From the IMG/VR virus record IMGVR_UViG_3300033148_004051, positions 1 to 36,226 of that record: 36,226 nt of DNA; one strand, written 5' to 3'. The stretch comes from a virus. Of this stretch, positions 1-36,226 are shown one piece after another. Both the position numbers and the translations under genes were made by a program. The notes beneath the pieces are model-generated. The model ran no database searches. It was not told where the DNA came from and saw only the letters and a program-made list of their open reading frames with translations. Within the stretch, counting starts at the first letter, position 1; each line of letters begins with the position of its first letter.

Positions 1-114
1 TCTCTATAGCTGAGTATTCCATAATTTTTATATTATTTTCTAGTAGCTTTTCTTTTAGTAGTTTTTCTTACAAGTTTTCTTGGTGTATTATTTCTAACTA
101 ACTTTCTCTTAACA
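1..114. repeat. Direct terminal repeat, left copy (circular closure)
   Basis: Bases 1-114 are identical to 36113-36226. The gene content runs through the joint without a break: the cysteine-peptidase gene starts inside the right copy, and the 43-aa basic-peptide gene just upstream of it crosses the repeat. An exact repeat of this length at both ends is the usual sign of an assembled circular or circularly permuted phage genome. A genuine short terminal repeat in the virion is less likely but not excluded. Confidence 0.95.
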
Positions 115-164
115 CTATCTCTAGTAGCTTTTCTTTTTTCAGGTTTTCTTATTAATTTAAGCAT
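33..164 (-). CDS. Very basic 43-residue peptide in the lysis cassette
   Basis: I do not recognise a family. The 43-residue product has about 20 Lys/Arg and only two acidic residues, for a net charge near +18. It is built from mirrored repeats: KRKATR occurs near both ends and KLVR twice in the middle. There is no hydrophobic segment. The start codon follows an AT-rich leader, and the TAA stop lies 10 bases before the cysteine-peptidase ATG on the circular map. A part copy is present at 36145-36226. Its place between a small membrane protein and a lysin suggests a cationic lysis helper (disruptin-like); a DNA-condensing peptide is the alternative. The role is inference. Confidence 0.75.
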   Translation of the reverse strand: MLKLIRKPEKRKATRDSVKRKLVRNNTPRKLVRKTTKRKATRK

Positions 165-169
165 AATAT

Positions 170-337
170 TTAGTTATTAATTAAACTTCATGTAGCACAT
201 ATATCGGGTCATTTATCTATCTCGTAGTCATATAAAAGGACTACTTCTAGTGTACTTACTCTTTCCTTTAAATCAAGTAACAAGAAGAAGCTCGCTATCG
301 CCATAAATAAAAGTATATAACTTATTAAATCTCTCAT
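170..337 (-). CDS. Small single-pass membrane protein of lysis cassette
   Basis: 55 residues with one hydrophobic helix at about residues 5-21 (ISYILLFMAIASFFLLL) and then a short charged, helical stretch. No family recognised. It starts one base after the stop of the XhlA-like gene and is followed 5 bases later by the basic-peptide gene, so it is almost certainly co-transcribed and probably translationally coupled with them. An N-terminal anchor with a short extracytoplasmic or cytoplasmic tail would fit a small spanin-like or accessory holin protein; this rests on position and topology only. Confidence 0.75.
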
Positions 338-338
338 A

Positions 339-743
339 TTAAAACACTTTATTAATTATAAATCAAACTATAACTGATATAGTCATTCACACTCAACCCC
401 ATTTTGCAATCATTATTTTAAAATCTGTATTATCGTTTTTTAATTTTTCTACTAGCTCATCTATCTTCTGTATTTTATCTTGATTTAGTTTATGTTCATC
501 TTTAGTAGCAAATTTATGATCTACACTTTCTATAAAATCTTTTAATAAAGTTTCAATACTTTCTACTTTTTCTTTCATAAAATTATGGGATTGTTTAATT
601 AATGCTACCTCTTTCTCTTCAGGGCAAGTTACATCTGCTAACAAATATTTCTGTATTTTATTATTTTGATCGTGTCTGACTTGTCTTTCTTTTTCAGTGA
701 AATCATCAAAATCATCTCTTGTTATATGGTTATTATTATTCAT
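339..743 (-). CDS. XhlA-like holin-associated protein (coiled coil plus C-terminal TM)
   Basis: 134 residues under code 25; a standard-code reading would stop after 116, losing the membrane segment. The charged, heptad-rich body (about residues 15-110) is followed by a hydrophobic C-terminal helix, about residues 117-134, containing MTISVIVGFIINKVF. This layout, a cytoplasmic coiled coil with a C-terminal membrane anchor next to a holin, matches haemolysin XhlA-type proteins that help holins permeabilise the membrane. Three glycines at the entry to the helix come from one GGT and two TGA codons. It lies 2 bases downstream of the holin-like gene. Family assignment is by architecture, not by alignment. 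Confidence 0.75.
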
Positions 744-745
744 GA

Positions 746-955
746 TTATTTATTACTAGAATAATCTTTAATAAATTTCCTAGCAGTAATACCTATTATA
801 GATACTAATAAACTAACTGTGTCAGCAGTTAAATAATCACATAGTAATTCATTTAATCAAGTTGTATTAGCTAATATAATAGAAGCTACTATATATATTC
901 AATATTCTCAAATTGTTTTTCAGTCTCTTAGAGATAATTCATATTTATTACTCAT
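746..955 (-). CDS. Holin-like membrane protein
   Basis: 69 residues with two hydrophobic segments, about residues 19-37 (YIVASIILANTTGLNELL) and 44-58 (TVSLLVSIIGITA), and a positively charged C-terminal tail (RKFIKDYSSNK). Size, two membrane spans and basic tail are typical of small phage holins, which form membrane lesions that release or activate the lysin. It is the first gene of the lysis cassette, directly downstream of a promoter (987-1014) and the terminator of the tail-fibre gene, so lysis genes appear to be separately controlled. Confidence 0.75.
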
Positions 956-986
956 GTTTTATTATTAGTAAAGTAGTATTATTTTC

Positions 987-1014
987 AGTTTAATAGTTTT
1001 GGTAAAAAAGTCAA
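987..1014 (-). promoter_or_regulatory. Promoter of lysis cassette (TTGACT-N16-TAAACT)
   Basis: On the minus strand a TTGACT -35 (1009-1014) is followed after 16 bases by a TAAACT -10 (987-992). The -35 overlaps the U-tract of the preceding terminator, and the holin-like ATG lies about 30 bases further on. The spacing equals that of the other promoters in this genome. Confidence 0.55.
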
Positions 1015-1044
1015 AAAAAGCTAGAAGATAAGTTCTTTCTAGCT
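1013..1044 (-). terminator. Terminator after tail-fibre gene
   Basis: Inverted arms AGCTAGAA (1019-1026) and TTCTAGCT (1037-1044), 8 bp, are followed on the minus strand by seven U. It lies about 40 bases past the tail-fibre stop and separates tail from lysis genes. Confidence 0.85.
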
Positions 1045-1084
1045 AGTTTTGAAGTTATTGTTTTTATTCTAGGGCTAGAGAATA

Positions 1085-4000
1085 TTAAAGTTTATATCAA
1101 CCAAAAGATGTAAAATCTCAACTAGATATTCCTCATCTAGTAGCTGTATTATTTACCGCCCTAATATCAACAGTATCTCAACTAGATAATGAAAGTATTT
1201 TATTTATTTGAGCATCAAATTCTGTTCAAGAGTTTGAGTTATGAATAGTAGCTACATTAACACTATTTACAAATAATTTAAGATAAATATTATCTCAAGC
1301 AGTAAACCATAATGTACTTGAATTAAGATAGAAAAAATAATTTCAATCACTAGGAGCTGTATATTTATATGTGCTTGTATTAAAATTACTTCAAGTATCT
1401 ATATTTTCTGTATTAAAAGTAACAATTCATTCTGATGTTGTAAGATTATAAGTACCTGATAATTTAACATCAAATATTTCACTAATACCTCATCCTCAAC
1501 CAGCATCTTGAAAAGTAGGTGCTTCTCAAACTCAATTACTTGTTAACACTTGGTCTACTGTTCAAACTGCAACTGTATCTGATGTTCAGTCTGAAGCCCA
1601 AGTTATAAGTTCTCAATCTGTTCAATCAGCTAAATCAGCTACATCTATATTACTAATAGAGTTTCAAGTACCATTAGCATCAAATGTTTTATTTGTGAAT
1701 GTTGTTGTAGAATCATTAGTAGCATTATCAGCATCATAAGCTTGTACATCACTTCATATAGCTACTCATAAATTAGTTCTAGCTCAAGATTCTGTGCTTG
1801 AATTAGTTCCTCAGTTAGCTATTGGTAATATACCAGTAATATGTGAAGTTAAATTAATTAAAGCTCTTGTAATTACTTGTCAAGCTATTGTAATGTAGTT
1901 AGGAGTTCAAGCTAATGTTACATCTGTTGAATTATCAGTTCAAGCTTGATCTACATCTAAAGCTGTTCTTGCATCTCAAGCACTTGTCGATCAAGTACCT
2001 CATTCAGCTATAGCTAATGCTGTATCAAGAGTAAGTTCTGTAGCGTCTATTTTTCATTCTCAAGTAACTGCAAATGTTTGTACATCTGAACCATTTAACA
2101 CTTCTAATACATCATCTGTATCAGCAGCACTCCCTCTTTTCCAAGTTTCAGCTCATCTAGTTGAATCTGTAACTGTTTCAGGATTAGATGAATTATCCCG
2201 AACTTGCTGTCTTGAAGCAGTACCAACTACTCAAGGATTGTTTCCTCATACAAAAGGTCTTCTATCTACTATACTATCTATATTTGTACTACTACCTTTT
2301 ATAATAATACTAGCAACTGCTGTAAGTCAAGAAGCTTGTCAAATAAATAATCAATAATATATTCAAGCTGCTTCTGCTTCTGCTTCTGAATCATAAACAG
2401 CAGGACTATAGACTAGTACAAAATTATCATCTTCTTTTTGAGTTCTTAATAATGTATGTGAAGCCCATTTATTAACCGATAGAGTAACTATATCTGTTCA
2501 ATTATCATAATATAAAGGAGTGATTAAAGTTGCTTCTGTTTGTAAAGCCCAACTTCAAGAAATATGGTATGCTGCACTAGCTGATATATCTGTATCAGAT
2601 GTTATATCTAATGGTTTCCTTTGTGGGTCATAAAATAATCAAGCTGATTGGTTTACTTGTAAAGCCGTAGAACTTTCTAAATACGTACCTCAAGTGTGAT
2701 ATAAAACTCATATAGCCTTTTCTTGATAATCTCTTTGTAAATATCAAGACTCTGAAATTACAAATCTTAAATCAATAGGAGATTGTAAATTACTTCAAGG
2801 TCAACTTTCTCATTGTACTGCTTGTAATCTAGCTAATGGCAATATTGTTCTTGTTTGTAATGTAGTAAAAACAGTTGCACTATAGACTATAGTACCAGAA
2901 CTAAGTCATACCCAAGTAGAACTATCTCCACCAGCTATTGTAGGAGTGATTGCAGTTCATCAAGCATATACATCTCTAGTACCCTGAGTATAAGAAACTC
3001 AACCTGTAATATTTATTTTAGTTGTATCAGCATTTATTGTAACTACTCAAGTTCAATTAACTAATCAAGTAGCGGCTAAATCATCTGTACTTTTAGAGGC
3101 TTCTGATATTTGAGCATCTCATCAAGCAGCAACTGTTTTAGTTCAAGTAAGGTCTCATACACTTAATGTTAATATTTTATTAGCAGCCACATTATAAGCA
3201 GTATCTGCAGTTATATCACTAGAATTTATATCTATATGTCAATCAACTACTTTTAAGGCTGTAGTTGATGTAGGTGTTCAATCTTCTATTATTACCTCTA
3301 TAGAACCAACAATACCTCATCAATCTGATTGTATTCAAATTGCATTATCTCATTCTAAAGATAAATGATTTATTTCGCAATGTATATGTCAAGTTCAAGT
3401 ATTATTAATACCAATTCAATTTAAAGGAGCATCAACTATTCTTGATTTTAAAATAAGCATTCAAGCAGAAGAATTTAATACACCTGTTTCTGTATCAGGA
3501 GTTTTTATTCTACAAGCATCTACAAAAACCGATCAAGTTCAAGTAGTTCTTATAAGTTTATTAATAGTACAAATTCTTACTGATTGATTATCTGTAACTG
3601 TTATATTTCAATCTACACTTGCATTTGTAGCTTTTATAGTAATATATTCAGGTACTGTTATACTTTCTGTATAAAGTCAAGCATCATTACAATATAATGT
3701 AAATCTATTACTTACACTTGGTGTTTGTGCCGAAGCTGCTGTTATTGCAGCTCAGAATGTTAAAAAAGCTTTATCTGTTGTTAATCAATCATTACTATCA
3801 TTACCATTTTTTCATACATAGTAAATTTGTTCTCAATCAACAACTAAAGATAAATCACTTATTTTTTTACCTCAATCCTTTATTAATTTACCTGTTACAT
3901 CATCAAAAACTGCAATATTTTCATCTACTGCAGAAGCTGGTCATACTACATCTCAAGCACCTCATCAAGGAGTTTCTATAAGCACTCTTCAAGTAACAGG

Positions 4001-4093
4001 ATTTACTTTTACTGGTATTGTTATACTTGAGTCATCTTTACTAACTCATAAAACCGTAGTAACATTATTATCATCTCTCTTAGCATTTGCCAT
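1085..4093 (-). CDS. Tail fibre / receptor-binding protein with C1q-like tip
   Basis: 1002 residues. The N-terminus (MANAKRDDNNVTTVLGVS) is the conserved head of phage tail proteins that begin with an RDxN-VTTLxGVS motif. The middle is repetitive and beta-rich, with right-handed beta-helix-like stretches. Near residue 720 there is the fibre motif ILPIANGGTNSS, followed by FTNKTFDANGTG and by LITWASDGT..QVLTSNGVGEAPTF, all recurrent in phage fibres. The last 130 residues are a C1q/TNF-like domain (STYKYTAPSDGNYFF ... GDTVDIRAVNN ... FTSFGGYKL), a trimeric binding tip. By hand count about 82 of 111 glycines are TGA, so the gene is unreadable in the standard code. It sits downstream of small membrane genes and ends at a terminator. 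Confidence 0.93.
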
Positions 4094-4109
4094 AGTTTTT
4101 TATTATTAA

Positions 4110-4655
4110 TTAAGATTCTGCATATTTCCATTTATATCATCACGCTGATTTTAATTTTCATTTACAGCATTGTCATATATTAGATTTATTTATAAGTAAT
4201 TCTGTTTGGACTTCTATTATAGAAGACCATTTTTTTATAAAATTTCAATCTTTATTGAATTGATTTATTTTTTTACTACTAGGATTATTCTTTCAAAATT
4301 TTCATAGAGCTGATTTAACCACATTTCTACCTAATTTCCTATAAGAATGCTTCATATTTTCACTCATTGTACAATATTCTAAATTTTCTAATCTATTATC
4401 ATCTCTAACTCAATTCTTATGATTAACTTGTAATTTACTTGGTCAAATAAAAGTTAATAAAATTAATCTATGTATATTATAAAATTTTCTTTTTCATTGA
4501 ATATATAATCATATTCTCATATATCAATTTGCTTCTTTTTTACTCTTTAATAATCTTTCTTGTCAGGTTTTATTATAATTAAAAGTTTTTATATCTCAAA
4601 TATTATTTATTTGATATTTTCAATTAAATCAAGGAATTTCTTTAAATTTGTTCAT
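4110..4655 (-). CDS. NUMOD4-HNH-NUMOD1 homing endonuclease
   Basis: 181 residues. An N-terminal NUMOD4-type segment (EIPGFNGKYQINNIGDIKTF, residues 6-25) is followed by an HNH core with H62 and VNHKNGVRDDNRLENLE (77-93), where H79, N81, N87 and N91 fit the family pattern. A C-terminal NUMOD1/IENR1-type DNA-binding segment spans about 129-178 (INQFNKDGNF ... KSNIGQCCKGKLKSAGGYKW). Such proteins cut DNA and spread into new sites. The gene lies between the tail fibre and a short paralogue of the fibre N-terminus, so its insertion may be linked to that duplication. No intron is evident. Confidence 0.93.
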
Positions 4656-4688
4656 ATTTTTATATTATACAATAATATTTATACTTGT

Positions 4689-4814
4689 CTATGACTCAGC
4701 TTGAATAGCTCATGTAGCTGGATTTACTTCAATAGGAACTGGAGTAACTCAATCTACAGAACTAACTCACATTAAAACTGTAACACGGTTGTCATCTCTT
4801 ATTGCATCAGCCAT
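4689..4814 (-). CDS. Short paralogue of the tail-fibre N-terminus
   Basis: 41 residues (MADAIRDDNRVTVLMGVS ... TPVPIEVNPATGAIQAES) ending in TAG. It aligns along its whole length with the first 40 residues of the tail fibre (MANAKRDDNNVTTVLGVS ... IPVKVNPVTG). Either it is a stand-alone small virion protein of this common phage family or the stump of a former fibre gene separated from its body by the HNH gene. It lies three bases after the stop of nothing longer upstream, and no fibre body follows before the endonuclease start at 4655. The truncated-duplicate reading is inference. Confidence 0.8.
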
Positions 4815-4817
4815 AAG

Positions 4818-5024
4818 TTATTTTTTATAAAATAAATTTGTTTCTTTTTTTAATTCTTCTTTTATTTTATCCCCAACTCATTTTTTATTTATTGAGAACT
4901 CGCTTTTGGTTCAATTAACCTTTTTTAGTATATCCCTAATTATCTTTTTTACTAGTTTTTCATGTTTAATATAAAAATCTAATGATAAGACAATTAGGAC
5001 AAGCAATAGTAGTAGTGTTTGCAT
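4818..5024 (-). CDS. Small membrane-anchored basic protein
   Basis: 68 residues with an N-terminal hydrophobic stretch (residues 2-15, QTLLLLLVLIVLSL) and a Lys-rich remainder. This could be an inner-membrane anchor or an uncleaved signal. No family recognised. It is packed 3 bases upstream of the fibre-paralogue gene and 3 bases downstream of another small hydrophobic gene, with TAATAA-type leader sequence in front of its ATG. Confidence 0.65.
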
Positions 5025-5027
5025 AAT

Positions 5028-5168
5028 TTATAATAAAGATATAAGTATATATAATATTACAAGTAATAATAATGTTATATATTTATAATACCACATTACC
5101 TGTAGTAATATTATCATTAGTGATAAATAAAATAACCGTACAAATATTAATCAAATTGTATATATCAT
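5028..5168 (-). CDS. Small hydrophobic membrane protein
   Basis: 46 residues, nearly all hydrophobic, with two probable membrane helices (about residues 2-21 and 29-46) split by a WYYKY hinge. No family recognised. The gene fills the gap between the 537-aa virion protein and the preceding small gene with 2-3 base spacers. A holin-like or antiholin-like role is possible but unsupported. Confidence 0.6.
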
Positions 5169-5170
5169 AA

Positions 5171-6784
5171 TTATCTAGTTTTTTCTAAAATCTTTGTTTT
5201 ACCTTTTAATAATTCCTCTCTTTTAATAGCAGATGAAACACCAGGTGTTTTTACAAATTCTCATATAACAGGTAATTTACTTAGTTTATCTCTTATAAAT
5301 CAAGCTGGGTCTTCACTTTTTCTAATTTTACTAGCCTCTTTCTTTAATAAAGTAATTCATGTTTGTAAATCTCAGAATTGTTTATTTAAACTTTTAACAG
5401 ATCATACATTATCAGTTCAAGCAAAGAAAGTATCAGTTATATTTTCTATTTCTACTTTATATCAATCTCTAACTAAATCTAAAGCTTGTAATTCTGCATT
5501 TTCTAAATCAGTAAGAGTTCAAGCATCTTTTTTCTTTTGTAATCTTTCTGTAAGTTTATTTAATTTCTCTTTTCTTGATTCTACTCAAACTAAATCTAAA
5601 GTGTCTTTATTTTCTTTTAAGAAATTCTTTTCCATATTTAACCTTTCTTCATATTTCTTAATAACTCTAGGAGATACTAATCATTCAGCTTTTAAGTTAT
5701 CCACCTTATCAACCAAACTTTTTGTAAGTAATAATGTATTAGATATTTTTTTATTAGCTTGTTGTATTATATCATTTCTTTTTGTTATTATTTCTCTAGC
5801 TGATTTTGATAATGACTCTTTAATATCTTTTACACTTTTAGATTTTGTTATAAAATTTCAAATAGTTTCTAGGGTACTATCAGATACACTATCTCATGCT
5901 TGTAATATTTGAGCTGTGGTTCTTATTCTTTCTTCTTTTAAAGCCTCTTTTTTAAGTTCTTTTCTTTCTTCTAATTTAGTTGTTACTTTTTCTTTTTGTT
6001 TTTTTCATAATTTTATTCATGTTTCAATTAATTCTTCTCATGCTTCTTTCACAATTTTAGCTCATACTCATCATGTAACTACTTCTCATACAGGTAATAC
6101 AGATTTTATTGATAAAACTAATCTTTTTGCTTCAGGACTAGAATTTTTAAAATCTTCTACTTTATCAGATCATGTTTTAATAAAATCTATTACTCATTTT
6201 CAAAAATCAGTTTGTTTAAAATCTTCAATAGTTTCTGCTGTTGCTTTTTCTAATCACTCAGGAGCTAAAGTTTTCAATCAAGCTACTATAACATCTCAAG
6301 TAAAATCTACTCAAGCTCAAAATATATTTAATCATGTTCATATTACTTTATCAAAAGTAGTTCATCATGTAGCATCAATAACATCGTTTAACTCTTTAAT
6401 CCTTTCTAAACTTCATTCTCATGCTTTTAAGAAATCTCATAATAATCATTTTGTATCTTCTAATCTTCAAGCCTGTATTTTAGTAATATCCTCTCATAAT
6501 GTAAAACCTCATTCAGCAATATCAGTGATAATATTTCAAGGAGTTTCTTTTATTGTTTGAATTATTCCAGGTCAAGAAGTTTCTTCCTCAGGTAATTGAG
6601 GAGCTGGAGTAACCCTATCTTCAAGTCATCTCCTAGCTTCTTGAGTTATAGTTTCAAATCAAACCTCTGCCTCTTGTTTTTGTTTAGCCCTAAATTTATT
6701 AAGCATACTAGTAGCATCGGATCTAGTTCAACCTTGCTCTTTTATACTTTGTACTAATTCTTGTTCTAATTCAGTTAAAGCCAT
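5171..6784 (-). CDS. Virion-internal or tail-associated structural protein
   Basis: 537 residues, rich in Lys, Glu and helix-forming residues. It opens with an ELEQELVQSIKEQ-type helix, has a Gly-rich hydrophobic middle (about residues 145-170 and 225-240, with GVGAKIVKEAGEE) and long coiled-coil stretches (about 255-300 and 370-440). About half of its glycines are TGA. I recognise no family. Its place between the 712-aa protein and the fibre, and the lack of a tape measure, suggest an internal virion or ejection protein of a short-tailed phage. That role is inference. Confidence 0.85.
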
Positions 6785-6794
6785 ATTTTTTATA

Positions 6795-8933
6795 TTAAGA
6801 GTTAAATCATTCTGCTTTCATTACAGCCTGAGTAAGTAGTTTAGCATCTATATTTTTTATAGGAGTATTACTATTAGCTCAAGTTATTCTTTTTAATACA
6901 GCTAAATAGTTTGGACTTATTTCTCACACATATACTCTTTGGAATTTAGCTAATGTGTCAGTAGGTTTAATATTTCTACTTCTACCACTTATTTTAGCCA
7001 TAATATCAGATTGTAAAGCTCAACTTCATGATTCTATATTTGGAAACACAAAGTATTCTCTTCCATTAGGACTTAAATATGTTCATGTAGCACCTATTTT
7101 TTTACCATATTCTTCTTTTGTATTTCATGCTGGTATACTATCAGCCGTAATATTTCAAGGATTATTAGTATCTTTAGCCACATTAGTTCAAGTCCTAGCA
7201 ATATTTACTTTTTCTGTAAATCACTCTGTAGGAATTGTCTTTGATATGGTAGGTTGCTCTACCTTATTAAAACCGAATTTTTCATCTAGTTTAAATTGTT
7301 TTCAAGTAGATGATTCACTTCCGCCAAATATATTATCTATTCATATTTCATCTTCACTATCTAATTCAGTTACAAAAGGTTGTAATTCAGGATGTTCGTC
7401 TAAATCTAATACAACACTCCTTGGATCAACTCAATCTCTAAGAGCTTGTTTAATTTGATTTCTAGCTAAAGTTAAATAATTAGTTTGTTGTTTTTCAAAT
7501 AATGTTTGAGCTACAGCTTTAACAGCTTGTCTTTGACCTGAATCTAAATCTCATAATTTAGCTCACTCTTTCACCCATTGTAACATATTTCATAAATCAA
7601 TCTTATCTCCAACTCAAGCACTATTTGCAATACTATTAAATTCACTTTCTCTAACTACTGAAGTAGGATCAAGAGTTTTCATAAAACTAAATAATACAGC
7701 TATATCTGCAGCTCAAGTTAAATCATCTATATTATCTTTTAATCAAGCAAATTGTACAGCAGCATTTCTAAAATTTTTAACTCATTCTTTACCCTCAAAT
7801 TCTTTTCTTCCTTTTTCTCTTCTGTTAAATTGAGTATCTGATACAAAGTTTCATTCTTCATCAGTAGATAAAGCTAATATTTTATTTATTTCAGCTTCAG
7901 TTTTTCATTCTTTAATTAAACTAGCTACTGATTTTCAGATCACACTATCTTCTTTTAATTCAGCATTAGTTAATATCTTTCAGTAAGTTAAATTTTGTTC
8001 TGTAGTTAGTCATGTAGTAGCTATACTTTCTTCATCTTGTCTTTTAATATCAGCCTTAATTTGTTCTTTTTGTTTAAAGGCTTCATTTTCTTCTTCTAAT
8101 TTCATTCTTTTAGATTGTATACCTAATTGTCAAATTAATTTATTCTTTTCTTCCTTTGATAATGTACTTCATTCTATTTGAGCTGTAAGGCTAGCTACTT
8201 CAGTTTGTCTATCTAATTCTCTAGCTTTTAATATAGCCTCAATAGATGTGTCCATATCTTTTATACTAGCAGCTGTTAAAGTTTGTCATTTAACAAGGCT
8301 AACTAATTGCTCTCTTAAAGGTGCTGATCTAGCTTCCCTTATTCTACTAGCAGCTATATTAGTAATAGCACCTCATTCAGCTTCTAATCATGCTTTAATA
8401 TTAGCTAAATCTTCTTGAACTGCAGCAGTTTCTTCTCTAAAACCTGTTTGTAAATCAACTAATTCTCATCTTCAAGATACTTCTCTTGCCTCAGTTAATT
8501 TTTGTTCTTCTGTCTTTTTTCAAGCTATTCTTCAAGCAACTTTTTCTCTAAGAGTTTTTTGTTCTTTAGTTATTATTGGCTCTTCAACAGTAGGTTCAAC
8601 AACTGGCTCTACAATAGGTTCAATAACTGGTGTATCTTTCTTTTTAGCAGATAAACCAAATTTTGTTTCTTTTATCTCAGCTTTTTCAGATTCTGTTAAA
8701 TCTCTTCATAATCTAGTAGCTTCTGATTGTCATAGTGTTTGTTTTTTGACTCTATTAGCAATAGATTTTTTAATATCTCACGATAAAGCAGCCTTTGATT
8801 TCTCAAAAGCTCATTGTTCCTTTAAATCTCATCTAATATCTGCCTCAGCTTCTTCCTTAGATAGTCCTCTTCATTTTAGTTTTTTAAATCTATCACTTAA
8901 TCTTTTTTTAAGATTTCCAGTATTTACTGCCAT
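6795..8933 (-). CDS. Large structural protein with C-terminal NNPGN domain
   Basis: 712 residues. A Lys/Glu-rich N-terminal region leads to a Pro-Val-Glu linker near residue 125-140 (VIEPIVEPVVEPTVEEP), then a long helical, coiled-coil body. The last 150 residues carry NNPGNI followed by GATGTYLSPNGREYFVFPN and an FQRVYVGE-type segment. NNPGN(I/L) with a following F..F..P motif is typical of the muramidase-like domains found in phage virion proteins, so this may be a virion-associated cell-wall enzyme used at DNA entry. No catalytic residue could be assigned with certainty. It lies next to the head-tail connector gene in the tail operon. Confidence 0.85.
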
Positions 8934-8935
8934 AA

Positions 8936-9643
8936 TTAATAAGTTAATGTATTATAAAAATCAGAATTAACTGCTGTAACATCTTTTCATCATACAACAA
9001 TATTATTCGTTGTATTTCTAACCTCTTTTTTATAAGAAGCATCTAGTTTTTCAAACTTAATTAAATATCTATCAGCACTCGCAAAATCCTCTAGTCTATT
9101 GTAAGCTTCGTTTAAAGCATAGTAATATATAACATTCTCAAACCCTTTCTTTATTTCTAATTCTGTTGTTTGGTCAGTTGTAACAGCTGGATCAGTTACT
9201 AATGCTGTTGCATATTCATTAGCATTTAACTCAATAGGATTAGAGTCTGTTTCAGGAGTAGGATATATAAATAATTCTGTTTTGTCAATAGTCCAATATA
9301 CTGGAATATCAGAATTAGCATTTTGATTACTTAATCTTTGAAACTCTATTATAGATAATTCGTTAGGGTAATAATCTACTCATCATGAAGTTATCTTAAT
9401 AGTTGATATTTTATCAACATTATCAGGAATAACATAATTAGCTTGTGTAGCAACTGTTCATCAAGAAATTAATATACCTGCTTTTTTTAGATAAGTTTTA
9501 GATATAGTTAATACTTGTGTTTGAATATCATTAATATCTTCTTTAATTGATTCAGTTTCTTCTGCTGAGTCATTAAATGTATTAGATAATCAAGTTTGCC
9601 TTACTATTTTAGCAAACATATCTCAAAAAGTCTTTTTAGCCAT
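8936..9643 (-). CDS. Head-tail connector / adaptor-like protein
   Basis: 235 residues. An N-terminal helical part (FGDMFAKIVRQTG ... QTQVLTISKTYL) is followed by a mixed beta part with IPVYWTIDKTELFIYPTPE, then an acidic helical segment (FENVIYYYALNEAYNRLEDF) and a C-terminal stretch. The YPTPE-type motif and the long C-terminal helices are usual in phage adaptor (P22 gp4-like / tail tubular A-like) proteins that sit between portal and tail. The gene is two bases from the 712-aa gene and follows a possible promoter at 9671-9697. Assignment by pattern and position, moderately sure. Confidence 0.78.
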
Positions 9644-9670
9644 AATTACTAGTTATTAATTATTAATATT

Positions 9671-9697
9671 ATTATAATGTTTTACACTTAAACGCAA
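9671..9697 (-). promoter_or_regulatory. Possible promoter (TTGCGT-N15-TATAAT)
   Basis: TTGCGT (9692-9697) with a consensus TATAAT (9671-9676) 15 bases downstream on the minus strand. The -35 overlaps the stop of the 156-aa tail gene. Spacing is one base shorter than in the other promoters, so the call is weaker. Confidence 0.35.
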
Positions 9698-10158
9698 GTA
9701 TAATTAAAATTGAAGTTATTAGCTTCATCGTTTCTTGTTACCGTTAATGTAAATCAGTCTGAATCCATACTTTTTAATTCTGCTTCTATATCTGGGTAAT
9801 TTCAAGAATCTTGCCATTCTAAATTTAATATTTTATTTGTAGAATAACTATTACCACTAAAAATAGTATCACTATTATCATGTTGAAATATACAATTTCA
9901 TGTACTTCAGTCCGTAGCACTTCAGTTACTCATTACAGCATGTCAATTTACCGCTGGATTAGCATTAACTATAATTGTAGTTGGTTTAAATCATACTCAA
10001 GTAACTGAAATATCATAAGGAACTGTTGCAGCTCATACTACTTTATATCAAGAATTACTATTAGCTCATGAATCTATTCCTGGTAAATTCTTTAAATTAT
10101 TATAATCTATTTTTTCTCAATCTAATCATAATCAAGAGTGTGAATGGTTTTTTATCAT
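9688..10158 (-). CDS. Tail or baseplate-type structural protein
   Basis: 156 residues. It starts MIKNHSHSGLGLDGEKIDY, a HSH-x-G-x-D/E opening that recurs in phage tail and fibre-attachment proteins. The rest is beta-rich: GYKVVGAATVPYDISVTGVGFKP, a Gly/Asn-rich middle and a TLTVTRNDEANNF end. The ATG overlaps the stop of the upstream 485-aa gene in a TAATG junction, so translation is probably coupled. Exact location in the particle is unknown. Confidence 0.8.
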
Positions 10159-11615
10159 TAGAATATTTTTAATGAAATAAGCTTTGTGTTATCTGTTGAA
10201 CTTATAAAGTTTCATCACATTTTAAATCTAAATTGAATTTTATCAGTTCTTTTTCAAATACCTCTTAATATTTTATCAATATCTATTCAAGTTAATCAAA
10301 TTGTTCATAATACAGCATAATTAGAAGTATTATTTAATCTATATTCTACTTGTAATCTATTATCAGCATCTTTAAAAAGTCATTGGACTCATTGTACTTT
10401 ATTAGGTTTTCAGTTTTTATCTCTTAATTCATATACAACAGTTTCCATATATGGAGCAACAGAAGTATTTCATGATGATAATTCTTCTATTCTATATCTT
10501 TTAGTTAAACTAACTCTATCTATATAATCTCATGAAACTAAACTATTTCTATATCATACAATAAACAAATCATTAGTCGTGTTTATATTTGTTATATAGA
10601 TAGCATTTACATCTCATTGAGTAGATTTTATTTCTCAACCTCAACTTAGAGGTCAGTATTTATTTAAACTGAAACTTTCTCACTCCTTTACTCTATTAAA
10701 TACATATATTCAATTTCTAGGAATACAGAATATCATACCATTTTTATATTTTCTAACTGCTGGTTTTCTAACAATAGAATTGGATAATATATTAAAATTA
10801 GGTATTTGTATTACTGGGATAAAATCAGCCCCATTATATCTATATACAGTTCCGTCTATTCAGGCAAATACAAATAGTGTATTTTCTATTTGAATCATAG
10901 CAGATATACCTCATAAGCTTGTTTTTATTATTTGGCTTGCATTAACACTAGCTCAGTCCCATAAATAAAAGTTTCAAGCTTTAGTTCATATTGCTAATTG
11001 TCATCAAATAACTTCTAAACTTCTTATTTGTTCATTTACTGGTAATAAAAATTTATTATTAGTAAAAATCCAATTTCAAGGATTTGTTGGATCAGAAGCT
11101 CAGTCTAATTCAGCTAAAGCATATCAATCAGATATATATAACCTATTATTAAATTCTTTAAAGAAATGCAAATCATCACTTCATCAATTTAAAAAGGTAG
11201 TACCACTTCACCATGTAGGAGTATCAGTAAATCAACCAGCTATTGTAGTATTTGTACTTCTACCTAAAGTAGTTCTTGAAGCATAAAGTAAATAATCTTG
11301 ATATGTAGCAAGGTCTTGATTATCTCAAATATTTCAATTTGTATGTAGTAAAGTCCATGAAGTACCAGTATTTTTCCAAATCTCCTTTCAAGTTACTCAA
11401 CCTAAAACTGTTCAATCAAATGTAACAAAAGACAATACATCTTCACTTAATGAAGTAGATGTATCTTGTTCTAATCTAAAGTTAATTTGTGCTACTCATG
11501 GTTCAGTCCATATATCTATTCAAGACATATCTACAAATCAGTCTGTTATTTGTTTTGTTTCATCATTGATAATAGCTTTTCAGAAATCATCTATGGATAA
11601 TAATTGCTTAGACAT
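10158..11615 (-). CDS. Beta-rich tail tube / hub protein (propeller-like)
   Basis: 485 residues with almost no long helices and many short beta repeats containing aromatic-Gly turns: LFVFAGIDGTVYRYNGADF, NRLYISDGYALAELDG, LAIGTKAGNFYLWDG. This periodicity is that of a beta-propeller, as in podovirus tail hub proteins (P22 gp10-like or tail tubular B-like). TGA codes for a large share of its glycines. It is preceded by the coiled-coil gene (8-base overlap) and coupled to the 156-aa gene. Role from fold-like pattern and order. Confidence 0.82.
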
Positions 11616-12294
11616 TGTTATATTTTTTAGCAGATAATAATACTCTCATTTCAGAAGTTATTTTCTCTTCTTTATTCTCTAATCTTCTTTCCCATTCCTC
11701 CAACATATTTTTTTGTTGATTAATTTCTTGTATTCTTAAATCATATTTTTCCTTAGACTCTTTTTCTTCTTCTCTTATTCATATAATATATTCATCTAGT
11801 TCTTTTATTTCCTCTTTTCTTTCTTTTCTACAATTAACCCATGCAGACTGTTTATCGATTAAAATATCTCTTTCATTTTTAAAAGCTTTTACTTTTTTAG
11901 CCAAACCTTTTCATTTAGCTATTAATTGTTTATCTAAGGTGTTTAATTTCTCTTCTGTGGTAGTTAATCATAATAACTTCTTTTCTAGCTTTAAATCTAA
12001 TGCTTTTAGGTTATTATCTTTGTCTTTTAGTTTATTTTCTAAATCTATTAGTTTTTTATCTTTTTTATCTAAATTATCTTTATAATTCTTATTAAAATTA
12101 ATAACATCAGACTTATTAGTAAAGATATATTCTTTTATTTCTTGTTTTATGTTTTCGTACTCTTCTTTGGTTTCTTTTACCTTTGTATTAATAGTGTTAT
12201 ATTCACTATTTAATTCAATAGATTTAGATGTAAGCATATCTACCTCATTAACTAATCTATTATAAGTAAAATTAAGTTCTTTAAATTTCTTCAT
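11608..12294 (-). CDS. Coiled-coil structural protein
   Basis: 228 residues, nearly all charged heptad repeats (NTKVKETKEEYENIKQEI, DKKLIDLENKLKDKDNN) through to a Lys/Glu-rich C-terminus. In the standard code it would end at residue 108; TGA read-through as glycine (KKLLGLTTTEEK) doubles it. No family recognised. It is the first gene of the tail operon. Its ATG abuts the U-tract of a strong terminator, so it depends on read-through from the capsid operon or on a promoter I cannot see. Confidence 0.8.
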
Positions 12295-12328
12295 AAAAAA
12301 ATAAGAGTAAATTAATATTACTCTTATT
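12295..12328 (-). terminator. Strong terminator between capsid and tail genes
   Basis: A perfect 11-bp stem (AATAAGAGTAA at 12300-12310 with TTACTCTTATT at 12318-12328), 7-base loop and U-tract running into the ATG of the coiled-coil gene at 12294. It ends the capsid-side transcript and would lower the tail-gene level. Confidence 0.9.
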
Positions 12329-12356
12329 ATACGGTTTTAAAATATATTACAATTTT

Positions 12357-12737
12357 TTAATGCGTAGCTTTTAATTCAGCTATTAATTCTTTTAGTGTTC
12401 TGATATCTCATTTATCATTTTCTATACTTACTTTTCTTTTTCCAGCTAACTCAGTAGCTTCTTTTTTTGTAAGTTTATTATATTCAATAAAAGTTTTACC
12501 CATTATTTCATCTACAACTTTTCCTCAATCCTTATTAAAATCTATTCATTTTTCATAACAATGTTTTCTCGCCATATGAAAAGCTCCATGTTCAGCTAGA
12601 TAGAAAGGGAATGTTTCTGTAGCTCATTTTTCAATAGAATAATCTAATCAATCCCATTTAAAATCAAACTCTTTTGATAATATATTTGTGATCTTTTGTG
12701 CTTTGTTTCTAGCAGCATTTAGTTCTTTTTCTGTCAT
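12357..12737 (-). CDS. Unknown capsid-operon protein
   Basis: 126 residues, soluble, mixed helix. It contains FKWDGLDYSIEKGATETFPFYLAEHGAFHMARKH, then a helical Lys-rich part (KLTKKEATELAGKRKVS) and ends RTLKELIAELKATH. No family recognised. The AEHGAFHMARKH segment resembles a short conserved patch in small phage proteins found next to capsid genes. It sits between the 91-aa decoration-like gene and a strong terminator, so it belongs to the capsid transcript. Confidence 0.75.
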
Positions 12738-12761
12738 GTATTTATTTTAAAAAATAGTTAT

Positions 12762-12799
12762 GGAGGACGTATAGTCCATAAAGAGAGCCTAAGCTCTCT
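12762..12799 (-). other. Two small hairpins after the 91-aa gene, possible weak terminator
   Basis: A 7-bp stem AGAGAGC/GCTCTCT (12782-12788, 12793-12799) follows the stop of the 91-aa gene. Only a short TTTAT follows it. A second stem GGAC/GTCC (12765-12768, 12774-12777) comes next. It could be a leaky terminator or an RNA-stabilising 3' end for the abundant upstream message. Confidence 0.5.
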
Positions 12800-12804
12800 A
12801 TATA

Positions 12805-13080
12805 TTAAGCATCATTACCAGTTGCTCTAAGTACAGAAACTGAGTAAGTAGCTTCTGCAGTAGATGCAGATGCTAAAGTAACAGTAACCTTACCATCAGA
12901 AGCTATAGTAGCGATTTCAACAATTGCATCAGCAGCTCAAGCTGAAGGATATACTCCAACAATTTTACCACCAACAACTTCAGCATCAGCAGCAGTTGTA
13001 ACAGTTGTTCCTGATATAGCTATTACAGCTTGTACAAGTTTAATATCTCATACTTTATCAGCAGTTCATTTATATAACAT
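12805..13080 (-). CDS. Small head decoration-like protein
   Basis: 91 residues, Ala/Val/Thr-rich and beta-prone (VQAVIAISGTTVTTAADAEVVGG ... GKVTVTLASASTAEATYSVSVL). Few charged residues and no hydrophobic anchor. Its composition, its use of GGN rather than TGA for most glycines and its place near the capsid gene suggest an abundant capsid accessory protein such as a decoration or head-fibre protein. A homing endonuclease gene separates it from the major capsid gene. No family recognised with certainty. Confidence 0.75.
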
Positions 13081-13095
13081 AATGTTTATAAGTTA

Positions 13096-13707
13096 TTAAT
13101 TAAAGATAGATTTTCATCTATGTATTCTCACTCTAAGAGTAGATACATTCTTATTTAGGATTCTAGCCCATTCGGCGATAGAATTAGTTTCTCAATTATG
13201 AGTTATATTGTGATTATGTCTAGTATTATTAGCTTGAGTTAATCTATCTGTCCATCTACAGTTATCTTTACAATAGTGTCAGTCATTATCTTCTCTATCT
13301 ATTGTAAGTCATTGTTTGTAAGTTGGTCACATATCTTTATAGAAGTCTTCAAACGTATTCCATAATAATTTAATTCATCTCTTACCATAATTATGGTAAG
13401 ATTTATTATTTTCATTATTACATCTATCTTTAATTCAGAAATATACTTTATATATTTTAGAACTAGACATGCAATTTGTTTTACTTCTATCTCATATAAG
13501 TTCTTTTTTTAAGCAACCACAAGACTTAGACTCTCAGCTTCTTAAAATTTTTAAACTAACATCTCTTAATGTTCAACATTCGCATTTACATTTGAATTGC
13601 CTATTCTTAATTAATGTTCTTTTAGTTTTTGGAACTTCTGACAATATTTTCCATCTTCAATATATATCTCATTTTTCTATTTGAACAATTTGCCTAGAGT
13701 GTGTCAT
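13096..13707 (-). CDS. Zinc-finger / HNH-type phage homing endonuclease
   Basis: 203 residues. The N-terminal half has cysteine pairs (CKCECG at 40-45, SCGC at 62-65) as in the zinc-ribbon of phage endonucleases. The second half has YGKRGIKLLWNTFEDFYKDM, LTIDREDNDGHY and CKDNCRWTD (about 108-154), the core pattern of the HNH/AP2-like group I-type homing nucleases. The C-terminus (NSIAEWARILNKNVSTLRVRI) resembles a NUMOD-like DNA-binding helix. It is inserted between the capsid gene and the 91-aa gene and has a consensus promoter just upstream. Confidence 0.9.
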
Positions 13708-13737
13708 AATTAATGTAATTACCAAGTAAGTACTTTC

Positions 13738-13765
13738 ATTATATTAATCTAGGCTATGTTGTCAA
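13738..13765 (-). promoter_or_regulatory. Consensus promoter (TTGACA-N16-TATAAT) after capsid gene
   Basis: TTGACA at 13760-13765 and TATAAT at 13738-13743 on the minus strand, 16 bases apart, both perfect sigma70 consensus. The start site would be about 30 bases before the endonuclease ATG (13707), and the transcript would also cover the 91-aa and 126-aa genes. It lies within the 80-base gap after the capsid stop. Confidence 0.75.
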
Positions 13766-13788
13766 ATTATTCTTACGCAGTAATGGTA

Positions 13789-14835
13789 TTATGCTGTAAT
13801 ATCATCCATATATCAATTACGTCTAGGATTTTTACACATCAAGTTACCCATTAAGAATAAGTGAGATATGAAACCATATTGGTCAGTAGGCATTAATGTT
13901 GATGATACATTGAATCCATAAGATTTTTCAGTATTAACATCATATTGTCCTTCAATTTCAGCAGATTTTAACATTACTGGAGTAGTTCCAAACATGTTAT
14001 CAACTGTACCAAATTCCCAAGTTTTTGTATTTAAGAAAAATATATGTTCAACAGTACATTTTTCATCAGCTACGATTGGTACACCTTTATAATATAAAGA
14101 AGTAAAACCAGCTTCTCAAGCAATACCACCGATAGCAGTTTTCATTAAACTATTAGTAGAATCGTTTGCGTTTCTTTGATTGTTAGTAGCTGTAAATAAT
14201 GCAGCGATAAAATCAAAAATTGCTTCAGTAGTAAGAATTAAATCTACTTTTTCGTTACCTGAGTTACAACTTCTTAACATTGCGTCAATTGCAGTGAAAG
14301 AAATAGTTGTAGTAGTAGTATCGTAATTACCTTTAATAGTTGTGTAAGTAGCTCTTGATAAACCACCGTAAGTAGCAACATTAGTACCATCATCACAACC
14401 AGCAACTAAACCAAGAAAATCTTTGTTAGAATTACCTGTACCATCTCAATATAAAAGAGTACCTATTCCATCAGCCATTTCTTGTGAAGCTTCTTCTCAT
14501 TTTTGAACTTGTAAATCTCTTACAGATTCTTTAGTTTGTGATAATGATAATTCATCACCAGGTAAAACGATTGGTTGTTCATAAGTTCTAGGAGAAAATT
14601 CTAATTTTTGAGTTGTATTAACAACATTAGTATTAAATCTATCTAGTCCTGAGAAAGAACCTCAGTTACCTGCAGTAGTAGTTTTAACTACATATCTTTT
14701 TACATTTGATGTAAATGCACTTTTTCTTGTCCCTAACATAACTTGTAGGATTAAATTTCAACCTAAAACTGTATCAACAATTTTTGGAGCAATTTGATCT
14801 CTCATGTTATTTTGTAAATCTGTTCAGAAAGCCAT
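13789..14835 (-). CDS. Major capsid protein
   Basis: 348 residues, HK97-fold type by size, position and pattern. It opens MAFGTDLQNNMRDQIAPKIV, continues with RYVVKTTTAGNGGSFSGLDRF and SPRTYEQPIVLPGDELSL, then QVQKGEEASQEMADGIG (the long spine helix), a Gly/Thr-rich insertion, LRSCNSGNEKVDLILTTEAI, and ends KNPRRNGYMDDITA. Only about 7 of 34 glycines are TGA, against about three quarters in the tail fibre, as expected of the most highly translated gene. Scaffold and portal genes precede it; a promoter at 15674-15701 serves both scaffold and capsid. Confidence 0.93.
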
Positions 14836-14860
14836 AATTTCTTAAATTATAAATATAAAG

Positions 14861-15616
14861 TTATTTCATATTTAAGTTACCCCATTCAGTTCATCTTACA
14901 AATCAAGATACTTTTGAAGAAGAGCCTCTATTACTTCTGTTTGATTGAGCTGCTTTCTTTTTTGCAACTTCTTTGGCTTCTTCTACTTTACCTTGTTCTT
15001 TTGTAGTGTTAAATTTTTGGTATAACTCAAATGCTTTATCAATACTTCACTCTGTATAATCGTCAGCTATTTTAAAGATCTCATTCTCAATATCTTGTGT
15101 TAAATCAAATCAAGTGTCCTTAATAGCTTCAAGAGCTTCATTAATCATTCTATCAGCTTCTTCATCTGCTAATTTATCTTGAGTTTCTTTTTTAGATAAT
15201 TCTTTTTCATATTGCTCTTTTGTATAATCCTGTATTTCTTTAGGAGTCATTCATTCAAGCTCTTCATCTGTAATAGGCTTACTTTCAAGAGCATCTAATC
15301 TATCCATAAGTTTTTGCATTTTCTTCTCAGATTCTACATTCTTACTTTTTAAATCTTTATTCTCTTTAAGCTTTTCTTGCCATCTAGGATGTTTATGAAA
15401 AGGAGTATCTTTATCTAACTCGAGTTCTTTAGGGTCTGTTTCAGCGTCTTTAGGAGTTTCTTCTTTAGCGTCCTTTGGAGTAATTATTTCCTTAGGTTCT
15501 TCAGTTTTAACCTCCTTAGTTTCTTCAGGTAACGAGTCTGAAAAGCTTACTAGATTTTCTTCTTCATTATCAAATTTAGAAAAAAAACTATCTGCTTGTG
15601 CGTTTATATCTGTCAT
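14861..15616 (-). CDS. Scaffolding protein
   Basis: 251 residues, strongly acidic and helical. An N-terminal disordered, Pro/Glu/Lys-rich part (EETKEVKTEEPKEIITPKD) is followed by a coiled coil (about 88-115, KENKDLKSKNVESEKKMQKL). After a TGA glycine at 122 come EIQDYTKEQYEKELSKKE and a Lys-rich C-terminal region with basic residues, the part that usually contacts the capsid protein. Its position between portal and major capsid is canonical. It guides procapsid assembly and is then lost. Confidence 0.88.
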
Positions 15617-15673
15617 ATTTTATTATTATACGATAAAATGGTTTTGAGACATATTTACGATTGGTCTATAATT

Positions 15674-15701
15674 AATATATTGTTTAAATTTTCTTTGTCA
15701 A
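15674..15701 (-). promoter_or_regulatory. Capsid-gene promoter (TTGACA-N16-TATATT)
   Basis: TTGACA (15696-15701) directly after the portal stop, 16 bases, then TATATT (15674-15679). It reads toward the scaffold ATG at 15616 and gives capsid genes a transcript independent of the packaging genes. Confidence 0.65.
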
Positions 15702-15702
15702 A

Positions 15703-17433
15703 TTAAGTTAGTCAGCTAATTTGTTCCTCTAATCATTTAACTAAATCTTGATTAGCTATTCAAGCTTGTTCTTCTTGTAATACTTTTTGTTGTTCTTTTT
15801 GTGCTTTAACTTGTTCAAGTTCTAGTTCTTTAGCGGCTTCTTCAGCATCATCCATACCTAACATCTCAAACCCTCTTCTTTTAGTAACCATTCATAAATT
15901 TAATAATTCTAATCATTGAGCTTTTAAAGCATTCTTATCTTCAGGTATAGTAGATCATGGTTTAACTTTTATTTGCATTCATTCAGCAATGTCTTCTCTT
16001 CTTAGTTCAACATAATCTTCTGCATTCCCTTTTCACATAATAGGAACTAATTGAGGTTTATCGTAAAATACTTTAACTAAATGAGCGAAAGCATTATATA
16101 ATTCTTCTGATACTTGTTCAATAGCTCTTCATGTAGTTGCTTGTCTATCTTCATCTCATTCTCTTAAAGCTTCTCTAGCTCTTCAAGATTCTCATGACCC
16201 ACCTGTTGCTCTTTCTCATCTAGTAGTTGAATGAATACCAAATATATTATCTATTGAGTTTCTACTATCTTGTAAATCATTACTTACGAAAGCTGGTAAT
16301 GGAGCAGCTTGTACATATCCTATATCTTGTTCATCTGTTAAAGTAACTCAATCTCAAGCTCATAAACTATCATCTGCTAAAGCAGTTTGATCTGAAGATA
16401 ATCCTTTATAAGTTCTAATAGGATTTCATGCAACATCACAATTATCCGCTATTTGTCTTTTCCTATCATTTATATTATCTTGTAATGATTTACTTAACTC
16501 TAAAGGAGTTGTGTCATCAATAATATTTTCTCATAGATTATAAACATTGAAAGGTATGTAAGGTTTTTTAGGTCTTATAAAAAAATTATTAGCTGTAGGA
16601 TTTCATTTAATCTCTTTACCAAATTCATCATAGGTTACTGTTTCAGTATCTGCATAATCAAATAAAGGATTTTTCTTTTTATCTAATATAACTCTTGAAT
16701 TAATAGAAACTACCATAAATTCATCTGTCCACCATTCAATATAAGTAAGTTTAGTTCATGTTTTTCCTTGTACTTCATTTTTTATTTCAGTTTCACTGTC
16801 AGGATATTTTTTAATTAAGTTAGATGCAGTAACAACAATTTTTTCTCAAATAAATTCTGAATCAGCCATATTTACAGCTTCACTATCTAATATTAATCTA
16901 GTTGGTAATACTATATTAGTAAATACTGTATCATCAGCTATTCAATATTTAACCATACCTATTCTATATATTTGATGTTGTCTAACCATTTTCTCATACT
17001 TTTGTTGTAATCCTTGATCGTCATATATAGCTAATAATATCTTTTGAGTCTTAATAGCTTGTTCTCTTATTTTTTCTTTTTTAGCTTTATTTTCCCCTTG
17101 TGCTGATGGTATAAATACAATAGGTTTAGCAGGTGTTGAAGTAACTAAAGGTACAATAGTTTCAATGTTAGTAAAAATCCTATTATCAATAGTTTTACTT
17201 TTATTATCCATTATTTCTGTAGTTCTTTTATCTACTCAAAGATAATAGTCTTTATTAATTCTTCAGTTAGTTTCAAGTATACTTTCTGATTGTCCTCATA
17301 TACTTATCCATTTTTTAATTAAGTTCTTTAAATTATCATCAGACATATCTAACTTTAATTCATCAAGTTCAACTCATTTACTAAAATTACTTCTTTGATT
17401 AGCTTCTATTGTACCTCTATTATTTATAGTCAT
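15703..17433 (-). CDS. Portal protein
   Basis: 576 residues. N-terminal helices (SDDNLKNLIKKWISIGGQSES) are followed by DYYLGVDKRTTEIMDNKS and by RIFTNIETIVPLVTSTPAKP, the start pattern of podovirus portals. Later come YIEWWTDEFMVVSINSRVI, the stem and wing region, DDTTPLELSKSLQDNINDRK and SRNSIDNIFGIHSTTRGER. The C-terminus is a Gln/Glu/Lys helical barrel-like part (ELEQVKAQKEQQKVLQEEQ). The dodecameric portal is the DNA entry ring of the head. The gene lies 9 bases from the terminase stop. Confidence 0.92.
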
Positions 17434-17442
17434 AATTATTTA

Positions 17443-19113
17443 TTAATGTTTAAATTTTGCTCTAAATTTTCATCAGCTAAACTTTACTTCCATTCAAGAA
17501 GCTGCAGGTTCACTACTTCATATATTATGTTTTTTTTCTTTAATTGCAAATTGTCATTGTAGTAGTTTTGTTTGGTTTGCTATAGCCATTGCCATAACTC
17601 TATCGAAGTGATTACTTACCTCTTCATCAAAACTTGCTGCTTTTAAATCTCAATTAGCAAACGCCCTCATCTCTCTAAGTAATGGTAAAGATTTTATAAT
17701 TAAAGATCAGTCATTAAAATCTCTCTGTAAATCAAATAACATCTTAGGTTTACTAGTAGAATTTGTATACCATCAATATCTATTTTCTTTTCATCAACCT
17801 TTTTTATTAATTACCTTTTGAGTAGTTAATAAGTTTCAATACCCTTTCTCTTGCATAGATGTTATAACTGCATTTCAAATACTGTTTCTCTCAGGTGTTA
17901 CTGTACAATCTCAATAATTTTCACTTGCTGCAATTAATTCACTAGCTAACAATCATGTAGGTATTTGATTACTCTCAAACTCTGCAACTTGTTCTCATGT
18001 ACTAATATTAATAACTTGTATAACTGAACTATCTAATCAGTATCATTCTGAAACATCGGCAGCTATTTTATAATCATCTAATCAATTATATTCTTGCCAT
18101 ACTTTCCAGTTTCAATCTTTTTCAAATTCATAAGTTTTTGCAATCTCAATAGCTTGATCTATCATCTCAACATCAAAGAATCTTTCTCAATCAACAACTG
18201 GTAAATTTAACATCTCTTGTTCAAATATCTTTCTACCATCTTTGTTCAATGTTCTTTTCAATGATTCAAGACTTGTAACTCTTTTCTCTTTAGTTCTTAC
18301 TTCATTAAGTTTATTTGCCTCTCTATCTGTTTTAACATATTTATCTTTCCATGTTACCTCATCATTTTCAATTACTGCTTTCTCATATATAACTCATTCA
18401 GGATTGTTTTCTAATTTATCATATAACCAAGCAACACTTCAGGTATCACTAATCTTATTGCATAAAAAGTATACTATACCATGAGGAGCTATTGCTGGAA
18501 ACATCTCGTCAAAATGTTCTATAACTTGTCTTGTTAAAGCTGTAGACTTCTTCGTCTTATTATTCTCAAAGTCATCATAAACTAAGTAATCAGGTCTTAC
18601 AGCATTATATATCATTCCTCTAATAGGTTGTCATGTTGTTATTGCTTGGACTCTTACTCAGTTACTTGTAAGAAAATCAGCAACTCAAGTCTTTTTACTT
18701 TTCTTTTCTTTACTATCATTATCAAAGAATAATTGTCAGAAGTCCCTTATAATTAAGGGGTTAGTTTGTAATTCAATAGATATATCTAATAAAGCATTCT
18801 CTGCAATCTTCTTATCTAAAGATCAATACAACATCATCTTTCTGTCTGCATAACATATCCTTCTGATAAAATCTATCTTAGCCCATGAAGTTTTAGCAGA
18901 TCATCTAAATTCACAATCTGTCATATATCTAGGTTTTCAATACTCCCCTAAACTTTGACTAAATAAACATCTCTCTTTATGAAACTCGGGGCTAATATGA
19001 GTGAAATAATGTCTGAAGTAATAAATCCCAAAAAGATACAGTGAGTTCTTACACAAACCATATCTTGCTTTTGAGTCTTTTAATAATTCAAATATATCTT
19101 TTTCTTTAGTCAT
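17443..19113 (-). CDS. terL: Terminase large subunit
   Basis: 556 residues, the ATP-driven DNA-packaging motor with a C-terminal nuclease. Walker A is FRGSAKTS (about 69-76), whose glycine 71 is encoded by TGA while W77 is TGG. Walker B is DYLVYDDFE (about 175-183). RNase H-like nuclease residues follow at AADVSEGYGLDSSV, with further acidic residues near the C-terminus. GQPIRGMIY (161-169) is the usual motif before Walker B. The gene is the strongest single proof of UGA=Gly here. It lies between the small 86-aa gene and portal, as in most head operons. Confidence 0.97.
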
Positions 19114-19186
19114 ATTAAATAGTTAATAGCTACTTGTGAACTAACCAAGCTAAGCCTTTATTTTAAGCCATCTTATTTTTTAGCTT

Positions 19187-19447
19187 TTATTTCTTTTGAG
19201 CTGGTTTAATTCTTTTCTTCCTCTTTGGTTTATCAGGTTTAATCTCATCAAACTTTACTTCTCTTTGGTAATCCTCTTTAATATCGCTATTATAAGCTAC
19301 GTTAAAAGTAAGCTTATCTTTAAGGTATTTACCTTTTCATTTAAACTTAAATCCCATTTCAATTAATTCTTCTCATAATTTAACTGCTTTGTCTTGCTCT
19401 TTCCATATTATAGTAATGGTAGCTTTCATATTGTCTGGTAAATTCAT
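19187..19447 (-). CDS. Small basic protein between terminase genes
   Basis: 86 residues. The first half is a small alpha/beta stretch (MKATITIIWKEQDKAVKLGEEL) and the end is a highly basic tail (KPKRKKRIKPAQKK), suggestive of nucleic-acid binding. No family recognised. The ATG overlaps the stop of the small-terminase gene by one base (TAATG). A 73-base spacer with repeated GGCTT motifs separates it from the large terminase start. Confidence 0.75.
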
Positions 19448-19863
19448 TATATTAATCAATTAGATTTTAAAATATTCTTAAACTCATCTGAGTCATCTAC
19501 TTCATAACCAAGGTTTGTATTAGTATTTTCAGTAACTTGTTTATCAACCCATTTGTAATTATTCTTTAAATGAAAGATAGTTCAAGTAGGGTTTAATTCG
19601 TTCTTTAATAGTCATTTAACCGCCCTAGTTTCAAGTATTTCTTTTATTGTGGACGACATACTAGCTATTTCCTCATTATCTCAATACCTTGATACACGAT
19701 CTTCTCTTGGTATTGTAAGCCATTCATTATATCTCTTTCTAGTATAATCTTTATCTTCAAATAACTCTCCTATATAAATATAATCAGGGTTATCATGTAA
19801 TTCTTTTAATAATATTTCTACCTGTTCTAACACATATTCTTCTGTATATATTTTATCAGCCAT
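19447..19863 (-). CDS. terS: Terminase small subunit
   Basis: 138 residues. It starts MADKIYTEEYVLEQVEILLKELH, continues with YIYIGELFEDKDYTRKRYNEWL and, after a TGA glycine at residue 61, with SSTIKEILETRAVKGLLKNE. The segment AxxGLLKNELNPTGTIFHLKNNYKWVDKQ is the small-terminase signature in which a gene-wide helical domain ends in F.LKNNYxW.DK. Small terminase selects viral DNA and hands it to the large subunit. Its stop overlaps the start of the next gene. Confidence 0.88.
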
Positions 19864-19867
19864 AATT

Positions 19868-20119
19868 TTATTTATTAGTAATTAATTTCATATTATCCTC
19901 ATGTAATTTTTTATTCTCCTCATGTAAATCTATATTCTCCTCATATAAAGAAGAGTGGAATTTAAATGTAGCTAACCATATTAACTTCTTACATTTTATC
20001 CATCTGTTAATATCATTGAATATAAACCACCTCATAAATAGTATTGTAATATTAGGAGTTTTTATTCATAATACTTTATGTCATCTTTTAACTCAGTTAT
20101 AGTAATTATTAAACTTCAT
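19868..20119 (-). CDS. Membrane-associated protein with short coiled-coil repeats
   Basis: 83 residues. A hydrophobic/aromatic middle (ITILFMRWFIFNDI ... KKLIWLATFKF) is followed by three 7-residue repeats (YEENIDL, HEENKKL, HEDNMKL). At DNA level these are three tandem 21-base units at about 19885-19945. The repeats form a short coiled coil. No family recognised. The gene directly precedes terS; its leader ATTAATAATAAAATT is typical of this genome. Confidence 0.7.
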
Positions 20120-20186
20120 AATTTTATTATTAATGATTAACTTATTATAATACACTTTATTTAAAAAATGTATTATGTAAAACTAA

Positions 20187-20351
20187 TTATTCTTCAACCT
20201 CTTCAAATAAACCTGTTTCAGTATTTACTTTGTATTTCTTAGTTACCCGTTCAGGTACTATATATATAGATGGTATAAATCAATTTTCATCTGGTTCAAT
20301 CTTATTTAAATTAATATCTATACACAAATATCATTCATCGTTTATATACAT
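20187..20351 (-). CDS. Small acidic hypothetical protein
   Basis: 54 residues, acidic, no membrane segment (MYINDEGYLCIDINLNKIEP ... KVNTETGLFEEVEE). Two TGA glycines fall in turn positions. Not recognised. It is one of a run of small genes (20187-20855) upstream of the packaging operon; start set by an AATAACACT leader in front of the ATG. Confidence 0.65.
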
Positions 20352-20362
20352 AGTGTTATTGG

Positions 20363-20488
20363 TTATTTAATAAGTTGTTTATCTTTAAATAATTTATTTA
20401 TTCGTTTTTCAAAAGATTCTCTGATATTTTTTTTAAATTTAATTTTATCTGACTCTTCTAGTACACATCTTCAATTATAGCATATCAT
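20363..20488 (-). CDS. Small basic hypothetical protein
   Basis: 41 residues (MICYNGRCVLEESDKIKF ... NKLFKDKQLIK), two cysteines near the N-terminus and a Lys-rich tail. Not recognised. Spaced 11 and 4 bases from its neighbours, so part of the same transcript as the YopX-like gene. An in-frame alternative ATG does not exist; an out-of-frame ATG lies 5 bases downstream. Confidence 0.55.
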
Positions 20489-20492
20489 AGTG

Positions 20493-20855
20493 TTATTGGT
20501 TATTAATTAATTCAGGATTAGAGTATATGTTACCTATTATTTCCATACTTATTTCATTTTGTGTTATAATATCCCAAAACATCCATATTCTATTACTATC
20601 TAATGCTCTCAATTCAAATCATCAATTCTTAAAAACTATCTTTGTTTTAATATATCCGTGTGCTTTTTGATATAATTCAACTACATCCCCCTCATATATC
20701 TCTACTCAGTTCCTATCTTTAAGTCCTGTGTATTGCAATAAAATATTATTAGTTTTTTGGAAATTTGTATTAGTAAAAAAATCACCTATAAACTCTCAGT
20801 TTTTAAACATAACATTTATTTTTTTATCCCAAGCTCTAAATTTTATCTCTCTCAT
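20493..20855 (-). CDS. YopX family protein
   Basis: 120 residues with the full YopX signature: MREIKFRAWDKKINVM at the start, LLQYTGLKDRNGVEIYEGD in the middle (about 40-57) and EIIGNIYSNPELI near the end (about 105-116). YopX proteins are frequent in temperate and lytic phages; they form small decameric beta-barrel-like assemblies, function unknown. Glycines in the conserved NG turn positions are TGA, again supporting the code. Located 3 bases from the next coiled-coil gene. Confidence 0.92.
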
Positions 20856-20858
20856 AAT

Positions 20859-21086
20859 CTATTCATTAAATTCTATAATACTCCCTGCAATCTTTGCTAT
20901 ATCCTTTGTTAATTCCATTATCCTTTCTTCTTGTTCTTCCTTTCTTTTAAATGTAGCGGAAAAAGTAGCAGGGTTAACTATTTTAAGTAACTTATCGTTA
21001 TAATGTCCAACCAATACTATAGCCTCTTCTTTTTGGATTTTTAACTTATCCTTTTCTTTTTTTAGGTTTTCTAAATATTGATTCAT
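20859..21086 (-). CDS. Coiled-coil hypothetical protein
   Basis: 75 residues, almost all helical heptads (MNQYLENLKKEKDKLKIQKE ... EEQEERIMELTKDIAKI). No TGA codon. Stops at TAG. Not recognised. It is the first gene after the 511-base non-coding region and so the head of the transcript that carries YopX and the packaging genes. Confidence 0.7.
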   Translation of the reverse strand: MNQYLENLKKEKDKLKIQKEEAIVLVGHYNDKLLKIVNPATFSATFKRKEEQEERIMELTKDIAKIAGSIIEFNE

Positions 21087-21597
21087 CAGTTGTTGTTATT
21101 AATAAACTAAATGTAATATGTAACTGACGCTTTGCTAATCTTATTGTTAGATACTACATACAGTCTATTAAACTGTATTTTATTTACTCACTAGTCCAAA
21201 TTCAAGACCAGAATTTTATGAATCAATTCACATTGTTATAAGTTAGTAAATATTGTATACTATAATTAAATAGTAAGTGTAATATATAACTGAATTATGG
21301 CAGGACTCGAACCTGCATTATGCTTTAGTGTGCTTTACCGATTGGAACATAATTCTTGTTTGCAACCAATTGTTATATATCACACCCACAATTCAATGTG
21401 AGTAGTAATTAAGCTGTTAAAGAAACTTAATATTGTTAGTTTATCCTGATCTCGCATATATGTTTAATTATTTTTTATTAAACATATTTTATACATATCA
21501 GAAATGAGTTAATACATTAAATATGAAATTCAATAATATTCAGATACATGTAATAATTTCCAACCAAGCTAAGTTACTTAGTATTCTTCTTTTTGTT
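21087..21597. other. 511-base non-coding region with several RNA-like hairpins
   Basis: No open frame in table 25. It holds a tRNA-like element (21277-21385), a 7-bp stem with a 7-base loop (21158-21178), and an 11-bp perfect stem with an A/T loop (21458-21487). Two copies of a related 20-base motif (TGTAATAT[G/A]TAACTGA) occur at about 21110 and 21278. It separates two transcripts and is a possible site for an origin or for regulatory RNA; nothing in it proves either. Confidence 0.6.
21277..21385 (-). ncRNA. tRNA-like RNA element with intact T-arm and acceptor-like stem
   Basis: On the minus strand a perfect T-arm (GCAGG-TTCGAGT-CCTGC, 21300-21316) is followed by CATAATTC (21292-21299), which pairs perfectly with GAATTATG (21348-21355). 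A D-loop-like CGGTA lies in between. The unit is only 64 bases, about 10 short of a tRNA, and no anticodon stem can be formed. The whole is enclosed by a further 14-bp stem (21277-21290 with 21372-21385, one G-U pair). It may be a degenerate tRNA gene or a tRNA-mimic RNA. Confidence 0.5.
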
Positions 21598-21813
21598 TTA
21601 CTCATCCTCTATATCAAATAAAGTACTACCAGTTAATCATCTATCAACAACTCATTTAACCTTTGTTAAACTCATGTCTTGAATCTTTTTTAGTTCATTA
21701 TTACCTACAATTCTATGAACTGCTGTTTTAATATCAGATGTTATATTTTGTAAATCAGTATACATTACTACCTTAGCGCCATTTTGATATTGTACAAACG
21801 TTATTTGATTCAT
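21598..21813 (-). CDS. Hypothetical protein at end of small-gene operon
   Basis: 71 residues (MNQITFVQYQNGAKVVMYTD ... GVVDRGLTGSTLFDIEDE), soluble, with an acidic end. No family recognised. It is the last gene of the operon that starts at the promoter 25772-25799. A TGA glycine pair surrounds VVDR in its C-terminal half. Confidence 0.65.
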
Positions 21814-21824
21814 GGTTTAGTCTG

Positions 21825-21914
21825 TTAATCTTTATATAAAATATAAGCTAATAATCACAGTCAACTTATTAAAGCTATTGTTACTATTAATACTGTTATT
21901 TGAAAATGATCCAT
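21825..21914 (-). CDS. 29-residue transmembrane peptide
   Basis: A 29-residue frame that is almost one membrane helix (VLIVTIALISGLGLLAYIL) flanked by charged ends. Its ATG has the usual AATATT-rich leader and it lies 11 bases from the next gene. Very short, so coding is likely but not certain. Confidence 0.5.
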
Positions 21915-22025
21915 AATATTAGAGTTAATACTAAAACAAGCTAATATAAGAAAGTAGGAAATCTTATTATTAGCTAGTATTAATCCTACTTAATATACTA
22001 TATATTATATGAATTTATTAACTAA

Positions 22026-22202
22026 TTACAAGTTTTTATCAAATCTAGTTACTAGTTTTTCCACCGACTCTTTTACTTGTTCTTTTGTTCCAACTATCTT
22101 TAAGCGACCTTTTTCTTTTTCTAGCCTTAGAGATAGTTCTACAATGTTTCAGTATTCTATGCTTTCTGAAAATGGATATTGTTTTAGAATGTTTTCTAGC
22201 AT
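22026..22202 (-). CDS. Hypothetical protein
   Basis: 58 residues (MLENILKQYPFSESIEYGNI ... KVKESVEKLVTRFDKNL), charged and helical. Not recognised. It follows the zinc-site gene by 9 bases. About 110 bases of AT-rich sequence without an obvious gene separate it from the 29-residue peptide. Confidence 0.6.
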
Positions 22203-22211
22203 TGTTATATA

Positions 22212-22388
22212 TTATTTAGTATTTTTATTATACATCATAATTGTAGATGGTAATCTATCTCAACATAAAGGGCAAAAACTCCAATTAGGTTGTTCTTCTT
22301 TTACTGTCTTATGTTCTTCTTTCCATATACAAGTTCAAAAGAAGAACTTATTAAGACTTTCTTTTGAAACAGTTTTTATTTCTTTCAT
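22212..22388 (-). CDS. Small protein with a CxxC zinc knuckle
   Basis: 58 residues (MKEIKTVSKESLNKFFFGTC ... SFCPLCGDRLPSTIMMY). The FCPLCGDRLP motif is a zinc knuckle whose glycine is TGA; a second cysteine/histidine pair (TC, EEHK) lies upstream. Not assigned to a family. It overlaps no neighbour; the 99-aa gene stops 7 bases before its start. Confidence 0.65.
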
Positions 22389-22395
22389 CTTTATA

Positions 22396-22695
22396 TTAGT
22401 TAATTATATTAATTTCAGTCATTCATTTTTTAGTCTTTTTTATTTTAAATTTTTGTTTAAGTTTTAATCTATAATGATTTTCAGCAATACTTACTGCTTT
22501 TATCATTTCATTAGAATACTTTAAATTCTTCTCTGCTAAATTTATAGCAAAGTTTGCAATCTCTATTAAAAATTCTTCTCAACATAAGAATCATCAAAAA
22601 TTTTGTCATCAATCATAGTTTTCAGAAACTTGTCATAAGCATAATCAATCTCAATTTCATAATGTCATATGAAAATTCTCACTTTTTATTTGCAT
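22396..22695 (-). CDS. Glycine-rich hypothetical protein
   Basis: 99 residues. The first 40 are glycine- and aromatic-rich (TLGNGDGLCLGQVSENYDG GQNFGGFLCGEEF in two parts), the rest a Lys-rich helix. Most glycines are TGA: at least nine in the first 40 residues, so the frame is invisible in the standard code. Not recognised. It is 3 bases upstream of nothing longer and 3 bases downstream of the 65-aa gene. Confidence 0.65.
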
Positions 22696-22698
22696 AAT

Positions 22699-22896
22699 CT
22701 ATTTAATTTTATCATTTAAAATATCCTCAACTCTATTCTTTACCATTCCCATTTCGTGTCTAAGTTTTTTGATAATTTTGTTAGTCGGGGCTTTCTTTTC
22801 TATTTGAGAATCGTAGCTTCTTAGCAATTGTCTTATTGGAGGTATATTGTTATGTTCTCTAGCTTCTTCAATGAAGACTTTAGTATTTTGAGTCAT
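22699..22896 (-). CDS. Hypothetical helical protein
   Basis: 65 residues (MTQNTKVFIEEAREHNNIPP ... LRHEMGMVKNRVEDILNDKIK), helical and basic, no TGA codons, stop TAG. Not recognised. Its start is preceded by TTATTAATAAAATAAAAA. Confidence 0.65.
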   Translation of the reverse strand: MTQNTKVFIEEAREHNNIPPIRQLLRSYDSQIEKKAPTNKIIKKLRHEMGMVKNRVEDILNDKIK

Positions 22897-22917
22897 TTTT
22901 TATTTTATTAATAAGTA

Positions 22918-23049
22918 TTAATATCAAATCCCTGTTAATTCTTCAATCCTATTTCAGCAAAATTTACATTGGAATTTATTATAATGATAACTTCAATCCA
23001 TATATTCTCCTGTTTTTTCATAATAATGCTTACATTTGTTTTTAGTCAT
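22918..23049 (-). CDS. Small zinc-ribbon-like protein
   Basis: 43 residues with CKHYYE near the N-terminus and FQCKFCGNRIEE near the C-terminus; C/H and CxxC together give a plausible single zinc site. The second half fits the C-terminal knuckle of many phage zinc-ribbon peptides. The start codon overlaps the stop of the 66-aa gene by 8 bases. Confidence 0.65.
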
Positions 23050-23242
23050 TGTTTAAAAGGTTACTCATATGATTTTTAGTACATTCTACTAAACTTTCCA
23101 CCACCTCATAAAGTTCTTCTCTTGATTTCTCAGGTAGGTCAACTATTCTTATCTGTTCAAATAATGTATCCTCAATTACTTGTAATTCATTTAAAGTTTT
23201 TGTGTCTTTAATATTATTTATACTTTCTATTACTGATTTCAT
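23042..23242 (-). CDS. Hypothetical helical protein
   Basis: 66 residues (MKSVIESINNIKDTKTLNEL ... ECTKNHMSNLLNND), acidic and helical, no TGA. Not recognised. It overlaps the next gene by 8 bases and is 2 bases from the preceding one, so it is tightly coupled in the operon. Confidence 0.65.
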   Translation of the reverse strand: MKSVIESINNIKDTKTLNELQVIEDTLFEQIRIVDLPEKSREELYEVVESLVECTKNHMSNLLNND

Positions 23243-23244
23243 TG

Positions 23245-23694
23245 TTATTTAGTTAAATTGTAAACATATTTAATTGTCTCTTCACTTTGTTCTTCTATTG
23301 GTTTTCTTTTATGTTCCCATATTTCACATATTTCTGTTGTATCTTCATAATCTCATTCTCACTCCTTTAATTCATAATCTAACACATCTCATATCATTAC
23401 TGGCTTATTAATTGTTTTAAATTCTTTTTCTTTCGCTAATAAAATTTTTAATGTATGCCTTAATTCATTTGTATAGAAATTAAATTCTTCATCTAAAGTT
23501 ATCATTGTTTCTAATTCGGTAATTCTAAGATGATTCAACTCTTTATTAGCTATTTTTTCGTATATAGCGTCTATCATTCCTTGCTTGTTCATATCTATTT
23601 TATTAGTAAGTAATAAGCTTTTATATTCTCCCTCACTTATCTTTCAAGAAGTGTAGAGGTCTTCTATATGTTTTAGTCTTTCCTTTTTAGTCAT
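23245..23694 (-). CDS. Hypothetical protein with SHOCT-like N-terminus
   Basis: 149 residues. The N-terminus (MTKKERLKHIEDLYTSGKIS EGEYKSLL) resembles a SHOCT motif: a helix, a G-K/I-S/T-E-x-E/Y turn, a second helix. A helical middle and an acidic end (YEDTTEICEIWEHKRKPI) follow. An internal ATG at 23592 would give 115 residues; I chose the outer ATG because the frame is open through a TGA glycine and the SHOCT-like segment would otherwise be orphaned. Role unknown. Confidence 0.65.
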
Positions 23695-23703
23695 TGTTAT
23701 TTT

Positions 23704-23871
23704 TTAATTATCAAGTTCATACTCTAAATCTTTTTCTAATTCTTTAACTTTCCTTTCTTGTTCAGCAAGTTCAATATCTTGTTGTGCTATCATTCAATGT
23801 AAAGTTTTAATTTCTTTTTCTATTTCAAATTTAATATTTCTTATTGTATCACTTTTATTGCAAGTTCTCAT
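23704..23871 (-). CDS. Small coiled-coil protein
   Basis: 55 residues, one long charged heptad helix (RNIKFEIEKEIKTLHGM ... EQERKVKELEKDLEYELDN). Not recognised. Spaced 9 bases and 2 bases from neighbouring genes. Confidence 0.6.
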
Positions 23872-23873
23872 AA

Positions 23874-24074
23874 TTATTTATTCATTAAATTAAAAGGTGG
23901 ATTCAAAATTGAATCAGTTTTATTCTTCACAAGTTCTTTAATCACTAAGTTATGTTCTGAAATTGCTCAAATCCCTAATTCTTCACTCTCTACCATTTTA
24001 CCGACATCAGCAATATGGTCTTTAGGCTTCAGTTGCTCTATTAATCATTTAATAGGTGTTTTAAATATATTCAT
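23874..24074 (-). CDS. Hypothetical protein downstream of lytic transglycosylase
   Basis: 66 residues (MNIFKTPIKGLIEQLKPKDH ... DSILNPPFNLMNK), no membrane helix. Not recognised. Its ATG overlaps the stop of the lytic-transglycosylase gene (TAATG), so the two are translationally coupled and may work together. Confidence 0.65.
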
Positions 24075-24823
24075 TATCCTTTATTATAAAATAAACTATT
24101 TACATACATCTTAACTTTAGCTCTTTTTAACCAACCTATATTATCATAAGCATATTTATATCTAGGAGATCAATTATAACTATAAGCTATACATCTAAAA
24201 TGTTTTCTATTACTATATTTTTTATTTATTTGTTTAAATATATGATATCAACAGAAATTAGCATTAAATCTATCATACATATCTGAAGCAAAATCTAATT
24301 GATATAAAAATAATTCAGCTCTTTTGTTTTGTTTCATTAACAATAAAGAGTGCTTATAAGCTTCTTTATGTATCATATTAATTTGAAAAGGTCATAAATC
24401 TCTATTTTTAATTCAATAACACATTCAATCATATCTGTTACACTCCATTGTTTTTAATGCTAGTAAATCTAATATTTTAGTTTTACTATATCATCTTTTA
24501 ACCATTTCTTTTACTTGTTCAGGATAAACAGTTATAAGTTTTTCAGAATTATTAACTCTTACTGAATCTGAATAAGCATATATTTTAGCCCATCAAATAA
24601 ATATTAATGAAACAATTAAACATACTATACTAGCTTTCTTTGCAAAAGATTTTGTATATCAAGTTATTTTGCGTTTTAAGGCTTTGTTTTTTCTTTTCTT
24701 ACTTACTTGTCATGGAGATAAAATATTCCACGCATTCACTGCTTTTTTATCATTCTCTAGTATATTATAGTAATCTAATCTTCTTAGATTATCTTTTATA
24801 TTAACTATTATTTCTTTTCTCAT
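24074..24823 (-). CDS. Membrane-anchored lytic transglycosylase-like enzyme
   Basis: 249 residues. A basic cytoplasmic N-terminus (about 1-62, with SKKRKNKALKRK) leads to one membrane helix (about 63-84, KASIVCLIVSLIFIGWAKIYA), then an SLT/lysozyme-like domain. Key features: helix LDLLALKTMECNRYDG with the likely catalytic E127, GPFQIN at 144-149, and YSYNGSPRYKYAYDNI near residue 220. It would cleave peptidoglycan glycan strands outside the membrane. Its location in an early-type operon of small genes, far from the lysis cassette, is unusual. It could serve superinfection exclusion, DNA entry or lysis. Confidence 0.8.
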
Positions 24824-24829
24824 TTGTTT

Positions 24830-25063
24830 TTATTTAGTGTTAAGCCTTTTTAGATACTTTTCTACAGTTATTGGTTTGATAATCCATCAATTCTTTAAAT
24901 ATCTACCATAAGATGTTTCACTTATTCATAATATAGAAGCAATTTTTCTTTGACTGTAATATTTTTGATCTGTTTCTATTAAATCATCAATAGTATCTAT
25001 TAATAATTCTCTTCTTAATTCTTGTCTAATTTTATCCTTAGTGTCTTTCTTTAATGTTGTCAT
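24830..25063 (-). CDS. Helix-turn-helix DNA-binding protein
   Basis: 77 residues. A charged N-terminal helix pair is followed by YYSQRKIASILGISETSYGRYLKN (about 36-59), a clear helix-turn-helix with the turn at LGIS, where the glycine is TGA. It ends GWIIKPITVEKYLKRL. Probably a small phage transcription regulator. It sits 6 bases before the lytic-transglycosylase gene in the operon from promoter 25772-25799. Confidence 0.75.
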
Positions 25064-25068
25064 TGTTT

Positions 25069-25380
25069 TTAATTATTGAAGTATTTAGTAAACCTACTTA
25101 ATAGGTTGTTTATTGACGAGTATTGATTTGATACTTCTTCTTTTTGTTTGTTTCTTCTTTCTGGGTTAAGGTCTTCTAATATTCATTGATTAATTAAATC
25201 ATTTTTAATTCTAATTAAACTATTGTTTTGCATAGCTTTTCAAAGTATATCTTTAATTATTTGTTTCTCTATTTCAGTATTACATAATGTAAGTAAATAT
25301 TTTATGTATAAGTCTTTATTCTTTAACTTTAGATTATCCTTATAAAACTGTATTAATTCTTCATCTTTTATTTCTATCAT
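25069..25380 (-). CDS. Hypothetical helical protein
   Basis: 103 residues, helical and charged (MIEIKDEELIQFYKDNLKLK ... SSINNLLSRFTKYFNN). The middle (TEIEKQIIKDILGKAMQNNS) is amphipathic. Not recognised. It precedes the HTH gene by 5 bases and may be a partner of it. Confidence 0.65.
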
Positions 25381-25382
25381 GA

Positions 25383-25487
25383 TTAATCATTTATAAAATT
25401 AAGTATATCAATTCAATCTTGCAATATTTGTAATTCTTCAAGTGTAGCAGTGTCAGCCACATCATCTAATTGTTCTTGTAAAGTCAT
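25383..25487 (-). CDS. Short acidic peptide
   Basis: 34 residues (MTLQEQLDDVADTATLEELQ ... GIDILNFIND), one amphipathic acidic helix. Its ATG overlaps the stop of the 27-residue membrane peptide upstream (TAATG). Not recognised; short, but the coupling and spacing support it. Confidence 0.55.
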
Positions 25488-25570
25488 TATATTGTAGTTA
25501 TGTAAATAATTATTAAACCTATTGTAAATCATATTAATACAGCTAAGTATGCTTCATCAAATTCATTCAT
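25487..25570 (-). CDS. 27-residue transmembrane peptide
   Basis: A single membrane helix (LAVLIGFTIGLIIIYITT) after an acidic N-terminus (MNEFDEAY). Its stop overlaps the next ATG in a TAATG junction. Coding is supported by position rather than similarity. Confidence 0.5.
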
Positions 25571-25572
25571 AA

Positions 25573-25692
25573 TTAACCGATAAGATAACAGTTCATTAAA
25601 CTTAGATCTTGTTGACTATCTATGTAATCAAAAAATTCTTGTTCACTTTTAAAATCTACTATCTTACCTTTAATGTTCGCTTTAAGTTCCAT
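25573..25692 (-). CDS. Small first gene of the early-type operon
   Basis: 39 residues (MELKANIKGKIVDFKSEQEF ... SLMNCYLIG), no TGA codon. Not recognised. It is the first gene after the promoter at 25772-25799, with an 80-base leader. Confidence 0.6.
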   Translation of the reverse strand: MELKANIKGKIVDFKSEQEFFDYIDSQQDLSLMNCYLIG

Positions 25693-25771
25693 GTTATATT
25701 ATTTAGTAATAAAAGTTTTTAGTTATCTGTTATCAAGTACCTTTTAGGTTGTTGTTTCTTTAACTACAAGT

Positions 25772-25799
25772 AGTATATCTATTTATTAGTTAATTGCAA
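25772..25799 (-). promoter_or_regulatory. Promoter (TTGCAA-N16-TATACT) of the 17-gene operon
   Basis: TTGCAA (25794-25799) and TATACT (25772-25777), 16 bases apart, on the minus strand. It follows a terminator and reads into the run of small genes 25692-21598. Confidence 0.75.
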
Positions 25800-25835
25800 G
25801 TTTTTTGTATAGTTTTTTGTAAAGAAAGTATTTAA

Positions 25836-25866
25836 ATAAAAAGAGATGGCTTTGTTATCATCTCTT
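25836..25866 (-). terminator. Terminator at end of replication operon
   Basis: Arms AAGAGATG (25841-25848) and CATCTCTT (25859-25866), 8 bp, followed on the minus strand by UUUUU-AUUU. It overlaps the stop codon of the HNH gene 25865-26344. Confidence 0.85.
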
Positions 25867-26344
25867 AATTGTTTTTAAATTTCTTATATTTATTAAAATC
25901 TATATTTCATCAGTTCATTATAGTAACTTCTATCTCTTTTTTATTTCAAGTAACTAGCCAATCTATCTTTGTGTGACATGAATCTGTATTAATATCAGGA
26001 CATACTATAGCTATATTATTTTTAAATAACCTTAATTGAGGATACATTGATTTTGCTAATATATGTGCAAAAGTTGCAGGTATAGCATCTTCTATCCTAA
26101 AATCTTTATTACAGTACTCACAAGTAAGTAATCAATCTATTTGTCTTTCAATTAGAATATCTCTATATAAATCTTTCTCTGAATATCAGCTCAGTCTTTT
26201 TTTTCTTTTATCTGATATAGGTTTGATCCTTGTTTGTTTAGGATTATTTTCAGATTCTTTATATATACAATCCTTACATTTTGAAATCAAAGGGTTATTA
26301 TGCTTTCTTGGTCACTTACATATCTTACAAACTAATTTACTCAT
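25865..26344 (-). CDS. HNH nuclease with N-terminal zinc fingers
   Basis: 159 residues. N-terminal cysteine pairs (LVCKICKGPRKH, SKCKDC) suggest a zinc ribbon. The second half has an HNH core: LTCEYCNKDF (about 74-83), TFAHILAKSMYP (91-102), NNIAIVCPDI and SCHTKIDWLV (about 122-130). Cys pairs, H-I-L-A-K and a final C-H-x-x-I-D are the usual pattern of phage recombination-type or packaging HNH proteins. It is the last gene of the replication operon; a terminator overlaps its stop. Confidence 0.82.
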
Positions 26345-26469
26345 CTTGTCTTTATTTTATTATTAAACTTATCGTAATACTTAATATTCTTTTTTATTCC
26401 TTTACTTTCGTTTTCTAGCATTAAATTTAATGTTTTACAGTAAAAGAATTTTGTTACATTTTTAATCAT
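26332..26469 (-). CDS. Small basic hypothetical protein
   Basis: 45 residues, basic (MIKNVTKFFYCKTLNLMLEN ... KFNNKIKTRGVN), stop TAG. It overlaps the start of the HNH gene by 13 bases. Not recognised. Confidence 0.55.
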
Positions 26470-26478
26470 CTTTGTTTT

Positions 26479-26769
26479 TTAGGAAGTAAAATCTTCATAA
26501 CTCTTTCAATGCCTAACTCTTCTTGACCGGTAAGCAAAATATCCCATCTCTAATCCGTGATTTCTTCTTAATTCATTCCATTCTTTTTTATATTCTATTC
26601 CTTTATCTTGTACCTTAACTGGATTATTACCTAAAAAAGATAATTTTTCATGATTATTATATATTCCATATTTTTTTCTCCACTCAGCACTAATTTTTTC
26701 TACTATTTCTTTATTCTTAGCTTCTAGTTTTTCATCTATTTTATTTGATACGTTTATTTCTTCAGGCAT
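26479..26769 (-). CDS. Hypothetical charged protein
   Basis: 96 residues (MPEEINVSNKIDEKLEAKNK ... GYFAYRSRRVRHGKSYEDFTS). The middle holds WRKKYGIYNNHEKLSFLGNN and the end is Arg-rich, which suggests nucleic-acid binding. One late TGA glycine; the standard code would stop 9 residues early. Not recognised. Confidence 0.7.
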
Positions 26770-26772
26770 AAT

Positions 26773-27231
26773 TTATATTTTATTTGTATTAAAATAACTA
26801 TATGAAACATTATACATATTACATACTTCTAACCAAGTATATCATTCTTTATGTTTTTTATTAGCTTCAATAATCTGTTCTTCTGTTAGTTTTTTAACTC
26901 ATCATATAATTGGAAAATCTTCTAGTATATTTTCAAGTGTCATATTCCTTCTTTTTTCACAAAAAAAATTATATTGTATTATTCTTCATTTATATTTTTC
27001 TTTATATATTTTATATTCTTCTTTAAGTCTAATTTGTCTTTTTATTGAAACATTAGGATTATCCCAATTATTTGCATAAAATTTATCATATCAAGTAAAC
27101 AATTTATCTTCATCGATATCTCTTCATTTTATTTTTCAATTATTTATATCTCTAAAATGAGAACTATCTTTATTACATCTTTTAAATTCCATATATATTC
27201 TATTGTATTCTTTTCATCTTATTTTATTCAT
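26773..27231 (-). CDS. Hypothetical protein with C-terminal HTH
   Basis: 152 residues. Lys/Tyr-rich N-terminal part (MNKIRGKEYNRIYMEFKRC) and a C-terminal helix-turn-helix-like stretch (TEEQIIEANKKHKEGYTW LEVCNMYNVSYSYFN, about 117-150). DNA binding is likely. Not assigned to a family. It overlaps the VRR-NUC gene by 8 bases. Confidence 0.7.
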
Positions 27232-27616
27232 GGTGTTTTATTAATTGTTTTACTTCATCTATATCACAAGTAGTAATATGCTTTCATCAATTCTTTTCAA
27301 GTAATCCTTTATATATAAATTGTCATATTTCACGATCATAACTTTTTAATCAATCTAAACTCTTTCATTCTCCATTATACCTATCTAGTAAGTTATACCA
27401 ATCATATACTGCTTTTTCATTTTTCTTAACTTCAATACCATACAATTGATTGTCTTTATAATATAATATATCTGGGCAACCTTTTGAATTTAAAGTCATA
27501 CGATGATTATATCATCCTTTCTTAATCATAACTGAACCTCATTGCATACTTTCAACTATTCATCCAGTAGTTTGTAAATATTTAACTATAGCTTTTTCTA
27601 TATCTTTTTCTTTCAT
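27224..27616 (-). CDS. VRR-NUC domain nuclease
   Basis: 130 residues. After an N-terminal helix (KEKDIEKAIVKYLQTTGG) it shows the VRR-NUC catalytic pattern: GCPDILYYKDNQLYGIEVKK (46-65), with D49 and E62-x-K64 as likely metal-binding residues, and a C-terminal helix ending QLIKHHE. Stand-alone VRR-NUC proteins in phages act as Holliday-junction resolvase-like or structure-specific endonucleases in replication and recombination. It stands in the replication operon beside the replication initiator. Confidence 0.88.
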
Positions 27617-27618
27617 AA

Positions 27619-28071
27619 TTACTTATTAATATCTAAACTTTCTTTTTGTTCTTGTAATCTTCTTTTATCTAAATCTGTTAATTTATTTAGTACAGATTCT
27701 AGTCAAAACTCTTTTTCTTCTTTTTGTAAATCGTGCAATATTTTATCTCTTTTAATTCTAAAGTTTTTCTTTCTAGTTTCATATGTTCTTATTTTAAAAT
27801 CTTTTTGAAATTTTTCAAAATCTTCTCTTTCTTGCTGAGTTGGTTCTTTATATTCTTTTTGTGGAGCTTCTATTGCTAAATACCTAACTTTATTCTTCTT
27901 ATCCTTAATATAGTTAAAATATATATCTCTATCAAGATGTGTAATTGTTATATAGTTTCTCTTGACTGCTATTGCTTGATCTATAGCTGTATTTATTTCT
28001 TCCTTAGTATGTTCAACAAATATTTCTTCTCAATCATTCATTACAAGTACTGTTCAATTTATAGAGTTCAT
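27619..28071 (-). CDS. Hypothetical coiled-coil protein of replication operon
   Basis: 150 residues. A small N-terminal alpha/beta part (MNSINGTVLVMNDGEEIFVE) is followed by a Lys/Glu-rich coiled coil (about 80-140, QQEREDFEKFQKDFKIR, KLTDLDKRRLQEQKESL). Not recognised. It overlaps the replication-initiator gene by 13 bases. Confidence 0.7.
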
Positions 28072-28928
28072 GTTTCTTTAGTTATAGTAATATTATTCTT
28101 TGCTTTAGATTTTGCATTATCTATCATTTTCACAAAATAGGTAACTCAATCTTTTTTCTTACGGAACTTTTCAATACTTAGTATTTGATATTTCCAAAAG
28201 TCATCATTTAATGTATAATCAATAATAAAAGATATTTGTTTTTCAGAAAAATCATCTAGTTCTTTTAATTTTCTAATTACATCACACCATTTACTTATAA
28301 GAGTATCTCTTCATTTATCTTTAACTAAAGATATTATACTTGGAGTATTATCTTCTAAATGATAATCTAAAAATTTACTACATATTATATATTCAAAAGT
28401 ATTTTTATCTATATTATTTATAACTAAATCTGTTATATCAGTATCGGGAGAAGTTTTAACTTCTTCCTCTAGTAGAGTAGAGTTAGGTAAAGTTAAGTTA
28501 AGTAAAGTTAAGTAAGGTATATCAAGGTCCTTATATGCACCTTGTAAGGTACTTATTAGGTCCTTATATGGTAGTATATTATTTAGCTTATTAGAGCCAT
28601 TTTCTTTAACTTCTCTTTCTATTCACTTCCATAACTTATCATTTTCACTTGTTATATTCTGATTCTTAACAAAATTAATAATAACAACTATTCAATCTTT
28701 AAAATATATCTTTTTATCTTCTTCAAACTTAGTAAACATATTTATTATGTCTAATTTATTTATTCATGTATCATAACTTATTCTCTTTATAGATATTTCA
28801 TATATTCAACATATAGAAATTAGAGGATTAGTTAATATATATAAGAATAACAACTTTTCATTAGGTTTTAAATCTTCAAACCATATATCAGTCCATATTG
28901 AATCTGATATATATCTTTTTTTAGCCAT
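28059..28928 (-). CDS. DnaD-like phage replication initiator
   Basis: 289 residues. The N-terminus (RYISDSIWTDIWFEDLKPNE KLLFLYILTNP then GIYEISIKRISYDTGI) is the winged-helix start typical of phage replisome organisers. A linker with PYLTLLNLTLPN and an acidic stretch follows. The end (QISFIIDYTLNDDFWKYQIL ... FRKKKDGVTYFVKMIDNAKS) matches the C-terminal pattern FW..QI.S..KFR.K. It probably opens the origin and loads a host helicase, since no phage helicase is present. Confidence 0.82.
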
Positions 28929-28938
28929 AATATATTTA

Positions 28939-29514
28939 TTAAGAAGTAATTTTATTTTCTATTTTGGATCTTAAAACTCAATGGAAATATTTAATATAAT
29001 CATCCTGATAAAAACTTTCTTGAAATCTAAACTTATCTTCTGTAATTTCTAAGCATTCTTGTAATAACTCCAAAGGATAATTATGTTTATTAGATTGATT
29101 TTTTATACGAGTCTTAACTTTATGTATAAATTCATCTGTATATCATCACATTGTATTATTAATAAAATTAAATTTATTATCATCTAATTCTTTTGTTTTT
29201 TTTCTAATCTTATCCTTTAGTTTAGATATATATTTTATTTGTTCTAATCTCTCTTTAATTTCTTCTAGCTCATTTTTAGTTTCTTCTAAATCTCATTTTA
29301 TAACACTATCACATCTTTTTCATCTATTACAATCAAAACAGGATGTAGTAAGATTCTCTTCTTCGTTTCATCATCAATGCTTAACTGATATTTTATGATC
29401 TACTTCTAAAGTAATATTATGTTTTTCTGGTGTTCTTCAACAATACATACAGGTAAATTCATCTCTATTAAATATTTTAAACCTAAGTCTTTTTGATATA
29501 CTTTTTCTCTTCAT
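28939..29514 (-). CDS. HNH endonuclease
   Basis: 191 residues. RFKIFNRDEFTCMYCGRTPE (about 11-30) and LEVDHKISVKHGGGNEEENL (about 36-55) with TSCFDCNRGKR give the four zinc cysteines and the HNH triad (D39-H40, N55, N63 region). The GGG run is three consecutive TGA codons. A coiled-coil tail (residues 75-115) and a further helical domain follow. It is the first gene after the structured leader and terminator at 29533-29667. Confidence 0.9.
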
Positions 29515-29532
29515 AATATATTTTTAGATAAA

Positions 29533-29667
29533 TAAAAAGCACCTAACCTTTTGTAGTGAGACCAAGGTTAAGTGCAGTTTATGTAATTAAGCATTACTTA
29601 ATATCTAATTTAAAAAGGTCTCACTTTTCTTAAATTAAATATTAAGCTATTAAATATAACTTAATAC
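29533..29667 (-). ncRNA. Structured leader / small RNA ending in a terminator with pseudoknot potential
   Basis: The RNA from promoter 29674-29701 has hairpin arms ATTAAG/CTTAAT and a 12-bp terminator stem (29539-29550 with 29564-29575) followed by five U. The terminator loop holds GGTCTCACT (29555-29563), perfectly complementary to AGTGAGACC 54 bases upstream in the RNA (29617-29625). The HNH ATG lies 19 bases past the terminator. It could be an attenuator or a free-standing small RNA. Confidence 0.7.
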
Positions 29668-29673
29668 TCAAGT

Positions 29674-29701
29674 ATTATATAGTACTTTCTATTTATTGCA
29701 A
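29674..29701 (-). promoter_or_regulatory. Promoter (TTGCAA-N16-TATAAT) in front of structured leader
   Basis: TTGCAA (29696-29701) overlaps the last codons of the NinB-like gene; TATAAT lies at 29674-29679, 16 bases away. Reads into the leader RNA and the replication genes. Confidence 0.8.
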
Positions 29702-30124
29702 ATATTTATCATAATATTCTAATAACTTTGGATCATCTGCTCACGTTATTTTTAAATCATATCTAGTATTACACCATTCAATCATCTTTTCTATAAACTT
29801 AATTCATTCTTGATCTGTTAAATCTGAAGTTCATTTTTTCGGATAAACTGTTTTAAACTTTCATACTCAAACTTCTTTTACTCATATTAAAGCACATTTC
29901 ATAATATGTTTTATTTTTTCTTCATCGTTTTCTTCATTTCATAGTTTAATTTCTTCTTTTGATATTAAACTAAATAGAACATGGAACATCTTATTTTGTG
30001 GTAAAGTACGAGTTTTCTTCTTTTTTTTAATAGTTAAGATATACTCTGAGTTATCATCTATTCTATCTCTTAAATATCATAGGATAAAATTAAGTATATC
30101 TTTTATTGTTCAAACTTTTCTCAT
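29693..30124 (-). CDS. NinB-like recombination protein
   Basis: 143 residues. KKKKKTRTLPQNKMFHVLFS (about 33-52) is the NinB/Orf signature of a basic run followed by R(T/S)LPQN. Later comes KFKTVYPKKGTSDLTDQEG and FIEKMIEWCNTRYDLKI, corresponding to the C-terminal NinB helix. NinB (Orf) binds single-stranded DNA and helps annealing proteins in phage recombination. It follows the Gp157-like gene by 6 bases and its end is reused as the -35 of a promoter. Confidence 0.85.
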
Positions 30125-30130
30125 AATAAA

Positions 30131-30574
30131 TTAATTATATTTTACTTCTAACGAAACCTTTTGTTCTATATGTACTCATTCAACTATTACATCATTTTTC
30201 ATATCTTCTTTAATATGTTTTTTATCAATCTTTATAGTAGTTTTTACTACTTCTTCTTTATATTCATCAGGTATTTTTGACTCTTCATCTATAATTAAAC
30301 TTCAAGCAGTTGTTTTAATTCTTACCTCAACTCAATTTGCTTCAAACTTATCTATTCATGCTTTTTGTAATATCTCTATTCAGTTATTCTTAATCTCTAC
30401 CTCTCTTGCATTTAATTCAGTTATCATTGCTTGTCATTTAGTTATTCTACTAACTAATTCACTTTGTGCTAACTCTTCTTGTAGAGCTGTTATTTGATTA
30501 TTATAGTCTAATTTTTTAGATGTAATATCTGATAATTCAGCAATTAATGCTGGTGTAGTTGTTATTGTTGTCAT
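30131..30574 (-). CDS. Gp157-like protein
   Basis: 147 residues. A coiled-coil N-terminal half (LSDITSKKLDYNNQITALQ ... ELVSRITKGQAMITELNAR) is followed by a beta half with FEANGVEVRIKTTAGSLIID, KIPDEYKEEVVKTTIKIDKK and VEGVHIEQKVSLEVKYN. This is the layout of siphophage Gp157 family proteins, often encoded beside single-strand annealing proteins. Function is uncertain; a link to recombination or host-range resistance has been suggested for the family. Confidence 0.8.
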
Positions 30575-30591
30575 AATCTATTTTTTAATAA

Positions 30592-31221
30592 TTAAAATGC
30601 TGGATCTTTTTTAGGTTCTTTATCTAATTTTGCTTCATAATAAGTTTTAATTTCTTTTCTCATCTCTAGTCATAGTTCATATTTCTCCTCTATAACCTTA
30701 TAAGCTTCAAAATGGTCTTTATAATTAGTCTTCTTTTTTAAAATTTCAAATGTTTCTTTTGTAAATTCTGGTTTAATTACTTCTTCTTCCTCTGGTAAAT
30801 CCTCTCATCTATAAACATATAATCAAATTCAATGCATTGCTAAGGCTTTTGTAAAAGCTCTTTGTATAGCTTTATTTATATCAAATTGAGTTGCTGCCTG
30901 TACTTCCTTTTCTCAATATTTAGTTGTATAACTATATTTTTCAGCTTTCATTGCCTTATTAGCTCAATCCATTACTGGTAATCTCACTATATGTTCAATA
31001 TCATTTACAGTTACTCAAACCTTTACATCTATTCAAAATTTACTTTCCCAAAAAGGAAATCAATCTATATTTTCATAAGTAGTATAATTACTATTTGGAT
31101 ATTCTTTTTTTACCATATCCCAAGCATTAGCCCATGATATATAAGAAAGGTTTTGTTTTTTACTTACTTCTCATTCAATTTTATTTAATTCAATGAAATA
31201 ATTATCTTTTTTATCTGACAT
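30592..31221 (-). CDS. Single-strand annealing protein, DUF1071 (Sak-type)
   Basis: 209 residues. Family motifs: LSYISWANAWDMVKKEYP (about 25-42), LPVMDGANKAM (about 81-91), FDINKAIQRAFTKALAMHGI (about 113-132) and LYVYRGEDLPE. The protein anneals complementary single strands in phage recombination, the RecT/Red-beta role. Together with Gp157-like and NinB-like genes it makes the recombination module. Its start overlaps the HTH-gene stop by 11 bases. Confidence 0.9.
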
Positions 31222-31492
31222 CTGTCTTACTATTAGAAATTAAAAATCTTATTTCTTCTTCACTTAATCCAAACAATTTAGCTAACACTTTTAGTGTTCT
31301 ATCTCTAGGATAGTTTATTCCTTTTATTATTCTCATATAAGTCGTTCTGTTTATTCATGAATTATCTAAATCATGATAACTTATCCTTTTTATTCTTCTC
31401 GTTAAATCTAGTGTTAATGGTTGATCTGATAATGCTTTATATATTATAGCACTTTTCATATCTAGGTCTTTTAGTATTATTTCTTTTACCAT
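31211..31492 (-). CDS. Cro/CI-type HTH regulator
   Basis: 93 residues. Residues about 43-80 (LDNSGINRTTYMRIIKGINY ... TLKVLAKLFGLSEEEI) form an XRE-like helix-turn-helix domain ending in the typical LA..FGLSEEE helix. It likely represses or times the recombination operon. It is second in the transcript from promoter 31745-31772. No divergent partner gene and no integrase are visible, so it need not be a lysogeny repressor. Confidence 0.8.
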
Positions 31493-31501
31493 TTTATTAT
31501 T

Positions 31502-31705
31502 TTATATATTAAAGCTTTCATCTAAATAATGATCTACTATCTTTTCAAATAATTCTTCATATGTTAATGTTTCTTGTTCAAAATCTAAGTCCATTAATAT
31601 AAATGAATCATCATCTATTTCATTAACATGTAATTCTAAACTTTCTATAAAATCATCTTTTTCAAGTGAGTCTATATAATCTTTTATCTTTTTAACAGTA
31701 TTCAT
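31502..31705 (-). CDS. Small acidic hypothetical protein
   Basis: 67 residues, about one third Asp/Glu (MNTVKKIKDYIDSLEKDDFI ... KIVDHYLDESFNI), no TGA codon. Not recognised. It is the first gene after promoter 31745-31772. Strongly acidic early proteins are sometimes DNA mimics, but nothing specific supports that here. Confidence 0.7.
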   Translation of the reverse strand: MNTVKKIKDYIDSLEKDDFIESLELHVNEIDDDSFILMDLDFEQETLTYEELFEKIVDHYLDESFNI

Positions 31706-31744
31706 AATTAAGTAGTTAGTAATTATTATCTCTTGGACACTTAT

Positions 31745-31772
31745 ATATTAATCATTTATTTTAGTATTGCAA
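31745..31772 (-). promoter_or_regulatory. Promoter (TTGCAA-N16-TAATAT) of recombination operon
   Basis: TTGCAA at 31767-31772 and TAATAT at 31745-31750, 16-base spacer, about 40 bases before the 67-aa gene. Confidence 0.7.
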
Positions 31773-31801
31773 CTTTTTTATGCACTTTCTTTAACTTTCT
31801 T

Positions 31802-31828
31802 TTATAAAAGAGCTAATTAAAGCTCTTT
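31802..31828 (-). terminator. Terminator after the 72-aa gene
   Basis: Arms AAAGAGCT (31807-31814) and AGCTCTTT (31821-31828), 8 bp, loop AATTAA, followed on the minus strand by a U-rich run. It overlaps the stop codon at 31817. Confidence 0.8.
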
Positions 31829-32035
31829 AGTGTTATCAGATTCCATTTCTTCAATAATCCATTGTATTGTTTCTTTACTATCTCATCTACTTAGCATACC
31901 TTTAACAGTATCTAATATAGAATATGATCTAAGTATACTTTCATGTACTCATTTAGTACCACTATCTAAATATTTTTGCATATCTTTATCTGATATTTTT
32001 TGTGGATATTTATTTATTCTGTTTATACTTTTCAT
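31817..32035 (-). CDS. Hypothetical protein
   Basis: 72 residues (MKSINRINKYPQKISDKDMQ ... IIEEMESDNTKEL), helical. Not recognised. The last gene of the 33411-31817 operon; a terminator overlaps its end. Confidence 0.65.
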
Positions 32036-32041
32036 AATCTA

Positions 32042-32197
32042 TTAATTAATATTAAAATCTTCTTCTCATATTTTTCTTCATATTACCTTATAGTGTTTAA
32101 AACACTTTTGTTCAGCTTGTTCAAAACTTGTGGCTATTATATCATTTCAACAGTATGTTTTGGATCATACTTGTATTTCAGTTAAAAAAGTATATAT
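32042..32197 (-). CDS. Small conserved phage protein with apparent AUA start
   Basis: 51 residues (IYTFLTEIQVGSKTYCGNDI IATSFEQAEQKCFKHYKVIG in two parts). The pattern KTYCGxDIIATSFEQAE..C...KVIG is like a widespread small phage protein (K.Y.GP.IIA.S.E.AE..C....VIG). The frame has no ATG, GTG or TTG upstream of the conserved part. The stop just before it leaves ATA at 32195-32197 as the best start, placed after a TAATAACTAACC leader. Two internal glycines are TGA. Confidence 0.6.
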
Positions 32198-32214
32198 AGG
32201 TTAGTTATTAGTAA

Positions 32215-32424
32215 TTAAATAATCTTCTTATCTTTTAATTTGTTATATAAATCTATATATTCTTTATTCCGATCCTCATGTTTATTTTCACAAGTGCAAT
32301 TTATTATATGAGATAATTTATATATATGCTCTAATGATTCTGTTTTAGTTATTATATCTCAATCATCTATATTTACTAAGCTTATGTGTTCTATAAGTTC
32401 TAGGAACTTTTCTTTTTTATTCAT
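32215..32424 (-). CDS. Hypothetical protein
   Basis: 69 residues (MNKKEKFLELIEHISLVNID ... YIDLYNKLKDKKII) with one CTC motif in the middle. Helical and charged. Not recognised. Confidence 0.65.
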
Positions 32425-32440
32425 CTTGTTCTGTTATTAG

Positions 32441-32617
32441 TTAAGTTAATTTCTTAGTTATATAATCAATAAATGGTTTTTCTACTTCTTCGTAGAATTT
32501 TTGTTGTTCTAACTTTCTTTTATTATCTATTTTTCTACTTAACCAAGAAAAGAATAAATAAAGTAAAATGTTTTCTATTATTAATAGAAATATATAAAAT
32601 ATTATATTATTTTCCAT
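32441..32617 (-). CDS. Small membrane protein
   Basis: 58 residues, an N-terminal membrane helix (about residues 4-24, NIIFYIFLLIIENILLYLFF) and a charged C-terminal tail. No TGA. Not recognised. Overlaps the stop of the 84-aa gene by 11 bases. Confidence 0.65.
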   Translation of the reverse strand: MENNIIFYIFLLIIENILLYLFFSWLSRKIDNKRKLEQQKFYEEVEKPFIDYITKKLT

Positions 32618-32861
32618 ATTCTTGTATTAAGGAATTATTAATTTTATCTACTTGTATTTTAGCTGAAAAAAATATTTTTAAGTCTTCTTGTTTTAATTTT
32701 CTATCACTAGACCAAGTACTTCTTAAATCTATTCATGAATTTTTAGCAATCAATGCAAATGCTGTTGGATATAATTTCTTAGCTAATGATACTTGAGTTA
32801 TTAAACTCTCTAATTCTTCAAATAGTTTATTATCTGATTTTATAAGTTCTAATTCTTTCAT
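32607..32861 (-). CDS. Hypothetical helical protein
   Basis: 84 residues (MKELELIKSDNKLFEELESL ... KINNSLIQEYGK). The middle (SLAKKLYPTAFALIAKNSGI) is amphipathic. Not recognised. A short AGGGGG-like stretch is absent; the start has an ATTATG-type AT-rich leader. Confidence 0.65.
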
Positions 32862-32882
32862 AATTCAAGGGGGTTAGTAATA

Positions 32883-33002
32883 CTAATATATTATATATTG
32901 TAATATTGCTTCAATTTTATCTTTTATTACTTGTCTTTTTGTAAATTCATTACTTTGATTCATTACCTTATCTATAAATTCCAATTCTTCTTTTGTAAAC
33001 AT
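32883..33002 (-). CDS. Short helical peptide
   Basis: 39 residues (MFTKEELEFIDKVMNQSNEF ... KIEAILQYIIY), stop TAG, no TGA codon. Not recognised. One base separates its start from the next stop, so it is embedded in the operon. Confidence 0.6.
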   Translation of the reverse strand: MFTKEELEFIDKVMNQSNEFTKRQVIKDKIEAILQYIIY

Positions 33003-33003
33003 A

Positions 33004-33204
33004 TTATTCTCAGTTATTTTTTAAATTTATTTTACTTTTTCTTAATTCTGATAAGTATTCATTATCACATGAACTTAAATGATAAAATCAACAATCATCA
33101 CATTTGTAAACTGTTCTCTTACTTCAAGATTTTCTTTTCATCTTTCTCATCATATGTTTTGCAAACTTCTTTTCATGATATGCTTCTTTTCAGCAACTTT
33201 TCAT
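33004..33204 (-). CDS. Small zinc-binding protein
   Basis: 66 residues. YKCDDCGFYHLSSC (about 33-46) is a CxxC...H...C zinc knuckle typical of small phage proteins that resemble the C-terminal half of a zinc finger; a first cysteine lies near the N-terminus (MKSC). The rest is Lys-rich. Role unknown; nucleic-acid binding is plausible. Confidence 0.72.
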
Positions 33205-33207
33205 TTT

Positions 33208-33411
33208 TTATTGGTTAGTATTAAATTCAGATTTATAAGTTTTATTTATTGCTGTCTTAATATCTTTTCAAGTATTTGGTAATACATATTTATCATTATC
33301 AGCCATTACCATAAACATATCTTGTTTTTCTATGTATGATAAGTTTATATTATGTCATACTTTTAATAATTCTTCAAGTTTTTGTTCTAGGCTAATTCTT
33401 TTATTAGTCAT
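33208..33411 (-). CDS. Hypothetical protein, first gene of the operon
   Basis: 67 residues (MTNKRISLEQKLEELLKVGH ... NKTYKSEFNTNQ). The N-terminal helix is amphipathic. Not recognised. It starts about 30 bases after promoter 33441-33468. Confidence 0.65.
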
Positions 33412-33440
33412 TTTATTTAGTTATAAGTTAAGATGTATTC

Positions 33441-33468
33441 ATTATAAGACTATTTTAATGTATTGCAA
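33441..33468 (-). promoter_or_regulatory. Promoter (TTGCAA-N16-TATAAT) of small-gene operon
   Basis: TTGCAA (33463-33468) and consensus TATAAT (33441-33446), 16 bases apart; lies directly behind a terminator and in front of the 67-aa gene at 33411. Confidence 0.8.
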
Positions 33469-33470
33469 AT

Positions 33471-33492
33471 AAAAAACTAGATTTTACTCTAG
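33471..33492 (-). terminator. Terminator after 34-aa gene
   Basis: A 5-bp stem CTAGA/TCTAG (33477-33481, 33488-33492) with a 6-base loop and six U on the minus strand, just after the stop at 33502. Confidence 0.7.
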
Positions 33493-33501
33493 CTTTGTTT
33501 T

Positions 33502-33606
33502 TTATAATAATTTCATTTTAGTAAAACATACTTTATTATTTCAATATCTCTTAGTAAGATTATTATTTTGTGATTTATAATATTTATCTAAATCTTTTGT
33601 ACTCAT
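33502..33606 (-). CDS. Short basic peptide downstream of structured RNA region
   Basis: 34 residues (MSTKDLDKYYKSQNNNLTKR ... CFTKMKLL), basic, one TGA. Not recognised. A terminator follows, and a long structured non-coding stretch precedes it. Its leader CTTAACTAATATG has the AT-rich form usual in this genome. Confidence 0.55.
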
Positions 33607-33955
33607 ATTAGTTAAGTTAATTAGTATATTACTTTTAGTTCAGATTCTTATATACTATTAATGCATTCCCTCTAAGATTAAATAAAGAATTAAATTTAAA
33701 GTAACTTGAAAAACAAGGTTCATTTAAATACCCTAACTAATAAGTTAAGTTTCTTAATTTACACTTAGAGGAGCAATAGTTATAAAAATCTGTAAGTTTG
33801 TACATTACTTTCCAGACGAGTTCTTTATAGTGACTATCCTAGAATTATTCCCCCCTTACTAATTAAAGTAAGCCTCAGTTATGATATATCCATTCTAGTT
33901 GCCGATATATCCCAAGTTAACTATTTTAATAAATAGATGTAGTATATAAATACCT
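33607..33955 (-). ncRNA. Structured non-coding stretch (candidate RNA)
   Basis: No convincing gene in about 350 bases. Nested and separate stems are visible: 7 bp CTAGAAT/ATTCTAG (33839-33845, 33892-33898) enclosing 6 bp CTTACT/AGTAAG (33855-33860, 33867-33872), and 8 bp CCTCTAAG/CTTAGAGG (33669-33676, 33764-33771). Base composition is richer in G and C than nearby genes and includes a GGGGGG run. The transcript would come from promoter 34163-34190 by read-through. It matches no RNA class that I know. Very short frames (about 20 codons) occur and are not called. Confidence 0.5.
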
Positions 33956-34060
33956 CTAGCTTCGGGCGGTATAGATTCCGTGCTTATGAGTTTGTTTCAT
34001 GGTTCATATGATTCTGTTTCCATCAAAAAGGCAATACCATTTTTTATATACTACATTCAT
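33956..34060 (-). CDS. 34-residue peptide enclosed by a 14-bp inverted repeat
   Basis: 34 residues (MNVVYKKWYCLFDGNRIIGT ... KHGIYTARS), stop TAG, one TGA. The ATG follows TTTTTTTAATAA. A perfect 14-bp inverted repeat (33937-33950 with 34043-34056) closes around it, covering codons 2-6 and the bases just past the stop, so the start region could be buried in RNA. Codon use (CAC, GCC, CGA, AGC) differs from neighbours, hence it may instead be part of a structured RNA. Confidence 0.45.
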
Positions 34061-34065
34061 TTATT

Positions 34066-34157
34066 AAAAAAACACCAGTCATGTGCGTGATTGGTGTCTA
34101 AAAACTCATATTGTATGAATCAGTAAGACCTATACGCACATATAAGTTTTTAATGTA
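34066..34157 (-). ncRNA. Small structured RNA or leader ending in a terminator
   Basis: The RNA from promoter 34163-34190 forms a 12-bp stem with one G-U pair (34140-34151 with 34100-34111). A terminator stem follows (34072-34081 with 34088-34097, nine of ten pairs), then seven U. The terminator loop CGCACAT (34081-34087) is the exact complement of ATGTGCG (34135-34141) in the first hairpin, allowing a loop-loop contact. The next ATG is at 34060. Confidence 0.65.
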
Positions 34158-34162
34158 AATAC

Positions 34163-34190
34163 AGTATATCTATATAAAATATAATTGCAA
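34163..34190 (-). promoter_or_regulatory. Promoter (TTGCAA-N16-TATACT) of structured RNA
   Basis: TTGCAA (34185-34190) and TATACT (34163-34168), spacer 16 bases. The only downstream product before the terminator is the structured RNA. Confidence 0.75.
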
Positions 34191-34313
34191 ATAAAAGTTT
34201 AATTTCATCTATAATTATACAAATATGTATAACTACAATAGATAATGCAACAAAAAAGAACCAATTAAGGTTCTTCCAACAAAAATCATTGTGTGGTATA
34301 AGTATATTATTAA
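34191..34313. other. Short gap: terminator plus AT-rich sequence
   Basis: Between the 60-aa gene and promoter 34163-34190. It contains the terminator at 34252-34275 and otherwise unassigned AT-rich sequence. Confidence 0.5.
34252..34275 (-). terminator. Terminator after 60-aa gene
   Basis: Arms AAGAACC/GGTTCTT (34256-34262, 34269-34275), 7 bp, loop AATTAA, then six U on the minus strand. Confidence 0.8.
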
Positions 34314-34496
34314 TTATTTTATTTTATGCAAATATTCTATACATAATTTATTAAAAATTAATGATTCTTTTTTAGATAAATTAGTTAAAATTACTTGTTT
34401 TGGAACATCAATAGTAAAAGTAAAAAAATTACCATGTTCTCCTATTAAATGATTTTTAGCTAATTCAAATATTTCATTTCAAGTAAATTTAGACAT
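34314..34496 (-). CDS. Hypothetical protein behind an attenuator-like leader
   Basis: 60 residues (MSKFTGNEIFELAKNHLIGE ... NKLCIEYLHKIK). A charged helix, a beta-prone FFTFTIDVPKQVIL and a C-terminal helix. Not recognised. Its transcription would pass the RNA and terminator at 34552-34697, since no other clear promoter precedes it. Confidence 0.65.
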
Positions 34497-34551
34497 AGTT
34501 TTTAATTAATGATAATAATTTATTTATATTGGTAAGTTAATTTAAAGCATT

Positions 34552-34697
34552 AAAAAAAGAGTCTTAATTAAAAGACTCTTAAATATGAAAAAAAATATCC
34601 TCATTAATATTCAAAGCTGTTAAGCCTTTTTATGTTCCTCGCTAGTTACAGCATGCTCTTTTTATAAAGCCGACAAACATTAATGAACTCATTACTG
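34552..34697 (-). ncRNA. Small RNA or leader with own promoter and terminator
   Basis: About 145 bases between promoter 34703-34730 and a 9-bp terminator (AAGAGTCTT/AAGACTCTT, 34557-34565 and 34572-34580, then U7). Inside, GCTGT/ACAGC closes a stem that also contains TAGC and GCTTA; a palindrome TAATGAGTTCATTA lies near the 5' end. A 16-codon frame (MSSLMFVGFIKRACCN) is possible in it but not supported by a good leader. The 60-aa gene follows 55 bases after the terminator. Confidence 0.6.
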
Positions 34698-34702
34698 TAA
34701 TT

Positions 34703-34730
34703 AGTATAATTGTTTATTAATTTAATGCAA
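34703..34730 (-). promoter_or_regulatory. Promoter (TTGCAT-N16-TATACT)
   Basis: TTGCAT (34725-34730) and TATACT (34703-34708) with a 16-base spacer, directly after a terminator, reading into the small RNA 34552-34697. Confidence 0.72.
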
Positions 34731-34759
34731 TAAAAAAACTCTAGCACGACTTAGAGTTT
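34731..34759 (-). terminator. Terminator after 112-aa gene
   Basis: Arms AAACTCTA (34736-34743) and TAGAGTTT (34752-34759), 8 bp, followed by a U-tract on the minus strand. It lies 5 bases past the stop at 34765. Confidence 0.85.
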
Positions 34760-34764
34760 AGTTT

Positions 34765-35103
34765 TTAATATTTAGTTAAAATTGTAATCCATTGATTTAG
34801 AACTCATGAACCACTAACTATTGGATCAGAATCATCTCACATTGAATATCATAGGTCTTTTAATGTATGATAGACATTATACCATTCATTCCAGTTTTTT
34901 AGTGATAAACCAGCTTCATTAAATTCTGATTTTTCTAGTAAAAAAGAATGGTTTGTTGTTTTGATTTTTCAGTTTACTTGTATAGTAAAGAATAATCTAA
35001 TAAATTGTTGTTTATCTTTGCAAGTTGCAGATGTAATTTCTGCATCTATAACCTCTCAAACTACTGATATATAATCAGTTTGTAGTAATAATTGTATTGA
35101 CAT
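34765..35103 (-). CDS. Hypothetical protein
   Basis: 112 residues. Beta-prone N-terminus (LLLQTDYISVVGEVIDAEIT), basic middle, then NWNEWYNVYHTLKDLGYSMG and a Trp/Gly-containing end (VSGSGVLNQWITILTKY). Not recognised. It is followed by a strong terminator and preceded by a zinc-ribbon gene, with 55 bases between. Confidence 0.7.
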
Positions 35104-35158
35104 AACTTTATAATAAAAAAATAAAAGTATCTGCCGTGCCTTGTTAGTATAATGATTT

Positions 35159-35296
35159 TTAAATAGATTTCAAGTTTTCCAGTCTTTCTAATTTCTTCTC
35201 TATAGTAATTTCTCTTCTACAATTATCACATATAAAATATATGTCTTGTTTTTTAAAAGTTTTTCATCAACAATTAGAACAATGCAACATCATCAT
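35159..35296 (-). CDS. Small zinc-ribbon protein
   Basis: 45 residues, starting with three consecutive ATG codons, all in frame. LHCSNCGGKTFKKQDIYF followed by ICDNCRRE gives two CxxC pairs, a complete zinc ribbon; both glycines after the first pair are TGA. A Lys/Glu helix ends it. Nucleic-acid binding is likely. It sits between the lysin terminator and the 112-aa gene. Confidence 0.78.
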
Positions 35297-35349
35297 AAAT
35301 TAGTTAGTTAGTATTAATACCTTTTTACTTATAAAGTTCTTTAAATCAA

Positions 35350-35371
35350 CAAAAAAAGAGGTCTAGCCTCT
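35350..35371 (-). terminator. Terminator after cysteine-peptidase gene
   Basis: Arms AGAGG/CCTCT (35357-35361, 35367-35371) with a 5-base loop, then seven U on the minus strand. It overlaps the TAG stop and ends the lysis transcript. Confidence 0.78.
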
Positions 35372-36134
35372 AATTTTTAAATACTTCAAGTAATTTCTTA
35401 TAAGCTTTACTATCTTTTCAGTAATTTTTAATTACTCAAGCAAGTATTTTAGCTTTTTTAAAAATACTAATTCATGTTAGCTTTTCTTTTAATCTCCAAG
35501 TTTGCAGTCCATAATTAATATAGATATATCCTTGTTTGAATAATTCTCCACCTCTTAACCATTCTCTTGTTACTAATATTTTATTATGAGTATGATCTCA
35601 ATTATAGTTATCTATAATATAGTAGTTATTATCTTCTTTTATTATACATATAGAATGTCAGTATGTATTACCAGTATGCTTAATAGTATTGATTTCTCAA
35701 TCATCTTGAGCATCTTTATAAAAAGATCATCATGCAATTATTCAAGTATGAATAACATATCATAAATCAAGAAGTTTAAAAAAATCATCAGATAAATTAA
35801 CAACTCTTTTAGTTTCTATATCATATCATAATGCACGATAATATCTTCTTACTTCATCTACTGCTTTATATATCCGACCTCCTTTTTCTTCAGTAGCTCA
35901 TCAATTAGTCTTACAATCTTCCCATATAGTTTTTAATGCTAATGTTTCAATAGCTTCAATTCAAAAGTTATTAGTAAAAGCAGTAAGTCAAGCCGTAGCT
36001 GTACAACACATTTTACTTACTAATTTTTGGTTATAAATAAATTGATTATCAGAAAAAACATTTTGTGGTGCTTTTTCTTTTCAATTCACTATGTGATCAT
36101 TATTATTGTATTTCTCTATAGCTGAGTATTCCAT
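35370..36134 (-). CDS. Papain-fold cysteine peptidase, probable lysin
   Basis: 254 residues. The likely nucleophile is C43 or C44 in NQKLVSKMCCTATAGLTAF, a papain/C39-like helix start. The histidine is H160 in GNTYGHSICIIKEDN and the third residue D175/N176 in YYIIDNYNGD; order C-H-D/N and the beta context fit C1A/C39-like peptidases. C-terminal region basic and helical. As last gene of the holin/XhlA cassette it is probably the endolysin that cuts peptidoglycan cross-links, though a virion or prohead protease cannot be excluded. The start lies in the terminal repeat and is continuous on the circular map. Confidence 0.82.
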
Positions 36135-36226
36135 AATTTTTATATTATTTTCTAGTAGCTTTTCTTTTAGTAGTTTTTCTTACAAGTTTTCTTGGTGTAT
36201 TATTTCTAACTAACTTTCTCTTAACA
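36113..36226. repeat. Direct terminal repeat, right copy
   Basis: Second copy of bases 1-114. It holds the first codons of the cysteine-peptidase gene (start at 36134) and most of the basic-peptide gene (36145 onward), whose 5' end lies only in the left copy. Confidence 0.95.
36145..36226 (-). CDS. Basic-peptide gene, partial copy at the window end
   Basis: 3' part of the 43-residue basic-peptide gene repeated by the terminal redundancy; its 5' end lies beyond the window and is complete at 33-164. Confidence 0.85.
   Translation of the reverse strand, partial: VKRKLVRNNTPRKLVRKTTKRKATRK

What the first reader, a model, noticed from the sequence alone, without database searches (positions are those of the whole stretch)
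17443..19113. Phage genome written in code 25: UGA is glycine
Seen: in all minus-strand genes TGA is frequent inside conserved proteins. In the terminase the Walker A motif FRGSAKT has TGA at the glycine, and the nearby Trp is TGG. In the tail fibre ANGGT uses TGA then GGA for the two glycines; YopX NG turns and the HNH GGG run are also TGA. Known: UGA=Gly occurs in Absconditabacteria and Gracilibacteria. Inferred: the phage infects one of these hosts and has adapted its whole gene set. No phage release-factor or suppressor-tRNA gene was found, so it relies on the host code.
Basis: partly seen in the sequence, partly recalled or inferred. Interest (0 to 1): 0.85.

Follow-up and report, generated by a model that had tools for sequence, protein, structure and literature searches.

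The report
Complete phage genome with UGA as glycine
This is a complete genome of a tailed phage in which the usual stop codon UGA means glycine, as in the tiny Gracilibacteria/Absconditabacteria it probably infects; such phages were already known, but this lineage also seems to read CGG as tryptophan and keeps UGA out of its most-expressed gene.

Summary
The window is a complete phage genome (114-bp identical ends) of about 50 minus-strand genes with 485 in-frame TGA codons; genes end in TAA (47) or TAG (3). Four tests give glycine: family scores with TGA as G, W, C, R or S; 50 standard-code Sak homologues (42-bit margin over the next residue); exchange with code-25 relatives (modal residue Gly in 100 of 149 informative columns, Trp in none); and standard-code capsid, portal and terminase homologues. 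No release factor and no canonical tRNA gene was found, so decoding is inferred to be the host's. The closest named phage by portal, and one of two by full-length capsid, is a Saccharibacteria (TM7) phage. Phages sharing code 25 with Absconditabacteria/Gracilibacteria were published in 2023, so this is a new member of a known kind.

Two things look new. (1) UGA supplies about 70% of glycines but is scarce in the major capsid gene in all ten phages that have it (13% against 65%), with other signs of selection for translation. (2) In the window's clade CGA is almost absent and CGG falls on conserved Trp columns, while a sister clade uses CGA and CGG as Arg: probably a record of host dialects. 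The host was not identified.

The parts
17443..19113 (-). Terminase large subunit, 556 aa, 29 in-frame TGA; Walker A FRGSAKT with TGA at Gly
   Evidence: phrog_38 7.8e-27 with TGA=G, lost with TGA=W; codons
15703..17433 (-). Portal protein (P22-like), 26 TGA; holds the YIEWW site that is CGG in two relatives
   Evidence: PF16510 and phrog_156
14861..15616 (-). Probable scaffold between portal and capsid genes (by position only)
   Evidence: order; no family hit
13789..14835 (-). Major capsid protein, 7 TGA against 27 GGN (UGA avoided)
   Evidence: phrog_9953 2.2e-41
12805..13080 (-). Small conserved virion-region gene, also low in TGA (3 of 9 Gly)
19447..19863 (-). Probable terminase small subunit
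   Evidence: PF16677 2e-5 (below Pfam cut-off), phrog_606 8.6e-4
1085..4093 (-). Tail fibre, 1002 aa, 82 TGA, C-terminal C1q domain; CGG at 2198-2200
   Evidence: PF00386 2.1e-9
5171..11615 (-). Tail/virion genes (5171-6784, 6795-8933, 8936-9643, 9688-10158, 10158-11615)
   Evidence: position; conserved in relatives; families of unknown function at most
20493..20855 (-). YopX-family protein, TGA at NG turn
   Evidence: PF09643 4e-21; PDB 2ox7 has Gly there
30592..31221 (-). Sak single-strand annealing protein, 10 TGA; best standard-code yardstick
   Evidence: PF06378 4e-35; 50 homologues
30131..30574 (-). Mu Gam-like end-protection protein
   Evidence: phrog_253 4.4e-15
29693..30124 (-). NinB-like recombination mediator
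   Evidence: phrog_72 1.8e-17, PF05772
28939..29514 (-). HNH endonuclease, TGA TGA TGA = GGG
   Evidence: PF01844 1.8e-11
28059..28928 (-). DnaD/DnaA-like replication (helicase loader) protein
   Evidence: phrog_6251, phrog_2514
4110..4655 (-). NUMOD4/HNH homing endonuclease, 16 TGA of 17 Gly
   Evidence: PF07463, PF13392, phrog_59
13096..13725 (-). HNH endonuclease inserted next to the capsid gene
   Evidence: phrog_374 1.9e-50
35370..36134 (-). 254-aa protein with Cys and Gly-His conserved in its one relative, perhaps a C39-like peptidase (unproven); CGG at 35874-35876 aligns with TGG in L031
26479..26769 (-). Unknown protein; CGG at 26527-26529
32215..32424 (-). Unknown small protein; CGG at 32269-32271
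1..114 (.). Direct terminal repeat identical to 36113-36226: circular map, complete genome of 36,112 bp

Best explanation
The window is a complete genome of a tailed phage that uses NCBI code 25: UGA is read as glycine throughout and only UAA and UAG end genes. Shown by sequence: UGA sits at conserved glycines and exchanges with GGN codons in relatives, while TGG remains tryptophan; the genome carries no release factor and no canonical tRNA gene. Inferred: translation relies on a host that lacks release factor 2 and has a glycine tRNA reading UGA, that is a Gracilibacteria/Absconditabacteria (class JAEDAM01) cell. The phage belongs to a lineage with standard-code relatives, its nearest named one being a Saccharibacteria (TM7) phage. 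UGA is the commonest glycine codon, probably because the genome is AT-rich, but selection on translation keeps it out of the major capsid gene, which implies that UGA is the slower or riskier glycine codon in the host. In the window's clade CGG probably also means tryptophan, as predicted for some hosts.
For: Coding density 9% (code 11) against 73% (TGA sense). Pfam/PHROG bit scores for G / best of S, C, R / W: YopX 75.8/74.6/65.7; Sak 121/111.2/95.4; TerL phrog_38 95.3/80.6/no hit; portal 62.4/50.9/38.4. 50 standard-code Sak homologues: 5 of the 9 TGA columns scored are 86-100% Gly (three of them 50 of 50), summed log-odds G +24.2, next residue -18.0 bits. Ten code-25 contigs: modal sense residue Gly in 100 of 149 informative window TGA columns, Trp 0. 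Standard-code MCP/portal/TerL homologues: Gly 36% under TGA against 6% background. PDB: RB49 gp17 EGRGQD against E-TGA-Y-TGA-LD; YopX 2ox7 Gly. No tRNA/tmRNA over threshold, no RF. MCP: 42 TGA/281 GGN against 1686/898 in other genes over ten phages, each phage p<1e-4, with TTC, ATC, TAC, AAC raised. Portal best hit among 50,697 phage records is the TM7 phage MG269973; it is also one of only two full-length MCP hits.
Against: No proteomics. No host link by spacer or prophage: host genomes could not be searched. A weak tRNA-like element (21292-21354, below cut-off) leaves a small chance of a phage-borne odd tRNA. Some TGA columns carry other residues in distant homologues (e.g. portal 46, where most standard-code homologues have Trp, though the code-25 consensus has Ala), as expected of 27%-identical alignments. 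That MCP is the most expressed gene is general knowledge of tailed phages, not measured here.
Confidence: 0.93

Rival explanations
1. UGA is tryptophan (code 4, Mycoplasma-like host or code-4 phage).
For: UGA=Trp is the commonest bacterial UGA reassignment and low G+C fits Mollicutes (general knowledge).
Against: TGA=W lowers the main family scores by 10 to 26 bits or to no hit; 0 of 149 columns have modal Trp; TGG is retained at Trp columns (1308 of 1525 aligned pairs).
Confidence: 0.01
2. The phage recodes UGA itself inside a standard-code host, with its own suppressor tRNA or release factor, as some TAG- and TGA-recoding phages do.
For: Recoding phages of standard-code hosts are known (PMC10746230, discussion); a weak tRNA-like element lies at 21292-21354.
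Against: No tRNA over threshold, no RF in an apparently complete genome; no tRNA in the second complete genome or other relatives; the tRNA-like element lacks a normal anticodon arm and was not found in the other relatives scanned; TGA runs through genes of all regions.
Confidence: 0.04
3. In the window's clade CGG is simply a rare Arg codon, and its hits on Trp columns are neutral or harmful TGG>CGG changes or errors.
For: Only two alignment columns (three phage lineages) are informative; the other CGG sites have no informative homologue.
Against: The same portal CGG occurs in two diverged phages and a second contig (L005, L147, L011), where the other relatives have TGG and standard-code homologues Trp or Phe; CGG 8, CGA 0 against A:G of 6-12:1 in other codon boxes, P about 5e-9; only 2 of 1083 AGA/AGG/CGT/CGC sites have modal Trp.
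Confidence: 0.25
4. The low UGA of the capsid gene reflects its history (recent transfer from a standard-code phage) rather than selection.
For: Standard-code phages encode 34-38% identical capsids.
Against: Capsids are 76-92% identical across the code-25 clade and UGA comes and goes column by column, so synonymous sites have had time to turn over; other codon families shift in the way expected of highly expressed genes.
Confidence: 0.12

Closest known systems
Code-25 phages of Absconditabacteria and Gracilibacteria (Liu et al. 2023, PMC10746230)
   Same: UGA=Gly, dense in-frame TGA, code shared with the host
   Different: Their hosts were linked by spacers, ours is not; no CGG=Trp or capsid UGA avoidance was found in the passages read (CGA is not mentioned).
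TM7 phage DolZOral124_53_65 (MG269973)
   Same: Portal (28.5% over 82%) and full-length capsid (29.8%) matches; phage of a CPR bacterium
   Different: Standard code, 52% G+C, encodes a chaperonin Cpn60
Standard-code IMG/VR phages with YIEWWTD portals (e.g. L125, L127, L139)
   Same: Same capsid-portal lineage, capsid 34-38% identical
   Different: Code 11, no recoding
CGG (and CGA) to Trp in Absconditabacteria, CGG to Trp in some Gracilibacteria (Shulgina and Eddy 2021, PMC8629427)
   Same: CGG falls on Trp columns; UGA=Gly
   Different: That is a bacterial code; here a phage clade. CGA stays Arg in related phages and is absent in the window's genes
Phages reading AGG as Met without their own tRNA (same paper)
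   Same: Phage follows a host's sense-codon reassignment and relies on host tRNAs
   Different: Different codon, amino acid and host phylum

Membership tests
NCBI genetic code 25 user | UGA read as glycine | tested here: met
NCBI genetic code 25 user | Only UAA and UAG terminate | tested here: met
   TAA 47, TAG 3, none in frame
NCBI genetic code 25 user | UGG stays Trp | tested here: met
   1308 of 1525 aligned pairs
NCBI genetic code 25 user | All other sense codons standard (CGG=Arg) | tested here: inconclusive
   CGG on Trp columns in the window's clade, on Arg columns in the sister clade
Phage of Gracilibacteria/Absconditabacteria | Match to a host CRISPR spacer or prophage in a host genome | not testable with these tools
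   no handle to such genomes; the one genome-contig hit is a misbinned phage contig
Phage of Gracilibacteria/Absconditabacteria | Code shared with host, no own recoding genes | tested here: met
   (phage side only)
Self-recoding phage (suppressor tRNA or RF) | Encodes suppressor tRNA or RF | tested here: not met
   weak tRNA-like element only
Tailed phage (Caudoviricetes) | TerL, portal, major capsid protein of tailed-phage families | tested here: met

The most novel reading that the evidence does not exclude
A phage clade carries a double variant code, UGA=Gly plus CGG=Trp with CGA nearly unused, while its sister clade keeps CGA and CGG as Arg. Phage genomes then record which host dialect each infects, and the lineage has crossed a sense-codon code boundary. 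In the same phages UGA is selected against in the capsid gene, so UGA-glycine is translated less well even in its native host.
Probability: 0.65. Interest if true: 0.65.

Novelty: new member of a known kind. Interest (0 to 1): 0.48.

Why it matters
It adds a complete code-25 phage genome, places it in a lineage with standard-code and Saccharibacteria phages, and gives a control for reading these genomes. The capsid pattern bears on why UGA is so common in these organisms: mutation pressure rather than preference, contrary to the codon-optimisation idea raised by Liu et al. (PMC10746230). The CGG pattern, if true, makes phages a sensor of sense-codon dialects in uncultured hosts and asks how a virus survives a host whose CGG changes meaning.

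Tried and rejected
UGA=Trp, Cys, Ser, Arg (scores). TAG recoding (density 11%). Host by spacers: the genome search needs a genome handle and none of this clade could be reached; the single genome-contig scan gave only CAKZOX010000144.1, filed in a Campylobacteraceae MAG but itself a code-25 phage contig with 77-bp identical ends. Structure of the 35370-36134 protein: AlphaFold with two sequences, pLDDT 42.7, not used. The tail-fibre CGG at 2198-2200: no homologue found. CGG in genes 26479-26769 and 32215-32424: no usable homologues. ARAGORN at lowered thresholds gives dozens to about a hundred chance hits per genome, not used. The 80 Sak loci hold no clear code-25 phage. No near-identical named phage.

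Full report
Observation. Under the standard code the window has no long genes. With TGA as sense it resolves into about 50 head-to-tail minus-strand genes with 485 in-frame TGA codons, no in-frame TAA or TAG, and ends TAA 47 and TAG 3. Coverage by ORFs of 100 aa or more is 9% under code 11, 73% with TGA as sense and 11% with TAG as sense. The first and last 114 bases are identical, so the record looks like a complete, circularly mapping genome of 36,112 bp.

What UGA means. Four lines agree on glycine. (a) The same protein translated with TGA as G, W, C, R or S and scanned against Pfam/PHROGs: G scores best for YopX, Sak, terminase (phrog_38) and portal; W loses 10, 26, all and 24 bits. (A minor secondary hit of the terminase, phrog_14112, prefers S or C by under 2 bits.) (b) 50 standard-code Sak homologues: three TGA columns are Gly in 50 of 50, two more in 49 and 43 of 50; log-odds +24.2 for G, -18.0 for the next residue. 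(c) Codon exchange with ten code-25 contigs: of 149 window TGA columns with a sense codon in relatives, the modal residue is G in 100, A 10, S 7, W 0. (d) Standard-code capsid, portal and terminase homologues: Gly is 36% under TGA against a 6% background. Solved structures agree at terminase EGYGLD/EGRGQD and at the YopX NG turn.

How it works. No tRNA or tmRNA over threshold and no RF-1 domain is encoded; the second complete genome and the other relatives scanned have no tRNA. Decoding by the host is therefore inferred: a glycine tRNA reading UGA and no release factor 2, as described for Gracilibacteria and Absconditabacteria (PMC8629427, PMC10746230; class JAEDAM01, PMC13092985). A weak tRNA-like element (21292-21354, 22.9 bits, cut-off 29) has good acceptor and T arms but a truncated middle; it is shared by the near-identical L003 but was not found in other relatives.

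Kin. Eight IMG/VR contigs carry terminases 69-95% identical, more matched by capsid, and CAKZOX010000144.1 is a 34,567-bp contig with 77-bp identical ends, binned in a Campylobacteraceae MAG. These close relatives are all code 25. Standard-code cousins have capsids 34-38% and portals 27-29% identical. Among 50,697 named phages the portal's best match is TM7 phage DolZOral124_53_65 (28.5% over 82%), which is also one of two full-length capsid matches (29.8%; the other, an unassigned phage from Manatee Spring, is marginally stronger by E-value). This ties the lineage to CPR hosts without proving the host of the window.

UGA in the capsid gene. The capsid gene has 7 TGA and 27 GGN while the rest of the genome has 480 and 161 (p 2e-10). 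The same holds in all ten phages with a capsid gene: pooled 13% against 65%, each p<1e-4 (relatives are not independent). The TGA positions differ between phages, and other codon families shift as in highly expressed genes (TTC 44% against 17%, ATC 23 against 5, TAC 35 against 16, AAC 36 against 20). I infer selection on translation against UGA. In PMC10746230 dense TGA was tentatively linked to efficient translation; this pattern points the other way.

CGG. Window genes have 4 CGG and 0 CGA in about 9,900 codons; six contigs of its clade have 8 and 0, where other boxes favour A over G 6-12 to 1 (P about 5e-9). The sister clade of four has 23 CGA and 3 CGG, and CAKZOX, nested in the window's clade, has 5 CGA and 0 CGG. 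In the sister clade CGG and CGA lie mostly on Arg columns; in the window's clade CGG lies on Trp: portal YIEW[CGG]TDE in L011 and L005 (and L147) against TGG in the other relatives and W or F in distant homologues, and codon 87 of 35370-36134 (KGG[CGG]IYKAVDEVR against KGMWLYKGVDLVR in L031). Only 2 of 1083 other Arg-codon sites have modal Trp. Two columns are few, and a rare-Arg reading keeps about 25%. CGA=Arg in relatives argues against an Absconditabacteria-type host (CGA and CGG both Trp) and fits Gracilibacteria, in which CGG is Trp in some and Arg in others (PMC8629427).

Verdict. The finding is right. As a code-25 phage it is a new member of a known kind; the capsid pattern and the probable CGG=Trp dialect are the parts that were not found in the literature searched.

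Noticed in passing
window 21292-21354 (-): tRNA-like element with perfect 7-8 bp acceptor stem and T arm but truncated D and anticodon arms, in a 510-nt gap without minus-strand genes; also in L003, not found in other relatives.
   Followed up: partly
L017/L028/L029 (CAKZOX010000144.1): Contig in a Campylobacteraceae MAG is a code-25 phage with 77-bp identical ends: a binning error in a public genome.
   Followed up: yes
window 1085-4093 (-): Tail fibre ends in a C1q domain (PF00386, 2.1e-9), a possible receptor-binding head.
   Followed up: no
window 22009-22467 (+): 152-aa plus-strand ORF without TGA, shared with L003, in a region with few minus-strand genes; no family match.
   Followed up: partly
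window 4110-4655, 13096-13725, 25865-26344, 28939-29514 (-): Three HNH-type endonuclease genes and a fourth HNH-like candidate (25865-26344, by eye only), rich in TGA, so homing genes here are adapted to code 25.
   Followed up: no
L020 (MG269973) 22216-23658: TM7 phage and L021 encode chaperonin Cpn60/GroEL-like genes that were not recognised in the window.
   Followed up: no
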